Shown here: in pieces, positions 1-64,000 of the stretch
Layout of the letters: every line of letters starts with the position of its first letter
Position numbering within the stretch: the first letter of the stretch is position 1
Assembly (NCBI GenBank): GCA_011525745.1
Contig: WYBU01000015.1
Span: 1 to 64,000, forward strand
DNA from: Planctomycetaceae bacterium
GTDB taxonomy: Bacteria > Planctomycetota > Phycisphaerae > UBA1845 > UTPLA1
Reading direction: 5' to 3'
Length of the DNA stretch: 64,000 bases
The notes under the pieces: model-generated
The model's input: only the letters and a program-made list of their open reading frames with translations
Databases searched by the model: none
Told to the model about the DNA's origin: nothing
Position numbers and translations under genes: made by a program

Positions 1-620
1 CTTTCTCCTTCGCCAGAGACAACAATCTCGCCAAATGCAGCCTCGTTGGACTTCTCAAAGTCTTTGTACAGATTAAGCGTTTTCGTCGCATACGCATTGT
101 AATAGGCGTCATAACGACTTGGCTTAATTGCCGCAAAGCACCAAAAAGACATGCCGCTTTCGAGCTTTCCGTAAATCAACACTATTACTCGCTGATGCGC
201 GTCACCCGCCTTTTCGGAAACCGTGAACTGGGCGTCGTAAGAATGGACTTCGATTCCCAAAGCTGCCAGTTTGGAGATGACGTCAGGCGTCAGTGTCGCC
301 AGAGTCGCGAATTGTGATTGCGAGTCGACTGTACCGGTCAGCGCAATATTTAAGGTAAATGTATTGACCTGCAACGACACTGGAGAATAGCCAGGGACTT
401 TGTAAGTGGCAAGAAGCGTATCGCAGGGCACCTTGAGCACGTCTGCTATCGCAGAAATGTTCTCCAAGTACGCTGGCCGCCCCTTCATTATCCGCCGTAA
501 GGTGCGCAAGTGAATACCTGCCAGCGCCGCGAGGCGCTCGGCGCTTAGGCCGCGTGCATTACGAAGCCGTTCAATTTCGTCGGTACGACAGGTGTGCGTG
601 CGCTTCGCTTTACTGTTCAT
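1..620 (-). CDS. XRE-type HTH regulator, 3' end outside window
   Basis: Reading the minus strand from the ATG at 618-620 gives an open frame that runs off the window edge (at least 206 residues). Residues about 14-62 form a classic XRE/Cro helix-turn-helix: EIERLRNARGLS, then LAALAGIHLRTLRRI and a third helix ending near VLKVPCDTLL. The remaining 140 residues look like a mixed alpha/beta domain that I do not recognise. It is divergent from the ParB-like gene, with a 224-bp shared upstream region, so autoregulation and control of the neighbour are plausible but inferred. No strong ribosome binding site precedes the ATG. Confidence 0.72.
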   Translation of the reverse strand, partial: MNSKAKRTHTCRTDEIERLRNARGLSAERLAALAGIHLRTLRRIMKGRPAYLENISAIADVLKVPCDTLLATYKVPGYSPVSLQVNTFTLNIALTGTVDSQSQFATLATLTPDVISKLAALGIEVHSYDAQFTVSEKAGDAHQRVIVLIYGKLESGMSFWCFAAIKPSRYDAYYNAYATKTLNLYKDFEKSNEAAFGEIVVSGEGE

Positions 621-844
621 GACCGTAGCAAGAACGTGTCCCCAAGCTGTCTTGAAAAAGGGCAAACGCGCCCTACAGGTGTCACGGCCCCCCATCTAAC
701 CTTATTTGCGGCGGCACGAAGCAACCGACAGAGGAGAGCGCCACGACGCCTACGACACGGCCATCGTAATTCTAGTGCAGACCGAAAGTTGCGGTCAACG
801 CCGGTGGTGATTGAGGGGTTCTAACGGGGTATGGGAGTGATGCC

Positions 845-1669
845 ATGGCGGATCAGGCAGTTCAGGAGGTCCCGATTGACAAGGTCGTCTGCCGTAAGCA
901 GGTGCGGGAGTCCTTCGACGAGGAGGAGCTCGTCGGGCTGGCGCACAGCATCCGGGAGAGCGGAATCCTCCAGCCGCTGCTCGGACACCGAGAGGGTGTG
1001 TCCTTCGTGCTCGATGACGGCGAGAGGCGCCTTCGGGCCGCGAAGCGGGCCGGCCTGACGGTTGTGCCCATGATACTTGACGATCACGAATTATGCCGGG
1101 CGCAGGTAATCCAGCGGCAGATGGTCTGCAATTGCCAGCGTTCTGATCTCACGGCAATCGAAAAAGCCCGGGCAATCGATGCCTTGATGAAAGAAACGCA
1201 ATGGCACGCGAGAGAAGTCGCCCGGAAACTGGGGCTCTCCGAACCCACGGTTTCACGGCTTCTCGCACTTTTGGTACTCCCTGACGAAGTCCAGCGGCGC
1301 GTAGAAGGTGGCGAAATTCCCGCAAGCACGGCCTACCAGATCGCGATTGCGGGCGACGGCGATACGCAGAACAAGCTGGCATCCGAGGTTGCTGGTAACA
1401 AGCTGACCCGCGAGGCCGTCACGGCCCGCCGCCGTGCGAAACGCCCGCGCCAGAGAGCGAAGCGGAATCGCGGGACCAAGCCGCAGGTCGTCGTGCCACT
1501 CGGCGGCGGCCGTTCGATCACCGTCGCCGGCCCCGACCTGTCGCTCAAGGCGCTCATCGAATGGCTGGAGGAGTCGCTGAATCGACTGCGGGCACTGGGT
1601 ACCGCCGATCTGGAACTGGCCGACGCCGTCGCTCGGTTGGGCGATCCGCCGGTGGCGTTGAGCGCTTGA
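845..1669 (+). CDS. ParB-like partition/regulatory protein
   Basis: A 274-residue ParB/RepB/Spo0J-family protein. The N-terminal ParB-like nuclease/CTPase fold carries the family signature DDGERRLRAAKRAG (residues about 57-70). An HTH region follows around residues 110-150 (AREVARKLGLSEPTVSRLL), then a basic Arg/Lys-rich linker and a C-terminal coiled segment that may dimerise. The ATG at 845 has GGGAG eight bases upstream. No ParA neighbour is visible, so it may be a segregation or transcription factor of a mobile element rather than a chromosomal partition protein. It is followed within 28 bp by a conjugation-type ATPase, which supports an element backbone. Confidence 0.85.
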   Translation: MADQAVQEVPIDKVVCRKQVRESFDEEELVGLAHSIRESGILQPLLGHREGVSFVLDDGERRLRAAKRAGLTVVPMILDDHELCRAQVIQRQMVCNCQRSDLTAIEKARAIDALMKETQWHAREVARKLGLSEPTVSRLLALLVLPDEVQRRVEGGEIPASTAYQIAIAGDGDTQNKLASEVAGNKLTREAVTARRRAKRPRQRAKRNRGTKPQVVVPLGGGRSITVAGPDLSLKALIEWLEESLNRLRALGTADLELADAVARLGDPPVALSA

Positions 1670-1696
1670 TAGGCCAATCTGAAAGAAAGGTGAGTC

Positions 1697-3196
1697 ATGT
1701 TGATGTCATTCTTCAGGCGCTCAGCAAGGAAGCAGGCGGCGGTATCGCCGTGGGACCTGTCGTCCCCTCTTCTCTCGTGGTCGACGCGCGATCACTGGTC
1801 GCTGCGCGAGGCGGTCGAAGGGACCCTCATTCTTGGCGCGACCGGATCGGGCAAGACCTCGGGCTCAGGAGCCGCCATCGCTCATGCGCTGCTTTCGAGA
1901 GCACGCGCCGGTGGACTTGTGCTCACGGCAAAATCGGATGAGCGGGCGCTGTGGGAGCGCTACTGCCGCGAATGCGGGCGTATCGATGATCTCCTGGTGT
2001 TCGGACCGAACGAAAAGCTGCGATTCAATTTTCTTGATTTCGAGCTGAACCGGCCCGGCGCGGGTGCCGGGCTTACGGAGAACATCGTCAACCTGTTCAG
2101 CAACGTGCTCGAAATCGCCGAGCGCAATTCCGGGACGGACGGGGGCCGCGGCGACGACGGCTTCTGGCGGCGGACCAACCGCCAGCTGCTGCGGAACCTG
2201 TGCGACCTCCTGGCGATGGCGACCGGCCGCGTGTCCGTGCCCGACCTGGTCAGGCTGTGCCTGTCGGCGCCAACAGCAACGACTCAGTTCAAGGATCCGG
2301 TGTGGAGAGAACGGTCGTTCTGCTTCCATTGCCTCAAGGAGGCGGAGGAGCGGCAGAAGTCGCCGCGGCAAGATCACGATTTCGGCGTTGTGGCCGACTT
2401 TTTCATGCTCGAATGGCCGAATCTGAGCGAAAAAACGCGAAGCGTCGTCATGGCGACGTTCACGTCGATGGCCGACGTGCTCAATCGCGGCGTGCTGCGC
2501 GAGCTGTTCTGCACCGACACGAACATCACGCCCAAGGCGATTGAAGACGGGAAGATCATCCTGATCGACCTGCCTGTTAGGGAATACGCGGAGGTCGGGC
2601 AGTTCGCGCAGGTGCTGTGGAAATATTGCTTTCAGCGGAGCATTGAGCGGCGCGACGTTTCGGCGAACCCTCGCCCCGTAATACTGTGGATGGATGAAGC
2701 TCAGAATTTTTCCACTTCCTACGACACGCAGTTCCAGACTACCTGCCGCGCAGCCCGCGTCGCCACCGTGTACCTGTCGCAGAACCTGAGCAACTTTTAC
2801 GTTGCGCTGGGCGGAACGGAAAAAGCAAAACACGAGGTGGCATCCTTGTGTGCCAATATGAATACAAAGGTCATTCATGCATGCAGTGACCCCATCACGC
2901 TCGAATGGGTGGCAACATTGAGCGGCCGGACGCGGCAGCTGTTCATCAACGGCAACAACAGCTACTCGACCGATGCGTACTTGGATTCGTGGCTCGGATT
3001 TCGAGCGCCGAGTCAGGCGACGGCGGGCTTCTCAGAGGCATATGAGTCTGACATTCAGCCCACGGCTGTGACGCGCCTCCGGTCCGGATCGGCCGCACAT
3101 GGCTGGCATGTAGATGCCCTGGTGTTTCAGAACGGCCGCGTGTTCCGCGACACAGGCCGGACGTGGATGAAGGTCACGTTCCGGCAGAAGCATTAG
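1697..3196 (+). CDS. TraD/VirD4-like type IV coupling ATPase
   Basis: A 499-residue P-loop ATPase of the TraD/TraG/VirD4 class, which delivers DNA or nucleoprotein to a secretion channel. Walker A is GATGSGKT at residues 47-54. Walker B with the following Gln is ILWMDEAQNF at about 331-340, and the C-terminal third resembles the TraM-recognition region of TraD. No clear N-terminal membrane segments are seen, so it may be the soluble kind; the next gene encodes a small membrane protein that could be its anchor (inference). GAAAGGTGA lies just upstream of the ATG. No relaxase or mating-pair genes are in view. Confidence 0.82.
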   Translation: MLMSFFRRSARKQAAVSPWDLSSPLLSWSTRDHWSLREAVEGTLILGATGSGKTSGSGAAIAHALLSRARAGGLVLTAKSDERALWERYCRECGRIDDLLVFGPNEKLRFNFLDFELNRPGAGAGLTENIVNLFSNVLEIAERNSGTDGGRGDDGFWRRTNRQLLRNLCDLLAMATGRVSVPDLVRLCLSAPTATTQFKDPVWRERSFCFHCLKEAEERQKSPRQDHDFGVVADFFMLEWPNLSEKTRSVVMATFTSMADVLNRGVLRELFCTDTNITPKAIEDGKIILIDLPVREYAEVGQFAQVLWKYCFQRSIERRDVSANPRPVILWMDEAQNFSTSYDTQFQTTCRAARVATVYLSQNLSNFYVALGGTEKAKHEVASLCANMNTKVIHACSDPITLEWVATLSGRTRQLFINGNNSYSTDAYLDSWLGFRAPSQATAGFSEAYESDIQPTAVTRLRSGSAAHGWHVDALVFQNGRVFRDTGRTWMKVTFRQKH

Positions 3197-3291
3197 GCGG
3201 GCAATCCAGGTGGTTTTTCAGGTCGGTGCTCACCGTCCGCGTGGAAGGTGCGCGCCGATCGCAGGAGAAAGCAAAGACAGGAGTCATCACG

Positions 3292-3882
3292 GTGGATCAA
3301 CATTCGCAGCCGCCAAGTTTCATGCAGCAGGTGCGCACCGCGACCGGCTGGGCCTTGCTGGTCTGCCACTCGCTGGCGGCCACCTGGGAGGTCTTCCTGC
3401 ACCGGCCGGGGACGTTTGGCGAAAGGTATCTCGGGCCGCAGGCCGGGCTGGCGATCCTGCTCGTCCCGGGGTTCGCGATTTTCTGGCCGGAACACGATGC
3501 ATCGGGCCTCCTCGTCTTCCTCTTCTGCTATCTCGTCATGTGCTTCTTCGCCCGGATCGCCACGATCCTGCGGCAGCGGGCCGGCGGGCCGCAGCCGCAC
3601 AGCTACTACTCCGGGGCTCCCTTCATCATGCGACTTACAGGCCGCTTCAGCGAGAAGAGCGTGAAATTCATGGTCGAGCCGATGCTCGCCTTCGTGATTT
3701 CGACGCTGATGATGGCAGTGAGCCGGCCGCTCGGCTGCTACCTGCTGGTGGCCACGTTCGGCATCGTCGCCTCGAACAACCTGAGCATCAGTATCGACCG
3801 CGAGCGGCTGCTCGACCTCCACGACTCTGCCATTGAAGCCGAGCAACAAGCGGAAGCGTTCCGCGAGATGCGCGGCGAGTAG
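3292..3882 (+). CDS. Small polytopic membrane protein
   Basis: The frame is open from further upstream, but a GTG at 3292 with CAGGAG seven bases before it is the best start (196 residues). Hydrophobic stretches lie near residues 20-32, 46-62, 66-85 and 125-155, so three to four membrane passes are likely, followed by a charged, probably cytoplasmic C-terminus. I do not recognise the family. Its position directly after the TraD-like ATPase suggests a membrane partner for it, as TraG-type ATPases often have; this is context only. Confidence 0.6.
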   Translation: MDQHSQPPSFMQQVRTATGWALLVCHSLAATWEVFLHRPGTFGERYLGPQAGLAILLVPGFAIFWPEHDASGLLVFLFCYLVMCFFARIATILRQRAGGPQPHSYYSGAPFIMRLTGRFSEKSVKFMVEPMLAFVISTLMMAVSRPLGCYLLVATFGIVASNNLSISIDRERLLDLHDSAIEAEQQAEAFREMRGE

Positions 3883-3902
3883 TCCCTCATCAGGAGTTTG
3901 CC

Positions 3903-4220
3903 ATGCAAGACAATCGACCCGTACCGAAGTGGTTTTCCGGTTCACTCGCGGCCTATGGCCGCCTCGGAATTCACGAACTGCGCAATGCGCTCTACCCGGA
4001 GTCCAACGTGGCGCAGGGCCACTCGGAGTATGGCATGTGGGCGGCGCCGACGCCTGGGCAGGTGCAACAGGCGCAGGAGAAGGACGGCGTCGCGCCGGAT
4101 GCCCATAAGGCGAACGAAGTCCCGCCGCACTCGATCCTCGGCGAGCGGATGCGTGACGCCGAGCGGTCGGCCGAATTCCGCGAGCGCGAGTCGCGCGAGA
4201 GGGACTTTGAACGAGAGTAA
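3903..4220 (+). CDS. Hypothetical hydrophilic protein, 105 aa
   Basis: A short, charged protein with a good Shine-Dalgarno (CAGGAG) about seven bases before the ATG at 3903. The C-terminal 35 residues are an Arg/Glu-rich helix (ERMRDAERSAEFRERESRERDFE), which could be a coiled coil. No domain is recognised. It sits 20 bp after the small membrane protein and before the TerB-DnaJ protein, all co-oriented, so it is probably part of the same transcript. Confidence 0.55.
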   Translation: MQDNRPVPKWFSGSLAAYGRLGIHELRNALYPESNVAQGHSEYGMWAAPTPGQVQQAQEKDGVAPDAHKANEVPPHSILGERMRDAERSAEFRERESRERDFERE

Positions 4221-4292
4221 CCCGGATTGCGCGCCAGCGTGGCGCGGCAGCAGGCAATACGGAACGAGGCATCATTACCGAAGGAGATCATC

Positions 4293-5312
4293 ATGCACGT
4301 AATCGGCACGATTCTGGCAGGTTGGGCGGCGCGCAAGGCATGCTCGTGGATCACGAGCGGCGCCTCCAAGGTGGGGGAATTCGACGTTTCGGCAACCTAC
4401 AGCCATGACCCGGATGATTTGACACTGCGGCTGATGACTGGCCGGGAGATTCCTGGTCTGATTGCCCTGCTTCACATTCTCACGCCTAACGACATTTACC
4501 TGAAGGGCGTGGGTGAGGATCAGGACAACGACGGCGACTTCGCGTACATCCGGCCGTTCAAGGGGAGAGAGTGCGCGTGCCGCATCCCGCTTGGCTCCAT
4601 TGTGTACCGTGCGGCCGGCGAGTACTGGCTGCGCGTCAGCTGCTACGTGGCAAGGGCCGGCGCAAATGGGCCGGAGCTCAAAGGGCGCGCGGCTTTTCGG
4701 ATCACGCTGCCGGAGCCGCGACAGCTCGGCCGGTTCGCGCATTACCTGCCGCTGGTGGAACTCGTGCGGTACGTCGTGCGGTGCACTGAGACAGGCCGAG
4801 GCGCAAGGATGCGTTGCATGAAGGACTTCTTCGTGCAGAAGATCGGCATGACGGAACAGGAATACGACAATCTGCGCGACGCCGTACGGTTTACCACCCG
4901 CGCGCGGCTTCCCGACGTTCTTGGCGGCATCCGCAAAAGCGCTCCGAACCTCGACACGGAATCCATACTTAATTTCCTGGTGCAGGTGGCCATGAGCGAC
5001 GACGACTTCTCGGCCGAGGAGGAATCGCTCGTTCGGGAGGTCGCGCGGCTGCGCGGCATGAGCGACCACGACTGGGAGCGGTTCGCCGAGAGCGAGGGCC
5101 TCAACCGGTTGAATCCGTGGGCGGTGCTCGGCGTGCGGCGGGGGGCGACGCCGGACGAGATCAGGACGGCGTATCGCCAGCTCATGCTTCAGAACCATCC
5201 CGACCGGTTCGCGCAGTCGCCGAAGGACTTCCAGGAGCTTGCAACCAAGAAGACCATCGCCGCCAGGCAGGCGTATGAGCAGTTGATGGGAGCTGCGGGA
5301 GCGAGCGCGTGA
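4293..5312 (+). CDS. TerB-like plus C-terminal J-domain protein (DjlA-type layout)
   Basis: A 339-residue protein with a TerB-like helical domain around residues 225-265 (QVAMSDDDFSAEEESLVREVARL) and a C-terminal DnaJ domain from about residue 273, with the HPD tripeptide near residue 301 (QNHPDRF). This order matches DjlA-type co-chaperones, which recruit and stimulate Hsp70; the N-terminal 200 residues resemble nothing I know. The ATG at 4293 has AAGGAGATCATC upstream, preferred to the start at 4227. No DnaK or GrpE is nearby, so it would depend on the host Hsp70. It may assemble or protect the element's transfer apparatus (inference). Confidence 0.75.
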   Translation: MHVIGTILAGWAARKACSWITSGASKVGEFDVSATYSHDPDDLTLRLMTGREIPGLIALLHILTPNDIYLKGVGEDQDNDGDFAYIRPFKGRECACRIPLGSIVYRAAGEYWLRVSCYVARAGANGPELKGRAAFRITLPEPRQLGRFAHYLPLVELVRYVVRCTETGRGARMRCMKDFFVQKIGMTEQEYDNLRDAVRFTTRARLPDVLGGIRKSAPNLDTESILNFLVQVAMSDDDFSAEEESLVREVARLRGMSDHDWERFAESEGLNRLNPWAVLGVRRGATPDEIRTAYRQLMLQNHPDRFAQSPKDFQELATKKTIAARQAYEQLMGAAGASA

Positions 5313-5339
5313 TGGGCTTGCGTAGCGGGTGAACGTCAC

Positions 5340-5681
5340 ATGATCGACACGGCGATGGAGAACCTGGTGCCCCTGCGGGACGTGCCGCGGTGCCTGCCGC
5401 CGCGGCCAAGCGGCAAGCGGCTGCATATCAGCGCCGTCTATCGCTGGACGCTGCGCGGCGTGCGCGGCGTCCGGCTGGAGACGGTTAAGATCGGCGGCAC
5501 GACGTACACGAGCCGGGAGGCGATTCAGCGGTTTTCCGAGCGATTGTCCGGGGCGGACTCCGTTCCGGATGTAGTCAATCCCGTCAGCCGCGCGCGGCAG
5601 CGGCAGCTTGAACAGGCGAAGGCGGCGGTTGCCAATGCGCTCGGCCCTCAGCGGCTCTCTCCCGATGCGGGCGCGCGATAG
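5340..5681 (+). CDS. DUF1580-type protein (planctomycete family)
   Basis: A 113-residue protein matching the DUF1580 pattern: an N-terminal LRDVPRCLPPRPSGKRLH, then SAVYRWTLRGVRGVRLE and GGTTYTSREAIQRF. This is a helix-turn-helix-like module resembling excisionase or MerR-type DNA-binding domains, and members are known almost only from Planctomycetes. That makes it the best taxonomic marker in the window. The gene is 27 bp after the J-domain gene and is followed by a strong hairpin. Near an integrase it could act as a recombination directionality factor, but this is inference. Confidence 0.75.
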   Translation: MIDTAMENLVPLRDVPRCLPPRPSGKRLHISAVYRWTLRGVRGVRLETVKIGGTTYTSREAIQRFSERLSGADSVPDVVNPVSRARQRQLEQAKAAVANALGPQRLSPDAGAR

Positions 5682-5706
5682 CACCGCGCTCCGTCAATAA
5701 GCGATT

Positions 5707-5742
5707 CAGGCTCCGGCAGCCCGTGAGGACCGCCGGAGCCTG
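5707..5742 (+). terminator. Strong hairpin after DUF1580 gene
   Basis: A perfect 11-bp inverted repeat, CAGGCTCCGGC at 5707-5717 and GCCGGAGCCTG at 5732-5742, with a 14-base loop, lies 26 bp after the DUF1580 stop. There is no T-tract, so it is either a non-canonical terminator or an RNA-stabilising hairpin. A second small hairpin (CGGCAC/GTGCCG) follows at 5745-5759. Confidence 0.5.
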
Positions 5743-5774
5743 CACGGCACAATGTGCCGGTATCGCGCTCCAGC

Positions 5775-5912
5775 TTACCCGACCTCCGTCAGGATGTCAG
5801 CGGCCTTCGTGCGGACCAGTTCCGCGTAGATCTCTGCGCTGCGCCCCTTGAGACTCTTGGCTTCGCTGCACGTCCACGTCGTTACCAGTGCTATCCCCGA
5901 ATGCCAGCGCTG
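5775..5912 (-). pseudogene. Remnant of integrase C-terminus
   Basis: On the minus strand this stretch ends in AEIYAELVRTKAADILTEVG and a stop. It closely matches the end of the intact integrase at 8.7 kb (TEVYAELDRTKAADIMAEVG). Nucleotide similarity extends back, with gaps, to about 5912, where RWHSG corresponds to RLRHSA. The central block with the Gly-His motif is scrambled, so the copy is decayed and non-functional. It marks where an earlier integrase end lay directly behind DUF1580, before the 5.9-8.6 kb insert arrived. Confidence 0.7.
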
Positions 5913-5927
5913 CTCGCTTGTGCCGTA

Positions 5928-8039
5928 TCAGCCATAACGCTCTGCAGACAGATGTTCCAGTGCTTGAACGCGGTTTGCCAGCGATGGGTGCCAGTACGCA
6001 AGATTTGCCTTGCCACAGTACTCGCTAATGAACCAGCGAGCTCCAAGCCGCACTTTCAATAGCAATGGCAGCTGGCTTGGCTCCAACAAAAGAGCTCTCA
6101 GCATGTCGCGCTGCATGCCCCGTCCTATGCCAATAGCGCCTGAACACGCACTTAAATACGCGCCCTCCGCTGCAGCAACATGATGAACCTTCAGCAAGCA
6201 TCTGCGCAATGCGTCAGGGCTAACCCCGCCACGACGTACAGCCATTCGATCAGCAGATAGTTCGTAGCCAATGCTGCCTTGAAGGCTCCTCATAAAAGTG
6301 TCGCCGACACAGCTAACTCTCCCGAGAAAGCGGCAGAGCTGATCGACCGCGCAGTGGCCGGATTTATGATGCGCCAACTCATGCGCTAGCAGGCCTGCAC
6401 ATTCATCCCTGTCCAATAGCTCGGCACAGCGAGTGCTCACAACGACGTATCGCGCCGCCGCAATGACGCCTAAACGAATGGATTCCGCGAATGGTCGTCG
6501 ATTCTCCACCACGATCAACCCGACACCACTAATAGCCATACGTGCCAGTAGTACGTCAAACGTCTGCTGTAGGCCACCATGACCACACAGCTTCGAGCGG
6601 TCGTTTCTTGTCAGCCATGTCCGCACCCGATGTTCCCGGATGATCATGCTTCCGATCGACAAACTAAGAGCGAGAAGCACAATTGCGACCCATGAGTAGG
6701 ATATTAGTAGGCCGAGCAAGATAAGCCGTTCTTCACCAGGTTGTCCAAGAGCAATGCTCAGTCCATAGCTAAACCACTGGAACGGCTCGGCGTGCATTGG
6801 ACCGGGAGCGCGCCCGACGAGACGAGCAGCAGTCTCCGTAAGTGCCTTCACGAGAGACACATCTAACCAAATGCAGAATAGCGCAAGCATCAACCAAGAG
6901 CCCAAAGCTGCAATTCTAAAAAACCCGATGAACCCGCGACCTGTAACAGCGCGCTGGACTTCCTGGGAAGTCGGAGACGTGTGAAGACGCGTGAGGTAGA
7001 ACCACGTCCGCAGGGGAAGGCGGACCGCCGCACATAGGAAAGCTACACTGAGAACAGCACAAAGAAGCGTTGCGCCAGCGGTAAACTGACACATGAGGAT
7101 AATCGCGTGAAGCGCGTCTCGCACGCCAGTAGTCATCGCCTGGAGCTCAGCCGGGGAGGAAGCCGGTTGCCTAAGGACCGAGTGGTCGCCATGCAGGAAA
7201 GCCTCACTACTTGATACGGCTTGAGCCAAGTCAGCTGCGGGCATGGTGACGCTGAGGCGCTCCCAGAATAGGAGCGGGCACATCATCAGTACGAACGCGA
7301 GCTGCACGTATAATCCACACAGCAGAGGCACAAGCCTCAACGTGGCGCCGCGGCGAGACATGGCCGTCAAGAGGAGCAGTAGAGCCGCAACGAGAGTGGC
7401 AATCAGCGCAAAGAGCGAGGTGAATGTAACAGCATCGGCGCGAAGCGTGAGTGTACCCCGGACGATGTCGTACACCGGCCGAGCCAAGAAGATCAACACA
7501 TAGACGATATAGGTGAGACAAATCGCAGCGTACTTGCGATTGAAGCCAAGACCCATTCTGCGAAATGTATGGCTCTGCGATTCGACGGCGCGCTGAAGTG
7601 CCTCAACAAGGCGCTGAGGTGAGCCGGCAGTAATTAGTCGGAACGTTAGAAAGAGAAGGGTGATCCAAGAAGCGAAGATGACAGCGTGGGCGAAGGGGCT
7701 TTCAAGTCCAAGCGTCATGTGGTCGAATAAAAAGTACTCCCATGCAACGTGAAAAAGAGGCAGCATCAGCGCGCAGCAAGCGAGGATAGCCGCGAAGTAC
7801 CAGGACGAGTACTTGACCTGACAGAACAACCGAGTGGAATCGCCGCTTGCTCGAAGGACCCAGTTGACATGCTGGGGATAGGAGTGCCGCAAGATCGCCC
7901 AAGCCGTTCCGCTGTGAACGGTGTGGAGCGTGAGGTGGGCGTTTGCGGAATCACGTTCAGCGACGCGGTACCTGTTGGCTTTCAGCACCGTGTCAAGGAG
8001 CTGTGCCACGCTCGTTATGCCCATGGAAATGTGATACAC
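5928..8039 (-). CDS. Polytopic M48-family metallopeptidase
   Basis: A 703-residue membrane protein with a zinc peptidase domain near its C-terminus: HELAHH at residues 553-558 and the third ligand in GYELSAD (Glu 593), the HExxH plus ExxxD arrangement of M48 (HtpX/Ste24-like) enzymes. Eight or nine hydrophobic segments are visible before it (for example residues about 80-105, 115-140, 165-190, 200-225). It is much larger than HtpX (about 290 aa) and carries more membrane passes. Base composition is lower in GC than the flanking element genes. Start ATG 8039; Met 6 is an alternative. Substrate unknown; membrane-protein quality control or a defence role are both possible. Confidence 0.75.
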   Translation of the reverse strand: MYHISMGITSVAQLLDTVLKANRYRVAERDSANAHLTLHTVHSGTAWAILRHSYPQHVNWVLRASGDSTRLFCQVKYSSWYFAAILACCALMLPLFHVAWEYFLFDHMTLGLESPFAHAVIFASWITLLFLTFRLITAGSPQRLVEALQRAVESQSHTFRRMGLGFNRKYAAICLTYIVYVLIFLARPVYDIVRGTLTLRADAVTFTSLFALIATLVAALLLLLTAMSRRGATLRLVPLLCGLYVQLAFVLMMCPLLFWERLSVTMPAADLAQAVSSSEAFLHGDHSVLRQPASSPAELQAMTTGVRDALHAIILMCQFTAGATLLCAVLSVAFLCAAVRLPLRTWFYLTRLHTSPTSQEVQRAVTGRGFIGFFRIAALGSWLMLALFCIWLDVSLVKALTETAARLVGRAPGPMHAEPFQWFSYGLSIALGQPGEERLILLGLLISYSWVAIVLLALSLSIGSMIIREHRVRTWLTRNDRSKLCGHGGLQQTFDVLLARMAISGVGLIVVENRRPFAESIRLGVIAAARYVVVSTRCAELLDRDECAGLLAHELAHHKSGHCAVDQLCRFLGRVSCVGDTFMRSLQGSIGYELSADRMAVRRGGVSPDALRRCLLKVHHVAAAEGAYLSACSGAIGIGRGMQRDMLRALLLEPSQLPLLLKVRLGARWFISEYCGKANLAYWHPSLANRVQALEHLSAERYG

Positions 8040-8167
8040 GAGGGGCCTGCGTCACAGTCTAATAGTGAGCAACTAGAGATCCCGATTTACGTCGTTCCTT
8101 CTATGCCGACGATCAGACCGGCGACGCACTGTTATTAACGTGCGGCAATAGTGACAAAAGGCTCGCG

Positions 8168-8569
8168 CTAGATGCGATCGGCAAATCGCTTCAGAATGCC
8201 TTCCACCCTAAGCCGTAACTTGTGCACCATTTCTGGCTTACGCGTCCAATCTGTCAAGCGGCGTTCCGCGAGGTCGAGGTGGGGGAGCAAATCGCGTTGG
8301 ATTGAGTCGGCTGCAGTTGCCGCGATGAGTTTCGCCGCAATCCAACAGGCGATGGAGATGGTCGTGCCGGCAAGTAGTGCGGGCTCAAAGGCGATCCCGT
8401 TGCGATCGAAGGGTTCGTCGACCTCGGCATCTTCCCTTAACTTGCGGTTGATTGTGTCGTAGATACCGTCAAAAACCACTGCGAATTCGTCGAGTTCACG
8501 TGGCGCAGTCTCGCTCAAATAGTCGTAGACGGCTTGACGTACAAGCGATTTGTGCGCAGGCTCGTCCAT
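8168..8569 (-). CDS. Hypothetical protein, 133 aa
   Basis: A mostly helical protein with one hydrophobic segment in the middle (ALLAGTTISIACWIAAKLIA, about residues 68-87) flanked by charged helices. No family recognised. It lies 128 bp upstream of the M48-type peptidase in the same direction and within the same insert, so it may be its partner or regulator. Confidence rests on coding-like composition and lack of competing frames. Confidence 0.5.
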   Translation of the reverse strand: MDEPAHKSLVRQAVYDYLSETAPRELDEFAVVFDGIYDTINRKLREDAEVDEPFDRNGIAFEPALLAGTTISIACWIAAKLIAATAADSIQRDLLPHLDLAERRLTDWTRKPEMVHKLRLRVEGILKRFADRI

Positions 8570-8708
8570 CGCAGCCTCCCGCGGACACCATCTTTCGCCG
8601 ATTCAGGCAGGGGAAACCAGCCCCTCCAGCGACGAGAGATCAGCATCAATCCGACATTACCCATTTGACCTCGCCCCGCTACGCCGCAGGGCAATATTCG
8701 ACTAGAGC

Positions 8709-9881
8709 CTACCCGACTTCGGCCATGATGTCAGCGGCCTTTGTGCGGTCCAGTTCCGCGTACACCTCGGTGACAGCGCTGGAGCGATGCCCCAGCACCA
8801 CACGGGCTGCTTCGATGCCGAATCGCCTCCGCAGGTACGTCGCGGCCGAATGCCGCAGGCGGTTCGGTCCCCACACTTCGATGCCGGCCTTTTCGCAGCC
8901 GCGCTTGATGGCGCTGTAGTAGCTGCGGCGTGTGTAGCGGTTGCCGGGGATGCGTTTCGGCGACGGCCGTCGCTTCTTCGGCGGGTTGTTGCCCCTCCGC
9001 AGGCGGTCGCGGGACTGCTTCACGGCGTCCTTCGGGCTGAACAGGTACGCCTCGGCCGGCCGGAGCAGATACGGCGTGATGATCGCCTGTGCCCTGGGGC
9101 CGAGATAGATCAGCCGCTCGATGCCGTGATGCTCGGTCTTGTGGCGGGCGGGCCGATAGATCCACGTCGCTTGCCCGCGGTCGATGTCCACCGGCCGCAT
9201 GGCCGTCACTTCGTTGGGCCGCATGCCCGTCAACTGCTGTAGCTCGATCATCGCCTGCACCTGCGGCGTCACGAACGGCAGGATCACGCTCACGCACTCT
9301 TCGGGCACGGGTCGAACCGGCCCGGTCTCGCGGGCCTCGGTGCGGCCGGCGCGGAGGGCGGCGACGGCCTGGAGCGCGTGGAGGACCTGCGGTGCGACAA
9401 GCTGATTCTCGACGCCCCATTTGAAAACGCGGCGGATGCGGTTGATGCGATAGTTGATAACGCGCCGTGAGAGCTTGGCTTCGATGGACTTCTGCCGAAC
9501 GGCCTTCAGCGCCATCGGCCCGAAATCGGCGACCGGCGTCATGCCGTAGAGCGCCTGCAACAGGCGCGTCGCGTCCTTGATGTTCTTGGCCTCGCCGGTC
9601 GGCTGGCCATCCTTCACGTAGTAGCGGTCGGCGTGCTCGTAGTACGCGGCGAGCAGTTCGCAGATTCTGAAGTCGGCGCCGGACCTCGTGGCGGCGGCAG
9701 TCGCCGCGACGGCTGCCGGTCCTGCGGCGTTCCATTCGGAGATCAGACGCTTGTAGGCGTCGAGGCTCTCCGGCGAGCCATGCGAGCCGAGATAATGGTC
9801 CTTGCCGGCGATGGTGACGACGGCGTTGCCAGTGGCCTTGTGACGACGATACGACGGGGGTTTGCGGGTGATTCTGGACAT
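8709..9881 (-). CDS. Tyrosine-type site-specific integrase
   Basis: A 390-residue tyrosine recombinase. An N-terminal SAM-like arm or core-binding region occupies about residues 65-165. The catalytic domain has Arg 221 (LTGMRPNE), Lys 248, Arg 343 in GPNRLRHSA, His 365 in VLGHRS and nucleophile Tyr 374 in TEVYAEL. The position normally held by the first His of the HxxR box is Asn 340, an uncommon variant. GGAG lies seven bases upstream of the ATG. The start faces a tRNA-Gly 3' half about 120 bp away, the usual place for the integrase of an element that uses a tRNA gene as target. Confidence 0.9.
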   Translation of the reverse strand: MSRITRKPPSYRRHKATGNAVVTIAGKDHYLGSHGSPESLDAYKRLISEWNAAGPAAVAATAAATRSGADFRICELLAAYYEHADRYYVKDGQPTGEAKNIKDATRLLQALYGMTPVADFGPMALKAVRQKSIEAKLSRRVINYRINRIRRVFKWGVENQLVAPQVLHALQAVAALRAGRTEARETGPVRPVPEECVSVILPFVTPQVQAMIELQQLTGMRPNEVTAMRPVDIDRGQATWIYRPARHKTEHHGIERLIYLGPRAQAIITPYLLRPAEAYLFSPKDAVKQSRDRLRRGNNPPKKRRPSPKRIPGNRYTRRSYYSAIKRGCEKAGIEVWGPNRLRHSAATYLRRRFGIEAARVVLGHRSSAVTEVYAELDRTKAADIMAEVG

Positions 9882-9899
9882 GTGCAGCTCCTTCGGGCG

Positions 9900-9931
9900 G
9901 AGCTAAAAACGGTAATTACCGTTTTTAGCTC
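9900..9931. promoter_or_regulatory. Perfect 32-bp palindrome upstream of integrase
   Basis: The sequence is exactly self-complementary over 32 bases, with half-site GAGCTAAAAACGGTAA and centre TTA-free AATT. It begins 18 bp before the integrase start codon and lies 72 bp from the tRNA-Gly fragment. It is far longer than expected by chance and is AT-rich inside GC-rich DNA. Likely roles are an operator for an integrase repressor, a recombinase or excisionase arm site, or a cruciform. The short inverted pair GTGCAGC/GCTGCAC surrounds it. Confidence 0.6.
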
Positions 9932-10003
9932 GAACCTTCGGGCTGCACTTTCCGACGCGGAAAGGCTCGCTAACTTGCGATCAGCCACGGAATTATATTC
10001 AAC

Positions 10004-10046
10004 AGCGGGCGATGGGATTCGAACCCACGACGTCCAGCTTGGGAAG
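10004..10046 (-). other. Attachment core: 3' half of tRNA-Gly (CCC)
   Basis: The minus strand reads GCTTCCCAAGCTGG, then the T-arm GTGGGTTCGAATCCCA and the acceptor end CGCCCGCT. These are the anticodon loop (anticodon CCC), variable loop, T-arm and 3' acceptor of a tRNA-Gly with discriminator U. The 5' half is absent: the match stops at the anticodon stem, where tyrosine integrases typically cross over. In the opposite strand it encodes the well-known spurious peptide GDGIRTHDVQLGK. The integrase gene starts 123 bp away on its 3' side. Confidence 0.8.
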
Positions 10047-10104
10047 CGACCGGACCTACCGCGTTTTCGGCGCGGAAGTACTTTGGTTGCAGCATGTTAG
10101 CGGC

Positions 10105-10520
10105 GGCGCACCGCTTTTGCAAGGCCGCGCACTACGTCGCATTTTGAAGCGTTTGGACGTGGTATTATAGGGCGCATGTGGTCAGCAATGGTCAGGAACG
10201 TAACCGCTCAGAAGCGACGCCAATCGAGAGCACACATATCCTTGGCCGGAGGGCGAGAACGGTCGGCGACTAACGATATCTATCTCGACTCGTTCAGCGT
10301 CGATCGTTGACCATCGGCCATACGCCCTGAGCCGCACGCTTGGTATAGCGATGATGTCTGCCTTGCCCCTTATGTCAACCCGCTCCATAGCCGGAGGAAT
10401 CGCCCTGCACGCGGAAGGGGCAAAAAACCGTCAAGCCTCGACGGACTGACGTACGCCTGGTCCAATAGTGCGTATTGGAGTGAGGTCAGAACTATGGGGA
10501 CATGCGGAACGGAGAGTTCG
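10105..10520. other. Intergenic stretch without recognised gene
   Basis: About 415 bp between the tRNA fragment and the next gene. No convincing reading frame, tRNA or repeat is visible; the short open frames lack ribosome binding sites and protein-like composition. Composition is mixed, closer to 55% GC than the flanks. It would contain one end of the integrated element and the promoter of the 10521 gene. Confidence 0.4.
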
Positions 10521-10889
10521 ATGAAGCCGGAAATGGCCGCGCTTGCTGAAGCATTGACGGATGTCATGAGGGGTCACGAAGAACTGCAGAAGGCGCTAGA
10601 CGACAAGCTTAATGACGAGTTTTCGCCGGACACCTACCGGTCGATGTCACAGAAGCGATGGGGCGCGCTATTGAGGGAGCTGGGACCCGTCGTTCAAAAG
10701 GTGATCGAGGACGGGGATTATTCGGCGGAGGAGGTTGGCGGCTGCCTTCGGCTATTGTTAGACGTTCTTAAGGAAATCTCGCCGGACGTCTTCCTGGAGG
10801 ATGAGTTGGAGGAGGAGGAAGCGCGATCGGCGCCCGATGACGAGGAAGGCGAAGTCGACGAAGACGATTCCGGGCAGCCGAGACGCTGA
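10521..10889 (+). CDS. Hypothetical protein with acidic tail, 122 aa
   Basis: The ATG at 10521 has GGAGAG six bases upstream and is preferred to the upstream ATG at 10494. The first 90 residues are predicted helices (KPEMAALAEALTDVMRGHEEL and so on); the last 30 are almost purely acidic (ELEEEEARSAPDDEEGEVDEDD). Acidic tails like this occur in DNA-mimic, histone-chaperone-like and regulatory proteins. No family recognised. Confidence 0.55.
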   Translation: MKPEMAALAEALTDVMRGHEELQKALDDKLNDEFSPDTYRSMSQKRWGALLRELGPVVQKVIEDGDYSAEEVGGCLRLLLDVLKEISPDVFLEDELEEEEARSAPDDEEGEVDEDDSGQPRR

Positions 10890-11008
10890 GGGATAACGCG
10901 GCGCCTTGAAACCCGTCTGAGTGGCCCTCGTCAGGCATTCTGTTCCCGGAGGGCCGTTGGGACATTCCAGCGTTTGAGTAGCACTTAGGGTCGTGATAAA
11001 CGGATGGA

Positions 11009-11560
11009 ATGAGAACATTCGTACATGGCCCGAGCTCGCGTGCTCCGCGCATTTCGAGTCGATACCACGCGGGACGAAATCGTAAGAGGCGGGCGCATCG
11101 GGCATCTGGTCGATTCCCGTACACGAAGCGGGAGACGTTACTCTCGCGTGGCGAACGTGCCTTTCAAACGTCACTATCTGAAGCGGTCGGCGACAGGTAC
11201 CTGATCATGTACAAGGTCCGTGTAGCGGACATCGTGACCTGCTCGGAGGCGGACTGGCAACGAGGCTACGGCGGAGCGATCTCGCAGAAGCATCTGGACT
11301 TCGTGCTCTGCGAGCGTCGCAGCACCAGGGTCGTGCTTGCCGTGGAACTTGACGATCGTTCCCACGAGGCGGAGCATCGGAAGCGACGAGACTGGTTCCT
11401 CAACAACGCTCTTCGCGCGGCTGGCGTCCCGCTGCTGCGGATCAGGGCAAGGTCGCAATACTCATCAGTGATTATCAGGCGGCTGGTTTTTGCAGCGATT
11501 TCAGGGGGTTGCGCAACCGAGCCGGATCGTTGCAGCACATCACACGATGACACGCCATAA
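11009..11560 (+). CDS. DUF2726-type protein (predicted nuclease-like)
   Basis: Residues about 42-160 follow the DUF2726 pattern: LLSRGERAFQTSLSEAVGDR, KVRVADI, ISQKHLDFVLC, VLAVELDDRSH, then RRDWFLNNALRAAGVPLLRI. DUF2726 is often placed near restriction-endonuclease-like folds, with the Asp of LDFV and Glu of VELDD as candidate active-site residues, though activity is not established. The N-terminal 40 residues are Arg-rich and atypical, so the true start could be further downstream. It stands alone in a small-gene region of the element. Confidence 0.65.
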   Translation: MRTFVHGPSSRAPRISSRYHAGRNRKRRAHRASGRFPYTKRETLLSRGERAFQTSLSEAVGDRYLIMYKVRVADIVTCSEADWQRGYGGAISQKHLDFVLCERRSTRVVLAVELDDRSHEAEHRKRRDWFLNNALRAAGVPLLRIRARSQYSSVIIRRLVFAAISGGCATEPDRCSTSHDDTP

Positions 11561-11608
11561 CAATCGGCACAGGTGGAATGCAACGGCCTCCGGAAAGGAA
11601 GGTGTTGT

Positions 11609-11854
11609 ATGCCGAAGAATGAGAGCAACCGACCAGCGCGCGAGATCCGCTACGGGAGCATCAAGGTCCTCGTCTGGCGGAATCAGACCGCAAACGGGGC
11701 CATGCACAACGTGACGGTCGCGCGGCTGTATAAGGACGGCGATGAGTGGAAGGAAACCTCTGGTTTTCACACCGAGGACCTGCCGCTTCTCGCCAAGGGT
11801 CTCAACGACGCTCACACGTGGATTCACGACCAGGCGGCGCCGACGGCATCGTAG
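11609..11854 (+). CDS. Small conserved planctomycete-type protein, 81 aa
   Basis: The ATG at 11609 is preceded by GGAAGG at nine bases and starts a compact beta-rich protein (IRYGSIKVLVWRN, MHNVTVARLYKDGDEW, LLAKGLNDAHTWIHDQ). I associate this short pattern with recurring small proteins on planctomycete accessory DNA, from memory and without a family name. The layout of short strands plus one helix suggests a small nucleic-acid-binding fold. Function unknown. Confidence 0.6.
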   Translation: MPKNESNRPAREIRYGSIKVLVWRNQTANGAMHNVTVARLYKDGDEWKETSGFHTEDLPLLAKGLNDAHTWIHDQAAPTAS

Positions 11855-12399
11855 CTGGAGGAATGCCGTAGGACGTAGGTTCGAATCGGAGTTTCAAGAA
11901 CAGGTTCCACGCGAGGTTCGGGGCATCCACCTGCCCATTCGGCGACTCGTGAATCAACTCCGACACCCAGCTACCGACGCCGCCGATTCCACTTCATCCT
12001 GACGAAGAAAAACAACGCGAAGATCGTGACTAGCGCGTCGAGTTGCGCTACTCTGGCGCAGTGAAACAGCGTTTCACGATCGTCAGAATCACGTAAGCGC
12101 GTGGCCTGGCGTCTGAATCGTGGGATCGGACAACCGGTAAACCTGACCACCAATCAGGCTAAGGAGGCGGAGTTCATCACCCGCCATGTTCGAGTGCTCG
12201 TAGCGCTGAGTACGCGGAGACGCGTTCGCTCAGTGCGAGGGAGGCTCGGCAGAGTAATCCCAAGTTTTTGGAGTAATCCTGCCGTTCGATCCCATACACA
12301 TCATGGGCGATTCGCTCGCACTTGGCCGCGCTGCCATCCTTCCCCCCGGCAAGGCTTCGTCGGAAGCGTTCGCCTCGCACTTTGCATAGAAAATGGGCG
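11855..12399. other. Non-coding stretch with small inverted repeats
   Basis: No protein-like frame. It contains GTGAAAC/GTTTCAC at 12061-12077 (perfect 7-bp stem, 3-base loop), which may be an operator or hairpin. The short open frames here have no ribosome binding sites and look like noise. Confidence 0.35.
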
Positions 12400-13010
12400 A
12401 CCGGGACAAACTCGCGCTTCGGCGCGAGCCGGATCAGTCAAAGTGGGTGATGCCGCCGAACGGCGGCTAATCCCCCTGCGGGGTTCGGGCCAACCTTCGG
12501 GCGCATGCTCGAAGACGGCTCGTTCAACGCCAGCCCGGGCAGGGAGCTCGTCGGCAGCGATGCCGCCGACCGGGGCGATGATAAGCCTCGGCGTTCCACG
12601 GAAATCGTGGACGGTGAAAAGCTCAACTGCGAAAGGCGGGACAACCGCTTCTGGGTGAGTTTGATCGGAGACGGTGCCAAACCGCGATAGAAAGACCTGC
12701 GCTGAGGGTAAGGGGAGCTTCTAGATTCGTACCCCGAAATCGTCCGCATCTGCGGGCGTAAACATGCCAGCCGGCGGGAGCCGGCAGGTGATCAGCGTTG
12801 TGAACGCAACGTGCGGGAGAGATGCACGCGGCGTTTCCAGGTCAAGCGACGTGACCGATCAGATGGAGACTGGTTCTAACCGGGGAAGGACTCTGGCGGC
12901 CGGGGTGATGCCCGGTGCCCGCGATTTATCGCGCGGGTGCTTGAAAAGCCGGAGTCTGGGAGCGGGGCCTGAGTAGGAAGCACGCGGAAGCGTGGCGGCA
13001 AGGCGGCAAG
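12400..13010 (+). ncRNA. Candidate large structured RNA
   Basis: A roughly 600-bp stretch without coding sequence but dense in perfect hairpins on the plus strand: GCCGCC-GAAC-GGCGGC (12452-12467), CCCC-CTGC-GGGG (12472-12483), GCCGGC-GGGA-GCCGGC (12770-12785), CCGGG-GTGATG-CCCGG (12900-12915) and CACGC-GGAA-GCGTG (12981-12994, GNRA-type loop). Several loops are tetraloops and purine-rich joining segments lie between stems, as in large ornate RNAs. I could not fit it to a group I or group II intron, RNase P or tmRNA. A HEARO/omega-type guide RNA is possible, but no IscB-like gene follows. Confidence 0.4.
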
Positions 13011-13680
13011 GCAGTCGCTATGCCGTTCGTGCATTTACGGGTGGTGCCGGGTGCGTGAACGATGACGAAAGGGCTGACGAGCATTTCCCATGTGTTTATG
13101 ACGTATCGGCATGGCGCCGAAGCAGGAAGGATCTGCCTCGGTGCCTGCCGTTTTTGGTCGGAAGACAGCCAATGCGGTCAAACGAGGACCCTCGGGAGAG
13201 GGCCGTCTTTTGACAGCGGAATGACGATGCACAAGCGGGGTGTATCCGCGAGTGCATCGAGGTTGCGTGGCCGCAACCGCTATGGGTCCGCACTGATTTT
13301 GTCGTTGCGCAAGGCGCATCGAATTCGCGAAAGAATTCGGCGTCTTGGTGCAACGAAAGCACGAATTGGTGCGGTGGTCTGGTGCATTGAGCAACTGCAA
13401 TAGATGAATCTAGCCGCATGTGCGGACGGATGCCGATCGCAAGATGCGAGTCGATGAGCTGGCGGCAATGGCCGACAGCGGCACTCGGTTCGCGAAGGCG
13501 GGGAAGCGACGGCATTCGGCATACGCTGATGCGGTGATGGATTTAGAAGGGGCAGTGCGCTCAGGGCGTGGCGGTGAGCGGCGGGGTTTTCATAGAAGGA
13601 CGTGGTTGTGCACGCCTGGCCGGTAACGCGGGCGACCGCGTGGTCGGCGTGCGCGAGGATTTGGTAGCGAGCGAAGGGAG
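13011..13680. other. Stretch without convincing gene
   Basis: About 670 bp after the hairpin-rich region. Open frames exist on both strands (for example 13062-13403 and 13420-13626 plus) but lack clear ribosome binding sites and domain-like sequence. A decayed gene is possible, but I cannot name it. A near-perfect Shine-Dalgarno (GGAGGTGAT) sits at the right edge. Confidence 0.35.
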
Positions 13681-13932
13681 GTGATTCGCATAGGTTGGTG
13701 GCGCACGGAGAGCGGTGGAGTCATCGGCGACGGGCCGGCGAACATCATCGACGAGTTCGATGAGGTCGTCTGGAAGGATCCGGCGCAGATCCCGCCCGAT
13801 GTGCGAGCACGCATCGTGGCGTGCTATCGCGAGGACTTCGACAGGGAGCCGACTGAGCAGGAGCTTCAGGACTTACTGGACTTCTGCGGGAATGTCGGCC
13901 CTTACGGTTCATGCTCGGACGAAGGGAGGTAA
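13681..13932 (+). CDS. Small conserved hypothetical protein, about 83 aa
   Basis: Protein-like sequence with RIGWWRTESGGVIGDGPANIIDEF at the N-terminus and a helical C-terminus rich in Arg/Glu. The start is uncertain: GTG 13681 overlaps the excellent Shine-Dalgarno GGAGGTGAT, whose natural spacing would place initiation at an in-frame ATA at 13690. I associate the pattern with planctomycete accessory proteins from memory. It precedes the 13989 gene by 56 bp in the same direction. Confidence 0.6.
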   Translation: MIRIGWWRTESGGVIGDGPANIIDEFDEVVWKDPAQIPPDVRARIVACYREDFDREPTEQELQDLLDFCGNVGPYGSCSDEGR

Positions 13933-13988
13933 ACAGGCTTTGCGGGCTTGTGCCAGAACAACCCGCACATTTACGAAGGGGGAATCGC

Positions 13989-14582
13989 ATGGAGTATCGG
14001 TGCGTCGCAACGTCGGTCGAGGGGTTCGTGCGGCAGCTCGCTGTCGCGTACATCACCCACGGCTACTGGTTCTATGTCGCCGGCAACATCCCGGAGGGCA
14101 AGGATCCGTCCGCGGTGGATGCGAAGCTCACCGATCGCTACGGCATCGCGATCTCGAAGTGGGCGCGTTGCCGCCGCAAAACACGGGGGCTGGCGAACAT
14201 GCAGTACCTCCGTCACCAGCGATTCTTCGTCCTGCTCGCGACGAAGGGACGGCACGAGTTCTTCGAGCGTGAGCGGGCGGCAATCCGCGACGTTCGCCGC
14301 GTGCCCATCAAGTTCGCGGGTTACAGCATCGGTTGTCGGAAATGGCGAGACGGTCGGTGGCACGCATCTGTTCGTATCAGCCAGGAGCGGTACTGGAATG
14401 CGAGAGCTTATTTTCTCGAGGGGTCGCTGACGATGACAACTCGCGAGCTAGATGCCGAAGCGGCCAAGTTAGCGGTACCTTTCCGCGCGGTGAGGAGTCA
14501 GTTAAGAACCATTATTCGTGCGGTCAACGGCCATCGGAAGCTGGCGGGCTTGCCTCCCCTTCGATTGAACGATTCAACATAA
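13989..14582 (+). CDS. Conserved planctomycete-type hypothetical protein, 197 aa
   Basis: The ATG at 13989 with GGGGGA upstream is preferred to the longer frame from 13911. The protein is basic, with a patterned start (MEYRCVATSVEGFVRQLAVAYI), GYWFYVAGNIPEGKDP, GIAISKWARCRRK, and a middle RVPIKFAGYSI. I associate this combination with planctomycete accessory DNA; the function is unknown. A DNA-related role is only suggested by the basic composition. Confidence 0.65.
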   Translation: MEYRCVATSVEGFVRQLAVAYITHGYWFYVAGNIPEGKDPSAVDAKLTDRYGIAISKWARCRRKTRGLANMQYLRHQRFFVLLATKGRHEFFERERAAIRDVRRVPIKFAGYSIGCRKWRDGRWHASVRISQERYWNARAYFLEGSLTMTTRELDAEAAKLAVPFRAVRSQLRTIIRAVNGHRKLAGLPPLRLNDST

Positions 14583-15321
14583 ACGGTGACGCAGCAAGCA
14601 GCGCTTTGAATCCGCCGAAGATCCGAAGATCAAGTCCACCGTTGTTGCGAACTGCGCCAGGCCGGGCGTGGGCGAACACGACGGCGACGCGGAGACGCCA
14701 GTCGCACCTGGTCCGTCGCTCCTGACGATTCGCTACCACAGCCTCCTGGCGACCAGGCCCGCCATGTCGACCCCGGATCATCGCCTCCTCGGCCTGCGCC
14801 GGACTCCCCAAGAAAGGCCCGCCGCCAATAGCTCTCGGTCTTTGATGAGCAGAATGTGAAGCTTACTAGCCCATTTCCGTTGGAAGCTGGAGCACGGGTC
14901 CGTCGCTTTCGCACCGGACGTCCTTAGCGCCCAAGCGCTGGCAGGTCTCCCGGTGCAGCCCTGACGCATGCGGGGCTCTGCCCAGCGATCGGCTGATGCG
15001 AGCGGAGGCCCTGGCAGGGTCGGACGAGTGGAGCTAGACTGATGCTCGGAGCGGACGGAGGGAACGGTCCGGTGACACCGGGAGTTATTCGGCGATGATG
15101 ATTTCTTCGCCCGGTTGGCCGATGAGGGAGCAACATGGTTTCGCAGCCCGTCGTGCCCGTGCAGAGGCGCGGCCGGCAAGGCGTTCTCTATCGCGCCAAT
15201 CCCGATCTTCACGAGAACAGCCAACGTCGAGTAAGTTTGACCCGTAGGTTTTGCAGCCGTGCTACCTTGGTGGCACCCAAGGGACACAGAAAGAAGCGAC
15301 GGAAAGCAGGGCGCTACTCAG
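14583..15321. other. 740-bp gap between element genes and glycan cluster
   Basis: No gene with credible start and composition. A short inverted repeat CCTTGG-TGGCAC-CCAAGG is at 15265-15282. Base composition falls across this interval from GC-rich element DNA to the lower-GC glycan cluster, so it probably contains the insertion boundary. No insertion-sequence ends or target duplication could be seen by eye. Confidence 0.35.
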
Positions 15322-16173
15322 ATGCTCCAGAATATATGTGGCAAGTATCCTGGTTCGCGCATTGCGGTAATTGGCTCGGCCCCATCTGCGCTCAACTATC
15401 AAGAGGGCCGGCATGTGGCTACTATTGCCGTGAACGGAGCCTCGCGCCTCCTGCGCGCCGTTAAGAGAGACGCTTACTTCCTTTCAGGTGATGCACGAGC
15501 TTCCTTGCAGTCATGGTATTCGCTAATACCTCCCAGCGCGACTCAGATCCTCAGGCCGATGGCGGCACTATTTTCACCTGTGTTTGTTCCGGACGATGAG
15601 ATGAGACGCGATCTCGTTCACACTTGGAATCGATACTTGGATGATCACCCTGGCGAGGTGCGCACTTTGCCGAACAGGAATGTCCGTGTGGATGGACGAG
15701 TAGAGCCACTTCGCGATCTTGCCTACAACAATGCTTTCTATGATCACTTGGTGACGCTATTGCCTGATTGCGATCCACACGTAGTGTTCAACGTGGACTT
15801 GCCGCGGCCGTTGAGTCCCGATATGGAGAAGCTTCGGCGAGGCGTTACAAGTGCTGGCTGCGCATTGCAGGTAGCTTATTTGATGGGGGCACACGAGATC
15901 TGCATGTTTGGAGTCGAGATGAGCAACATCGGCGTGCCATATCGCGAAGCCAACTACTTCTATGCTGCGGAGCCTGAGGAAAGAGGAGTCACAACGGAAA
16001 AGGCGCGTCGAGCAATCGAAGCCCTGATTGACGATCTCCGGAGAGAGGGTCTTACGATTCAGCATTGTGGGCCTACTCGGATTCGGAATGCGCAGGTAGT
16101 GCAGCCACCTCAGAACGCTGTCGCCGCTCAATTGAGCCGCACCGCTGCAGCTTTAGCGGCTGATGAGGACTAA
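15322..16173 (+). CDS. DUF115/MptE-like or sialyltransferase-fold protein
   Basis: Starting at ATG 15322 gives 283 residues. The N-terminal RIAVIGSAPSAL, then IAVNGASRLL and AYFLSGDARA, with a later TSAGCALQVAYLMGAHEICMFGVEM, follow the Rossmann-like DUF115/MptE-like pattern, which is also close to GT42-type sialyltransferases. Such proteins modify surface glycans or flagellin in other bacteria. It opens a plus-strand run with glycosyltransferases, which supports a glycan role. The upstream Met at 15259 would add 21 unlikely residues. Confidence 0.55.
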   Translation: MLQNICGKYPGSRIAVIGSAPSALNYQEGRHVATIAVNGASRLLRAVKRDAYFLSGDARASLQSWYSLIPPSATQILRPMAALFSPVFVPDDEMRRDLVHTWNRYLDDHPGEVRTLPNRNVRVDGRVEPLRDLAYNNAFYDHLVTLLPDCDPHVVFNVDLPRPLSPDMEKLRRGVTSAGCALQVAYLMGAHEICMFGVEMSNIGVPYREANYFYAAEPEERGVTTEKARRAIEALIDDLRREGLTIQHCGPTRIRNAQVVQPPQNAVAAQLSRTAAALAADED

Positions 16174-16174
16174 G

Positions 16175-16921
16175 ATGCTAGTCCATCGTGATGTGTATGT
16201 CTGTATAACCTGCGTCGACTACGATGACTTTCTGGCGCTTACCCTGCCCAGCGCACTCAGTATATTCCCCAACACGTGGGTGGTCACCGCGGCCCGCGAC
16301 GACGGGTCGCTATCCGTCAGCCGTCGACACTGCGCAAGGACGTTCACAACAGACGTGTGGTGGTACAACGGAGCGCGTTTTGACAAAGCAGCTGCGATCA
16401 ATGAATGGATCGAAACCAGCATTGCGGACAAGGCACCGTGCTGGATTCTGCTTCTTGATGCGGACATCTATTTGCCGCCAGGACTAGAGGCTTACTTGTG
16501 TGGCCTGCAACGGCACGTGCTCTATTCTGCCCAAAGGCGCATGTGTCCATCGAAGGAGGACTGGAGCCAGTTCGTTGACGGCCATCTTTCTTTGCAGGAC
16601 TTTTCGATCTCGCATGTTCCGATCAAGAATGGGAAGGCCTTTGGATCTCGACCGACCTCCAACCCTGCAGGCTTACAGGGTTATTTTCAGCTTTTCTTCT
16701 TGAATGAGAGCGCCGCGAAGAGGAGACGCTTGTTCACTCCTAGTGGATCAGCCAGAGCCTACGACGTCGAGTTTGCGCTCACGTATCCAGAACAAGACCG
16801 AAGAGACCTGGCTGGGTATGAGGTCGTCCATTTGGGTGAACCCAAGGTCAATTGGAATGGTCGCGTGACACAGAGATGGGATAGCGAGGCTTTGCCGGCA
16901 GCACCAGCGGCTGACAGATAA
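16175..16921 (+). CDS. Glycosyltransferase-like protein (GT-A fold)
   Basis: A 248-residue protein beginning one base after the previous stop; GAGGA lies six bases upstream of the ATG at 16175. The GT-A features are CITCVDYDDFLALTLPSAL at the start, FDKAAAINEWI, and a DxD-type LLLDADIYLP in the middle. A later GYFQLFFL and YDVEFALTYP resemble acceptor-side elements. Donor and acceptor are unknown. Translation is probably coupled to the preceding DUF115-like gene. Confidence 0.65.
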   Translation: MLVHRDVYVCITCVDYDDFLALTLPSALSIFPNTWVVTAARDDGSLSVSRRHCARTFTTDVWWYNGARFDKAAAINEWIETSIADKAPCWILLLDADIYLPPGLEAYLCGLQRHVLYSAQRRMCPSKEDWSQFVDGHLSLQDFSISHVPIKNGKAFGSRPTSNPAGLQGYFQLFFLNESAAKRRRLFTPSGSARAYDVEFALTYPEQDRRDLAGYEVVHLGEPKVNWNGRVTQRWDSEALPAAPAADR

Positions 16922-17049
16922 GGGGCGCTGCGCCATGTGTGTGTCGCCGCCCCCTCGAGAAAAGACAAGCGCTGTAACCGTGTGACGATCCGGCCACTCT
17001 CGGTGCCTTCAAAGACTAGGGACTAGGCCGCCCTGAGACTGAGTCACTC

Positions 17050-18003
17050 ATGGCAAAGGTGTCTGTCGTTATACCCTTCAGGAATTCTGAGGCCTACATT
17101 GTAGGCTGTGTGCGCTCAGTACTCGCTCAAACGCTAAGTGAGTTGGAGGTCATTTGCGTCGACAACGGATCGACGGATGGATCGCGGACGTGCGTCGAGC
17201 GGTTCGGCGCGCTCGATAGGCGCGTTCGCCTTATTAGTTGCGTCCAACCGGGGGCTGGTCATGCGCGAAACGCGGGGATGGCAGTCGCTGAAGGCGACTT
17301 CTTTGCCTTCATTGATGCGGATGACTATCTTCTGGAGCGGTCGTCACTTGAGCGGCTCCATCGCCATGCCGTAGAAAGTGATTCCGAGCTCTCGCGCGGA
17401 AATGTCTATATTGCACAGGACAGAGTAGAGCCGATTGTACCGCTCATGACATTGGGAGTGGAGGTCTGTTGGCGCACCGACGTCGTGACAAGCTACGATC
17501 AGGAGCCGCTGCTTTGGCTACCGGTTCAGCATCAGGCCTATCTTATTCGCCGGAGGTTCGTCGAGGATAATCGGCTCACATACCCGGGGCTACTTCGTGG
17601 CCAGGACGCACCCTTCTTGCTCAGCGCGCTGCTTAAGGCAAACAGCATTCACTGCTCTAACGAGGCGTACTACGTTTATAGGAAGGGACATCGCAACCAT
17701 GTCGTGCTTAAAGGGACGCATTTCCTTGCCGACTTCGTAACTTCTGTCCTCGAAGTCCGCGAGCTGCTCTTACAGGGCGGTCGAGTACGCCAATGGCACC
17801 TGGTGCTGGCCAGAACGTGCGGGTATCTACGCCGGGTATGCCCACCATGCTATCTGCTCTCGGAGGCATCACTGGTTACTGTGCTCCGCACGATGGTCGA
17901 GAACTGTAGCTCCCTAGGCAGGTTAAGTTACTCTCCCTATTGCATTGACGAAGAGCTTGAGAACGTTCGCGCAATGGCTGATCTCATTGGCCGTGCGGTG
18001 TAA
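17050..18003 (+). CDS. Family 2 glycosyltransferase
   Basis: A 317-residue GT2 enzyme with the standard N-terminal VSVVIPFRNSEAYI, VDNGSTDGS, GHARNAGMAVAEGDFFAFIDADDYL (the DxD metal/nucleotide site is near residue 92) and a later LRGQDAPFLL equivalent to the catalytic ED region, here with QD. No membrane segment at the C-terminus, so it is likely cytoplasmic. Probably transfers a sugar during surface-glycan assembly along with the neighbours. Confidence 0.88.
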   Translation: MAKVSVVIPFRNSEAYIVGCVRSVLAQTLSELEVICVDNGSTDGSRTCVERFGALDRRVRLISCVQPGAGHARNAGMAVAEGDFFAFIDADDYLLERSSLERLHRHAVESDSELSRGNVYIAQDRVEPIVPLMTLGVEVCWRTDVVTSYDQEPLLWLPVQHQAYLIRRRFVEDNRLTYPGLLRGQDAPFLLSALLKANSIHCSNEAYYVYRKGHRNHVVLKGTHFLADFVTSVLEVRELLLQGGRVRQWHLVLARTCGYLRRVCPPCYLLSEASLVTVLRTMVENCSSLGRLSYSPYCIDEELENVRAMADLIGRAV

Positions 18004-18156
18004 TGGTTGCTGCACTGGAGCGAAGAATCACCGCCCGTCGACATCGGCAGAACGCGTCACCGCCGGCAGGACGACCAGCGTTGTGCGATGCGTGCTTGGT
18101 GCGTGCGCTAGCGGGCGCAAAAAGCAGGCATTGAGGTGATCTTAGGAGGTGCGGGT

Positions 18157-19125
18157 GTGAAGGAAATGCTAAGGATCAGACACCAGACCAAGGAACGAAG
18201 TGAGATCACCTTGGTTGACTGGACTTTGGGAAATGCGTGTAACTACGCATGCAGTTACTGTTGTGCGAGCCAGCATGATGGCTCCGTGCCATGGATGAGC
18301 GTAGCGACTGTGTGTCGCTTTGCAGACCGCGTGACAGCTCACTATTCGCGTCTCCACAAGAGTTGTTATTTCCAGTTTACCGGCGGTGAGCCGACGTTGT
18401 ACCCAAGTCTGCTACGAGTGTTCGAGCACTTACAGTCGCGAGAATGCATGATCGGCCTAATCTCGAATGGATCTCAAAGTCTGGAGTGGTGGGAGATTGC
18501 CCGTAAGTATTTGAGCGGGGTTACGCTGTCTTTTCACGTCCAGTTCGCCCGCTTCCCGCATTTCTTCGACGTGGCTCAGATGATGAGTCGGTCAGTTGCG
18601 ACGCATGTAAATGTAATGATGCTGCCCAAGCGCTTCCATGAATGTCTAAAGAACGCCTGCGCATTGGCAGGCGGCATTCCGGATATCAGCATATCACTGT
18701 CGCCACTGGAGGAGCGTCTTGGGGTGCCGAGGGATGGGCTGAATGCCTTCTATCCCTATTCCAAAAATCAGCTCGAGACCCTTCGCGCGCCGAAGCTCCC
18801 AGTTAGGCAGACGAGGCCCGCGACGACACCGAGGGGCCGGATGCTCGTCTATTTCGTTGATGGAACCACAGAGCTGATTGGGGCGGACGAGCTGAAGCTT
18901 CGCAAAGCGAATCAGTGGTCAGGATGGATCTGTAACGCTGGTCTAGAGGTCCTGAAAGTGGACAAGGGCGGGAATGTGTATCGGGGTGTGTGCAGAGAGG
19001 GCGGCAGTCTAGGAACGGTATGGGATGAAGACATTCAGTTGCCGTTGACACCGATCACGTGCAGGAAGAAGAGCTGTAATTGCAGTGCGGATATCATGGT
19101 TGCACGCGACAAGCCGCGGACGTGA
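18157..19125 (+). CDS. Radical SAM enzyme with C-terminal Cys cluster
   Basis: GTG 18157 has AGGAGGT six bases upstream. Cys 28, 32 and 35 (CNYACSYC) form the CxxxCxxC motif for the 4Fe-4S cluster that cleaves S-adenosylmethionine. QFTGGEPTLYP is the GGE motif. The C-terminus has Cys residues in WICNAGLEVL, YRGVCREG and CRKKSCNC, consistent with a SPASM-like auxiliary cluster. SPASM proteins modify peptides, sugars or cofactors. The substrate is unknown; the setting favours a glycan or an attached peptide. Confidence 0.82.
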   Translation: MKEMLRIRHQTKERSEITLVDWTLGNACNYACSYCCASQHDGSVPWMSVATVCRFADRVTAHYSRLHKSCYFQFTGGEPTLYPSLLRVFEHLQSRECMIGLISNGSQSLEWWEIARKYLSGVTLSFHVQFARFPHFFDVAQMMSRSVATHVNVMMLPKRFHECLKNACALAGGIPDISISLSPLEERLGVPRDGLNAFYPYSKNQLETLRAPKLPVRQTRPATTPRGRMLVYFVDGTTELIGADELKLRKANQWSGWICNAGLEVLKVDKGGNVYRGVCREGGSLGTVWDEDIQLPLTPITCRKKSCNCSADIMVARDKPRT

Positions 19126-19137
19126 GTGAGGCACTGG

Positions 19138-19158
19138 CCCCCCCGGCGCGTTGGGGGG
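19138..19158. terminator. GC hairpin between convergent genes
   Basis: CCCCCC at 19138-19143 pairs with GGGGGG at 19153-19158 around a short loop, 12 bp after the radical SAM stop and before the end of the convergent minus-strand gene. No T-tract. It may terminate from both sides. Confidence 0.45.
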
Positions 19159-19205
19159 ACCAAGAGCTGGCCCAGGTTACTTGCTCCGGGCTGAGTGGCG
19201 CGGCG

Positions 19206-19718
19206 TCAACGCAGGAGGGCGAGGCGACCAGTCACGATCAAGGACTGAACATAGCGTGCCTCAGCAGTCCAGTTGTGATTCTGGGAGTGCCGGTGGCTTT
19301 TGTCCCAGTAGTGCCCGCTCGTGGCGAAGTCGAAATTGGTTATTGCGACTTCCCCACCCCATTTCAGCGCCAGGAAGATCCCGACTAAGCCGCACGAAGC
19401 GTGACATTTGTCCCCGAGGCTCGCCTCGACGATGATAGCCTCAAGCAGATCCAGCGGAACAATGTTACGTTTGTCGATGTCTGGGTCGAGCGCCAATCGT
19501 ACATATCGATGCGGAGCGGATATTACCCAGGACCTTGCGCCTGGCCATGGGCGCCTGACACCCTGCGTGTGCACGTGGTCGGTGACTTTGGTGCCCAGAT
19601 CCGTGTCATACCCCTCCAGCCGAAAGTGATTGAACCTGACCACTCTTGCCGCAGCATCGATTCGTTCGCCGAGCCTCTTGCCTATAGCTGATGTGCCGTT
19701 TCCCACAAGTACAATCAC
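19206..19718 (-). CDS. Sialyltransferase-like (GT29-type) protein
   Basis: A 170-residue protein with an L-motif-like start: IVLVGNGTSAIGKRLGERI then VVRFNHFRLEGYDTDLGTK, and an S-motif-like CGLVGIFLALKWGGEVAITNFDF. This pattern belongs to the GT29-like bacterial proteins related to animal sialyltransferases, which are shorter than the eukaryotic enzymes. It is the last gene of a long minus-strand run, 9 bp after the DUF6625-like gene. The donor is unknown; sialic or other nonulosonic acids are possible, but no CMP-sugar synthetase is in view. Confidence 0.6.
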   Translation of the reverse strand: MIVLVGNGTSAIGKRLGERIDAAARVVRFNHFRLEGYDTDLGTKVTDHVHTQGVRRPWPGARSWVISAPHRYVRLALDPDIDKRNIVPLDLLEAIIVEASLGDKCHASCGLVGIFLALKWGGEVAITNFDFATSGHYWDKSHRHSQNHNWTAEARYVQSLIVTGRLALLR

Positions 19719-19727
19719 GATTGACCA

Positions 19728-20825
19728 CTAGCCTCGATCGGTGTCTGTCACGGGGTGGTCACTGCGTTTGTCCACTACCTCATATTGGCGTACGTGGAGC
19801 GGGTGCATGCCCTGAAAGTCGATGCGGACGCCGCACCTATCGATGTCTTTTGCTTCGATGTGCAGGATTGGGGATCCACTCCAAGGCGCGTCCCCATAAC
19901 GGCGAGAGAGCGCCTTCGGCTTCACGTAGTTCATGAAGTGGAGGTAGAGGAACTCGCGTTCCCCATCCAATGCATTCGTAACCCGTCCTTCTCTCCAGAA
20001 CCAGACCTCCGGATGGCGACGACTGCCATCGTGCCAGCGGAAGGGCGTCAGGGGGGTTGAAAACTGCTCCTTGAAGTAGTTGTTGGCCTGGAGCGACGGG
20101 TCGATGTCGATTTCACCGGGTAACGGTTTCCCACGGGCAGCAACATAAGCACGCGCCTTAGCCAGGTCTACGTCGGGCTCGCCGTGGAACTCCGCAAGCA
20201 AGGGCGTCCCGATGCCAAGTTGATCTGGTCGCCTGAAAACCCAGCGAAAGATATCCTCATCAAACCTATAGCGCATCTTAGAGGCAAAGAAATCGCGCCA
20301 GCATCGTACGCGCTCGAACGCCCGACGTAGTGCGGGGGTGTTCTTCATGAGGAGGAGATGGCCGGACGTGCACCACTCGTGGGTGCTGATGACGTCGTGC
20401 GAGAGTACGTCATCGCCGTAGAAGCGCCGAATATCGCCGTACACCACATCAAGGTCGCCATAGCCGAAATAGTCGAAGCCGCGAATCTCATCCTCGAACA
20501 CGAGTCCGCAGGCAGTTCGAATTTCACATATCTTATAAGGATCAATACCGTCGAGCGACAGATGCAGGATAGCGCCGACGTGCCGTGTGTACTCGTCGAA
20601 ACTCATGGGAAAGAACTCGACGTTCGGCGGGTGATCGGCAGGGATGGGGCAATCAGTGTGCATGTGCCAATGAATGGTCGGATTCCATCTGCAGCTGGCA
20701 AGGAACACTGGAAACCACTCGGGCCATGCACCGAAGTAGTCGATAATGATGACGATCGACTTGAGCGGATCGTCAGCGGCCTGAGAAACAGTTTTGTTCA
20801 CCAAGGAGTGGGGTGTGTCAAACAT
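19728..20825 (-). CDS. DUF6625-like glycosyltransferase-type protein
   Basis: A 365-residue protein with the family-like start IIIDYFGAWPEWFPVFLASCRWNP, then IHWHMHTDCP, and a DxD-like GYGDLDVVYGD around residue 124. The C-terminal half has FRWHDG and FLYLHFMNY. I place it with DUF6625 proteins, which look like GT-A glycosyltransferases of surface-glycan loci. The gap to the carbamoyltransferase is 12 bp and to the sialyltransferase-like gene 9 bp, so they are almost certainly co-transcribed. Confidence 0.65.
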   Translation of the reverse strand: MFDTPHSLVNKTVSQAADDPLKSIVIIIDYFGAWPEWFPVFLASCRWNPTIHWHMHTDCPIPADHPPNVEFFPMSFDEYTRHVGAILHLSLDGIDPYKICEIRTACGLVFEDEIRGFDYFGYGDLDVVYGDIRRFYGDDVLSHDVISTHEWCTSGHLLLMKNTPALRRAFERVRCWRDFFASKMRYRFDEDIFRWVFRRPDQLGIGTPLLAEFHGEPDVDLAKARAYVAARGKPLPGEIDIDPSLQANNYFKEQFSTPLTPFRWHDGSRRHPEVWFWREGRVTNALDGEREFLYLHFMNYVKPKALSRRYGDAPWSGSPILHIEAKDIDRCGVRIDFQGMHPLHVRQYEVVDKRSDHPVTDTDRG

Positions 20826-20837
20826 CGTAAATGACTC

Positions 20838-22838
20838 TCATCGCACCTTCAGTTCGATCATTTTAGCCCCGCGAAGCCGAGCCAGCGCTCGGACCAAGCG
20901 AATTCGGCTCCATCCGGAACCGAGGATATCGAGAAGCTGCCAACCGGTCCGGGCATGGTCACAACTCGCAAAGGCTTCCACCGGGTCGCCGGTCAGCTTG
21001 ACGGTCTGCCAACCGGATCCGACGGGGATTTCGACAGCTAGGCTGGCATGACCATCGCCGGAGAGACGGAAGACAGTTCCTCCGTTCACTCGTGGAGCCG
21101 GCACCAAGTCGAGAACGTGGTGAAAACTTGGATCCTTTCTGACGAGCACATCCTCAATGACGAGAAGGTCGATCCCGCTGAAGAGCATGCACCATAGCGC
21201 GTCCGAGGGCGTCTCGACAATCGGCTCTCCCGCCATGTTGAAAGAAGTGTTGAGAAGGATCGGGATGCCTGTCCTTTCAAAGAAGAGTTTGAGAAGCCGG
21301 CGCAGTGGCGGGTTGGTCTCGTGGTCGAGAGACTGGACCCGCCCTGTGCCGTCGACGTGAACGACGGCGGGAACCCGTGCCTGGGCCGACTCTCGGAACT
21401 TGAACACCCGCAGCATGAACGGACTGTCAGGTTCGGCCGCGGCCTCGAACCAGTTCGGGACCTCCTCGCGGAGAATGACGGGGGCGAACGGGCGAAAGGA
21501 TTCGCGGTGCTTCACGCGATTGTTCAATCGGCCCTTCATCTCGGCGTTTCGCGGGTCGGCCAGGATGCTGCGTTGTCCGAGCGCCCGCGGCCCCAGTTCC
21601 GAACGCCCTTGAAACCACCCGAGCACCTTCTGGTCGATCAGACTCTCCGCCGCAGTATCCAGCGGATCTTGACAGTCAACCGCTTGGACGCACGGGGTCT
21701 CAGCGATGGCCCGAAGGATTTCCGATCTCTCGTAGGACCGTCCCATCGCATCCCTCGTCAAAGGCCGGCTGCGCAGCTTGGGCACAATCTTCCAGAGCCC
21801 GTGGTAAGCGGCACCAACCGCGAGCCCACTATCCTCGGCAGCCGGGAAAATGAAGTGACGGTTAAAGCAGCCCTGAGAAATGACCTTCTCGTTGGCGACG
21901 CTATTGAGAGCGACGCCTCCCGTGTAGCAGAGATTAGCCGTCCCCCCTAGAACCCGGCATCGCGCGACCAAGCGCGCAAGTCCGAGTTCGAGGGCCGCCT
22001 GCACGCCGTATGCGAGGTTCTCGAATGCGACCTTGTTGGCGGGCCAACTCTCGCGGCAGTCGTGGAAGCGTTTGCAGATCTCGCCCCGGAAGGTGATCTG
22101 CCCGTCCGCACCAACGTCAACGAAGTCGGTGGGAGCATACTCGGCGCGTCCATACGGTGCCAGGCCCATGACCTTCCCGGCCTCAAGATCATCCCCAAAG
22201 ACGAGCTTCGCCACGGAAGAGAACATCGCGCCGAAGCTCCCGAATGTTCGTAGGGGGCCGTTACCGAACAGCCAGCCGCCGATGTGCTTCTCGATCAGTG
22301 TCATCTTCGCACCCTCGGCGCGGTAAATGCCCACGATTTCGCCGATGTCGTTCGGGTCGATTCTCACTCCTGCCGTTTGTGGAAAGATCGCATGTCGAGC
22401 GGAAGACAGCTCGCTGGGAAATTCACTCTTCAGTGCCGCCTGCGATTCGCCCAACCCGTCGATCACCAGGACCGTGCTCTCCTCGAAACCGGATGTGGCG
22501 AACGCAGCGTGGGCGTGGGCTAGGTAGTGCGGCATGAAGATAACGCGCCCCGACAGCTCGGAGGTCAAACCGACCATTCGCGCTCTCTTCTCAGCTGACA
22601 GTACTTTCCCGTTGTGGGCGACGACGAAGAGTTCTATGTCCGCAACGTCGATCCCGGCGGTTCGCAGACAATAATCGAAGGCCAAGCTGTTGAGGATGCC
22701 GTAAGGGAGAAATGAGCGCTTGCGGCGATTGAGTCTCTCTTCCTGGATGGCGGCCACGATCTCGTGGCCGTGCACAAGGCAAACAGCCCCATTGTGAGAG
22801 AAGCTGAAACCGGCAATCCAGGGTCGTGAAGAGGGCAT
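20838..22838 (-). CDS. NodU/CmcH-family carbamoyltransferase
   Basis: A 666-residue O-carbamoyltransferase. The N-terminal Kae1/ASKHA-like domain starts WIAGFSFSHNGAVCLV and has HYLAHAHAAF (His 104, 108 and 110, metal/carbamoyl-adenylate site) and VLVIDGLGE. The C-terminal YrdC-like half shows GRSELGPRALGQRSILADPR, KHRESFRPFAPVIL and LLNTSFNMAGEPIVETP. It uses carbamoyl phosphate and ATP to carbamoylate hydroxyls, as in NodU (Nod factor) or antibiotic enzymes. Here the acceptor is probably a sugar made by the flanking glycosyltransferases. Higher GC than its immediate neighbours. Confidence 0.92.
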   Translation of the reverse strand: MPSSRPWIAGFSFSHNGAVCLVHGHEIVAAIQEERLNRRKRSFLPYGILNSLAFDYCLRTAGIDVADIELFVVAHNGKVLSAEKRARMVGLTSELSGRVIFMPHYLAHAHAAFATSGFEESTVLVIDGLGESQAALKSEFPSELSSARHAIFPQTAGVRIDPNDIGEIVGIYRAEGAKMTLIEKHIGGWLFGNGPLRTFGSFGAMFSSVAKLVFGDDLEAGKVMGLAPYGRAEYAPTDFVDVGADGQITFRGEICKRFHDCRESWPANKVAFENLAYGVQAALELGLARLVARCRVLGGTANLCYTGGVALNSVANEKVISQGCFNRHFIFPAAEDSGLAVGAAYHGLWKIVPKLRSRPLTRDAMGRSYERSEILRAIAETPCVQAVDCQDPLDTAAESLIDQKVLGWFQGRSELGPRALGQRSILADPRNAEMKGRLNNRVKHRESFRPFAPVILREEVPNWFEAAAEPDSPFMLRVFKFRESAQARVPAVVHVDGTGRVQSLDHETNPPLRRLLKLFFERTGIPILLNTSFNMAGEPIVETPSDALWCMLFSGIDLLVIEDVLVRKDPSFHHVLDLVPAPRVNGGTVFRLSGDGHASLAVEIPVGSGWQTVKLTGDPVEAFASCDHARTGWQLLDILGSGWSRIRLVRALARLRGAKMIELKVR

Positions 22839-22877
22839 ATGGCGGTCACAGCATTAATCGACACACAGTCTATAGGG

Positions 22878-23426
22878 TTATGATACCGCCCTAGGGTCGG
22901 CTGTACGTTCCCCACAGTCGTGCAGCTCGGCTATGCGCGCCATGAAGGCCACCTCGTCCTTATCGCTCGTAATGTCCCACATCACAACATGCGGGTACTT
23001 CTCTCGAAGGTATGGCAAACACCTATTGAGCTTGCACTCAAACTTCCACATATATGTCACTAGCTTCCACGGAACCCGTTCCGGGCAGCTCACAGGCCGA
23101 TCGGACACATCGGTCCGTGCGTACATACTCCTTTTGAAAACACGCCACAAACATAGATATTTGGATCGCTTGAAATACAGCGCCGCATCTGCCCTTGCGA
23201 ACCGGAGCTCAAGAGACTCGAGGCAGTTGCCGTCAACAATCCACCGATCCTGATGGACAATCTGGCGTTGCACCGCCAGAAACTCAGAAGCCGCACGTGT
23301 ATTCCAGTTGGCAGTAAAATAATAGCAATCGAGATGAAATAGAGGAATGTTGAGTCGCTGACTAAGCGATTTAGCGAACGTGGACTTGCCACTCCCGGGC
23401 CGGCCAAATATGATAATACGTGTCAT
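22878..23426 (-). CDS. P-loop NTPase, small kinase-like (FlaR/topology-modulation type)
   Basis: A 182-residue protein with a clean P-loop GRPGSGKST at residues 8-16, then IPLFHLDCYYF and WIVDGNCLESL. This set is typical of the small adenylate-kinase-like proteins annotated as topology modulation protein or FlaR. It may phosphorylate a small substrate. The gene is 39 bp from the carbamoyltransferase and in the same direction. Its low GC suggests recent acquisition. Confidence 0.7.
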   Translation of the reverse strand: MTRIIIFGRPGSGKSTFAKSLSQRLNIPLFHLDCYYFTANWNTRAASEFLAVQRQIVHQDRWIVDGNCLESLELRFARADAALYFKRSKYLCLWRVFKRSMYARTDVSDRPVSCPERVPWKLVTYMWKFECKLNRCLPYLREKYPHVVMWDITSDKDEVAFMARIAELHDCGERTADPRAVS

Positions 23427-23554
23427 GCTATCACTGTCCTTGGTCCCAGGCAGCCACTGTATGCCTGTATGCCCGCACCTGGCGCCTATGCAAGTGCTCG
23501 GTCAGCGTTCACGAAAGACATAACTATGCGGTATCATTGTTACCATTTCCTTGG

Positions 23555-24634
23555 TCACCGGCCATATTCCAAGGCAGTGTTTATCTCTTGCAGGTGAAGC
23601 TTCTCGAGGTCTTCCCAGTTCGCATTGCACTTGTGCCTGGACTGCCCCAGGCATCTAAGCAGCCTGTGAAACGCAAACGTAGCCCAGTAGCACCCGAGGT
23701 TGTCGGCAGCTTGCGGGAGTCGTGCCAGATAAGATGAAAGAAACGCAGAAGTTGCCAACCCGGCAAGTTCCATGGAGTGCCTAGCCCCAGTATGAAAGGC
23801 GAAGAGCCGCAGCGTGAGAATAAATTCTGCGAGGTCCTTGGCCGGGTCAGATGGACGACACCGGTCCAGATCAATGACGCTCGTCGTATTAGCTCCTAAG
23901 AACACGTGGTCGTGGTTGTATCGTCCATGCGTAAGAACATAATCGCGGTCGCTCCTCAGGGTCGCTACGCGCTGGCCCAGTATCTTGATCAGGTCGCGAA
24001 TCATGTTTGCCTTGTCGGGGCGTCTCGCCACTACCTTGATCACGTGGTCCTCGGCCCAGTGGTGTCTGAGCGCATCTGAACCGAGTTCGGGCGATCCAAT
24101 GCGCAGCGTGGCGAGATGCAAAGCAGCAAGCCATTCAGCAGCCTCTTGGAACCGCGAAATCATGTCAACGGAACAATCGCCGTCGAAAGAAGCGCTGAGC
24201 GGAGTACCCTTTACACCCAGCATCAACAACAATGCGTGATCGGGGAAGTACGCCAGCGGCTCAGGCACCCTATAGCGCCCCGCGTCGTTGAAGCCATACT
24301 CCCAGAGCGCTTCATTGACCCTGAAGGAGCGACAACCGAGATCGTCGTGAAACAGCTTGCCAAATACCACAACATCCCGGTCAAATACGTACCGAATGGT
24401 GAGGCGCCCCGTACCGGTGTTCCGTACGATCTTCGCTTCGCAATCGGATGCGGTTCCGCTCAATCGAGACCCCAGAAGCGGGCAGAGTCGCGACTTGATG
24501 AATTCGACACTCGTAAGGGTTTGAGCTCTCAGCGTGAGCGCCCGTTTTAACCCTGAGGCTCCATGCTCAAAACTGATGCTTCGCGCAATCGGTGCCTGTA
24601 TGGACGGCAAGTGTTCTTGAAGGGCTGCGGTCAT
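23555..24634 (-). CDS. Aminoglycoside-phosphotransferase-fold protein, altered catalytic loop
   Basis: A 359-residue protein of the APH/choline-kinase fold. The catalytic loop reads LTHGRYNHDHVFL at residues 235-246; families of this fold usually have HGD, so the catalytic Asp position is Arg 238. The metal-binding Asp is kept as VIDLD (Asp 255), followed by DPAKDLAEF. It may be a pseudokinase, or use another residue such as Asp 242. The start is 20 bp after the SPASM radical SAM gene, suggesting one transcript. Aminoglycoside resistance is unlikely; a small-molecule or glycan substrate is more plausible. Confidence 0.7.
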   Translation of the reverse strand: MTAALQEHLPSIQAPIARSISFEHGASGLKRALTLRAQTLTSVEFIKSRLCPLLGSRLSGTASDCEAKIVRNTGTGRLTIRYVFDRDVVVFGKLFHDDLGCRSFRVNEALWEYGFNDAGRYRVPEPLAYFPDHALLLMLGVKGTPLSASFDGDCSVDMISRFQEAAEWLAALHLATLRIGSPELGSDALRHHWAEDHVIKVVARRPDKANMIRDLIKILGQRVATLRSDRDYVLTHGRYNHDHVFLGANTTSVIDLDRCRPSDPAKDLAEFILTLRLFAFHTGARHSMELAGLATSAFLSSYLARLPQAADNLGCYWATFAFHRLLRCLGQSRHKCNANWEDLEKLHLQEINTALEYGR

Positions 24635-24654
24635 CGCGTTCCAACCTTATTCGT

Positions 24655-25785
24655 TTAGCCAGGATGTAGCCCTTCAGATACGCCCTTAGTGAGGACAACA
24701 TGTGTTTCCCCGAGAACGAAATGTGGCTCCAAATCCGTATTCCTAAAACTGTAGCACGATTCGCATTTTGGAAACTGACCACGGCACGACGGATAGTCCG
24801 AGGTATGCACCGCTCGCAAGTGTTGCCAAGCGGGTGAGTTCCATATCTGGACAAAAGACTGCTTGTTAAGGTCGCCCAACAACAAATCGTCAAAATGCGG
24901 TCCAATCAGGTGGTCGCAATATCCGACACGCCCGTCATAGGTAACGCAAGCGTAACCCCACGGGTGGAAACACGGCGCATTCCGAGGTGCCACACCCAAA
25001 GATCCGAGTGCTGTCAAACCGATAACTCGGACTTCAAGCTGGCCTGCGCGGTCAACGAGTCTGCCAACGGCCTCGTCCACCTGTGTAACATGCCCGCGAA
25101 GAGATAACGGTGAATTGTGAGATACTGATACTGCAGAGAGCCGTATTTCCGATATGCCACAGTCAGACGCGAGTTCGGCGAGACGGAAGAGATCCGTGCA
25201 TGCAGGGCGTTGGAGCGTGGCCTGTATGCAGAGTCGCTCCGTACTACGCCAACGCTCATAATAGTTGTCGGCAAGTTGTTTAAGGTTGCTGCGGATCAGA
25301 CGCGCGTTAGCCCCCCTACGCAATTGCTGTAAGGTCTGGTCGTTGGCGGAATCGATTGAGACAGCCACGTAGGCGCGAGCGTGGCATAGCTCCTTCAACG
25401 CATCTGGACAGCGAAACGACAGATTCGAGACCACGCGAATTGCGCTAGCAAGAGTTGCTGCACGATGTAAGATCCTAGGGAAGTCATTGAGGATTAGGCT
25501 CTCACCCCAACCGCGTAGATCTATAAGTTCGGCCGTGGGGAAGAGTTGCTCCTCCACCTTACGGAGGATCTCAGATGGCATCGATGTGCCGGCAACGGAT
25601 ACCTTGGAAGATCGACACATTGGACACGCGAGGTTACAGCCGCGTGTAAGTTCGACAAGCACGTAGCGTGGAAGACTTGTCAGCACACGAGCACCTGTCC
25701 GGTACTCTTTAAGATTCAGGATTGCGTTCTCGAGTACGCGCGTTGAGAGTGACGCTCTGCATGTTGAGGACATCGTTTCGTTCAT
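24655..25785 (-). CDS. Radical SAM/SPASM domain protein
   Basis: A 376-residue enzyme with Cys 50, 54 and 57 (CNLACPMC) for the radical SAM cluster, IDLRGWGESLIL in the GGE-like region and a SPASM-type C-terminus (CFHPWGYACVTYDGRVGYC, later FPKCESCYSF). SPASM enzymes install thioethers or C-C links in peptides, or act on sugars. The ATG overlaps the stop of the upstream AAA ATPase as TAATG with GGAGGA before it, so it is translationally coupled to the ubiquitin-like operon although its composition is lower in GC. Confidence 0.85.
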   Translation of the reverse strand: MNETMSSTCRASLSTRVLENAILNLKEYRTGARVLTSLPRYVLVELTRGCNLACPMCRSSKVSVAGTSMPSEILRKVEEQLFPTAELIDLRGWGESLILNDFPRILHRAATLASAIRVVSNLSFRCPDALKELCHARAYVAVSIDSANDQTLQQLRRGANARLIRSNLKQLADNYYERWRSTERLCIQATLQRPACTDLFRLAELASDCGISEIRLSAVSVSHNSPLSLRGHVTQVDEAVGRLVDRAGQLEVRVIGLTALGSLGVAPRNAPCFHPWGYACVTYDGRVGYCDHLIGPHFDDLLLGDLNKQSFVQIWNSPAWQHLRAVHTSDYPSCRGQFPKCESCYSFRNTDLEPHFVLGETHVVLTKGVSEGLHPG

Positions 25786-26858
25786 TAGCGTCCTCCATGC
25801 TTCTCAGGTGTCGACGCATAGGCTGGTTGAGTACTTCCTGCTAACCAGGGCTGGAAATCCTCCCAGTTGATGGTTCGGCCGAAACCGTCGGGCCGCAACG
25901 CAGCAAGGAATGCGCGATCCGCTGCTGCCGCGACAACGCCGACGAGTTCAGCGCCGCACGTGCCTTCAGTCTGCTCAGCGAGGAGGTCGAGATCGACGTC
26001 GGCAGATACGGGCCGGAATGCAAGGCTTGCTGAGAGAATTTGACGACGAGCATCGCGGGCTGGCAAACCGATGAGGACCTTGGCGTCGAACCGCCCCGGA
26101 CGCAACATCGCAGGATCAACCATGTCGGGCTCGTTCGTCGCTCCCATGAGAAGGAGAACGTGGCCGCCGGGGGCTTTCGCGAGTCCGTCTACCTCACCGA
26201 GGATCTGAGATACCACGCGCCTCATGATCGTCGATCCATTCCGGCGCCGGCTTGGCACGAGCGCCTCGACCTCGTCGAGGAACAGCACGGCGCGCTTCTG
26301 TTGGCGGAGGGTCCGGAAGAGCCGGTCCACGTTGGCCTCCGCTTGACCGACCGCGGCGGTCATTATATCGCTCGGCCGAACGTGGTAAAAGGCGGCGTCG
26401 ACTTCAGTTGCGACGGCTTTGGCGAGCATCGTCTTGCCCGTTCCGGGAGGGCCGTACAGCAGCAGCCCGCCGCCTTGGCGGATGCCGAAGCGACTCGCCT
26501 CGGCGGGGTAGAGGACCGGGAGGATCATTCGCAGCCGAATCTCCTGCTTGGCGTCCTCCAAGCCGGCGATGTCGGCGAAGCGCACGTTCGGCTTCTCCGC
26601 GATCGGCCGGAAATCGACGTGCGTTGCACTCTCGGCTATTGCGCACAGCACCACGGGCCGATCCGCGGCCGGCTTGGGAACTTGCAGGCGGCGATGCCGA
26701 ACGAGAGCAACGAATCGGCGGGCTATCCAGCAACCAACGCGATATGCCCCGGCGAGGACGTGCGATAGCGCGGCTACGGAGAAGCTGAAGATGAAGTCCG
26801 CGAGACCTCGCCCCCTTCGCGCCCATCGTCGGCGGCATGCTCCTATGACATATGCCAT
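25785..26858 (-). CDS. Membrane-anchored AAA ATPase (FtsH/CDC48-like module)
   Basis: A 357-residue protein with a probable membrane segment at residues 20-52 and one AAA module: Walker A GPPGTGKT (136-143), Walker B VLFLDEVEAL (Asp 195, Glu 196), sensor LLLMGATNEP and Arg finger region RPGRFDAKV. There is no fused protease. The pore-loop position that is aromatic in FtsH (FVG) and CDC48 relatives (YVG) reads AAVG, so the usual threading aromatic is absent. The upstream M50-like gene is 17 bp away. It probably remodels or extracts substrates for the neighbouring proteases (inference). Confidence 0.85.
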   Translation of the reverse strand: MAYVIGACRRRWARRGRGLADFIFSFSVAALSHVLAGAYRVGCWIARRFVALVRHRRLQVPKPAADRPVVLCAIAESATHVDFRPIAEKPNVRFADIAGLEDAKQEIRLRMILPVLYPAEASRFGIRQGGGLLLYGPPGTGKTMLAKAVATEVDAAFYHVRPSDIMTAAVGQAEANVDRLFRTLRQQKRAVLFLDEVEALVPSRRRNGSTIMRRVVSQILGEVDGLAKAPGGHVLLLMGATNEPDMVDPAMLRPGRFDAKVLIGLPARDARRQILSASLAFRPVSADVDLDLLAEQTEGTCGAELVGVVAAAADRAFLAALRPDGFGRTINWEDFQPWLAGSTQPAYASTPEKHGGR

Positions 26859-26875
26859 TGCCGTCCACCTTTCGG

Positions 26876-27589
26876 TCAGAAAGAACCGCCGCCAACCACG
26901 CCCAATCGAAGAACAACGAGTGACACGAAAAAGGCGATACAGGCAAGCACCACGGTCCAGTGGAGCGCCGACCGCCCGCTGAGGCGGGCCAGCACCTCGG
27001 CATCAGAACCCGTGCCGCTTGCGGTTACCGAGATCACCAGGAGCGTCCAGATCGCTCTGGCACCCTGCCAAATCAGAATCACGCCCATCAGGTTCAACAG
27101 GAAGCGCGTCGCCAAAGCACCGGGAAACAGCGAGCTGCACAATCCCAAAAGCGCCGCGACTGTGGCTCCGACGGCGGCCGTGTGCAGGTCGCCGGCCTTG
27201 AGCGTTGAAAGGGCGAGTAGTACGGCGAGCACCTGGAGCGTCAGGACCAGGGCATCGGCTTGGGCCGATCGAGCCAGGAAGACCGCGCCGAGCACAATCG
27301 TGCCGATGTAGCCGGCGGCCGCCACGGCCTTGCGGTTGCCCCCGCTGGTGATGGCCACTCCGCCCCAGTCACCCACGTGGAAACGATGAAAGTTGCCGCC
27401 GGTTAGCAAACTGACGACGCCGTGGCTGACCTCGTGGGCGTAAGTACCGACCTTCGTCGCGTGCCGCCGCCAGACCACTGGCAGCATGCACAAGAAGCCG
27501 GCGCTGGCAAGTGTGAGCAGCACGAATGTGCCGCCATTGTCGCCGGAATCGGCAAAGGCCATTAGATTGAGGTTTATGAACAAGTTCAT
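26876..27589 (-). CDS. M50-like intramembrane metalloprotease
   Basis: Starting at the ATG at 27589 (GGAGATCCC just upstream) gives 237 residues. HEVSH at 52-56 within TYAHEVSHGVVSLLTGGNF is the zinc-binding HExxH of the M50B-like family. Five or six hydrophobic segments follow. M50 enzymes cut within or near the membrane. A matching Asp ligand of an LDG-type motif is not obvious; ILIWQG is in a plausible region. Context with the AAA ATPase, E1, E2 and JAMM proteins suggests processing at the membrane. Confidence 0.78.
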   Translation of the reverse strand: MNLFINLNLMAFADSGDNGGTFVLLTLASAGFLCMLPVVWRRHATKVGTYAHEVSHGVVSLLTGGNFHRFHVGDWGGVAITSGGNRKAVAAAGYIGTIVLGAVFLARSAQADALVLTLQVLAVLLALSTLKAGDLHTAAVGATVAALLGLCSSLFPGALATRFLLNLMGVILIWQGARAIWTLLVISVTASGTGSDAEVLARLSGRSALHWTVVLACIAFFVSLVVLRLGVVGGGSF

Positions 27590-27630
27590 CGGGATCTCCT
27601 TCCAGTCTCGCTTGCGCGATCGGTGGCTCC

Positions 27631-29283
27631 TCACCGCGCCGACGCTTGCTGGAGAATGCGTGCCGCTTCCGCCTCGTAATCGATCTCGCCATTTACCGGC
27701 GGCGCAACAATCCGGCCTTGAGCATCGGCGCAGCGGGGCGGCGTCGACCGCAATGTCACCTCACGGATGCCTAGCGTGCGGCCTTCCACCATGAGGATGA
27801 AACTGACCTTTGTGCTTTCGCGGCCATTGACAAGCTCAGGCGGCACGAATTCTCCGGGTAGCAACTGGACCGACTTGCGGTCCAGCACCAATGTCCCCTC
27901 GACACCGCCGACGGGTTCGCCGTCGACACAGGTGCCCATCGTCATGCGAAAACCGGCGCGCGGGGAGGGAAGGTCCGAGGTCAACTTCACGACCGGGCAC
28001 AGAGCCCGCAGGTTTCGCAGATAGGCTACCCTTCCCACGGGGGTTGCCCGCCGGCCTGAACGGGCAATCCCCGCGATCTCAAAGCTATCGAGTTTCAGCC
28101 CGGCGAGAACCTGTTCAAAAGAAGTAATCACGAACGGGATTCGGGCGAGTTGGCGATCGTCTACGCTGAGGCAGAATTCCCATCGGCCGAGCTTTCGGGC
28201 GATGTCGTCGCCGGCGATGGGGCGACTCACCGGCGAGAACATCATTCGTCCATCGACCAGTTGCAGCGGCAACTCAGTGCTTTCAACGTTCTCGCGCTTG
28301 TCCACGTTCGCCAAATCCAGGCGAAGTCGCATGTCGACGAACTTGGAAGGATGAAAGCCCTTTGGCCGGATCACGGCCGTCGGGACTACCGCCTCGGTAT
28401 CCGGGAAGATCACCTTCTCCGGTGCGACCCTGTCGCCTTGCAAGGCGATCAGACGAACATCAGAAGCTTGCAGATCGGCAACGAGGTCCGCCCTCGTGAC
28501 GACCGCGATGGAAGTTGCGGCGAGGTACTTGCCGGTGTTCCTCAGGATCAGCCGCGTTTCCCAGGAACCTGAATGCGCCAGCAACTCGGCGATCTGGTCC
28601 AGCTGGAACCAAAGGCTCAGCCGCGGGGCACGCGGCATTTCGATTGATTCATGCAACGTCCGCCAGATCGCCCCATCCGGCCGACGGACTTCCATGTCGA
28701 TGTGCAGGGGGTAGACGTCCGGCCGGACAGGCAGAGCGAGGTGGGCCTTGATCGAGATGCTCTCCGAATCCGGGTATGCCTTGCCGTCGGGCTGATCCTG
28801 ACCGTCACGGCACTGGACACGATGGATCAAGCTGACGGCGCGGACCTGCCGGAACTTCATCTGGAAGCGCCAGATGCGCCACGCCCGATCCAGGCGTCTG
28901 ATCAGCCAGATCAGGAAGAAGATGGTCAGCAGGCCGGCGAAGATCGACGCCGCATAAGGCAACGCGGCGTGGATCAGGGCGCGGACGCGGGCGCGATTGA
29001 GATTGCTTCGGGTCTGCTCAGCCGAACCGGGAAGCCGAAGTGACTCGCGGTAAGCGTCCACCGCTTCGTCGAACCGGCCGCAGGATTCCAGAGCAACGCC
29101 GAGGTTGTTGTATCCCTCGGCCGTGGGCAGCTCGGCGTTCGCCTGCTGGTACAGTTCTGCTGCGCGCGCATGGTCGCCAGCCGCAAGGGCTTGCGCTGCC
29201 TGATCCAGCGGGTGCTCCGCCAGGCAAGCGCACGCTACCGCCAGTACGCTGAAGATCGCCGGGATAGACGTTGCCTTCGTCAT
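27631..29283 (-). CDS. Secreted/membrane TPR protein with beta-sandwich repeats
   Basis: From ATG 29283, 550 residues. A signal-like N-terminus (MTKATSIPAIFSVLAVACACLA) is followed by TPR units (LAAGDHARAAELYQQA, YNNLGVALESCGRFDEAVDAY) and a transmembrane segment near residues 108-130 (YAASIFAGLLTIFFLIWLI). The remaining 400 residues look like three related beta-sandwich units whose ends read WETRLILRNTGKYLA, WEFCLSVDDRQLA and VSFILMVEGRTLG. It probably presents protein-binding surfaces on both sides of the membrane and acts as scaffold for the operon's conjugation proteins. The family is not recognised. Confidence 0.65.
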   Translation of the reverse strand: MTKATSIPAIFSVLAVACACLAEHPLDQAAQALAAGDHARAAELYQQANAELPTAEGYNNLGVALESCGRFDEAVDAYRESLRLPGSAEQTRSNLNRARVRALIHAALPYAASIFAGLLTIFFLIWLIRRLDRAWRIWRFQMKFRQVRAVSLIHRVQCRDGQDQPDGKAYPDSESISIKAHLALPVRPDVYPLHIDMEVRRPDGAIWRTLHESIEMPRAPRLSLWFQLDQIAELLAHSGSWETRLILRNTGKYLAATSIAVVTRADLVADLQASDVRLIALQGDRVAPEKVIFPDTEAVVPTAVIRPKGFHPSKFVDMRLRLDLANVDKRENVESTELPLQLVDGRMMFSPVSRPIAGDDIARKLGRWEFCLSVDDRQLARIPFVITSFEQVLAGLKLDSFEIAGIARSGRRATPVGRVAYLRNLRALCPVVKLTSDLPSPRAGFRMTMGTCVDGEPVGGVEGTLVLDRKSVQLLPGEFVPPELVNGRESTKVSFILMVEGRTLGIREVTLRSTPPRCADAQGRIVAPPVNGEIDYEAEAARILQQASAR

Positions 29284-29293
29284 GGTTGCCCTG

Positions 29294-30178
29294 TTAGTTT
29301 CCGCTGCACACTGCCTTGGCAAGGATGTCCTCGGCGGCCGCGTTGATCTGGGCCTCAGTCATGCCGCCGGCGCCGCAAATCAAACAGCACGGATCTCGAG
29401 GGATTTCCCAGATGTCGCTCGAAAGCATCCGCGGAAATAGGCCCTCGACCCGTCGGTTCCCGAACAAGACGTAGTTGCCCTTGAAATCCGGCGCCGAATC
29501 ATGTCGGCCGAGCATAGTCAGCAGCCCAACGCGGGCCTGAATCAAAGCGATCTGCGCGATGTCCAAGTTCAGGGCGGCCGTGGAATTCTCTATGCCATCT
29601 GGGTTCGTGTAGTCGAACGTCTGGGGCGCCTGCGACTCATCGAACCGTCCAGAGCGGTTCAGAAAGGCGGCCATGCAGGCGTAGCAGGCACCGCCGTCGA
29701 CTACCCTTCCAACTTCACCGCCACAGCCACCGTCGAAGACGCCAGCGAAAACCAGTGTGACGCCAGCCGCGACGGCCTCCTCATTGATCACGTTCTTAGC
29801 AGGCTCGTTGTCGACGCAGCAGTGCACCTGCGTGCAACGGCGAATAATCGTCGCAAGCCGATCCCGGTCCTTGACGACATCCATCGAGATGACCTCGATT
29901 TCGCAGCCGGGGTTGCTATTGAGGATGTGGTCCCGAAGAGCTTCCCCCTTCGGTCGGCCCAGATCCTTGTAACCGAGGACGTGGCGGATGATATTGTGTT
30001 CCTCCAGGCATTCATCTGGCCGGTCAATAAGGATGATCGTGCCGACGCCGAACCGAGCCGCTTCCTCGGCGACTCGCGCGCCGCCAGACCCCACGCCAAT
30101 GATGGCCCATACTTGCTGTTGGGCGACCTCGGGTTTCAGAATCGCCCGCGTCCTCTTGAACAATTCGTCACGGTTCAT
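29294..30178 (-). CDS. E1-like ThiF-family adenylyltransferase
   Basis: A 294-residue ThiF/MoeB/E1-type protein. The nucleotide site is IIGVGSGGARVAEEAARFG (Gly 28, 30 and 33). Other family marks are Asp 52, Arg 65 in EHNIIRHVLG and GRPKGEAL. Cys pairs for zinc are GACYAC and CCLICG. The family activates the C-terminal carboxylate of a ubiquitin-like protein by adenylation; a catalytic Cys could be one of the HCCVD pair. It lies next to E2-like and JAMM genes, so it is the presumed activating enzyme of the system. Confidence 0.88.
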   Translation of the reverse strand: MNRDELFKRTRAILKPEVAQQQVWAIIGVGSGGARVAEEAARFGVGTIILIDRPDECLEEHNIIRHVLGYKDLGRPKGEALRDHILNSNPGCEIEVISMDVVKDRDRLATIIRRCTQVHCCVDNEPAKNVINEEAVAAGVTLVFAGVFDGGCGGEVGRVVDGGACYACMAAFLNRSGRFDESQAPQTFDYTNPDGIENSTAALNLDIAQIALIQARVGLLTMLGRHDSAPDFKGNYVLFGNRRVEGLFPRMLSSDIWEIPRDPCCLICGAGGMTEAQINAAAEDILAKAVCSGN

Positions 30179-30221
30179 GATTCGCCTCTTCAGTTGGCCG
30201 ATCGGCCGTCGAAGCCCACGT

Positions 30222-30629
30222 TCAGTTGCTCACGGCGTCCGGCACAGGCCACTTGCTCGTGCTCAGCCACACCAGGAACGCATAGAACCAACGCTGCGCC
30301 ACACCGACACACAACGCAGCAGTGTCTTTGCTCGGGCACCAGATATTTCGATTGCGTTTGCTTTCGCTGGGATGGCGCCAGCAAATGCGGTTGCCGGGCA
30401 GGAGATGCGGAGTACCGCTCGGCAGAGAAGTTAGCGCCACGATGTCCGGCGCATCCGACGGGTAGCCGGACGGATAGACGATCTTGATGGGCAGCCGATT
30501 CCCGCCCTCGGCGTGGAGCGTGAGCTCCCAGTGGAGTTGCCCGGATGCATCGCTGCGGAGTCTGGGCTCAAGGGCCGACCAGCGCTCCATCATTGCCGCG
30601 TGCTCCAAAACGAGTCGTTTCGAATCCAT
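30222..30629 (-). CDS. E2-like ubiquitin-conjugating fold protein
   Basis: Starting at 30629 with GAGGAAG upstream gives 135 residues. It has the E2-like KIVYPSGYPSDAPDIV, a PHLLPGNRICW stretch in which His 75 and Cys 83 occupy the places of the E2 His and active Cys, and a C-terminal helix-rich part (AQRWFYAFLVWL). This matches the prokaryotic E2-like proteins found beside ThiF and JAB genes. It would accept the modifier from the E1. It is smaller than eukaryotic E2 (about 150) by a little. Confidence 0.75.
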   Translation of the reverse strand: MDSKRLVLEHAAMMERWSALEPRLRSDASGQLHWELTLHAEGGNRLPIKIVYPSGYPSDAPDIVALTSLPSGTPHLLPGNRICWRHPSESKRNRNIWCPSKDTAALCVGVAQRWFYAFLVWLSTSKWPVPDAVSN

Positions 30630-30687
30630 GTCATTCTTCCTCGGGCAGACCAAGCCCATGCCGTACCAGCCGATGTGTCAGCAGTTC

Positions 30688-30879
30688 TCACGGTTGGTAG
30701 TGCGTGTCGAATTTCCCAATTCGGTTCCGGCGATCATCGGGTGAGGCACTTACAGGTGCTGTGCCTTCCAATTCGCCTGTCTCGCTGAAGGCCAAGCCTT
30801 CGCTACTGGATCGGGACTGTTCCATCGCTCGCCGGATTTCCTCGGCGCGCTCCTTCGTCAAAGGGGTAAAGCTTCCCAT
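30688..30879 (-). CDS. Small disordered protein, 63 aa
   Basis: The ATG at 30879 lies inside the end of the JAMM gene (22-bp overlap) with GGAGAT seven bases before it. The protein opens with a helix (PLTKERAEEIRRAMEQSR) and continues as a Ser/Glu/Asp-rich disordered tail, ending HYQP. It has no beta-grasp pattern and no terminal Gly-Gly. It is encoded between the JAMM peptidase and the E2, exactly where a modifier or adaptor could be expected. It could be a Pup-like modifier needing processing, or merely an adaptor; both are inference. Confidence 0.6.
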   Translation of the reverse strand: MGSFTPLTKERAEEIRRAMEQSRSSSEGLAFSETGELEGTAPVSASPDDRRNRIGKFDTHYQP

Positions 30880-32384
30880 GGCTCATCTCCAATCGGCCCG
30901 GATTCCTTCATCCCCACCGACGCGGACCGCCCGCCAGCGGGGGAATCAATCCTGTTGCCGGCGCATACGCTGCGCCGAGCACTCATTTCTCGTTCGATGT
31001 CAAGAATGATGGGCGTGAACCACACGAGGCCGGGCGTCCACGCGCCATTCAGATACGAGGGCTGGAACTGCATCACCTGATGCGCGTTGTCCTCCACGAA
31101 CACGTCCGGCCGTTGTCGCGGGTCGGCCGAAAAAGCGATCATGGCCGTGAATCCACCAGTCTTGTGCTTCATCACGATGCACGGGCGGCGGGCCTGATCG
31201 CTAGTTGCTTGTTGGACCAGCCCCATGTGGTAGTTCGCCAAGCGACGCAGATTCTCGAAGTCCAACCGCGTCCGCACCGGGTCGGCTGCTGCGAAACCTC
31301 GAAGTTCAGCCGCCGCCGAAATGACCGCCCCGTCCACGACTTCCGGACGAAAGTGACGGTACTGGTACGCGCTCGCCTTCCCCAAGTAATAGAAGTCGAG
31401 CTTCAAACCGTCGTGATAAAGACTGTCAGGAGACCGGTTACCGCGATGAGTCGATGCCACCGTGGCAATGGTGAACACCATCTCCTGGCTGTGGCTCTCG
31501 CGCACGTTGGCGGAGTCAGTTCGCAGATCGCCGGCGGAGCAGGAATCCAAGCTGCCTGGATGCAGATGCGCATCGCCGATGAACATCGCATCGGCGTCGA
31601 TGAGCTGGAGAAGTTCCAGTTCACGCTGCTGATACTGACGGTCAGCCTGGTGATGTCCGCCGGAACGGACGGAACTGGGTCCCTCATCGATCAATCCGCT
31701 GACCATCATGACCCGGGAAGGTCCGTCGCCGAGGATCTTCCCGACCAGTGCGTAACCGGTTTCCACACCGCCGCGCTGCCGCCGCGATTCGTTGATGCCT
31801 TTTACCAGGCGGTCGATCACGCCGGACAGAAACTGCACACGTGGAATTGCTGGCTGGCGCGTAGGGCGCGGAGTCGGCGATACCAGCGGCCGAGTATCAA
31901 CGACGGACGACTGGTTCGTGGAGGCCCGATCCGCAATATCCTGACGCACTGTCGAGTCAGGCGAATCGAACGGCACTTCGGCTTGCGAACTACCCGATGC
32001 GAGCCGTGCCAATCGCACCCACATGAAGGCGATGCACCCACCCAACAAAGCGACAAGGGCAATTGCAACTCCCTGAGCCCGCGTGAATGCAGCTTCCTGT
32101 CGCGTGACTCGTCGATCCAGATCGCCCAGCCAATCCAGTGCCGTGAAGGCCGTCGGGGCGCTGGTCTGCGCCGTGGCCGCCATCTCCGGCGACTTGGATT
32201 CCTCTGGGTCCGCCGATGCATGCGCACCTACCGGCCCGGACTGCGTAACGCCGTAAGGTGCGGCTGCCGGCCGCTGGGCTGTCTCGTCGCCACGGCGCGC
32301 TGCCCATTCCTGCGAATAGGTGGGTGTCGTTGCTGCCGCTAGGACTGCAAATCCGGTAATCAAATTCAGAATTTGGCGGTTCAT
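30858..32384 (-). CDS. Membrane-anchored JAMM/MPN metalloprotease
   Basis: A 508-residue protein with a signal-like N-terminus (residues 1-25), an extracytoplasmic low-complexity stretch, a transmembrane helix at about 104-128 (GVAIALVALLGGCIAFMWV) and then a JAB1/MPN domain. The JAMM zinc site is complete: Glu 208 (VETGYALVG), His 273 and His 275 (DAHLHPG), Ser 283 and Asp 286. This fold removes or processes ubiquitin-like modifiers. With N-out/C-in topology the peptidase faces the cytoplasm. A C-terminal 150-residue region may be another domain. Confidence 0.86.
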   Translation of the reverse strand: MNRQILNLITGFAVLAAATTPTYSQEWAARRGDETAQRPAAAPYGVTQSGPVGAHASADPEESKSPEMAATAQTSAPTAFTALDWLGDLDRRVTRQEAAFTRAQGVAIALVALLGGCIAFMWVRLARLASGSSQAEVPFDSPDSTVRQDIADRASTNQSSVVDTRPLVSPTPRPTRQPAIPRVQFLSGVIDRLVKGINESRRQRGGVETGYALVGKILGDGPSRVMMVSGLIDEGPSSVRSGGHHQADRQYQQRELELLQLIDADAMFIGDAHLHPGSLDSCSAGDLRTDSANVRESHSQEMVFTIATVASTHRGNRSPDSLYHDGLKLDFYYLGKASAYQYRHFRPEVVDGAVISAAAELRGFAAADPVRTRLDFENLRRLANYHMGLVQQATSDQARRPCIVMKHKTGGFTAMIAFSADPRQRPDVFVEDNAHQVMQFQPSYLNGAWTPGLVWFTPIILDIEREMSARRSVCAGNRIDSPAGGRSASVGMKESGPIGDEPWEALPL

Positions 32385-32401
32385 CGTTCTTCCCTCGGTT
32401 T

Positions 32402-33025
32402 TTACTGAACGCTCTTGGCGTCGCGGGTGATTCGCTGAAATCGAACCTCCGTTGACTCGTCACCCGTTTCGGCTCTCAGTTCGTCCGACGGCCTTATTGG
32501 TTCTCCGGCCTCGACTAGGTTCACGCCGTTTCGGTTGGCGATCTGCCGAGCCTCCAACGACGCAAGTTGTGCCTCCAACTCCGCCAGGTTCTGGTAGCTC
32601 TCGGCCTGTTTGCGGTCCTCAGCGTCGACCGATCGAACCAGTGCAAAGGCGACCGGGTTTTGCTCCTGGAGACGTTTTAGATCTCCGGCATCATCCGCCT
32701 CACGAAGTCGTTCGCGGAGCTGCCTGAGCAAGTCCTGGCGTCTCTGAGCCGCGGTGATCAGCCGATCCTTCGCTTCGGTGATCCGCCGCCTCACTGCTTC
32801 CACGCGACCGGATAGATCGGAAGCGTAGACCTCAGCAGGCGAAGGACGGCGAGCCAGCACGACCCGAGGCCAAACCTTCGCCCACAGCGGATCGGCCAAT
32901 CCGCCTTGATCCGCCAGAGCGATCAGGCAGGAGACTCCCGCGATCACACAAACTGCCATCGCCATTTTCCGAATCATCTTTGCGGCGCTCCTCAGCGCTG
33001 GCGGCGTGCCTGTGAGGCAGTTCAT
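32402..33025 (-). CDS. Signal-anchored coiled-coil protein, 207 aa
   Basis: The start at 33025 overlaps the upstream stop as ATGA; an ATG at 32977 is an alternative. A hydrophobic stretch (MAMAVCVIAGVSCLIALA) acts as signal or anchor. Residues 70-170 form a coiled coil rich in Arg/Glu/Leu (DRLITAAQRRQDLLRQLRERL; LAELEAQLASLEARQ). The tail is charged. No family known. It pairs with the next upstream coiled-coil protein in the operon. Confidence 0.62.
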   Translation of the reverse strand: MNCLTGTPPALRSAAKMIRKMAMAVCVIAGVSCLIALADQGGLADPLWAKVWPRVVLARRPSPAEVYASDLSGRVEAVRRRITEAKDRLITAAQRRQDLLRQLRERLREADDAGDLKRLQEQNPVAFALVRSVDAEDRKQAESYQNLAELEAQLASLEARQIANRNGVNLVEAGEPIRPSDELRAETGDESTEVRFQRITRDAKSVQ

Positions 33026-33894
33026 TCCGCGTCGCCCTTGATCGCCTCAACGGCCGACGTCCGCGACTGTGGAGCCGAAGGGACGGAGCCGTCCTGCTGA
33101 ACGTCGCCAAGCATCCGCGTGATCTCAGCCGATGCATCCTGGGTCACAATCATTGGTGCGTAGTCGATGCGGAACTGGCCCATGCCGGCTGAAAGCCTCG
33201 CGTTGGCGTGACGTTCCTTGGTAGAGACCCTTCGCTCGAAGTTCCGCACGGCCTTTTCGAGTTCAGAGTCGGCGGTCAGCGGCGCACCCGCGATGGCGTT
33301 GGCAAGCTGGGCGACCTGAAGCCGGATGTCGGCGTTGACATTCCTCTGTTCCAGACGAGCCATGCCGCTCTTCAACTCGGCCAACCGCTTTCCAGCCTCG
33401 GCCAATCCGGCCCGGCCCTGTTTGATTGCAGCGTCAAGATCAGCCAGCAAGCTTTCATTGAATGAAACTCCCTCTCGCATCCGATCGACTTCCTGCACAC
33501 GTTCCAACGCGTCGGCGTTCACCTCAGCAAAGGAATAAGTCTGCCGGCCAATCACATACTTCTGGCGCTTCTCGTCAAGCAATGCCTTGATGCGCTTCAG
33601 GAGGTCCATCTCGGTCTGGAGCTTGGACTGCGCGTCTTCAATGCCGCGCGCCGTTGCCTCCCGCCGCCCCTCCAGGTCGGCGACCTTGTCCTCGAAGGCG
33701 AGCACATTCTCCTGCTCCTTCTGAATCAGGGCCTCGATGCGGGCCCGCTCCAGTCGCATGGGAGCGCGATCATCGGCCTCCTGGTTGACCATGTCCCGCG
33801 CCCCGGCCACATAGGATGTCGTCTTCTCCCAACCGAGCACGATGACCGCGAGCACGAAGACGATGCCCACAGCAATGACGATTCGCTTCAACAT
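33022..33894 (-). CDS. Membrane-anchored coiled-coil protein, 290 aa
   Basis: A single N-terminal transmembrane helix (residues about 4-22, IVIAVGIVFVLAVIVLGW) is followed by nearly 200 residues of coiled coil (RARIEALIQKEQENVLAFEDKV; LLKRIKALLDEKRQK). The tail includes ITRMLGDVQQ and is disordered. It is reminiscent of PspA-like or membrane scaffold proteins, but I would not assign a family. Stop and next start overlap by 4 bp (ATGA), so the two coiled-coil proteins are translated together. Confidence 0.65.
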   Translation of the reverse strand: MLKRIVIAVGIVFVLAVIVLGWEKTTSYVAGARDMVNQEADDRAPMRLERARIEALIQKEQENVLAFEDKVADLEGRREATARGIEDAQSKLQTEMDLLKRIKALLDEKRQKYVIGRQTYSFAEVNADALERVQEVDRMREGVSFNESLLADLDAAIKQGRAGLAEAGKRLAELKSGMARLEQRNVNADIRLQVAQLANAIAGAPLTADSELEKAVRNFERRVSTKERHANARLSAGMGQFRIDYAPMIVTQDASAEITRMLGDVQQDGSVPSAPQSRTSAVEAIKGDAE

Positions 33895-34003
33895 GGTTCG
33901 TTACTCCTTGAGTTTCGCTCAACCGTTTCCGCCATCACCGGGGATGGCACTCCATTTCTTTTTTGAGTGTTGGAACTACCACTGTCCAATGCACCCGTCT
34001 TTG

Positions 34004-35032
34004 TCACACCAACGTTTTCGTATCTGACTCCCCCCAGTCGACGCCGTGGCGGAGTTTCCGCTTCATCTCATCGAACTCGCTGGCCGAGATCGCGTCCTTG
34101 TCCAGTTCCGACAGCAGCTGCTCCAACACATCATCTGCCAGGCGAACCCGGGCGGTGAGCTTCGTCGAGCCGTCGTAATCGCCACGAAAAATGAATCCCA
34201 ACTGTTCCAACCCGGCGACGGCCTCGACGACCTTGCGGCAGTTGCCAGGGTAGGACTGCGGCGAGAGCAGCTGAGCGAGATCGCGCACCGAAATCCCATC
34301 GAAAGGATGAATGGCCAAACCGAAAAGCTGGTCGATCAGAATCCCCTCGCACAGCACGCGCTGCACGTCATCCAGGTCGTTCGCAATGGGTCCAAGCGGA
34401 TCGAGGCCAGCAGGGGTGACGGCTGCCTTGGAGCGGTTGATCGCGGCCTGCCGGAGGACGGCGTCCAGGGCGCCGTCGGCGGAGTATGGGGCGCAGCGAT
34501 CGTCGTCGCCGAAGCCGATCTTCAATCCGCAGGCTTGGGCCGCCGCCTTGCGGAGGCGCCACTCAGCGAGCAGATCCGTCAGGCGATCACGCTTACAGCG
34601 GTAGGCCGGCGCGAGGCCGATTTTCTTGGCGCCGCCGGACACGGCCTGCGACGCTGCGCCCGCCTGATGAATAAGGGCGTCGACACGAACCGACGGCTCC
34701 CGAAGGATCGCACCGATGAGGACCTCGAAGGCGATGACCTGATCGCCGACCCGCAGTTTCCGCACGATTGCAGCCAGCGCCGAAGTCATGGGCATCGGAT
34801 CCGCAACGACCTCGAAGCGCTCGGGGGCCGTCACGCCGTTCAGCACGGCCTGCGGCGTCGCGCTGCCGACCTGGCGCAGGCAAAGCGCCACCTCTTCCGG
34901 ATAGACGAGGATGGCCGCCTTGAGGACGTGAATCGCGTCCAACCGGCTGCTGCCCTCGCTCCGAGCGATGGCCTTTCCCAGGCCGACGGCTTTGTCCGCC
35001 TTCTCATCCAGATTGACGTTGGCCTTACCCAC
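34004..35032 (-). CDS. Clp-N-like repeat plus winged-helix adaptor
   Basis: GTG 35032 follows GGAGGAGA at a good distance; 342 residues. Two Clp-N-type repeats are visible: LGKAIARSEGSSRLDAIHVLKAAIL with EEVALCLRQVG, and IVRKLRVGDQVIAFEVLIGAIL with VRVDALIHQAG. After residue 220 a winged-helix-like region follows (ISVRDLAQLL, KVVEAVAGLEQLGFI). In ClpA/ClpC the Clp-N domain docks adaptors and substrates, but this protein has no ATPase module. I infer an adaptor that brings substrates to the AAA ATPase of the same operon. Confidence 0.6.
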   Translation of the reverse strand: MGKANVNLDEKADKAVGLGKAIARSEGSSRLDAIHVLKAAILVYPEEVALCLRQVGSATPQAVLNGVTAPERFEVVADPMPMTSALAAIVRKLRVGDQVIAFEVLIGAILREPSVRVDALIHQAGAASQAVSGGAKKIGLAPAYRCKRDRLTDLLAEWRLRKAAAQACGLKIGFGDDDRCAPYSADGALDAVLRQAAINRSKAAVTPAGLDPLGPIANDLDDVQRVLCEGILIDQLFGLAIHPFDGISVRDLAQLLSPQSYPGNCRKVVEAVAGLEQLGFIFRGDYDGSTKLTARVRLADDVLEQLLSELDKDAISASEFDEMKRKLRHGVDWGESDTKTLV

Positions 35033-35050
35033 GGGGATCTCCTCCGCGAA

Positions 35051-35566
35051 CTAGAGCGTCTCCTCGTCTTCCGCCTCCGGCACGGGCTGGCGGAACTGCT
35101 CAATGAACTTCTTCGCGACCTCCGCCGGCACGCCGGCATCGACCATCCCGACATGGGTCGCCATCAAATGGACTTCGTGGGTAGTCTCGATGGCGATTCC
35201 CACCAGCCGGGCGAATACCTCCGGGCTGGGATCAGCCGCGCCCCCGTCCTGGCAGGCGTGGTTGATCTCGAACATCACCTCTCCGTCGCGGGCGTCGGTG
35301 CCCACCTTTCCGATAAGCAGGCGGTAGTTGATATCCTGCAAGATGCGGGGCAGTTCCGAGTTGGGCGAGCGAACCTGGGCGATTTCGGGAACGCGAATCT
35401 TGAGGGCCAGCTGGCCCTCGATCGGATCGACGATCAAGACGTGCGGCTCGGCCGGATTGATGCGGTTGGCGAAGCTCGCCCGCAAGTACTGATCCTTGCA
35501 GACCTCGATCTCCTTGATCTCATCCTGCTTTTCCAGAAGTTCCTTGCACGTGTCCTTAGTGATCAT
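35051..35566 (-). CDS. YbjN-like (type III chaperone-fold) protein
   Basis: The ATG at 35566 has GAGGAGATAACC before it and is preferred to the upstream Met at 35596; 171 residues. The fold pattern of strands and helices (ASFANRINPAEPHVLIVDPIEGQLAL; PRILQDINYRLLIGKV; EVMFEINHACQD) resembles YbjN/secretion-chaperone-like proteins. It is the first gene of the operon. A chaperone or regulatory role for other members is inferred. Confidence 0.55.
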   Translation of the reverse strand: MITKDTCKELLEKQDEIKEIEVCKDQYLRASFANRINPAEPHVLIVDPIEGQLALKIRVPEIAQVRSPNSELPRILQDINYRLLIGKVGTDARDGEVMFEINHACQDGGAADPSPEVFARLVGIAIETTHEVHLMATHVGMVDAGVPAEVAKKFIEQFRQPVPEAEDEETL

Positions 35567-35596
35567 GGTTATCTCCTCGCCAGGTACATTCCGCAT

Positions 35597-36069
35597 CCAT
35601 GGAAAACGACGATACGGATGCCGGGGTCAACGGTCGAGGGAACACGACGGAGAGCGGCGGAACGCGACCGGAGAGGCGCTGTTCGAGCACCCGCAGAGCG
35701 CGGCGCATGCCGACCCGGTCTTCGCGCCGCGCGGCGAGGCGGCTCTCGACGCTCGGGACAGCATCGTTGCCGCCGAGAAGTTGGAACCGCGCACCGGCAT
35801 CTCCCCTCGTTCTGTCCAAGCGTGTTCTCCACGCCGCGCTCGACCGCTGATGCTTGCTCCCAGATCGGGCACGTTCGCGTCGGCTATTGTCCTCCCCCAG
35901 CACCACCAGCCCAGGGAACGCAAAGGAGAGCGGTGGAACTTGGCCGGAGAGTCTGACCCCCCTGCATTCCCGCCCTGTTCCGCTCCTTTCCGCCGCATTC
36001 CGTTCACGCCTCCGCCGAACAGCCGTATCCTGCTGGCAGACTCGACGAGCTGCCTCTGGGAGCGGAACC
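35597..36069. repeat. Divergent intergenic region with two 27-bp repeats
   Basis: A 473-bp region between the divergent ubiquitin-like operon and the symporter gene. It contains two direct copies of a 27-base unit, at 35649-35675 and 35925-35951, identical at 23 positions (GGAGAGCGGYGGAAC then four variable bases then CCGGAGAG). The second is followed by GTCTGACCCCCC. A partial inverted relative (GTTCCGCTCCTTTCCGCC) is at about 35970-35990. This is REP-like. The promoters for both transcripts must lie here, but none is clear. Confidence 0.5.
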
Positions 36070-37518
36070 GTGGAAAACAACTGGAACATCACAGCGATCG
36101 GCGTGTTCTTCATCGTGCTGGTCGCGACGTACCTCATCGCGTGGAAGGGCCGCCGTGATGCAGGCGACGAGGCCGAACAGCAAATTGGCAAGCAGCGTCT
36201 AAACCGGTGGCTGGTTGGTCTTAGCGCCGGCGCAGCTGCGAATAGCGGGTTCGTTGTCACCGGAGCCGTCGGGCTGGGCTATTCCTATGGCGTCCACTGG
36301 CTCCTGCTGCCGTTTGGCTGGTTCCTCGGCGACCTCGTTTTCTGGACGTTCTTCCCCCATCGCATCAACGCCTACGGTGCCCGCACGAGCGCGACAACGC
36401 TGGCGGACATCATCACGCATGGCCTCCCAATCGGACGACTTCACCCGCTCACACTTGCATGTTCCGCGATCGTCGTGCTGTGTCTTGGGGGCTATACCAT
36501 GGCGCAATGGGTTGCGGGTCAGAAATTCCTCGAAGGCGCCTTCGGGATCTCTGGGCACTCGACACTCCTCATCTTCGCCGCGGTGATCATCGCCTACTCC
36601 GCCCTCGGCCGCTTCCGCGGCTCAGTCTACGTTGACACGCTGCAGGCAGCGACACGCATCCTTGGAACGTTCATCGCGCTGGGTACGGTGTGCTGGGTGG
36701 CAGCGCGCGATCCGGCCAGCGTTGCTGAGCGCATTCGGAGTGCTGGCGAGGGCTTCCTAGACCCGTTGGGTGGCGGCACCGTTGCATCTGCGGTCGGATT
36801 CGTCCTTGGGTACGCTGCCGCGGCGCTCGGATTCGGATTGGCCCAACCCCAGGTAACGTCGCGGTATCTGGCAGCCAGCAATCCCCGCGAGGCCCGAGCA
36901 GCCCGGTGGATTTACATGGGTTATGTTCAGTTGACTTGGGCCACCATGACGCTCTTCGGCGTCCTCCTCCGTGGGGTGATGCCCAACCTTCCCGATCCCG
37001 AGAAGGGCCTGACGGTGTTCGTCAGCGCGACCCTACCAGCAGTTTTCGTGGGACTGATCCTCGCGGACATCTTCGGCGCCATCGCCTCGACGGGGAACAG
37101 CCTCCTCGTGGCAATGGCCCAAGCGGCCCGCGACCTGTTCCCCGGAGGCAATCGCCGAGCCCGCATCGAGTGGTTGGTGGTTGGGCTGGGGCTGGCTACC
37201 ATGTTGGCGGCTTGGGGCCTTGAGAGCCAGACGACCGTGTTTGGGTTGGCGATTACATCCGTCTCATTCATGGCGGCTGGCCTGGCCCCGGCGGTTGCTA
37301 TCAAGGTGCTCGGGTGGCGCCACTCCGCGTCTACTCTCACGGCAGGCGTCTTCGTGGGGATCGGCGCGGCTGTCGCGTGGAATCTGGGAGGGCTGTCCGG
37401 GGCGCTTAACGAGGCGGCCGTTGGCATTCCCCTAGGCTTCCTCGTAAACGCCGTCCTCGCCCGCCAACTGCCGCCGCGAACGCTCGTGTCGTCTTTCCCG
37501 AGTGAGGAGACCGCATGA
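36070..37518 (+). CDS. Sodium:solute symporter (SSS family)
   Basis: Starting at GTG 36070 with GGGAGCGG upstream gives 482 residues with about 12-13 hydrophobic segments. SSS marks include the GYSYGVHWLLLPFGWFLGD segment, GGYTMAQWVAGQKFLEGAFG, the SVYVDTLQAATRIL stretch and the ADIFGAIASTGNSLLVAMAQA region. This is the fold of PutP (proline) and related sodium symporters. The transported solute cannot be told. The next gene starts within the stop codon (ATGA), so methyltransferase and symporter are translationally coupled. Confidence 0.85.
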   Translation: MENNWNITAIGVFFIVLVATYLIAWKGRRDAGDEAEQQIGKQRLNRWLVGLSAGAAANSGFVVTGAVGLGYSYGVHWLLLPFGWFLGDLVFWTFFPHRINAYGARTSATTLADIITHGLPIGRLHPLTLACSAIVVLCLGGYTMAQWVAGQKFLEGAFGISGHSTLLIFAAVIIAYSALGRFRGSVYVDTLQAATRILGTFIALGTVCWVAARDPASVAERIRSAGEGFLDPLGGGTVASAVGFVLGYAAAALGFGLAQPQVTSRYLAASNPREARAARWIYMGYVQLTWATMTLFGVLLRGVMPNLPDPEKGLTVFVSATLPAVFVGLILADIFGAIASTGNSLLVAMAQAARDLFPGGNRRARIEWLVVGLGLATMLAAWGLESQTTVFGLAITSVSFMAAGLAPAVAIKVLGWRHSASTLTAGVFVGIGAAVAWNLGGLSGALNEAAVGIPLGFLVNAVLARQLPPRTLVSSFPSEETA

Positions 37519-39014
37519 TCCGCCAATCGACAAGCAAACGCGTGGGGATTCGTGATTGGCTGGCCAAGAGAGAACTGCTCAAGGCGCTCTACGGCTGTTC
37601 CACGGTTAAGGGCCTCTTCTTGACCATGGTTTCCAGTTGTTACAAGAACAATTTGCCATCATCACCTCCACGCAGTCGCAACGACAGCGGAACCACATTC
37701 CTTGAAGCTGTACTCGACGCTCAGCGGCGTTGGGTGAGCAGCAGACCGACGGATGACATGTATTTGCAACTGTGGGAGAGAATCCGAAGCGATCTGAATC
37801 TGGACTGTGTCGTCGTTAAGTTGTTCGAGTGCTCGTTCGAGGAGTTTGTTGACCTTCTTGGCAACCAGGTGCTGCGGGATTATGCGGAGGCGCTTGCTGA
37901 GGACACGGATTCCCCGCTGACCGATGCCCAAAGAAGAAAGTTACTGACGCTGTTTAGCGGCGCGTCGCTCCCAGCTCCCGGTTACGGCTACTGTGTGCAT
38001 CGAGACCGAAGGACGCACTACGAAAGCTCACTTTCGGCGCTACAAGACGGCCGGTATCCCATCTGGCGATTCTATAACGCGCCGGAGGCCGCCAGAGCAT
38101 GGACTACCTTAATCGAGAGCGAGAACTATCGCATGTACTTGGACTGCCTGTGCTCGCTCAAGCAGTTTGTTCAGGAGGCGCAGTGGATCGGGGCTCTTAG
38201 GGAGCGTCGGTACAACGCCGCTGTGAGTCTAGCGGGCGGGGGCTCTCCGGAGAAGGATCTAGTGCTTGTGAAGAGCCTTGTAAAGGCATTAGATGACCAT
38301 CGCGGAGAGATCGAGTATACCATTGTCGACATCAGCGATGCGATGATTCATGAAACGGAGCGTTTTCTTGGCCCGCGCCTACGAAGTGAACAACTGAATC
38401 GTGTTCGTGTCACCGACCTCAGTCTGGATATCTTGCAACTCGAAGGACGATTCGTGCGCGGCGATTCGTGGCAGCATGTGGTGTGGGCGATCCTTGGCGG
38501 GACCATCGGCAATCTGCCGGAGCGGGAGTTCTTCAGGTCCCTCAAGGAGCCCTCGAGGAGCGGTGATCTGCTTATAGTCGGGCTGGATACCCATGACGAC
38601 GAGGGATGGGAGCAATTCGAGAGGCGAATGAAGGGGCAGTACGGATGCAAGGAACTGGATTTCCTGCTTGAAGCGCAGCCGCGTAGGATCGGACAGGCCG
38701 CCATGCCGATCCCGGTCGAGGACAGCGAGGTGCCGAATGCAGTCGAGCGCTCGCGGTCATGCGTCGATGGACCAATTGTGGAGGTAGGCGTCCGGAAACG
38801 TGCGGATGGGGATCCGGACCACCATGTCTGCAATTCATGGATCGCTGAGTTCAAGTATCGATCTGACGACAGGAGCAAGGTGCTGGGTTCGACACGCTAC
38901 GTGCTCGCGGAATTCCTCGCGTTCGCGCGAGAAGTTGGTGGATGGGAACATGTCGGCACCACAGCAGCACCAGACGGATCGACCTTTCGGCAGTTGCTGC
39001 TCCGACGGATCTAA
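37515..39014 (+). CDS. EgtD-like SAM-dependent methyltransferase with N-terminal extension
   Basis: A 499-residue protein. From about residue 215 it follows the EgtD/Methyltransf_33 pattern: VSLAGGGSPEKDLVLVKSL (SAM motif), YTIVDISDAMI, ILGGTIGNLPEREFF and LLIVGLDTHDDEGW, with the usual C-terminal WEHVGTTAAPDGSTFRQLLL. Family members methylate histidine in ergothioneine synthesis or related amines. It is longer than EgtD (about 320 aa) because of an unrecognised 200-residue N-terminal region. ATGA overlap with the symporter implies a related substrate. No EgtB is in view. Confidence 0.7.
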   Translation: MIRQSTSKRVGIRDWLAKRELLKALYGCSTVKGLFLTMVSSCYKNNLPSSPPRSRNDSGTTFLEAVLDAQRRWVSSRPTDDMYLQLWERIRSDLNLDCVVVKLFECSFEEFVDLLGNQVLRDYAEALAEDTDSPLTDAQRRKLLTLFSGASLPAPGYGYCVHRDRRTHYESSLSALQDGRYPIWRFYNAPEAARAWTTLIESENYRMYLDCLCSLKQFVQEAQWIGALRERRYNAAVSLAGGGSPEKDLVLVKSLVKALDDHRGEIEYTIVDISDAMIHETERFLGPRLRSEQLNRVRVTDLSLDILQLEGRFVRGDSWQHVVWAILGGTIGNLPEREFFRSLKEPSRSGDLLIVGLDTHDDEGWEQFERRMKGQYGCKELDFLLEAQPRRIGQAAMPIPVEDSEVPNAVERSRSCVDGPIVEVGVRKRADGDPDHHVCNSWIAEFKYRSDDRSKVLGSTRYVLAEFLAFAREVGGWEHVGTTAAPDGSTFRQLLLRRI

Positions 39015-39073
39015 CCGCCGTCCAGGCCGTTTAGGATCGTTCGAGAGTTGTGAGCGAGGTGTGTGGGTGCATT

Positions 39074-39727
39074 ATGGGAGATCAACCCGGCTCCGGGCCG
39101 AAGAACCCGTTCTCCAGTAACAGGCTGGATTGGAACAACCAGGTCGAAGGCACTTCAGGCGAGGAACCGCACGGTAGGCCCGACCCAGGCGGGGCGCCTA
39201 ATCGTTTGGCAGGCTTATCAGGAGGTCCCGCCCGGCGTACGGTGACGTTTCGCTGCGCCAAAACCAATGCCCATTTCGTTGTCGCTTTTGAGCGCCGATC
39301 AACAAACGGGAAATTCGCGGTAGCGGAGATTGGCGCCAGTTCAGCCGGACCAACAACCGAGCAGTGCCGGCTACTCAATTCGAGCCCATTCGAGGCGGCG
39401 GAGTTTGACTTTACCGGGTGGTACTGCCCTGTATGCATGCATGGGCGATCTGCAGAACCGCTCGATGCGTTTGTTCAGTGCAGCAGGTGCGGCGAATTGG
39501 TTTGTGGAGCGCGAATCCATCTGAGCGCAGGCGGCGAAAAGATGTTTAGATGCCGTGACGCCTGTGGCAACGAAAGCACAGTCGCTGGCGTGATCAAGTC
39601 GCTCGCCGGGACCTCGGTGGAGCGAGCTAAGTGTGGGCTTGCCGCGCCGCAATCGAAGGGCGTGATGATGCCAGAGCAGCCGATACCGCCGAGTCAACGC
39701 GGAGCCCGCGGAGGTCTCACGCTTTGA
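39074..39727 (+). CDS. TerY-C-like zinc-binding protein
   Basis: 217 residues from the ATG at 39074; the frame could begin at 39050. The N-terminal 40 residues are Gly/Pro/Asn-rich and disordered. The middle is FDFTGWYCPVCMHG, VQCSRCGELVC and KMFRCRDACGN, a treble-clef or zinc-ribbon cluster resembling TerY-C domains that accompany Ter-type stress and defence proteins. The Met-poor tail is disordered. It is convergent with the defence island, with only 37 bp between. Confidence 0.6.
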   Translation: MGDQPGSGPKNPFSSNRLDWNNQVEGTSGEEPHGRPDPGGAPNRLAGLSGGPARRTVTFRCAKTNAHFVVAFERRSTNGKFAVAEIGASSAGPTTEQCRLLNSSPFEAAEFDFTGWYCPVCMHGRSAEPLDAFVQCSRCGELVCGARIHLSAGGEKMFRCRDACGNESTVAGVIKSLAGTSVERAKCGLAAPQSKGVMMPEQPIPPSQRGARGGLTL

Positions 39728-39764
39728 TCTTTGATCCGAGGCCTGCGGCGGGAAAGTTAGCAAG

Positions 39765-41702
39765 TCATGGTCCCTGATAGTATGGGATCAAGCTTGGAGC
39801 AGTAGGCTCTCCAGCGAGTCGTCGCTCGGAGAAGTTCACGAGTGTTTCTGTCGGTTCAACGAGGTCTGAGTCGATAAGCAAGAACTGTGTCGGATTCCCA
39901 GTTGACGCGCTCGCAATCCGGTATATCTCACGATAGAGCGACTGCACCAGCTCGGGATTTTCGTCGTCACTGATATTCTTTGTCGGACTATCGATGATCA
40001 GCACCGTTGGGATGGGCATGTCTCGCTCGCGAGCGACTTCGTGAACTGCCAGCGCGTAGCACACATTGAAGAGCGTTTTCTTTCCGCCACTGCCGGTATC
40101 CCAGAAGCCCCACTCCTGCCCACCATGAACGACAGTCGGCTTCCAGCTTCGTGGATCGAGGACCACTTCGTCATCATCCGACACTCCGGGGAAACCCACA
40201 GCAAGCATTATCTGCTTGAACCTGTCTGCGACGGACCGAACGTTTTCGTCAGCATCTCGCAGGCGTAGCCGCTCCTCTTCAATTGAGCTACGGAGACGGT
40301 CGATGCGCCCCTGCAAGCTACCAGCATTTTCTTCAAGCTCGTTGATGGCACGGGGCATGGCCTGCAGCCGATCGAGGGAGCGCAGCCGTTCTGCAAGGGT
40401 GGCAATCTCCCGATCGACAACACGGATACTCTCAACGAAGGCTGAGTCATACCGTGCCAATTCACTCTGTAGCTGCTGATCCAGGCGAGCCTTTTCAGAC
40501 GTCGTCCGCTCAAGCTGCCTCAACGATCGCTCAAGCGCTCGATTCCGACGGGCGATGGAGTCTCCGATCTGGTCGATGCGATCGTTCAGTTCGCGGCGAG
40601 TGGCCTCCAACTCCACGCTGGACCTCGCAGCATCACGCATTGCTGGATTCCCGCAGAGCATGCAAGCTTCGGCGGAGTCGGGCCGGTCGCTTATGTCAAC
40701 TCCACACTGTGGGCACCGAGAGTATTTGACTCCTTCGAGCACTCGCCCGGCTTGTTCCGATCTGTCGGCCTTCACTTTGGCTGTGATGAGTTCCGCCCTC
40801 AATGCCTCGTGCTCTGCCAGAGCCATTTGGGATGCTGAGATAGACTCCTGCAGATCCGAGACTTGGGCGCTCAACTCGCGCAGCCGATGCCGCAGTTCGT
40901 CAGTCGGGTGAATTCGGGTCTGGCGTTCCTGTTCCAGCCTGGAACGGCGGGATTCTGCTTCGTGTAGCTCGCCTTGCGCTGCCTCTATCTGGCCCGCTAC
41001 ATCCAGCTCCGAACCAAGCTCGAAGCGGTCCATGAAGCGACGAATTTGTGCCACTGCCTCACGCGTCCCTTGTTGCTCGTCAACAGTCCGATACAGATCG
41101 GCTTCAAGCTCGCTGAGCCGTTCCGAGTACAGACCGGTGAAGAAGCGCATCGCGTCCTGGCTCTTGCGACCGCGGAACGGGTCCTCTAGTCGAAAAAAGG
41201 AGGAATCGAGATGTGTCTGGTCCAGATAACAGTATCGCCAGATATCTCGGAAGCTGAGCCGGATCATTGGAGAGTCGGGGTCGCGCGTTCTTTGACGCAC
41301 CCTGATCGGCGTTACACCCGATAGGCGAAACAGCAGGTCGCTCAGATTGAAAATATCGTCCCTGACGATAGGCGCATGAGTCGGAGAAATGGGTGCGTTG
41401 ACCGATCCGATCTCGTTCTCGCCATGAGCCCAAGTTACGCGTACGGCCTGGGTGTCCTCCGCGCCGCGCTCCAACGTGCATTCGAAATCCCCGAGCTGAA
41501 CTGACAGAATCGCAGCAACGAACTCCTGCTGAATCGCTGGTGTGCGTTCGAGGTCGCCGCCTAGGCAGTAGTCGATGAGACGTGCGACCGTCGACTTGCC
41601 TGTGCCAACCGGCCCATACAGGAACGTTACCGACCCGGAGAAGTCTAGCCGCTCCGTCGACTGACGCGTACGCACCAGGAGATGCCGCAGCCCCATTCTC
41701 AT
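39765..41702 (-). CDS. SMC/Rad50-like ABC ATPase (ABC-3C-type)
   Basis: A 645-residue ATPase with Walker A GPVGTGKS at residues 30-37, long coiled-coil arms, a zinc-hook-like CPQCG plus CMLCG pair at the tip near residues 320-345 and the signature-like DTGSGGKKTLFN. Walker B reads VLIIDSPTKN, in which the usual catalytic Glu after Asp is Ser, as I recall from ABC-three-component ATPases. It is 4 bp overlapped (ATGA) by the middle component gene. It probably senses DNA or nucleoprotein and controls the upstream nuclease. Confidence 0.75.
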   Translation of the reverse strand: MRMGLRHLLVRTRQSTERLDFSGSVTFLYGPVGTGKSTVARLIDYCLGGDLERTPAIQQEFVAAILSVQLGDFECTLERGAEDTQAVRVTWAHGENEIGSVNAPISPTHAPIVRDDIFNLSDLLFRLSGVTPIRVRQRTRDPDSPMIRLSFRDIWRYCYLDQTHLDSSFFRLEDPFRGRKSQDAMRFFTGLYSERLSELEADLYRTVDEQQGTREAVAQIRRFMDRFELGSELDVAGQIEAAQGELHEAESRRSRLEQERQTRIHPTDELRHRLRELSAQVSDLQESISASQMALAEHEALRAELITAKVKADRSEQAGRVLEGVKYSRCPQCGVDISDRPDSAEACMLCGNPAMRDAARSSVELEATRRELNDRIDQIGDSIARRNRALERSLRQLERTTSEKARLDQQLQSELARYDSAFVESIRVVDREIATLAERLRSLDRLQAMPRAINELEENAGSLQGRIDRLRSSIEEERLRLRDADENVRSVADRFKQIMLAVGFPGVSDDDEVVLDPRSWKPTVVHGGQEWGFWDTGSGGKKTLFNVCYALAVHEVARERDMPIPTVLIIDSPTKNISDDENPELVQSLYREIYRIASASTGNPTQFLLIDSDLVEPTETLVNFSERRLAGEPTAPSLIPYYQGP

Positions 41703-42247
41703 GGGCGGATTGCCTCGTTCGATCGCAGCGTGACGATTTCCGGAAACGTGTCGTAGATGAAACGCATCAGGTTCGTCGCCGTCATGTCAAAATGCCGCTT
41801 GAGAAGACTAGCACGACGGGCGTATGCGTCGAACATCGGATCGGCCATTAGGCCCGCCGCAACAGTCCGGCCTCTCTCGGTTGCAGCGATGACGACCTTG
41901 CGCCCCTCGATGGCGATGGACGCGAGGCCCTTGCTGACCAGAATATTCAGGAACTCTCGGTATCGGTGGTCCCAGGGGCCGAAACGATAACGGACCATTT
42001 CTGATTCGACGCTTATACGCTCATGGTCTTCCAACTGAACGTCACGCGTTGAATGGGATTTCGCGGCCAACGCGCGTTCCAGCATGACAGGGTAGCGAAG
42101 CAGGAAGTCGAGTTTGGCGAGTTTCGTCAGCCCTTCGACATGACCCGTACCGTCCGGACCAGAAAAGGTCGCGAGCAGGACAAGAAGTCTAGCCGCGTGA
42201 AGGTCGGGAGCGGCATCAAGCTCGGCGATGGTTTCAACGAGGTCCAT
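41699..42247 (-). CDS. ABC-3C middle component-like protein
   Basis: The start at 42247 overlaps the upstream stop as TAATG with GGGAGG before it; 182 residues. It is helix-rich with a winged-helix look: LTKLAKLDFLLRYP, YRFGPWDHRYREFLNILVSKGLASI, VIAATERGRTVAAGLM. The length, position and pattern (KLDFLLRYP, a G-W-D-H-RYRE segment) match the ABC-3C middle-component type that joins effector and ATPase. It is overlapped by 4 bp with the ATPase gene, so all three proteins are coupled. Confidence 0.65.
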   Translation of the reverse strand: MDLVETIAELDAAPDLHAARLLVLLATFSGPDGTGHVEGLTKLAKLDFLLRYPVMLERALAAKSHSTRDVQLEDHERISVESEMVRYRFGPWDHRYREFLNILVSKGLASIAIEGRKVVIAATERGRTVAAGLMADPMFDAYARRASLLKRHFDMTATNLMRFIYDTFPEIVTLRSNEAIRP

Positions 42248-43503
42248 TACATGGCCTCCCAACTTCGGTCGGTGCTCCATTGAACCTTGCACTGAGCGGT
42301 CAATGAAAAGGCGACGCCTTCGAGGTGCTCGTCTGCACAGTCATATAATTGGTCTCTGTTCGCGCGGCGCTGCTGGAAGCGCTGCTTGAGATCCTCTCGC
42401 ATCGCGAGCCCGAAGTGCCCCTCACGCCTTTGCGTCGCCTCAAACGCGCGGGCCGCATCAGTGAGGACGAGCGTGCGGATATGGTCATAGCGCGCGAGCC
42501 CCTTGATATTGCCGTACTGCTTGGTCCACTTGATTCCGAGATAGTCAGCCTTGTTGCGCAGATCTTCCGCCGAGTTCCGCGACACCGCCGAGAATCCGCC
42601 GGCATCAAGCTTCTTGTGCATCAACTCCGTGCTTCCTTGTCCAGGGGGCGTGAACGCTTGAGGGTCTCCGGCCAATGTGGCTGTTGAGTCGCGGCCCGTT
42701 TCCAGGATGAGGGATAGACGTTCGGAGGTGATGCGCTTGCCGTTGATACGAGCACAGAGCTCAGCCTGCTCAGCGTTCACGACCGCCACGATGTATGCGG
42801 GCAAAAGCTGCTGATGATCGAGTGAGGATGCTCGGCCGCATTCGTCAATGAGCGCCCGAGCAGCCCGTCGCACAGCATCGTGCGAACAGTCGGCTGCCGG
42901 TGGCCAGCAATCAGCGAGCGTGTTGATGAGCCGCATGGTGACATCACGAAGCTTCGGCAGGTCCGCCCGGGCCATGGTCTTGGACATAGCCGCGAACGCC
43001 ACAGAGTCGGTGACCTCGGCCTTGCGTGCGACGCGGCGGAGCCAGGTCGCTACATTACTCGGAAGCTGATCGACGCTAGTCGCATCTGCGATCTGCTTGA
43101 GCACATGTGCAAAGTCCTGTCCGTTGCCCGCGGCGTACAATGGATGATTGGTCAAGAAGCAAAAGCGACGAAGTTGGCCGGGGAAGTCTGCATCGAGTTT
43201 CGCAAATCGGGCACAAGCCGTAAGCACCGGCTCGTCGCCGGCTTTCCATGGAGGCTGATCGTCACCACGAGTCTTAACTTGATGTCCTGTGAACGCGCCG
43301 TCGCGGTGCTTCAGCAATACGTCCTCATGATGTTCGCAAAAAACTTCGACTACGTCTTCGGTTTCATCGAGAAGCATGCAGCATACGATGGCAGCCCATG
43401 TCCACTGAAACCGATACCGATTCGCTGTCTCGTCACCCGGGTCGCCGCGGGCAATCATCGCATCTGGTTGCGGTGCGGTGCTCATCTCTGTTGGGGCTCC
43501 CAT
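42247..43503 (-). CDS. Cap4-like/DUF4297 endonuclease effector
   Basis: A 418-residue protein. The N-terminal nuclease domain starts DPGDETANRYRFQWTWAAIVCCMLL and has VEVFCEHHEDVLL and FTGHQVKTRG (QVK at 75-77), the E-D-QxK layout of DUF4297/Cap4-type PD-(D/E)xK enzymes. The remaining 300 residues are helical and probably sense or couple. In CBASS Cap4 a SAVED domain would follow; I see none, so the ABC partner is the likely trigger. It starts 9 bp after the Res gene, Met 7 being an alternative start. Confidence 0.72.
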   Translation of the reverse strand: MGAPTEMSTAPQPDAMIARGDPGDETANRYRFQWTWAAIVCCMLLDETEDVVEVFCEHHEDVLLKHRDGAFTGHQVKTRGDDQPPWKAGDEPVLTACARFAKLDADFPGQLRRFCFLTNHPLYAAGNGQDFAHVLKQIADATSVDQLPSNVATWLRRVARKAEVTDSVAFAAMSKTMARADLPKLRDVTMRLINTLADCWPPAADCSHDAVRRAARALIDECGRASSLDHQQLLPAYIVAVVNAEQAELCARINGKRITSERLSLILETGRDSTATLAGDPQAFTPPGQGSTELMHKKLDAGGFSAVSRNSAEDLRNKADYLGIKWTKQYGNIKGLARYDHIRTLVLTDAARAFEATQRREGHFGLAMREDLKQRFQQRRANRDQLYDCADEHLEGVAFSLTAQCKVQWSTDRSWEAM

Positions 43504-43511
43504 AGGTCGGG

Positions 43512-46500
43512 TCAGCTCACAAGCTCCATCAGTTTTCCGTAGCTATCCACCACGTCGTATTTCACGTGGTCCGACGTGATCTTGGCGAAGAACTTGCGGG
43601 CACAGTCGATCTTCCGCCGCTCGATCTCCCGAAGCTCCATCGTGGACATGCTGCCCTTCGTCTCGGCGATGAAGTACACGTGCTTGACCTTCTTGTGCTC
43701 GAATGCGATCGCCCAGTCGGGGTTGTAGTTGCCGACGGGCGTCGGGATAAGGAAGCCACGCGGGAGCTTGGCGTACACGACAACTTCGGCGCTGCCGTCC
43801 AGGTCCTCGACGAACTTCCGCTCGGTCTTTGAGTCGGTGAAGACGTAGTCGTAAATGTGCCGCGACGCCTTGTACGCCTTGGAAAAGTCGGCCTGCGGCT
43901 TCTGCTGCGTGAAGATGTCGATGTCGTGAACGTCGCCGATGGGGTCGTACGTGAGCCGCTCGACAATCACCGTCGCCTTCTGCTCGTTGATGAGGCGGCA
44001 GGCTTCGGCGATGAAGTCCTCCGGGTTCATGCGATAAAGGCCGAACGTGGCCGGGCTGATCTCGGTCAGGATGCGTGCCACCGTGCGACGGGTGAGCTGC
44101 GTGCCATCGGCGATGGTGCCGATCAGGTCGTACCGCACGGCCGAGTGGACCGAAGCTTGGTGCGAGAGGGTCTGCGTGCTCGACACCTCAAACGCCGCCC
44201 CTCGCTTCAGATCCTCGGGCGTCGCCTGGTCCCGCTGCTCGCCGCGCTGCACCGTGTATTGAAGCGGCGTGACCTTCAGTTCCTTGTCCATCGTGGCGAC
44301 GCACTTGCGAACCAGTTCGTCGGAGTCGAAGTGAACGGTGTACGCGGCCTTGCGGTTGATCCGCTCCCAAAGCTCCTTGAACTCCTTCTTCTTGAAGTTC
44401 GCCTCGTTGAGCGGGTTGACCTTGGACTTTCGACCGTCCTCGGGGACGGGCAGTTGCACGTCGCTGAACACGCTATCCACGAGCTGGAGCACCTGCTCCG
44501 CGTGCGGCTTCAACGGCTCGGGCAGTTCGGCCAGCGTGCCCTCCGTCTTCGCCTTGTGATATTTCTCGGTGACGTGCTTCTCGTAGTCGATGTACCCGTT
44601 CTGGATGAGATAGAACTCCAGCTGCTTCGCCATCGTGGCGGAGACTTCCTTCGGCCCCTCCGGCGTCTGAATGAGCTTGCCGGTGAAGTACTCCTCATTC
44701 GCCAGCCGCGGACGCTCCGATAGCGACTGGCTGATGTCCTTCTGCAAGCCGCTGACGAAATCGCGGTAGCTCTCGTTCGCAACGACGGTAAGGACGTTGA
44801 CCTGATGCACCGTCGCCGGGTCGTCGTTCCGCTCGCCCGTGCGTGGACCGCCGGAGAACACCGACAGTCGCATCCCGCGGCCGACCTCCTGTCGGCGGGA
44901 GATCGTGCTGTCGCTGTGCTTAAGCGTGCAGATCGTGAAGACGTTCGGGTTGTCCCAGCCTTCCCGGAGTGCCGAGTGCGAGAAGATGAAACGGACCGGC
45001 TCCTCGAACGAGAGCAACTGCTCCTTGTTCCGCAGGATGAGGTCGTACGCGTCGGAGTCGTCGCTCTCGCCGGCCGTATCGCCACGCTTGGCGACGGTCG
45101 GATCGACCATGCGGTTCCGTTTCTTGTCGATCGAGAAGTAACCGTTGTGCGTTGCGTTCACGTCGATGCCTTTGAGGTATCGCGTGTACGGCGTGTCGTA
45201 GAGCGTGAGCGTCTCTTCAAGCTGCCGCTGATACTCCTCCACGAACAACTCGGCGTATTCGCCGGGCTTCTCACCGGCGTCGTCGTATTGCCGGTACTTG
45301 GCGACCTCGTCGATGAAGAACAAGGTGAGCACCTTGACCCCTTGCTCGAAGAGCTGCTCTTCCCGCTCGAAGTGGGCCTTGATCGCCTCGCGAATCTGAA
45401 TCTGCCGGATCGTTGCCTCGTTCACGTCGCCTGCGGCTTCACCGGCTTGCAGCACTTCGCCGTTGGTGAAGCTGAGCGTGTCGGTCCGGGCGTCGATGTC
45501 GGCGACGACGAAGCCCTTGTACTGGTCGAGGCCTCCGGAGAGAGCGTGCAGGTTGTCGTTCTTGCCGAGCTTCTTGATGACCCGCTTGATGGAGCCGCTC
45601 TTGAGCTTCTCCTCCATCTCGACGCGGGCAGTCGGCGGCGTCGACGGCGAAATCTGAATCGACTCCAGGTACAGGTAGGCGTTCGTGCCGCTCAGGCCGC
45701 GGGTGGCGATGCCCCGCACGGCGATCTTCTTCACAAGCTTCTGGTTGTAGGCGTCCAGCGCGTCGAGCCGGTAGACCTTGTTGTGCTGCGTCTTGTGCGT
45801 CGCTGAGTACCGGAGAATCATCAGAGGGTTGAACTCCTGAAGGGAATCCAGGGTCCGCTTGCCCTCCATCTTCTGCGGCTCATCGAGGATCAGGATGGGG
45901 TGGTTCGCCTTGATCACGTCAATCGGCCGGCGGGACTGGAAGTCGTCCAGCTCCTCGTAGATCCGGCGAGCGTCCTTGCCGGTTGCGTTAAACGCCTGGA
46001 CGTTGATGATCATCACGTTGATGCCGGCGTCGGACGAATAGCTCTCCAGTTCGTGCAGCCGCTTCGAGTTGTAGATGAGGAAGCGCGCCCGCTTGGCGTA
46101 CTGCTCCAGGAAGTGTTCGGCCGTGATTTCGAACGCCTTCTGCACGCCTTCGCGGATGGCGATGCTGGGTACGACCACAATGAACTTGGTCCAGCCGTAC
46201 CGCCGGTTCAGCTCGAACATCGTCTTGATGTAGCAGTACGTCTTGCCGGTGCCGGTCTCCATCTCCACGTCGAGGTTGACATCGCAGACCTTCGACGTGA
46301 CCAGCTCCTTGCAGACGGGCAGGTTCTGCCGTCGCTGCACGGCCTGGATGTTCTTGAGCAGCGGCAGGCCGGGCACAAGCGGCGTGTTGCGGAAACCGGC
46401 GGCGTACTCGATGAAACTGAGCACGCCTTCCCGCTCGTCTGCACGACGGCCGGGGTCGATGCGGTAGCCGAGCGGGTCGGCCACCGGCTGCCCCGCGAAG

Positions 46501-46565
46501 CAGTCGGCGACGGCTTCGACCGCGTCGGTCTGAAAGGCTTGCTTCTTGAACTTGAGCTTCATCAA
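43512..46565 (-). CDS. Type III restriction subunit (Res)
   Basis: A 1017-residue protein: SF2 helicase with Walker [10 protein letters not shown] (TGTGKT at 104-109), DEAD-box-like [20 protein letters not shown] (motif III) and motif [15 protein letters not shown]-terminal PD-(D/E)xK domain is present (YNPDWAIAF, then FIAETKGS). This is the ATP-dependent translocase and nuclease of type III systems, and works with Mod. A PtuA/PtuB pair lies between Mod and this gene. Length is typical. Confidence 0.93.
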
Positions 46566-46607
46566 TCCTGCTTTCCGCCCATCCGGTTTGCTCGTGTATT
46601 GTTGCCC

Positions 46608-47489
46608 CTAGTCCGAACCGCTGCTCAGATACGCAGCGATATCCTCATAGAGCTGGCGTGCTTCAGCATTCCGCATCTCCCACAGCCGTTGAAAACTCCG
46701 CAAGCAGTTCACGTGCGAAGCCGTTGGCTTGGTGAGGTTTGTGATTGCTTGTTGAGCCTGGTTGACTTCCGTTTGCGTGCTGTTCGGCGAGTCGCGTTCT
46801 TTGAGAGCAAAGTACAAGTGTTCCAGCTTTGACGCCCGCTCGCGAATTAACCCCTTTCGCTGGTCGAGATCGTCCAGCTTAAAGAACTCAATTGTGACCA
46901 ATGCGCGTTTTCGCTTAAAGCCTCTAGACTTGGTGGGTTGCGGCGAGAGTCCGTGAAACTCGATCAGCTTTTCTGGATCGTCATCCCGTGTACCAAGTGG
47001 GAATATCAGGTATGCCTTCTCATCTCGGCAAGAGCCCACGTTATCGGCGGCACTATTTCTCACGCCACCGATTGGAAAGTAATCGCGTTTGAGCACCGAG
47101 TTGCAAGTCTTGCATGCCGCTGCATAGTTCTCGGGATGATACGCAAGTAGCCGATACCCGGGTTCGGAGCCAGTCGCTGGCTGCGACAGAGTGATGCCGT
47201 GACCAGACAGTGCACTCGGGACTCTCCAACGCTTCACGTTGTTCTTTGGACGAAAATGTTCCACATCCTGCTCTATTGCCTGGTCCTCTAGCCACTTCTC
47301 GCAGAATGGACACTTGGGACCCTGCAATTTCATAAACGCCGGCTTGGTTTCGCTCCACATCGATGTAATGCGCCGCTGAGTTCCGTTCTTAAGCGCTTCC
47401 GTACGCTGAACTGCACGCACCCGCCATGTCGGGCTGGCGGCATCAATCTCCGTGTGCAATTGACCCGTAGTAAATGTACACCTGATCAC
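46608..47489 (-). CDS. HNH endonuclease, PtuB-like (Septu)
   Basis: A 293-residue HNH nuclease with KCPFCEKWL (zinc Cys pair), DVEHFRPK (His) and YAAACKTCNSVLKRDYFP (the second Cys pair, Asn). These are the marks of the TIGR02646/PtuB type. The ATG overlaps the stop of the upstream AAA ATPase by 4 bp (47486-47489), the usual PtuA-PtuB coupling. The C-terminal half is helical. Septu PtuB is the DNA-cutting effector in the complex with PtuA. Confidence 0.8.
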   Translation of the reverse strand: MIRCTFTTGQLHTEIDAASPTWRVRAVQRTEALKNGTQRRITSMWSETKPAFMKLQGPKCPFCEKWLEDQAIEQDVEHFRPKNNVKRWRVPSALSGHGITLSQPATGSEPGYRLLAYHPENYAAACKTCNSVLKRDYFPIGGVRNSAADNVGSCRDEKAYLIFPLGTRDDDPEKLIEFHGLSPQPTKSRGFKRKRALVTIEFFKLDDLDQRKGLIRERASKLEHLYFALKERDSPNSTQTEVNQAQQAITNLTKPTASHVNCLRSFQRLWEMRNAEARQLYEDIAAYLSSGSD

Positions 47490-48748
47490 GGCGCACTCTC
47501 CTCGCCACGTGCCAACTCAGCGACCAGTTGCTTCGCTGCCTTATCGTCTCCGGCCCTCGCTTTCTTCGTCAGGGTCAATAGACGCTGTCGCTTTCGAGCG
47601 GCCCTTGTCGTTTTCAGGCCGAAGAGATCCGTTAGCAGAATCTGGTCAGCATCAAGGCCATGAAAGGGTGCCTCACTTCGAGCTGCTTTGGCAGCGTTTC
47701 GCGATAATGAGAGGTGGATAACGTTCGCTTGCTGGAGGCTACCGGCAACTAATGGACTATGGGATGTAAAGACGAACTGCATACGTGGAAATGTCTTCGC
47801 GATCGTTTCGACGACGGTCATTTGCCATTTAGGATGAAGGTGCAAGTCGATTTCGTCGACGAGGACTACTCCCTGACACTCACGTAGCGGAGACGGCCGT
47901 TTCTCAATATGGACGAGATGATAGAGGAAGTCGGCCACCCACCCGATGAATGCGCGGTAGCCGTCCGATAGATCTTGAAATGCAACGTGGAGCCCGGCAT
48001 GATCGAATAGGAAGTCCCCCTTCCGTTTGGCCATCTTGCCGGTAAACGACACGCCGGCCGGCTTGAGCAGTTCATTAAGCACGTCCGTAGTCTCATTCAT
48101 TCCGCGAGGCGTTGTACGACGCCACAGCCAGTGTGAAAGCGGGATTAGTGAGAAGGAATCTTGAAAGACGCTCTGAACACGTTGTGCTCGGAGAAACCTG
48201 GACTTAATGCGAGCACCCATGTCAAGGCTCTCACCTGATTCGACCCGACGGGTAGCCCCGTAGGCTACGAGAAAGAAGGCGGCATTGCGTGAACGATAGA
48301 TGGGTTCCCATACGGCTCCTGCGTGCTCGCCTTGAAACACAACTTTCTCCAGCTCACCGCGGCGGCGGATCCTCATGTTGGATTCAACCATCCGCGGCTC
48401 CGCGATGTCCTGGCGGTGCAAGACAAACTGGGCGACGACATCGCCCCAGCCTCGATCGGAGGGGGCTGTTGCGCGGACAAGATTGCGGACGCCGAGATTT
48501 GCTTCCATGGCGGCCTCGCCGAACGCCGACAATGCAATCGTCTGGAGCACGGTTGTCTTTCCGGAGCCATTGTCGCCCAACAAGAGAGTGACATTCTCTA
48601 AAGGCGGCTTCGCACCGATACCGTTGGCGTTGGCTTTGTCGTACTTGCGGTCCGGATGGACGAATTGGATCGTCACGTCCTTGAACGTCCGGATGTTCTT
48701 AAGCCTCAGCAAGTCAATGTACATATGAGGGCTCCGAACGTCGCACAA
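47486..48748 (-). CDS. AAA ATPase, PtuA-like (Septu)
   Basis: A 420-residue ABC/OLD-type ATPase: N-terminal YIDLLRLKNIRTF, Walker A LLLGDNGSGKTTVLQ, a signature-like AFQDLSDGYRAFIGW and Walker B VLVDEIDLHLHPKWQ with the D-loop/His switch FVFTSHSPLVA. These are the hallmarks of PtuA and related OLD-like anti-phage ATPases. It lies 57 bp after Mod and is coupled with PtuB. The start at Met 9 is an alternative. Confidence 0.8.
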   Translation of the reverse strand: MCDVRSPHMYIDLLRLKNIRTFKDVTIQFVHPDRKYDKANANGIGAKPPLENVTLLLGDNGSGKTTVLQTIALSAFGEAAMEANLGVRNLVRATAPSDRGWGDVVAQFVLHRQDIAEPRMVESNMRIRRRGELEKVVFQGEHAGAVWEPIYRSRNAAFFLVAYGATRRVESGESLDMGARIKSRFLRAQRVQSVFQDSFSLIPLSHWLWRRTTPRGMNETTDVLNELLKPAGVSFTGKMAKRKGDFLFDHAGLHVAFQDLSDGYRAFIGWVADFLYHLVHIEKRPSPLRECQGVVLVDEIDLHLHPKWQMTVVETIAKTFPRMQFVFTSHSPLVAGSLQQANVIHLSLSRNAAKAARSEAPFHGLDADQILLTDLFGLKTTRAARKRQRLLTLTKKARAGDDKAAKQLVAELARGEESAP

Positions 48749-48805
48749 GAAACAACCTTTCAGGCGTGGGCCAAGGATTGGTTGTCTTGTTATGGCTGAA
48801 GCTAA

Positions 48806-50686
48806 TCACAGTGTCTTAACCTCAGTGCCGGGGGAGAGTTGCTTGAAGATCTGCTCGACGTTGATCTTCACTGCGTCGCCGCCGTAGCCGGTGTCGCGGA
48901 ACACGACTCGTAACGGCTTGCGGCCGGCGAGTTCTTTCACGAAGGCCTCGTCGATGCCGGACTCGAAGCAGGCTGCGAGTGCGTTCTCGTCCACGAAGAA
49001 CACTCTCTTGCCGCCGATTGTCTCCTGCTTGATGGGCAGCGACAGGTCCACACCCCAATCGAGTAGGACCTGGAAAAGCAAATCCTCGTCGGTTCGGTCC
49101 TCCTTGATGTTGTCCACATGCCCGCCGAGTAGCTCCGGCTTCGCTTCGTCCGGACGGTAGTACACGTCCTTCGTATTGGACGTATCCACTTTTAGGACTC
49201 GGAATCCGTTGTCGAGCTTATCGCCATTCAATCCAAGCTCGGCTCGAATGTGCTGACCAGCCCGACGGATTCGCTCCTTTCCAATGTCTGCAATTGAAGC
49301 AAAGCCGGCCTTGTTTGCTTCCGTGTCCTCGTCGCAATGCTCGGGAAGCTGCACCACAATAAATCGCCGGACTCCGCCATCTTCGGCGTTCATGGCCATT
49401 ACGGCTTGTGCAAATGCACAGGAACCAGCGAAGAAGTCGAGGCACAAGTCGTCACCGGCGGATGCTAGGTAGACGATTCGTTTGAGCAGCCGCACGGGCT
49501 TAGGCGTGGAGAAAATCTTCTTCCCTATTAGCTTCGCGGTTTCTTTCTGCCCTTCGTCATTGTGTCCGACCTCGGCAAACGGCCACCATGTTGATGGAAC
49601 CGTACCCTCAGGGAGTTCCGTGAGGTAACGCTTCAGCCTTGGCTTAGCGTATGACTGGTCCGGTCCCCAATAGAGTCGGCCTTCTTCTTCGAGTTGTTCG
49701 TGCTTTGCACGTGAGTATCGCCAGACCGCGTCTTCGCTAGGCCAAACCTCGTCGCCAGTCCTGGGGTGACGTATTGCGTACCAGAGCGTAGGCCGTTCCG
49801 TCCGAGACTTGTTGCTAACGTAATTGTCGGAACTCCACGGTCCTCTTGGGTCGTTATCTGGATTGGTGTAACGGGACGTTTGCTTTTCCGTTCGAGGCAG
49901 TAGTCGACGGGTGAAACAAGCCGACTTGCGATACACAAGGATGTGATCGTGCATCGGAGCGATTCCGGGGTCGTCGGATGATACGGCGTACTTTTTCTGC
50001 CAGACAACGTTCGCGACGAAATTGCTTTCGCCGAAGATTTCGTCGCAAACCCGACGGAGGTTTGCTACCTCACCGTCGTCGATCGTAAGGAACAAGGCTC
50101 CATCATCGGCTAAGAGATTGCGGGCAAGTCGAAGGCGAGGGTAAATCATAGAGAGCCAGTCCGAGTGAAACCTTCCATTGGACTCAGTGTTGGCGACTAA
50201 GCGAGAGCCGGTACTTGTGTGTTGATTTGATCGAATGAGGTACTCGGTGCCGCCCTCCACAAAATCATCGTCGTAAATGAATTCCTTGCCCGTATTGTAC
50301 GGAGGGTCAATGAAGATCAGTTTGACCTTGTTCAGATACGTTTCCTGGAGCAGCTTGAGTGCATCTAGGTTGTCGCCCTCGATGAAGAGGTTTCGGGTTG
50401 ATTCGAAATCGACACTCTCTTCTCGGCATGGCCGAACCGTCTTGGCAATCGGGGCGTTCGCTGCGAGCAGGGCTTCCCGCTTGCCAGGCCAGTTCAGGTG
50501 ATATCGCTCCTGTGGGCCTTCGACGACGCGGTCGGAGAGCACCTGTCGGAGCTGATCGAAGTCGATGGCAGGCGTGACATTCCCTTGTTCGTCCCGCGAT
50601 TCGGTCACGCAATCCGGGAACAACGCCGCCAGCTTGGCGATGTTCTCCTGCGTGAGGTCGGGCGTGTGCATCTTGAGCTTGTTCAT
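48806..50686 (-). CDS. Type III DNA-methyltransferase (Mod), beta class
   Basis: A 626-residue N6-adenine methyltransferase. DPPYNTG at 127-130 comes before the SAM-binding LDFFAGSCAF (about 415-424), which is the beta-class order of type III Mod enzymes. A central variable region (residues about 250-350) is the expected target-recognition domain. CAGGAT lies before the ATG at 50686. The neighbours (Res, DUF4391, helicase) complete a type III system. FAGSC replaces the commoner FxGSG. Confidence 0.9.
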   Translation of the reverse strand: MNKLKMHTPDLTQENIAKLAALFPDCVTESRDEQGNVTPAIDFDQLRQVLSDRVVEGPQERYHLNWPGKREALLAANAPIAKTVRPCREESVDFESTRNLFIEGDNLDALKLLQETYLNKVKLIFIDPPYNTGKEFIYDDDFVEGGTEYLIRSNQHTSTGSRLVANTESNGRFHSDWLSMIYPRLRLARNLLADDGALFLTIDDGEVANLRRVCDEIFGESNFVANVVWQKKYAVSSDDPGIAPMHDHILVYRKSACFTRRLLPRTEKQTSRYTNPDNDPRGPWSSDNYVSNKSRTERPTLWYAIRHPRTGDEVWPSEDAVWRYSRAKHEQLEEEGRLYWGPDQSYAKPRLKRYLTELPEGTVPSTWWPFAEVGHNDEGQKETAKLIGKKIFSTPKPVRLLKRIVYLASAGDDLCLDFFAGSCAFAQAVMAMNAEDGGVRRFIVVQLPEHCDEDTEANKAGFASIADIGKERIRRAGQHIRAELGLNGDKLDNGFRVLKVDTSNTKDVYYRPDEAKPELLGGHVDNIKEDRTDEDLLFQVLLDWGVDLSLPIKQETIGGKRVFFVDENALAACFESGIDEAFVKELAGRKPLRVVFRDTGYGGDAVKINVEQIFKQLSPGTEVKTL

Positions 50687-50719
50687 GATTGATCCTGCCG
50701 CGTACGCGTATTGACGATG

Positions 50720-51424
50720 TCAGCCCGTAAGCTCGTCGAGCTGAGCGTCGAGCGATCGAACCTCTGCGTTGATTTCCACCTTCCGATTGAACTGTTTCTC
50801 CCGGCCGAGCTTGACTTCCAGCTTCTCTCGCTCGCGTTCAAGCTGCCGAATCCGTCCCAACCGCTCCGCATGGTCCTTGAGCGACTCGCCGTCGCGGGCC
50901 GGGTGCGGCATGACGCGACTGAGCAGCAGCCGGTACATGGCCGCAAGATCGAGTGCGACGGGCAGCGGCGAGCGGTCCGCGTCGGCTGCGAGCCACGGCG
51001 ACGCAAAATAGTCTCCGACGACCCATTTGGCCGAGTCGGCCTCGCTGGGCCGCTTGTACGCCGCGACCGCCTGGACGCGGTCGCCGGCGAACAACTCGTA
51101 GAGAATCGGAAAGCCGATGGCCCGGTCGATGCAGCGGAGAATGTCCTCGCTGATGGCGTCAGCCGCCGCATCCTTGAGCGTGATCGCGAAGACCTGAATC
51201 TCGGGCACGTCAGGCCGGGCGTCAAGGCGAACGGTCTCGGGGGCGAGTTTGTAGGCCCAGACGATCTGAGCGACTTCGTCGGTGAATCGCTTCTGGAGCC
51301 GGCGGCTCGGGCGGGCATGAGCGTAGATGCGGTTCTTGGGCAGAACGCGTTTGAATGCCGCCGACGCGGGGTAGGCGAACAGCGGCGACTCGCTGGGGTT
51401 TGCGGTGTTGCGGCCGTCACTCAT
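50720..51424 (-). CDS. DUF4391 protein of the type III operon
   Basis: A 234-residue protein whose N-terminal FAYPASAAFKRVLPKNRIYAHA, VWAYKLAPETVRL, QVFAITLKD and the middle FPILYELF, VQAVAAYKRPS follow the DUF4391 pattern, with a coiled C-terminus (RIRQLEREREKLEVKL). DUF4391 proteins usually lie between helicase and Mod in such operons; they may help the helicase or nuclease. It is overlapped by 4 bp with the helicase gene. Confidence 0.75.
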   Translation of the reverse strand: MSDGRNTANPSESPLFAYPASAAFKRVLPKNRIYAHARPSRRLQKRFTDEVAQIVWAYKLAPETVRLDARPDVPEIQVFAITLKDAAADAISEDILRCIDRAIGFPILYELFAGDRVQAVAAYKRPSEADSAKWVVGDYFASPWLAADADRSPLPVALDLAAMYRLLLSRVMPHPARDGESLKDHAERLGRIRQLEREREKLEVKLGREKQFNRKVEINAEVRSLDAQLDELTG

Positions 51425-54400
51425 CCCACCTCCTGGACCGCGATGAATGACATCAGCTCGAAGTCGTCGAGCCCGGTGATTGGGTCGGTCAAAGCCGTAG
51501 TCCGCTTGCCGGTGAACAGGCTGTCGAGGTCCTTGTCCTCCCGCACGTCGATGATCGAGCGGATGGCTTGGCCGAGCAGTTCCGAGTACCGGCTCATGGC
51601 CTTGCCGTCGTCGGTGGCAGCATTGAAGCGCCGGCAGGCGAGCTTGTCAGGCTCGCTCCGCATGCGGCAGGATGCCCGGGCCAAGTCGAGGATTCGCTTC
51701 ACTTCCATGTGGTTGATGACGACCTGGCCGTTGTTGGCGACGTACACGAGGTAGTACGGGTGCAAGCGGTTCTGCTGGTTGATGTTCACCGACTGATGCC
51801 GGTTGCGGAGCGTGAAGATCACGCCGGGCGGCAGGCCGCGGTCCGGGTCGGCCGGTACGACGGCGTGCAACCCGCTCGGCATGGAATCGAGGTCGGGGTT
51901 GTCCTTGATGTAGTTGAGCAGGTCCATGCGGAAGTCGTTCAGGCCCAGGTCGGTGATTGAGACGCCGGTGCGAACGTCTTCCAGTTCGATGATCTCTTCT
52001 TGGAGCTTGCGGAGCTGCTCTTTTCGGTACGACACGTCGCTCGCTTCGGCAGTCAGGACGTTGTCGTCGCCGGTGGCGGACACGTCGGCGATGACCATGC
52101 GGTTCTCGACGCGTTCCCTCAGGTTGATGTATTCGTCGAGCGTGATGTCCGGCCAGTAGTTCACGAGCTGGATTGTGGCGTTGGTCGAACCGATGCGGTC
52201 GATGCGGCCGAATCGCTGGAGGATCCGCACCGGGTTCCAGTGGATGTCGTAGTTCACGACCCAGTCGCAGTCCTGGAGGTTCTGGCCCTCGGAGATGCAA
52301 TCGGTGCCGATCAGGATGTCGAGTGACGCGGGATCGTCCGGCATGGTCAACGCTTTCTCCTTGGATTTCGGCGAGAAGAGCGTGAGCAGCGACAGGAAAT
52401 CGTACGACCGATTCAGCGTGGACTTGGGGCCACCGGTGCCAGTGACAAGGCCGACGTGCACGCTGTGCCGCTTGAGTAGGTCGGGCGAGAGGACGCGGAA
52501 CAGATAGTTGGCTGTGTCGGCAAACGCGGTGAAGATCAGCACCTTGCGGTTGCCGGGATTGATCGGATTCGCGAGCTTTTCGGCAAGGTGGGCGCGGAGG
52601 TGCTGGAGCTTGGCATCGTCCGACGGGGTGACTTTTTCCATCTCGGTGTGCAACTCCGCGATGACTCGAAGATCTTCGCGGAGGATTCGCTCCCAAGTGT
52701 CGATGTCCATGTCCGACAGGCGAATTTGGACCTTGCCGCCGATGCGGGCGTCGTCGGGCTCCGGGAAATCCTCGTCGTCAGGATCGAAGTCGGCGAAGGC
52801 CCCGGACACGTCGATGAAGCCGGGGTCGTCGCCGGTCGCTCGGAAGCGGTCAATCTTGGCGAGAACGGTCTTGTGATTCGCTTGCAACTTCCTTAGCGTG
52901 ATTCGGAATGCCTCGACGGAGCTTTCGAGCCGTTTCAACAGATTGACCGTCATGAGCGATTGCAGGCTGCGTTCGCGGTCGGCCTGCCGGAGCGTGCCGC
53001 GACCACCTTCGACTTCCGTGTCGTAGAGGTCCTCGTACTTGGCGAGGCGGCTAGGCAGGATGTAATTGACCGGGGCGTAGATCGCGAGCTGCAACTGCGA
53101 CAGGCTGGCGTAGATGCCGTTGAAATCCAATACGTCGGTGCGGTGGGTTAACGGCGGGTGGAACGACATGGGCTTGCGTCGTTCTGGGAACGAGCCGATG
53201 TCTGACGTGTCGTAGAATGTCTCGATGTGCTTGCGGGACCTGGCGATGGTCACGCTGTCGAGCATCTCGAAGAAGTCGAAGTCAAGGGCTTCCAGAATGG
53301 CCGAAGTCGTCCGCTGCTCCGCCGGCAGTTTCGTCCAGGCGTTGAAGGTCACTTGTGCACGCCGGCAAATCTCTTCTACGTCCTTCTCGGTTCCGAGTCT
53401 TTCGTGAAAAGCCCGCGAGTCACCTTCGTAGGCGAGTGCGAGTTGATTCTTGAGGTCGGCGAAGCGGTTGTTCACCGGCGTCGCCGAGAGCATCAGGACC
53501 TTTGTCTTGACGCCCTCGCGGATGACCGACCGCATGAGCCGTTCGTATCGCGTTTCGCGGTCCTTGAAGGCTGGGTTGTTGCGGAAGTTGTGCGACTCGT
53601 CGATAACGACGAGGTCGTAGTTGCCCCAATTCACGCGATTAAGCGGCGTGCCGAAGGACTCGCCGGTGGTCCGCAGCAGGTCGGTGTGGCAGAGCACGTC
53701 GTAGTTGAAGCGGTCGCCGGCGAAGATGTTCGTCTTGAGGTTGCGGTTGTAGTTGAGCCAGTTGTCAGCGAGCTTCTTCGGGCAGAGCACGAGCACGGCC
53801 CGATTCCGTAGCTCGTAGTAGCGGATGACGGCGAGCGCCGTGAACGTCTTCCCGAGTCCGACGCTGTCCGCCAGGATGCAGCCGTTGAATGTCTCCAGCT
53901 TATTGATGATGCCCGTGGCGGCATCCCGCTGGAAGTTGTACAGCTTCTTCCAAACGAGACTTTCCTTGTAGCCGGTCAGGTCGTTAGGCAGCAGGTCTTC
54001 GCTGATGTCCTCTAGGAACTCGCTGAAGATGTGGAAGAGCATCAGGAAGTAGATGCGGGCCGGCGAGTTTTCCTGGTACACGGCCGCGATGTGCTCGGAG
54101 AGCCGGTCGGTGACGTCGGCGAGCTTTTCCGGGTCGTTCCAAATCTGATCGAAAAGCGACAGGTACGCATGCGTGTGCGTGGCTTCCGTGATCTTCGTGA
54201 CGAAATTCGAGACCGCGTCGCCGCGTTGATAGCCGAGATCGACGGCGGTGAATCCGTGCAAGGGCTGGTAAACGATGCTGCCAGCATTGCCGGCGATGCA
54301 GGCGAACGGCTGCATCGGTGCCTTCGTGCGATTGGACCGAAAGCGAGCCTTGCGTCGCATCCATTCGGCACACTCGCGGGCAATCGCCTTCTGCGTGAGC

Positions 54401-54699
54401 TTGTTCTTGAGCTGAATCTCGAACTCGGTGCCGTAGAAGCTGCGTTCGCGGTGGGACTTGGGGATGTGGAACTCGCGTCGCTGCTTCTTGCCGCTGTCGG
54501 TCACTTCGTCCGGAACGAACGTGGGGGCCGTGAAGATAAAGTCGAAGGATTCGACGCCTTCAAGCTGCTCCTTAAGCGACTCGAAGGCGTAGATCGAGAA
54601 GCACGACGCGGCGATCCGAAGCTTCGAGCCGCGTGCCATCGACGCTTTCAGGTCGTCGCCGAGCAGCCGATTGACGTTGTCGATCAGCTCCACTATCAC
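51421..54699 (-). CDS. SNF2-like helicase with N-terminal PLD-like domain
   Basis: A 1092-residue protein. The N-terminal part has a PLD-like region (LRIAASCFSIYAFESLKEQL). The SF2 helicase core shows ILADSVGLGKTFTALAVI (motif I), LVVIDESHNFRN (motif II, DESH), LMLSATPVNN (motif III), then ILIGTDCISEGQNLQDCDWVVNYDIHWNP and QRFGRIDRIGS (motif VI). This is the kind of helicase found with type III systems and DISARM-like islands. It overlaps the HTH gene by 4 bp and DUF4391 by 4 bp. Confidence 0.88.
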   Translation of the reverse strand: MIVELIDNVNRLLGDDLKASMARGSKLRIAASCFSIYAFESLKEQLEGVESFDFIFTAPTFVPDEVTDSGKKQRREFHIPKSHRERSFYGTEFEIQLKNKLTQKAIARECAEWMRRKARFRSNRTKAPMQPFACIAGNAGSIVYQPLHGFTAVDLGYQRGDAVSNFVTKITEATHTHAYLSLFDQIWNDPEKLADVTDRLSEHIAAVYQENSPARIYFLMLFHIFSEFLEDISEDLLPNDLTGYKESLVWKKLYNFQRDAATGIINKLETFNGCILADSVGLGKTFTALAVIRYYELRNRAVLVLCPKKLADNWLNYNRNLKTNIFAGDRFNYDVLCHTDLLRTTGESFGTPLNRVNWGNYDLVVIDESHNFRNNPAFKDRETRYERLMRSVIREGVKTKVLMLSATPVNNRFADLKNQLALAYEGDSRAFHERLGTEKDVEEICRRAQVTFNAWTKLPAEQRTTSAILEALDFDFFEMLDSVTIARSRKHIETFYDTSDIGSFPERRKPMSFHPPLTHRTDVLDFNGIYASLSQLQLAIYAPVNYILPSRLAKYEDLYDTEVEGGRGTLRQADRERSLQSLMTVNLLKRLESSVEAFRITLRKLQANHKTVLAKIDRFRATGDDPGFIDVSGAFADFDPDDEDFPEPDDARIGGKVQIRLSDMDIDTWERILREDLRVIAELHTEMEKVTPSDDAKLQHLRAHLAEKLANPINPGNRKVLIFTAFADTANYLFRVLSPDLLKRHSVHVGLVTGTGGPKSTLNRSYDFLSLLTLFSPKSKEKALTMPDDPASLDILIGTDCISEGQNLQDCDWVVNYDIHWNPVRILQRFGRIDRIGSTNATIQLVNYWPDITLDEYINLRERVENRMVIADVSATGDDNVLTAEASDVSYRKEQLRKLQEEIIELEDVRTGVSITDLGLNDFRMDLLNYIKDNPDLDSMPSGLHAVVPADPDRGLPPGVIFTLRNRHQSVNINQQNRLHPYYLVYVANNGQVVINHMEVKRILDLARASCRMRSEPDKLACRRFNAATDDGKAMSRYSELLGQAIRSIIDVREDKDLDSLFTGKRTTALTDPITGLDDFELMSFIAVQEVG

Positions 54700-54893
54700 G
54701 ATCTCCGCGCGCCCTTCGCCCTGTCGTCGAGCCAGCGATCAATCGTCTCTCGCCGGAACCGCCAGTGCCTTCCCACCTTCTGACCGGGGACCTTCCCCTC
54801 CGCACACAGCTTGTAAAGCGTTGATGTTGATAACTTTAGGTAGGAAGCGAGCTCCTGTATCGTCAGAATGCTGTCGTTTGCCTGCTTGGCCAT
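54696..54893 (-). CDS. Excisionase/MerR-like DNA-binding protein
   Basis: From ATG 54893, 65 residues: LTIQELASYLKLSTSTLYKLCAEGKVPGQKVGRHWRFRRETIDRWL, the standard helix-turn-helix of the excisionase-family binding domain. It is the first gene of the defence operon and overlaps the helicase by 4 bp. I infer an operon regulator, perhaps autoregulatory, rather than an excisionase. The divergent methyltransferase-helicase gene starts about 220 bp away. Confidence 0.8.
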   Translation of the reverse strand: MAKQANDSILTIQELASYLKLSTSTLYKLCAEGKVPGQKVGRHWRFRRETIDRWLDDRAKGARRS

Positions 54894-55111
54894 CGGATTT
54901 TGACCACGCACGGGCTTGCGCCCGGTCTTTCCTTCACGCTCGACACGTAAACAGTTCACAGTTGTTCGCCGTTGCTGTCAAGGCGCGGGGTACCCTGGGG
55001 CAGTTTCCAAACCGCCAGAACCGCGCGACTTGCCGCCCTCGAACCGATGGCACAGGGCTGCCAGAAGCTCCCATAACCCTCATGAGGCGTATGCGTTCCT
55101 GGGCAAGGTTC

Positions 55112-58100
55112 ATGGCGAAGTTCGCACAGCTCCAGTTCGATTGGTCGGGTCGGTCCGTCGCAGAAGGCGTGCCGGCTGAGGAGCCCGGCGTTGAGGGCGC
55201 GGAGGGCATCGCGGCACCAAGCGAGCCCGCAGCGAGGGAAGCCGATTCCGCCAGCGCGGCCACTGGGCTATCGCTCGGCCTGATCACCCTCGCGCGGCGG
55301 GTCGCGGGAGTACTCGAAAACGAGCCGCAGACCCGTATCGACAACCGGCTGCTCAACCAGCTCGCGACCGAATGCCTCGGCCATGCGGCGGGTCACGCGC
55401 GGGACATGTACGACGCGGCGGAGGCGGGGATGAACATTCGCATCGCCCGGGCAGAGCTTGACCTGTTCGACGTGCCCGGCTCGATGGAGGCGCTCACCGA
55501 GTTGCAGGGCCGCATGCCCCGCCAGACTCGCCGCGACACGACGCAGGTCGAGCTTCAGCAATTCAGCACGCCCCCTGCGGAGGCGCTCCTGGTCGTCAGC
55601 GCGGCTGCCGTGTGTTCCGGCATGCAGGTCCTGGAGCCGAGCGCTGGAACGGGCAACATTGCCGTCCTCGCACGGCGCGCCGGCGCCACTGTCGATACGA
55701 ACGAAATCGACCCACGTCGGCGTGGCCTCTTGGAGATACAAGGCTTCTCGCCGACCGCAATCGATGCCGAACGGCTCGATAACCTTCTGCCGCCAGATCG
55801 GCTGTACGACGCGGTCGTCATGAATCCGCCCTTCTCGGCGACCGGTGGCCGCGTGCATGGGCACAACACGCAATTTGGAGCGCGGCACGTTGAACAGGCG
55901 CTGCTCAGGCTCAAACCCGGTGGTCGATTGGCTGCGATTGTCGGACAAGGCATGGCACTCGACCGACCGAAATTCCACGCGTGGTGGGCTGAGGTCAAGG
56001 GCCGCTTTCGCGTTCGCGCGAACGTCGGCATCGATGGCAACGCCTACGCGAAGTTCGGCACTTCGTTCGACCATCAGGTCATCGTGATTGATAACGACGG
56101 GCCGACGCAATGGGATGCCGACATCATCACGGGTGCCGGACTGTCGCCTCAGGAGGCCTGGCGCAGGCTGCAATCTCTATCAGAGGAGGACGTTTATGGG
56201 CGAATTCGCGAATGCGGTACGCGATCAAGCGATGGACACGCTGCGACGGGTGTACGGACGGGCAGCGCCAATCGACTCGGATGCAGTGGTCGAACTGATT
56301 GCGTTCCTGCTCGGGGACGAGACGGACGACCCGGCTACGGACGGGCTCAACATCCTGACGGTGGATCAGTGGATAGCATGGACCAGGCATCTGGCCGACC
56401 GTCCGCGATTCACTCGGCGGATGATGACGAACTTCCTGGACCGGGAGCAGGCGAAACTGCCAGCCGACACGAACGCGATGCGGCTCTGGGCCACGCACGT
56501 GGTTCTGCGCACGCTGGACCGGATGGAAGCAGCATAGGCCAACTCGACCATGACGCGCGTGCAGCGGCTCTGCGCGTCGAAGAAGGAACCGTCTATGCCG
56601 CGTACCGCGTGCAGAAAGCGCTTGTGCGGGGCACCGAACCGCACCCGGCCAACGTGGTCGAATCGACCGCGATGGCCTCAGTCGAGCCTCCCGACGTTAC
56701 GTACCGTCACCATCTCCCACCCGACGTGGTCCGCGAAGGGCGAATATCCGACATCCAGCTTGAGGACGTGATCTACGCCGGCCAGGCCACAGAAGTCCTG
56801 CTACCGGGTGGCTCGCGAAAGGGCCATTGGAACGGCGACGGTACGGGAATCGGCAAGGGACGCGAGATCTACGCATTCATCTACGACCAACTGCAGCAGG
56901 GACGTGCCAAGCACTTGCACGTTTCAGCGTCGCATCAGCTTGTTGCGGACGCCGAACGAGATCGCGACGCCGTGGGCATCCCGTTACGGATCGTCCATCA
57001 AGCGCGTTTCAAGCCAACGGAGGCAATCCTGGCCGACTCTGGCGTCCTGTTCACGACGTACACGATGCTGAGTACGGACTTCGACGGCGATCGACAGCGG
57101 TTTAAGCAGCTCACGGATTGGCTGGGTCCCGACTTCGGCGGCGTGATCGCCTTCGACGAGGCGCACCTGATGAAGAACGCCGCAGCGACGCCCCACGGTG
57201 GCAAAGCGACCGTGGACGAGGGCACGCTTCGCGGCAACATGGGTATCACGCTACAGCGGATGTTCCCGCACGCCCGTGTCCGTTATTTCAGCGCCACGGG
57301 GGCAACCGAGGCCCGCCACATGGCTCCGTATGAGCGTCTTGGCCTGTGGGGCGATGGCGCGCCGTTTCCTGACTTCGCATCCTTCCTCGTTGCGATGGAG
57401 CGCGGCGGCGTGGCGGCGATGGAAATGCTGTGCCGCGACCTCAAGTCGGTCGGCACCTACCTGGCGCGGACCATCAGTTACGGTCCAACGCGAAGGCCGG
57501 ATGGGGGCATCATTCCGGAGAGCGCGGTCGAATACGAGCCGCTTATTCACGACCTGTCGGAAGCCGAGCGCGCTCAGTACGACCAGGTCGCCGACCTCTG
57601 GTCGGAACTACTCATCGCATTTGAGTCGGCGGAGCAGAACGCCTGCCAGAAACGCAACGCGAGCCGCTATGCTCAGTATTATGCTGCCCAGCAGCGTTTC
57701 TTTCTGCAACTCATGCTCGCTTACACGCTGCCAGACGTGATCCCGGAGATCGAGAAGGACCTGGCCACGGGCCGCTCGGTGGTGCTCAGCCTCTTCAACA
57801 CGGGCGAAGCTCAGGCGGATCGGAAGGTCCGTGACGCCCGGGCACAAGGCGTCGAACTGAGCGAGTTGGATGCGACGCCGCGAGAAATGATCGTGCAGCT
57901 GATCGAGACGCAGTTCCCCATCTACCAATACCGCGAGCAAACCGATCCGAAGACCGGGAACGTGATTTGTGTGCGCGTCGAGGACGCCGCCGGCAACCCC
58001 GAGATCAATCGTGAGAACCAGCGCCGCCAGCAGACGCTGCTCGACAAGGTTGCCGATATTGATATGCCGCACAACCCGCTCGACGCCCTCGTCGGTCATT

Positions 58101-59731
58101 TCGGTGTCGATCACGTAGCCGAGATCAGCGGACGGACACATCGTTGGGAGAACGGACGGTACGTTCGGAGGAAGCTCTACGGCGTTCCGCGGCGGCAGCT
58201 CAACGAGTACGAAACCCGTCTCTTCCAATCGGGCCGCAAACGGTTGGCGGTTATCTCGGGCGCCGGCTCAACCGGCATTAGCGTTCACGCCGACATGCTC
58301 GCTAAGAACCAACAACGCCGTGTGTTCTACGCCTTTCAGCTTTCCTGGTCGGCGGATCAGCAGATGCAGGCATTCGGGCGCGTGCACCGCTCGAATCAAA
58401 CCTCGGCGCCGATCATCCGGCTGGTGTTGCTCGACCTAGCCGGCCAGAAACGCCTAGTCAATGCGGTCTCGAAGCGGCTGGCCGCCCTGGGCGCATTGAC
58501 CAAGGGCGAGCGACACTCGCTCTCCAGCGACTTGTTCCGCCCAGAGGATGTCACAGACGAATATGGCAAGGCTGCTCTCACCCGCAGCTACCGAGAGGTC
58601 GAACGCAACGGCCACGCGGCAGCGGGAATCGGCATGCGCGACTTGGAACGCATGGGCGTGCTGAACAAAGAGAAGACAGCCGTGCGTGACAGTTTCTGCC
58701 GCAACGTCGAGCAGTTCCTCAACCGCATCATGGTGCTGCACGTCGAGAAGCAGAACCGCTTCTTCGAGCTGTTCTACGAGCGCTACGTACAAACCGTGGA
58801 AGCTGCCAAGCGAGCAGGGGCATTCGACTTTGGCGTCGAAGAGATCCATGCACGGAACTTGCGGAGTGTCGCGGAGCCGCAAGTACTGTTCGGAGATCCT
58901 GCCTCCGGCGCCCGCACAATGCTGCACGCGCTGGAGGGTGAGGTGGACGTGGAGCGGCACACGTTCGCTGCCGTGCTGGCGAGCTACGCGAACGAGGGCT
59001 TTTATCGCAACTGCCGGAGCGGGCGGATCTATGCTGTCGGCACGCATTTAGACACGCGGCCCGACGAAGTGCTGCTCACCGCCATAAAGGGCTCGCGTCG
59101 CTCGATGGAGCGGCACGAGTTGACCCAGAAGTACGAGCAGGTCGAGCGCGAAGTTGCTCGACAATGGTGGGAGCGAGAATACGAGAACACGCCCGCGACC
59201 GAGGCGCGGCGCTATTACATCCTGAGCGGGGCCATCTTTCCAATCTACGACAAGATCATGGGTTCGTCGGGCATTCAAAGCGTCAAGATCGCACGCGCCG
59301 TGCTCAGCGACGGCCGGGCCCTGGTCGGCCTAAACCTAAGCCCGTCGGACGTGCCGAACGTGAAGCAGCGGCTGGGAATCGGAACGCCGCTGGGGGAGGC
59401 CTCCGCGACGGAGATCGCCGGCATTCTTGAAGGCGGCGGCATCGTCGAACTTGACAACGGCTGGCGTCTCACCTCTGGGCGGCTTGCCGGCGATGACGTG
59501 ATCGAGCTCATTCTGAATGGCGTCCCTGCCAACCGGGAGGAGCTTCGGCGATACGGACTTTCGGAAGAAATCGTCAGCTTCAAGCGCCACTGGTTCACGG
59601 TGCTCGACGAGGCGCCTGCGGTCCTCTCGGAATTGCTCACTCATCGGCGGCCGGTTCGGGACCTGACGACCAGCGGCGGCAACGGCGAAGTGCTTCTGGC
59701 AACGACGGAGGTCGAGACCGAGTTTGATTAG
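55112..59731 (+). CDS. N6-methyltransferase domain and strawberry-notch helicase in one frame
   Basis: Open from ATG 55112, 1539 residues. The N-terminal methyltransferase has motif I VLEPSAGTGNIA (about 173-184) and NPPFSATGG (about 236). The C-terminal Sno/SF2 helicase has GDGTGIGKGRE (about 575), FDEAH (about 680), FSATGATEARHM and QAFGRVHRS (about 1085). Between residues about 360 and 475 the frame is low in protein-like pattern and another gene lies there in a different frame, so this is either a genuine fusion with a stop-free linker, or two separate genes (about 55112-56190 and 56600-59731). Typical of large element backbones. Confidence 0.72.
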   Translation: MAKFAQLQFDWSGRSVAEGVPAEEPGVEGAEGIAAPSEPAAREADSASAATGLSLGLITLARRVAGVLENEPQTRIDNRLLNQLATECLGHAAGHARDMYDAAEAGMNIRIARAELDLFDVPGSMEALTELQGRMPRQTRRDTTQVELQQFSTPPAEALLVVSAAAVCSGMQVLEPSAGTGNIAVLARRAGATVDTNEIDPRRRGLLEIQGFSPTAIDAERLDNLLPPDRLYDAVVMNPPFSATGGRVHGHNTQFGARHVEQALLRLKPGGRLAAIVGQGMALDRPKFHAWWAEVKGRFRVRANVGIDGNAYAKFGTSFDHQVIVIDNDGPTQWDADIITGAGLSPQEAWRRLQSLSEEDVYGRIRECGTRSSDGHAATGVRTGSANRLGCSGRTDCVPARGRDGRPGYGRAQHPDGGSVDSMDQASGRPSAIHSADDDELPGPGAGETASRHERDAALGHARGSAHAGPDGSSIGQLDHDARAAALRVEEGTVYAAYRVQKALVRGTEPHPANVVESTAMASVEPPDVTYRHHLPPDVVREGRISDIQLEDVIYAGQATEVLLPGGSRKGHWNGDGTGIGKGREIYAFIYDQLQQGRAKHLHVSASHQLVADAERDRDAVGIPLRIVHQARFKPTEAILADSGVLFTTYTMLSTDFDGDRQRFKQLTDWLGPDFGGVIAFDEAHLMKNAAATPHGGKATVDEGTLRGNMGITLQRMFPHARVRYFSATGATEARHMAPYERLGLWGDGAPFPDFASFLVAMERGGVAAMEMLCRDLKSVGTYLARTISYGPTRRPDGGIIPESAVEYEPLIHDLSEAERAQYDQVADLWSELLIAFESAEQNACQKRNASRYAQYYAAQQRFFLQLMLAYTLPDVIPEIEKDLATGRSVVLSLFNTGEAQADRKVRDARAQGVELSELDATPREMIVQLIETQFPIYQYREQTDPKTGNVICVRVEDAAGNPEINRENQRRQQTLLDKVADIDMPHNPLDALVGHFGVDHVAEISGRTHRWENGRYVRRKLYGVPRRQLNEYETRLFQSGRKRLAVISGAGSTGISVHADMLAKNQQRRVFYAFQLSWSADQQMQAFGRVHRSNQTSAPIIRLVLLDLAGQKRLVNAVSKRLAALGALTKGERHSLSSDLFRPEDVTDEYGKAALTRSYREVERNGHAAAGIGMRDLERMGVLNKEKTAVRDSFCRNVEQFLNRIMVLHVEKQNRFFELFYERYVQTVEAAKRAGAFDFGVEEIHARNLRSVAEPQVLFGDPASGARTMLHALEGEVDVERHTFAAVLASYANEGFYRNCRSGRIYAVGTHLDTRPDEVLLTAIKGSRRSMERHELTQKYEQVEREVARQWWEREYENTPATEARRYYILSGAIFPIYDKIMGSSGIQSVKIARAVLSDGRALVGLNLSPSDVPNVKQRLGIGTPLGEASATEIAGILEGGGIVELDNGWRLTSGRLAGDDVIELILNGVPANREELRRYGLSEEIVSFKRHWFTVLDEAPAVLSELLTHRRPVRDLTTSGGNGEVLLATTEVETEFD
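56196..56537 (+). CDS. Nested small gene in alternate frame, 113 aa
   Basis: ATG 56196 has an excellent Shine-Dalgarno (GAGGAGGA, five bases upstream). The 113-residue product is protein-like: FANAVRDQAMDTLRRVYGRA, LIAFLLGDET, VDQWIAWTRHLADRP, MRLWATHVVLRTLDRM. It lies wholly within the longer frame and shifted by +1 from it. The overlapped part of the long frame looks like noise. It is probably the real coding choice here, between methyltransferase and helicase. Family not recognised. Confidence 0.68.
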   Translation: MGEFANAVRDQAMDTLRRVYGRAAPIDSDAVVELIAFLLGDETDDPATDGLNILTVDQWIAWTRHLADRPRFTRRMMTNFLDREQAKLPADTNAMRLWATHVVLRTLDRMEAA

Positions 59732-60036
59732 CTGTCCCGAACCGTGATACGCTCGCCTCGCTAGATCAGCTGATTGCTGGTCTCAACTGCGCAATCCCCC
59801 CAAGTCGCTCTCGCACAGATAGCTTTGGCTGGTTCGACCGGCCTTGTACGCATCCTTCGCCACTGATTCCTGTCGGAAGCTGGCGTCGGCCGGACGGGTT
59901 GCTCATAGCTATCTGTGGGTGAGAGGCGGACCAAACCTGGTCTCTGGGCGATACCGCGGAACTGCGGCGGCGCCGAGAGACCGGTGGTGCATTTCAAGGT
60001 TCCAAACGGTCCATCCGGACCAAAGGAGGTTTTCCC
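59732..60036. other. 305-bp intergenic region
   Basis: Between the helicase gene and DUF932. It contains the 10-bp palindrome ATCAGCTGAT near 59764-59773 and the Shine-Dalgarno of DUF932 at the right end. No gene seen. Confidence 0.35.
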
Positions 60037-61140
60037 ATGCAGAATCTGATGACGGCAAGTGAGGAGCTTTTTCGGCGTGGGCCGGACGAGTGCTTCGCGA
60101 CGTTCGATGACCTCTACCGCCACTGTGCGGAGGTCAAGGAGAAGTCGGTCGATCGATGGCACCAGCCATCCAAAATTCGGCTTGATGTCGAGAGCGGGCG
60201 ATTGCGGCTGGCGCTTGGCAACGAGGGCACGTTCAGGATGAACAACTGGAGCTTTTCGCAGTTGTGCGGGCTGGCCGGTATTCATCGGGACACGGTGAAC
60301 AAGCTGTCGGCCGGCACGGCCAGCCAGGTGTTCGCCGAGACGCTGCCGCAAACGGGCAATCGGCACATTCAAGTGCTGACGACCGCGGTCGAGCCGGGCG
60401 AGACGGTCCGGGCGATTCACGGGGCGGGCTACACGCGGCTCTACGATGCCGACCTGCTGTCGATGGTCCGGGAGTTCGCGACGGACTTTCAGCCGCCGCA
60501 GCAGGCAAACATCGCTCACGCGACGGCGGCTGTGTCGGAGGACGATGTGCCGTTCGTCCCGGACCCGCCAAGGCCGCGAGGCACGGGCCTGTACCATGGC
60601 GAGCAGGACATGTTCGTGTTCCTGATCGACCCCACGGGCTGGACCGAGATCAACGGCGAGGCCTTCGCTCCGGGTTTCTTCTTGTGGAACTCGGAAGTGG
60701 GCAAACGTTCGGTCGGGATTCAGACGTTCTGGTTCCAGGCGGTCTGCCAGAACCACATCGTCTGGGACGCCGTCGAGGTCGTGGAGTTCAGTCGCAAGCA
60801 CACGGCCAAGGTTCACGAGGCGTTCAGCGAGATCCGCGGCATCGTCGAGCGGCTGGTCGCCAAGCGCGACGAGCGCCGCGACGGCTTCGCCAAGGTTCTC
60901 CGCAAGGCGATGGAGACGAAGATCGGCGACGATGCCGACAGCGTGCTGAAGGTCCTCGGCGACAGGGGCATCACGCGTGCCCTTGCCAAGGAGGCGCTGG
61001 AGATCGCCCGGCATTCCGGACGGTTCACGGTGTTTTCGCTGGTCGACGCGCTGACGCGCCTGTCCGGCCGCTCGAAGTTCGCCGGCGACCGGACGGATGC
61101 CGACGCCAAGGCGTCCGCGCTGCTCGCGCTGGCGGCCTGA
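60037..61140 (+). CDS. DUF932 family protein
   Basis: A 367-residue protein with AAAGGAGG before the ATG. The DUF932 pattern includes FRMNNWSFSQLCGLAGI, HGAGYTRLYDADLLSMV, the central GEQDMFVFLIDP and GIQTFWFQAVCQNHIVWD. DUF932 proteins are common on plasmids, phages and integrative elements and remain uncharacterised; some are linked to single-strand DNA metabolism. It follows the Sno helicase in the same direction, as in many large elements. Confidence 0.8.
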   Translation: MQNLMTASEELFRRGPDECFATFDDLYRHCAEVKEKSVDRWHQPSKIRLDVESGRLRLALGNEGTFRMNNWSFSQLCGLAGIHRDTVNKLSAGTASQVFAETLPQTGNRHIQVLTTAVEPGETVRAIHGAGYTRLYDADLLSMVREFATDFQPPQQANIAHATAAVSEDDVPFVPDPPRPRGTGLYHGEQDMFVFLIDPTGWTEINGEAFAPGFFLWNSEVGKRSVGIQTFWFQAVCQNHIVWDAVEVVEFSRKHTAKVHEAFSEIRGIVERLVAKRDERRDGFAKVLRKAMETKIGDDADSVLKVLGDRGITRALAKEALEIARHSGRFTVFSLVDALTRLSGRSKFAGDRTDADAKASALLALAA

Positions 61141-61152
61141 TTCGAGGAGATT

Positions 61153-61171
61153 GACGGCGACGGTCGCCGTC
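61153..61171 (+). terminator. Inverted repeat after DUF932 gene
   Basis: GACGGCGAC and GTCGCCGTC with one base between lie 12 bp after the stop codon. As RNA it would form a six-pair stem with a seven-base loop. No T-tract follows, so termination is uncertain. Confidence 0.35.
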
Positions 61172-61317
61172 CAAGGTTCAGAGGCTCATCCGCATGCACC
61201 ACCGGGCCTCTCACCATTCAGAATCTCTTCGTGACGTAAGTACCTGCAAATACGGCACCTACGACTCGCGGAAAGCACGGTCAATAGGCAGCCACCTGCC
61301 CGAAATATGCGCTGCTA

Positions 61318-61346
61318 TTGACATTCTACATGGTGGTTACTACCGT
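61318..61346 (+). promoter_or_regulatory. Possible promoter of the terminal ATPase cassette
   Basis: TTGACA at 61318-61323 is a perfect minus 35 box; 17 bases later TACCGT (61341-61346) could be a weak minus 10. An imperfect inverted repeat (GGTGGT/ACTACC) lies within the spacer. It is 43 bp before the GTG of the next gene. Confidence 0.35.
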
Positions 61347-61388
61347 AGATAATCGCTGCAGCCGGGTTGATCTGTTGGAGGAAAGACT

Positions 61389-62237
61389 GTGGCAGCATCT
61401 TCCGAATTTGTGCCGTACTTGGAAATGGCTCAGGGGGAAGCGGACCGCGCGCAACAGCAGGTCGAGGCAGCCCAGCAGCAGCTCGATCAGGCGCAACAAA
61501 CTCGCAAGTTCTGGCTTGATCTTGGCAAGTGTCTCGATGACGGCCATTCCGCCCACGGCCTTCTGCTCTTGCGACGCGAGGCCGAATTCTGTCGAGGACT
61601 CCAGGCCGCCGACGAGGCACTCGTGCAGCGGTTGCGACGCCTGTATACCGAGCTTGAGCGGCAATCACGCGCATCCGCGGCTAGTTTTGGTCGCGACTTC
61701 CCGCCCAGAGCACGTGATGCCGGAATCAAGATCGACAGCACCTCTCGACACCCGAAGTACACTTTCAACGAGGGCTTTTTGCGGCTGGAGGTAGACGAGC
61801 GCAACCTAACCGCGAAGATAGTGCCCCGAGACGGGGAGGAGATGCTCCTGGGCCTCGACACCGCGCTGATTGTAGAGCGGATCCGTTCAGAACAAGCACG
61901 ACTCTTTGATCGAGACGTCGATTCCTCAACGCTTCTGCGTAGCTTGTACACCGCCTATGTAGCAGTTCTCCGAGCCGAGGGTCGCAACGATAGCGAAGAA
62001 GTTCCCCTACGGCGAATTGCGAATCGGTTGGCGAAGAACCTGAATCGTTTTGCTCACGACGAGTTCAATGTGGACCTTTCGCGCCTCGTACAACGCGGCG
62101 AGCTCACTGTCGACGGACGGCGGCTTCACTTGAATCATACCCGGAACCGGCGACAAGGCATGCTGCTACATGGGCTTGAATCTGGTGGGTTTGTCGGGTT
62201 CGTCAGCTTCAAATCGGAAAAGGTAGTAACGACATGA
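61389..62237 (+). CDS. Coiled-coil protein of BREX-like ATPase cassette, 282 aa
   Basis: GTG 61389 has GGAGG before it. The first 45 residues are a coiled coil rich in Gln (RAQQQVEAAQQQLDQAQQ). A globular part follows, and the C-terminus reads VDLSRLVQRGELTVDGRRLHLNHTRNRRQGMLLHGLESGG. No family assigned. The stop overlaps the next start by 4 bp (62234-62237), so it is translated together with the first ATPase. Confidence 0.6.
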   Translation: MAASSEFVPYLEMAQGEADRAQQQVEAAQQQLDQAQQTRKFWLDLGKCLDDGHSAHGLLLLRREAEFCRGLQAADEALVQRLRRLYTELERQSRASAASFGRDFPPRARDAGIKIDSTSRHPKYTFNEGFLRLEVDERNLTAKIVPRDGEEMLLGLDTALIVERIRSEQARLFDRDVDSSTLLRSLYTAYVAVLRAEGRNDSEEVPLRRIANRLAKNLNRFAHDEFNVDLSRLVQRGELTVDGRRLHLNHTRNRRQGMLLHGLESGGFVGFVSFKSEKVVTT

Positions 62238-63496
62238 CACTATCTGACATCGGCCATGCTGAGGCTGCAGAAGTCATTGAGAGCCTGCGCAAAGGAATCC
62301 CGCCGCGACGCTATGTCTCCTCCTACACATCGGGAACGGAGGGCTTTCTAAACAAAGTCCGGGCTTACCACTTGGAGGGATCATCGACACGCGGCAAGAT
62401 ACGGTTCGTCAGCGGCTCGTGGGGATCGGGTAAGACCCACTTTCTGCGGTTACTCCGCGAGCAGGCCTTTGACGCGGGCTACCTAGTATCGACAGTCGAA
62501 CTCAACGCAGATTCCACGCCTTTCAATAAGTTCGAACAGGTCTTCTTCGACATCGTCCGCAACATCACCTCGCCCGAGATGTACCGTGAAGGGCAGATGG
62601 ACTTTGCTGCCCCTTTCGGCGAAGTGTTGCGGCGCACGCTCCTGGGCGCACCAACTTGTGGTGACGACGCTGTGTCCCATGATCGCCTGACGGAGCTGAA
62701 GGACCGGCTCTTTGCGGCTGAGGATATCGACATCGATCTTCGGCGCGCTGTCTCGCAGTTCTGGGAAACCTATCTGCCAGAGGGCGGCGACAGAGCCACC
62801 TTGGAAAATGCGCGCGGTCGGTTGTTACAGTGGTTCGCAGGCGAGGGAACCATCGGGATGTACCGTCCATTGGGCATCCAGAAGATTGTCAGTCGCGCGA
62901 ACGCCCGCCTCATGCTGCAGTCGCTGAGTCGCTTTATCACGCATATTGGCTACCGCGGCCTCGTGATTCTTTTCGACGAGGCCGAAATGTCATACTCGAC
63001 CATGCGCAAGTCAAACCTCAAGCAGGCGCATAACAATCTCCTGCACCTCATCAATAGTATTGATGAGAGTGATGGATTATTTCTTATCTATGCAACCACG
63101 CCAGATTTCTATATCGATGAACGGCACGGGATCACAATCTATGGCGCGCTTGCACAGCGAATCGGCAAGCCAGACGACCGTCCACCGCGCCCCCTGGATC
63201 GCATCTGGAACTTGGATTTCGTTCAGACGGCGATGGAAGACTATCTGAATGCCGCCAGCAGGATTAGGCAGATATACCTTGCCGCGGACAGCACGGTATC
63301 AGTTCCGGGCGATGGTGAACTGCGGGAGTATGTTAAGAAGTTGGTCGAGGCGCACCCCGAATTCAGTCGCGTCAGCACCTGGCGTGTCGTTATCACGGGC
63401 ACCGTTGAATTGCTGGACGCGTCGGCCCAGGGTGAACGGCTGCCCGCGGCGGACAAACTGCACGAAGACATCATGGACAAGCTGAGAAACCTCTGA
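62234..63496 (+). CDS. BREX-type (BrxD/DUF2791-like) ATPase
   Basis: A 420-residue P-loop protein: Walker A GSWGSGKT at 61-68 and Walker B GLVILFDEAEMSYS. The N-terminal VIESLRKGIPPRRYVSSYTSGTE and the IGKPDDRPPRPL stretch near the end match the DUF2791 ATP-binding proteins of BREX-like and related defence loci. ATGA overlap with the upstream gene. The next ATPase is a paralogue. Confidence 0.78.
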   Translation: MTLSDIGHAEAAEVIESLRKGIPPRRYVSSYTSGTEGFLNKVRAYHLEGSSTRGKIRFVSGSWGSGKTHFLRLLREQAFDAGYLVSTVELNADSTPFNKFEQVFFDIVRNITSPEMYREGQMDFAAPFGEVLRRTLLGAPTCGDDAVSHDRLTELKDRLFAAEDIDIDLRRAVSQFWETYLPEGGDRATLENARGRLLQWFAGEGTIGMYRPLGIQKIVSRANARLMLQSLSRFITHIGYRGLVILFDEAEMSYSTMRKSNLKQAHNNLLHLINSIDESDGLFLIYATTPDFYIDERHGITIYGALAQRIGKPDDRPPRPLDRIWNLDFVQTAMEDYLNAASRIRQIYLAADSTVSVPGDGELREYVKKLVEAHPEFSRVSTWRVVITGTVELLDASAQGERLPAADKLHEDIMDKLRNL

Positions 63497-63513
63497 CCGA
63501 GGAGGACCAGATC

Positions 63514-64000
63514 GTGTTGGAGCGGTCTGAGGCCGAACGCATTGTCGAGCAACTTCGTTACGGAGTGCCTCCGCCAGAGCGCGTGCGCGCATTCACCGTC
63601 GGACGGGACGTTCAGCTGCGGGCATTGGAGCAGTCGCTGAGTAATCCCAAGGAAGCCAGGGGGTCGGCTTTACTTGTGAAGGCCAACTATGGTGGAGGAA
63701 AGAGCCATCTACTGAAAGTCGTCCGCGAGATCGCGCTGGAGAAGGGATATGCTGTGAGCCTGGTTGTCATCAATGCCCAGGAAGGAACCCGGTTCAATCG
63801 CATGGACACCATTTTCGGAGGTATATGTCGAAACCTCGAAGTGCCTGACCGTTCTCAACGAGGGATCGGTGCGTTGTTGACTGCGTTTGCCGAGGCGGCC
63901 GGGCGGCGTCTTCCGGCGACGTTGCAGGAAGCTCGCGAGCGGATATCGAGCGCGGGCCAATGGGATTACTCCGACTACCTGAAGTCCGCGGCCGTTTACG
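63514..64000 (+). CDS. Second BREX-type ATPase, 3' end outside window
   Basis: A GTG at 63514 has GAGGAGGA seven bases upstream; the frame is open to the window edge (at least 162 residues). Walker A is NYGGGKSH (58-65). The N-terminal IVEQLRYGVPPPERVRAF is clearly related to IESLRKGIPPRRYVSSY of the preceding protein, so they are tandem paralogues. It is likely a DUF2791/BREX-type ATP-binding protein. A helicase would be expected downstream in such loci. Confidence 0.75.
   Translation, partial: MLERSEAERIVEQLRYGVPPPERVRAFTVGRDVQLRALEQSLSNPKEARGSALLVKANYGGGKSHLLKVVREIALEKGYAVSLVVINAQEGTRFNRMDTIFGGICRNLEVPDRSQRGIGALLTAFAEAAGRRLPATLQEARERISSAGQWDYSDYLKSAAVY

Follow-up and report, generated by a model that had tools for sequence, protein, structure and literature searches.

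An eleven-gene operon on the minus strand of the window (the whole stretch of DNA analysed, 64,000 nt, positions 1-64,000 of the forward strand of contig WYBU01000015.1 from a Planctomycetaceae bacterium, GCA_011525745.1) appears to encode an E1-E2-JAMM conjugation system that is anchored to the membrane and spreads horizontally, and whose most likely role is defence against phages or mobile elements; this reading as a whole is offered tentatively, at a probability somewhat short of even. The initial annotation had described a single run of eleven genes, and indeed all eleven ORFs are present between 25785 and 35596, with intergenic distances of -29 to +43 nt except for a gap of 109 nt between the 342-aa gene and cc290. 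A scan for promoters and terminators revealed no excess over shuffled sequences and, since the start of a radical-SAM gene overlaps the stop codon of the AAA gene, the end of the transcript at 25785 is uncertain and may lie further on. A cassette of sugar and radical-SAM genes is located downstream of the operon.

The three enzymes at the centre of the operon could be assigned with graded support from profiles and motifs. The E1-like protein (29294..30178, minus strand, as are all of the operon genes) matches Pfam ThiF at 2.4e-25, matches MoeB and UBA5 in the PDB, has the CBASS E1-E2 model as its best PADLOC profile (6.6e-34), and contains a GxGxxG motif (GVGSGG) and two CxxC pairs, with no conserved catalytic cysteine apart from these pairs and C92. 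The E2-like protein (30222..30659) has no Pfam match by profile search; it matches the PADLOC E2 model at 1.1e-4, a profile built from four sequences retrieves E2 enzymes from the PDB (best E 0.0075), comparison with a 6A-like E2 by hhalign gave a probability of 96.8, and both the cysteine (C93, within RICW) and the histidine (H85) are conserved across homologues. The JAMM/JAB peptidase (30858..32384) matches Pfam Prok-JAB weakly (0.011) and PADLOC JAB at 4.6e-5, but its catalytic set is complete (E208, H273, H275, S283 and D286, as E208...HxHP-x6-SxxD, motif HLHPGSLDSCSAGD) and is kept in four homologues, one of which has EVG in place of ETG. A transmembrane helix, at residues 99-129 in the window protein, is found in the JAMM of every background compared. 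It could be argued that the ThiF protein is instead a sulfur-carrier or cofactor adenylyltransferase and that E2 and JAMM have been misidentified, given that the E1 also scores to ThiF/MoeB models and that E2 and JAMM fall below Pfam cut-offs; however, the retrieval of PDB E2 enzymes, the presence of the complete JAMM motif in all homologues and a gene order equal to that of E1-E2-JAB systems largely refute this very improbable explanation. The E1 GxGxxG, the E2 Cys/His and the JAMM E...HxH...SxxD motifs thus point to membership of the broad prokaryotic E1-E2-JAB kind, and the nearest profiles of all three proteins are those of the CBASS and 6A-MBL defence systems.

Most of the partner identities proposed initially were likewise borne out, as far as profiles or complete motifs can support them. 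The two predicted coiled-coil proteins each have an N-terminal transmembrane helix, at residues 1-29 of cc290 (33022..33894) and 17-44 of cc207 (32402..33025); in a Hydrogenedentes MAG the homologue of the former is 45% identical (L046, 4171-5043) and that of the latter is spread across two contigs. The TPR membrane protein (27631..29322; Pfam TPR 2e-7), which has homologues in the Hydrogenedentes MAG and in a distant planctomycete (G484), carries its predicted TPR region between two hydrophobic segments (14-40 and 115-145 by transmembrane calls) and a large domain at the C-terminus. The remaining membrane proteins are an M50B-type intramembrane metalloprotease (26876..27634; PF13398 2.8e-22, HEVSH) and a classical AAA ATPase with an N-terminal hydrophobic segment and both Walker A and B motifs (25785..26858; Pfam AAA 1.2e-33, PADLOC IetA 4e-30). 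At the other end of the operon lie a YbjN-domain protein of 181 aa (35051..35596; PF10722 2.6e-6) and a soluble protein of 342 aa (34004..35032) that is 92% identical to its counterpart in G058, a MAG from a different family of the Phycisphaerae. The 342-aa protein had been taken for a Clp-N-like adaptor, an identity that had to be dropped and leaves the protein without an assigned family, as neither Pfam, the PDB nor hhalign returned a match, alignment to the ClpC N-domain scored within shuffles and the AF2 model reached a pLDDT of only 36.

The neighbourhood is not unique to this contig, since the complete eleven-gene order recurs in G058 and the order JAMM-p63-E2-E1-TPR is kept in three independent backgrounds from two phyla (Phycisphaerae, the Hydrogenedentes MAG and G484), two of which also keep the order of cc207 and cc290. 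Because the core recurs in the Hydrogenedentes MAG and the distant planctomycete, cc290-cc207-JAMM-p63-E2-E1-TPR is regarded as the conserved unit. The operon is rare, being present in 2 of 114 genomes of the order and in 1 of 68 Hydrogenedentota, and every copy comes from a MAG, such that binning error could mislead host assignment. The YbjN, 342-aa, M50 and AAA genes turned up in the two near-identical Phycisphaerae copies alone: the core in G484 is flanked by none of the four, the Hydrogenedentes copy begins with cc290 and lacks both YbjN and the 342-aa gene, and a search of the Hydrogenedentes genome did not find M50. The earlier proposal of one membrane pathway therefore stands for the core and its membrane-anchored JAMM, but not for M50, AAA, YbjN and the supposed Clp-N protein. 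Indeed, there is close to an even chance that the operon comprises two or three adjoining modules, of which cc290 to TPR would be the conjugation system, and YbjN with the 342-aa gene and M50 with AAA unrelated cargo. The 109-nt gap, the start of the Hydrogenedentes copy at cc290 and the lack of either module in G484 are consistent with such a division, as is the far greater divergence of AAA and M50 than of E2 and E1 between the window and G058 copies, AAA being the most diverged gene of all (dS 0.51). On the other hand, the M50 gene overlaps the TPR gene by 4 nt and is followed by AAA after 17 nt, in identical order in G058, and the Hydrogenedentes contig stops short of the position that M50 would occupy.

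The 63-aa ORF between the JAMM and E2 genes (p63, 30688..30879), listed initially without a function, is a real gene under purifying selection, with dN/dS values of 0.10 and about 0.15. It directly follows the JAMM gene, the end of which its start overlaps by 22 nt. The protein is 62% identical to the Hydrogenedentes copy, compared with 61-62% for E1 and E2 and 47% for JAMM, and 44% identical to the G484 copy; among 397 genomes of the class there were two real matches, in the same two genomes that carry this E1. A further match in G078 (E 4e-4) proved to be antisense noise within a 703-aa ORF. The AF2 model, of modest confidence (pLDDT 68), predicts a helix, a hairpin and a disordered C-terminal tail with no fold match in the PDB, and none of the 11 operon proteins matches a Pfam beta-grasp family, leaving a beta-grasp ubiquitin-like identity for p63 unsupported. 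The C-terminus reads THYQP and has no terminal Gly-Gly, and Gly55, within N-x-[IV]-G-[KR]-F, is invariant in four related sequences, two of them nearly identical. With its strict co-occurrence with E1 and E2, its conservation and its predicted disordered tail, p63 would be the best modifier candidate in the operon. The competing possibility, appreciably probable if on the doubtful side, is that E1 and E2 conjugate another operon protein or a ThiS/MoaD-type protein of the host, with p63 acting as a cofactor or regulator of E2 or JAMM. The lack of Gly-Gly or a predicted beta-grasp fold is consistent with this alternative, and a precedent for a non-ubiquitin modifier exists in CBASS, where Cap2 conjugates the C-terminus of the cGAS-like enzyme itself (PMC10097602). 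Against it, the linkage of p63 to the enzymes is strict and its conservation equals theirs, and no other operon protein has, by eye, a conserved, flexible, modifier-like C-terminus.

The arrangement departs from defining features of 6A-MBL, type II CBASS and Bil, and the searches made gave no support for membership of Bub or PRTRC. The 6A-MBL system, reportedly a fused E2-E1-JAB with a metallo-beta-lactamase and said to correspond to row 6a of Iyer 2006 and to NCBIfam NF058523/NF058524, shares the predicted E2, E1 and JAB activities and a sporadic, mobile distribution, and NF058523 is matched by E1 at 5.8e-15 and by JAMM at 0.0067. Here, however, the enzymes are separate ORFs, no MBL is present among the 11 by Pfam, the score of 54.8 bits falls far below the NF058523 cut-off of 320, and the operon has in addition a membrane JAMM, p63, and TPR and coiled-coil membrane proteins. 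In type II CBASS, Cap2 is an E1-E2 fusion and Cap3 a JAB; E1, E2 and JAB all match CBASS models in PADLOC, but here E1 and E2 are unfused and neither a CD-NTase/nucleotidyltransferase nor a CBASS effector was found in the operon with Pfam and PADLOC. The bacterial ISG15-like system Bil (BilABCD) also combines separate E1, E2 and JAB proteins with a small protein in one operon, whereas the beta-grasp Ubl BilA was not found here, the small protein is a predicted helix-hairpin-tail protein of 63 aa, and there are many membrane partners. The E1 domain weakly matches BubCD structure chains (7.5e-5), yet no Ubl, BubCD-type fusion, CapK/CapS, CapH/CapP or CapW regulators were seen in the operon. The NCBIfam library presumably holds PRTRC models, and none was listed for E1, E2, p63 or JAMM in the NCBIfam search. 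Finally, Pup resembles p63 in its very small size and predicted disordered C-terminus, but uses PafA/Dop rather than E1-E2-JAMM; p63 lacks a GG[EQ] end, and Pfam gave no PafA/Dop ligase match in the operon.

Sister operons of the form p60-E2-E2-E1-JAB(-MBL) were found in two genomes (G268 and G466) and on Mesorhizobium pMspAR10a. They resemble the present operon in having a small protein directly upstream of E2, a related E2 and an E1 that is 30% identical, and differ in their soluble JAB and in the presence of MBL and patatin genes, the latter closing one of the operons. The p60 protein occupies the same place as p63 and has an invariant LGGEY tail; a multiple alignment hinted at a common [IVG]-G-[KRE]-[FY] tail, but as hhalign and shuffle tests gave no support the likeness is treated as an analogy of position only. 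Faint archaeal and Dinoroseobacter matches to p60 and p63 were judged to be chance, and no relatives of E1, E2 or p63 were found in viral contigs. Plasmid-borne E1 matches that were examined belong to type II CBASS or to a JAB-E2-E1 operon that also contains nuclease and TIR genes, and are unrelated to the p63 operon.

The operon is carried on an integrative mobile element of 88 kb inserted in tRNA-Gly. A 44-bp att copy corresponding to the 3' part of tRNA-Gly (10004..10047) is repeated with 100% identity at 97802-97845 of the contig, outside the window, within an intact tRNA-Gly(CCC) at the contig end, and the identical 44 bp occurs in G058 (C32, 1819-1862). Integrases adjoin both repeats, that in the window being a tyrosine integrase (8709..9881, minus strand; PF00589 3.6e-14). 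This structure, together with a composition foreign to both the window's genome bin and G058, favours a mobile element common to both bins, and makes a contig shared through contamination less likely. The element also carries, on the minus strand, Lamassu-like LmuB, LmuC and LmuA (39765..43503; PADLOC 1e-84, 9e-14 and 1e-17) and a type III restriction-modification system within which Septu PtuB and PtuA are nested (43512..50686; REase_III 1075 bits, MTase_III 4e-230, PtuB 7e-80, PtuA 6e-113), as well as a second ubiquitin-like system, of the multi-ubiquitin type. Given this company, defence is the likeliest role of the operon. Alternatively, though this is unlikely, the mobile element might use the operon in quality control of the envelope or in regulated intramembrane proteolysis rather than in defence, a reading that would account for the membrane anchoring of JAMM, TPR, cc290 and cc207, for M50B and AAA in two copies and for the sugar/radical-SAM cassette next in line, but that fits poorly with the sporadic distribution, the foreign composition and defence neighbours, and the closeness of the enzymes to defence families.

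In the proposed conjugation system, p63 would act as the modifier. The membrane-anchored JAMM would trim it, probably after Gly55, and also strip it from targets; the exposed glycine would be adenylated by E1, which appears to have no conserved catalytic cysteine of its own outside the CxxC pairs and C92, and p63 handed to Cys93 of E2. The TPR and the two coiled-coil proteins, which may sense or gather substrates, would hold targets at the membrane, where E2 would attach p63 to them, and in the extended Phycisphaerae form tagged membrane proteins might be extracted or cut by the AAA ATPase and M50 protease. The specific proposal that a new modifier of Pup size, without the beta-grasp fold, matures through cleavage by a membrane-bound JAMM and is conjugated by a genuine E1-E2 pair, with the unrelated p60 as a second case and stand-alone p60 proteins on phages as possible decoy modifiers, is speculative and considered rather unlikely as it stands.

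The modifier in known bacterial E1-E2-JAB systems is a beta-grasp protein or, in CBASS, the cGAS-like enzyme itself, and we know of no modifier gene for some of the operon types described. In the present case a 63-aa protein with another fold may fill the place of the missing modifier, in a machinery that is fixed to the membrane. If true, E1-E2-JAMM chemistry would not be bound to the ubiquitin fold, ubiquitin-type enzymes having become uncoupled from it, and a membrane branch would be added to bacterial ubiquitin-like immunity.

The window, bases 1-64000 of the 97,873-base contig C132, derives from a 5.4-Mb MAG placed by its relatives in the planctomycete class Phycisphaerae. All eleven predicted ORFs are present on the minus strand, from 35596 down to 25785, in the order YbjN protein (181 aa), a 342-aa protein, two proteins with an N-terminal TM helix and coiled coil (cc290 and cc207), a JAB-type peptidase (JAMM; 508 aa), a 63-aa protein (p63), E2 (145 aa), E1 (294 aa), TPR (563 aa), M50B (252 aa) and AAA (357 aa). 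Intergenic spacings lie between -29 and +43 nt, with one exception, the 109 nt that separate the 342-aa gene from cc290. The operon transcript may read on beyond AAA, whose stop codon shares one base with the start of a radical-SAM gene. That gene opens a variable sugar/radical-SAM cassette at 14400-25785 (rSAM-SPASM, APH kinase, carbamoyltransferase, DUF6625, glycosyltransferase). Glycosyltransferase-like genes stand in its place in Phycisphaerae bacterium Bin_14R (G058:C32 6182-10325), where the AAA stop codon is likewise overlapped by the first cassette gene.

Pfam backed the ThiF, M50B, AAA, YbjN and TPR calls. The E2 protein has no Pfam match, and its assignment was borne out by PADLOC E2 models (1.1e-4), by invariant His85 and Cys93, and by a four-sequence profile that retrieved 51 distinct PDB sequences at E values of 1 or less, nearly all of which carry E2 enzyme names, including UBC9 (0.0075) and UFC1 (0.025). 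The JAMM protein matches Pfam weakly (0.011), yet HxHP-x6-SxxD and a TM helix are kept in all four homologues, with the upstream Glu in ETG (EVG in the distant planctomycete G484). The E1 resembles MoeB, UBA5 and ThiF, and matches the PADLOC CBASS E1-E2 profile at 6.6e-34. Its only invariant cysteines among four homologues are two CxxC pairs and C92, and a canonical catalytic cysteine is therefore not evident from the alignment. The initial annotation of the 342-aa protein as a Clp-N-like adaptor did not survive: neither Pfam nor hhalign gave a match, the score of its alignment to a ClpC N-domain was equalled or beaten by 798 of 1000 shuffles, and its AF2 model has a pLDDT of 36.

The expected co-occurrence held in part. 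All eleven genes recur in unchanged order in G058, a MAG of the same order and another family, while other backgrounds hold partial sets. Divergence between the window and G058 is mosaic (dS of 0.01 for E2, 0.05 for E1 and 0.51 for AAA); a patch at about 29000-31500 is 97-99.8% identical between the two families, within flanks of 78-95%, which suggests that the JAMM-p63-E2-E1 core was recently recombined. A Hydrogenedentes MAG has cc290-cc207 on one short contig and cc207-JAMM-p64-E2-E1-TPR on another (p64 being its p63 homologue), with neither YbjN nor the 342-aa gene upstream of cc290. G484, a 9.1-Mb genome, has JAMM-p65-E2-E1-membrane protein alone, with neither M50 nor AAA adjoining. Searches of these two genomes with M50, the 342-aa protein, YbjN and cc290 yielded cc290 alone in the Hydrogenedentes MAG and, in G484, a weak M50-like match away from the core. 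The conserved unit, as judged from gene content, is therefore cc290-cc207-JAMM-p63-E2-E1-TPR. Few genomes carry the system (2 of the 114 in the order, 2 of the 397 in the class and 1 of 68 Hydrogenedentota); all operon copies are from MAGs, and two are nearly identical.

Across phyla, p63 (62% identity) is conserved as well as E1 (62%) and E2 (61%), and better than JAMM (47%), cc290 (45%) and TPR (34%), with a dN/dS of about 0.1-0.15. Among the 397 class genomes its profile found solely the two bearing this E1, plus one noise match; for the G484 homologue, the score exceeds that of shuffles by 12 standard deviations. A beta-grasp fold is not what AF2 models (pLDDT 68): the prediction is a helix (9-25) and a hairpin (27-42) ahead of a disordered tail at 52-63, and no PDB fold matched the model. 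The conserved tail reads N-x-[IV]-G-[KR]-F-x-x-H-Y, and four sequences in all underlie the evidence on p63. We infer that p63 is the modifier and that JAMM would cut it after Gly55, every mechanistic step of the system being likewise conjectural.

In sister operons from G268, G466 and a Mesorhizobium plasmid, E2-E2-E1-JAB is directly preceded by the gene for a small protein of 57-60 aa, with LGGEY and then a short variable tail at its end; MBL is present in G268 and Mesorhizobium, and a patatin phospholipase gene follows in one case. The Mesorhizobium sp. AR10 operon (L068 5001-9907) reads p57-E2-(Phd/YefM+E2-like)-E1-JAB-MBL-patatin, its second E2-like protein having a Phd/YefM antitoxin-type N-terminus, as in locus L013. 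Homology between this small protein (p60) and p63 is not detectable by sequence. Copies of p60 with the same LGGEY motif occur on IMG/VR viral contigs (L077-L083) as small stand-alone genes (PNGEIR...LTxREnLGGEY plus variable tail), with no E1, E2 or JAB inside the 7-12 kb read around them; in L083 the frame continues into a longer protein. These stand-alone viral proteins are possible decoy modifiers. Further planctomycete JAB-E2-E1 operons occur at loci L014-L017, with a large ATPase gene after E1 in L015-L017 (DUF87/HerA-like in L017) and, upstream in L017, a weak YbjN-domain protein, which makes a second case of YbjN linked with a ubiquitin-like system.

None of the E1-E2-JAB operon types 6a-6e, as described by Iyer et al. 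2006 (PMC1779556), has a membrane JAMM plus TPR, coiled-coil, M50 or AAA partners, and the terms YbjN, M50 and AAA were not found in that paper by a term search. Bil, CBASS and 6A-MBL each have defining features that the operon lacks. A search within open-licence papers returned no description of such an operon. It is best classed among the prokaryotic E1-E2-JAB systems, as a variant not previously described in that literature.

At 0.60, the contig's GC content is below the 0.65-0.67 of the genome, and its tetranucleotide profile is far removed from the genome's; the G058 contig is likewise foreign in composition to its own genome. An intact tRNA-Gly(CCC) adjoins an integrase at the contig end (C132 96436-97873). 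The 3' part of this tRNA is repeated over 44 bp at 10004-10047, next to a second integrase (8709-9881); the identical 44 bp occur at G058:C32 1819-1862. These features delimit an 88-kb integrative element, 10004-97845, that contains the operon, with a further element in tandem to its left. Tandem tRNA-Gly(CCC) elements with an integrase at each 44-bp att are common to the two Phycisphaerae families. Aboard the element, a defence island at 39765-59731 comprises Lamassu (LmuABC), type III RM with a nested Septu (PtuAB between the R and M genes), an SNF2/HKD helicase and a mad2-like 1686-aa ORF. A GrpE-like and divergent Hsp70-like gene pair lies at G000:C132 75473-78018 (L049 11473-14018), and a second ubiquitin-like system (Multi_ubiq, Prok-E2_E and a JAB-ThiF fusion) at G000:C132 92147-94312 (L050 8147-10312). 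Given this genomic context and the nearest relatives of the enzymes, defence would be the likeliest role of the operon.

Follow-up and report, generated by a model that had tools for sequence, protein, structure and literature searches.

A conserved 63-residue protein as candidate tag of a planctomycete E1-E2-JAMM cassette without its own beta-grasp modifier

Ubiquitin-type enzymes normally pair with a beta-grasp tag, CBASS being an earlier exception. In the stretch of 64,000 nucleotides analysed here (the window), one operon encodes E1-, E2- and JAMM-type enzymes, and a preliminary description had found no beta-grasp protein ending in Gly-Gly beside them, naming the only small gene as candidate modifier. 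What, then, would these enzymes conjugate?

The operon and its enzymes

The operon lies on the minus strand, from 35596 to 25785, and encodes in this order a YbjN-like protein, proteins of 342, 290 and 207 aa, the JAMM protein, the small protein, E2, E1, a TPR/membrane protein, an M50B-like protein and an AAA ATPase; adjacent genes mostly abut or overlap. The JAMM protein (508 aa; 30858-32384, minus strand) has a single hydrophobic segment at about residues 100-118, a putative membrane anchor. It matched the PADLOC JAB model at 4.6e-5 and Pfam Prok-JAB at 0.011, which is below the cut-off; its residues E208, H273-x-H275 and S283-x2-D286 are consistent with the JAMM motif. The E2 (145 aa; 30222-30659, minus) matched the PADLOC E2 model at 1.1e-4 and carries an invariant cysteine, Cys93; an alternative start, M11 (30629), is preceded by GAGGAA. 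The window E2 had no Pfam family at E<0.2, and a four-sequence E2 profile (A2) found UBE2W-type E2s in the PDB at 4.5e-5.

The E1 (294 aa; 29294-30178, minus) is a ThiF-type adenylating enzyme (Pfam ThiF, 2.4e-25), whose profile (A1) matched MoeB (6.8e-21), MccB (1e-18) and ThiF (1.3e-17) in the PDB. Four cysteines (165, 168, 265 and 268) are invariant across four E1 sequences, one of them N-terminally short; they form two CxxC pairs that likely bind zinc, and these sequences share no other invariant cysteine. A classical E1 thioester is therefore not evident, and direct transfer from the adenylate to Cys93 of the E2 would be possible. Residues typical of JAMM, E2 and adenylating enzymes occur in the window proteins. 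Lying side by side and encoding these active-site residues, the three genes form an E1-E2-JAMM cassette, the JAMM protein scoring below its Pfam cut-off.

No ubiquitin-like Pfam match was found for any of the 11 operon proteins scanned. At 25000-36500, 11 ORFs of at least 45 aa end in Gly; not one of these has Gly-Gly at its end or is a predicted gene. A hidden Gly-Gly gene among ORFs of at least 45 aa in this interval was thus rejected. The lack of a beta-grasp modifier claimed in the preliminary description therefore holds for the operon, with the qualification that a Multi_ubiq gene lies outside the window on the same contig (see below). As a side observation, radical SAM/SPASM, APH-type kinase, carbamoyltransferase, DUF6625 and sialyltransferase-like genes lie downstream (19206-25785).

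A conserved small gene between the JAMM and E2 genes

The small ORF (63 codons; 30688-30879, minus) lies between the JAMM and E2 genes and begins with a 22-base overlap with the end of the JAMM gene. Its start is preceded by TTGGAGATGAGCC-ATG, in which a GGAG ribosome-binding site lies inside the JAMM gene, just as first described. In a near-identical operon from Phycisphaerae bacterium Bin_14R (L023, apparently the same genome as G623), the small ORF differs by four substitutions in 192 nt, three of them at third positions, with one amino acid change (S44I) and a dN/dS of 0.10. A genome from another family of Planctomycetota (G097) has the order JAMM, small protein, E2, E1 and membrane protein as in the window, and its small protein, 65 aa long and in the same operon slot, is a clear homologue (BLASTP E 4e-9, 40% identity; z 12.2, with none of 1000 shuffles scoring as high). 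Identity between the two operons is 38% for JAMM, 52% for E2, 51% for E1 and 25.5% (E 1e-32) for the fifth protein. Because of this selection and this independent homologue, a chance ORF is ruled out; judged by sequence comparison, the small gene is a real and conserved core part of the cassette. Conservation in related operons, on which the preliminary description had staked its candidate, is thus found in both L023 and G097.

The remaining six operon genes had no match in the 20-kb G097 locus, so the core comprises five genes: JAMM, small protein, E2, E1 and membrane protein. The last of these (27631-29322, minus) is a TPR protein with hydrophobic segments at 17-35 and 116-134 and a long C-terminal part; a hidden beta-grasp domain was sought in it with AlphaFold2, and the model was unusable (pLDDT 35). 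The six genes missing from the G097 locus, all on the minus strand, encode the M50B-like membrane protein (26876-27634; Peptidase_M50B, 2.8e-22), the AAA ATPase (25785-26858; AAA, 1.2e-33), the 207-aa protein (32402-33025; hydrophobic N-terminus, no Pfam family), the 290-aa protein (33022-33894; hydrophobic N-terminus, coiled-coil match), the 342-aa protein (34004-35032; no accepted family) and the YbjN-like protein (181 aa; 35051-35596; YbjN, 2.6e-6).

Among 392 genomes of the phylum, 14 had an E1 match at E 1e-12 or better and three matched the window E2 at 1e-5; profile A1 matched in 14 of 298 class genomes at 1e-20 and in 5 of 114 order genomes at 1e-40. The window type of operon was found in the window genome, G623 and G097 only, which amounts to two independent operons; this small number is where the case for conservation is weakest. 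No window-type match came from viral contigs searched with the E2, the E1, the second-group E2 (see below) and the window small protein, from plasmids searched with the window small protein, or from INPHARED phages searched with a second-group small protein. Window positions 26079-39729 and 12046-14367 are 92-97% identical to L023 although G623 belongs to another family, pointing to recent transfer or a binning error.

AlphaFold2, run on two near-identical sequences, placed a helix at residues 9-22, strands of two residues each at 30-31 and 37-38, and a second helix at 47-53 (mean pLDDT 74, pTM 0.29). The small protein was originally seen as a helix with a disordered tail: the first helix and the absence of a beta-grasp fold agree with the model, whereas the strands and the second helix suggest more structure than that. 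The window small protein had no ubiquitin-like match in Pfam, NCBIfam or PHROGs, and the small proteins of the window type and the second group had no accepted match in these databases as far as scanned.

The tail of the window protein reads N-R-I-G-K-F-D-T-H-Y-Q-P, with Gly55 encoded at 30715-30717 (minus). The two independent tails, RNRIGKFDTHYQP and ANEVGKFARHYAGR, share Asn, Gly, Lys, Phe, His and Tyr and differ in their last residues. A conserved glycine near the C-terminus, for which an alignment of homologues had been proposed, is thus present: Gly55, within N-x-[IV]-G-K-F-x2-H-Y, is kept (RIGKF in the window, EVGKF in G097) in homologues that are just 40% identical. Neither protein ends in Gly or Gly-Gly as a beta-grasp modifier would; the window protein ends ...GKFDTHYQP and the G097 protein ...GKFARHYAGR, the encoded last residue being P in one and R in the other. 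Conservation is as strong after Gly55 (GKFxxHY) as ahead of it, a pattern not expected from simple cleavage of a precursor. The idea of a modifier exposed by cleavage after the glycine of RIGKF hence gains from the retention of Gly55 and loses from the conserved stretch behind it and the variable C-terminal residue.

Small proteins of a second group of cassettes

With the window E2 as query, tblastn found a Mesorhizobium plasmid encoding a 57-aa protein, E2, a Phd-E2 protein, ThiF, JAB and a metallo-beta-lactamase (MBL)-like protein; cassettes in two Planctomycetota genomes (G078 and G639) start in the same way. The small proteins of this second group (57-60 aa) are mutually close (z 28-34), are encoded directly upstream of E2, and share PNGEIR and LGGEY with variable ends (Y, YRR or YIEG). 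A ribosome-binding site was considered as the cause of LGGEY conservation and rejected: a GGAGG in the Mesorhizobium locus (L025) could serve E2, and in L065 a purine-rich site lies downstream of the LGGEY codons, so that conservation is more likely at the protein level. Two further features were seen in these loci. A Phd/YefM-antitoxin-like N-terminus is fused to an RWD/E2-like domain (L065:5320-5859, L021:9370-9882 and L025:8391-8921; assigned by Pfam on the L065 copy only), with Ser in the Mesorhizobium copy and Cys in the others. The Mesorhizobium E1 (L025, about 8627-9770) is split over two frames, so the ThiF gene may be broken or may contain a sequencing error.

Common ancestry of the window and second-group small proteins was not established by any of three approaches. 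Profile comparison (hhalign, A3 against A4 and A7) gave P values of 0.18 and 0.11, shuffles gave z of at most 1.0, neither significant, and the E1 tree recovered each type as a clade without deciding for or against their union (AU p 0.194). The window protein falls outside the ILPNGEIR/LTMREnLGGEY family (A7), with which it shares just a loose pattern of hairpin and tail. Besides the window protein itself, 1 in 100000 of its shuffles fits this pattern, which does not count as a test because it was devised after the sequences were seen.

Searching viral contigs with the second-group small proteins gave 7 contigs, and a second scan gave 13, these 7 among them. A clean copy was readable in 17 of 20 loci (10 of 13 contigs, 8 distinct sequences), and profiles A1, A2 and A6 found E1 or E2 in none of the 20. 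The phage homologues (IMG/VR; L072-L078 and L090-L102) read ILPNGEIR ... LTMREnLGGEY with a variable tail, some near genes that by eye resemble terminase or portal genes; in L078:4998-6065 (also L101) the LGGEY domain continues in frame into a longer protein, the next part of which is hydrophobic.

Other cassettes vary at this slot. In G067 and G105 the N-terminal stretch of the E2 itself resembles a second-group small protein (six pairings, z 1.7-4.9) and includes, as judged by eye, M[RK]E[NR] a short way ahead of a glycine. The cassettes of L066, L069 and L106 leave no room for a small gene, their JAB and E2 genes being directly adjacent or overlapping. In G315 (L035:3881-4511) a 69-aa ORF ending ...KPWVFG immediately precedes an E2-like gene, and genes resembling JAB and E1 follow.

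Candidate roles of the small protein

E1-E2-JAMM cassettes require a carboxyl terminus for activation. By analogy with CBASS and Bil, the best candidate within this operon is the 63-aa protein cut at Gly55, and we give its role as the conjugated tag of the cassette a probability of roughly 0.38. We infer the following route: the membrane-anchored JAMM protein would cut off the last eight residues, between NRIG and KFDTHYQP; E1 would adenylate the exposed Gly55; Cys93 of E2 would accept the small protein and hand it to a target; and JAMM would later detach it from that target. Several observations argue for this reading: a gene order shared by two operons, with roughly half of the E1 residues differing between them, a small ORF that is under purifying selection and retains the Gly55 motif, the match of the E1 profile to MccB, an enzyme described as acting on a seven-residue peptide, and, at the same slot in other cassettes, the terminal Gly in G315 and the LGG-EY tail of the second group. 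It is weakened by the conservation past the glycine (KF-x2-HY, and EY in the second group) together with the variable encoded C-terminus, by the small number of independent operons, by the lack of an evident thioester cysteine in E1, and by a second group whose homology is not significant, which includes phage copies with no E1 or E2 match nearby, and to which a stretch fused to E2 is related. The broader proposal, that E1, E2 and JAMM enzymes use a short, mostly disordered peptide as tag with its glycine exposed by JAMM, and that phage homologues of one branch may be decoys, we consider rather unlikely.

Known systems resemble the cassette in part. No CD-NTase was found among the scanned operon proteins, and PADLOC matches were to E1, E2, JAB and AAA-type models only. 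Type II CBASS (Cap2/Cap3) also combines E1, E2 and JAB, and Cap2 is described as attaching its cGAS, a CD-NTase without a beta-grasp fold, by a single Gly/Ala at the C-terminus, with Cap3 cutting a fusion behind that residue (PMC10097602); the window, in contrast, has no CD-NTase or SAVED gene, its E1 and E2 are separate genes, and its candidate tag is 63 aa long with an internal Gly. BilABCD likewise has separate E1, E2 and JAMM genes and a small protein, and BilC uncovers BilA's reactive glycine, as JAMM would here; BilA, however, has two ubiquitin-like domains (PMC11354881), and none was detected in the window operon. Rows 6a to 6e of PMC1779556 describe E1/E2/JAB operons, and the small proteins named in the part consulted are beta-grasp proteins. 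The multiubiquitin cassette of row 6e has E1, an E2-like protein and JAB in one operon, whereas the window operon is without Multi_ubiq, has a JAMM gene unfused to E1 and an E2 that keeps its Cys. Row 6a has the enzyme set of the window and no ubiquitin-like gene, but as an E2-E1-JAB fusion with a metallo-beta-lactamase; the window genes are separate, with no MBL gene. The MBL-like gene of the second-group cassettes recalls row 6a (by eye; no Pfam match at 0.01). Literature searches confined to open-licence papers turned up no account of a non-beta-grasp gene of 57-65 aa preceding E2.

Pup, about 60 residues long, has Gly-Gly before its C-terminal Gln/Glu, and it partners PafA/Dop-type enzymes, unlike the window protein with its E1, E2 and JAMM partners. 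The early comparison with Pup stands: the two are alike in size and in being largely disordered, and the window protein lacks the C-terminal Gln/Glu (PMC3511204).

The main rival reading, barely less probable, casts the small protein as a cofactor that assists E2, or E1-E2, non-covalently: a former N-terminal extension, now separate, by which the enzyme is positioned or regulated, the real tag being another molecule. Its position directly upstream of E2 in three window-type loci, three second-group loci and G315 favours this, as do the E2 fusions in G067 and G105, conserved residues that extend beyond the glycine (the main objection to the tag), and N-terminal extensions that regulate E2s elsewhere (PMC11354881). 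The fusions, however, connect E2 with the second group only, comparison with the window protein giving z -0.6 and 0.8; the second-group homologues on phage contigs have no E1 or E2 profile match beside them; and the cofactor reading provides no tag for the cassette. Tag and cofactor cannot be told apart on this evidence.

Distinctly less probable is a beta-grasp tag supplied in trans. The Multi_ubiq gene on the window's own contig (C132:92276-92473, 9e-16) lies about 62 kb from the operon, and ThiS-family genes, possible housekeeping MoaD/ThiS sources, occur in four of the five genomes searched, among them the window genome (3), G623 (2) and G097 (5); G639 has none. Multi_ubiq, however, is part of a complete multiubiquitin cassette (L088:10169-12657, corresponding to about 92.2-94.7 kb of C132) with its own Prok-E2_E (1.3e-32), a JAB-E1 fusion and DUF6527, and was found in one of the five genomes, the window genome, with no match in G097 or, despite its near-identical operon, in G623. 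It is therefore disfavoured as the cognate tag. Of the three ThiS-family genes of the window genome, the two inspected adjoin ORFs that by eye resemble molybdopterin- and thiazole-synthesis genes.

Still more doubtful is that the fifth core protein supplies the tag with its C-terminus, in the manner of the CD-NTase in CBASS (PMC10097602). This protein is conserved in both operons, but its last residues, ...QASAR in the window and ...LRAG in G097, have no terminal Gly/Ala in common. The least probable reading is a RiPP-like one, in which the ThiF-type enzyme modifies the small protein as a precursor peptide. Enzymes of this type are described as acting on peptides in RiPP pathways, and the radical SAM/SPASM gene shares one base with the end of the AAA gene; a RiPP cluster, however, would not be expected to include E2 and JAMM genes, and the alignment with L023 (26079-39729) does not extend to the radical SAM gene.

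If the sole small conserved partner of the cassette is indeed a 63-aa peptide-like protein, this would point either to a wider substrate range of E1-E2-JAMM enzymes or to an unrecognised partner of E2.
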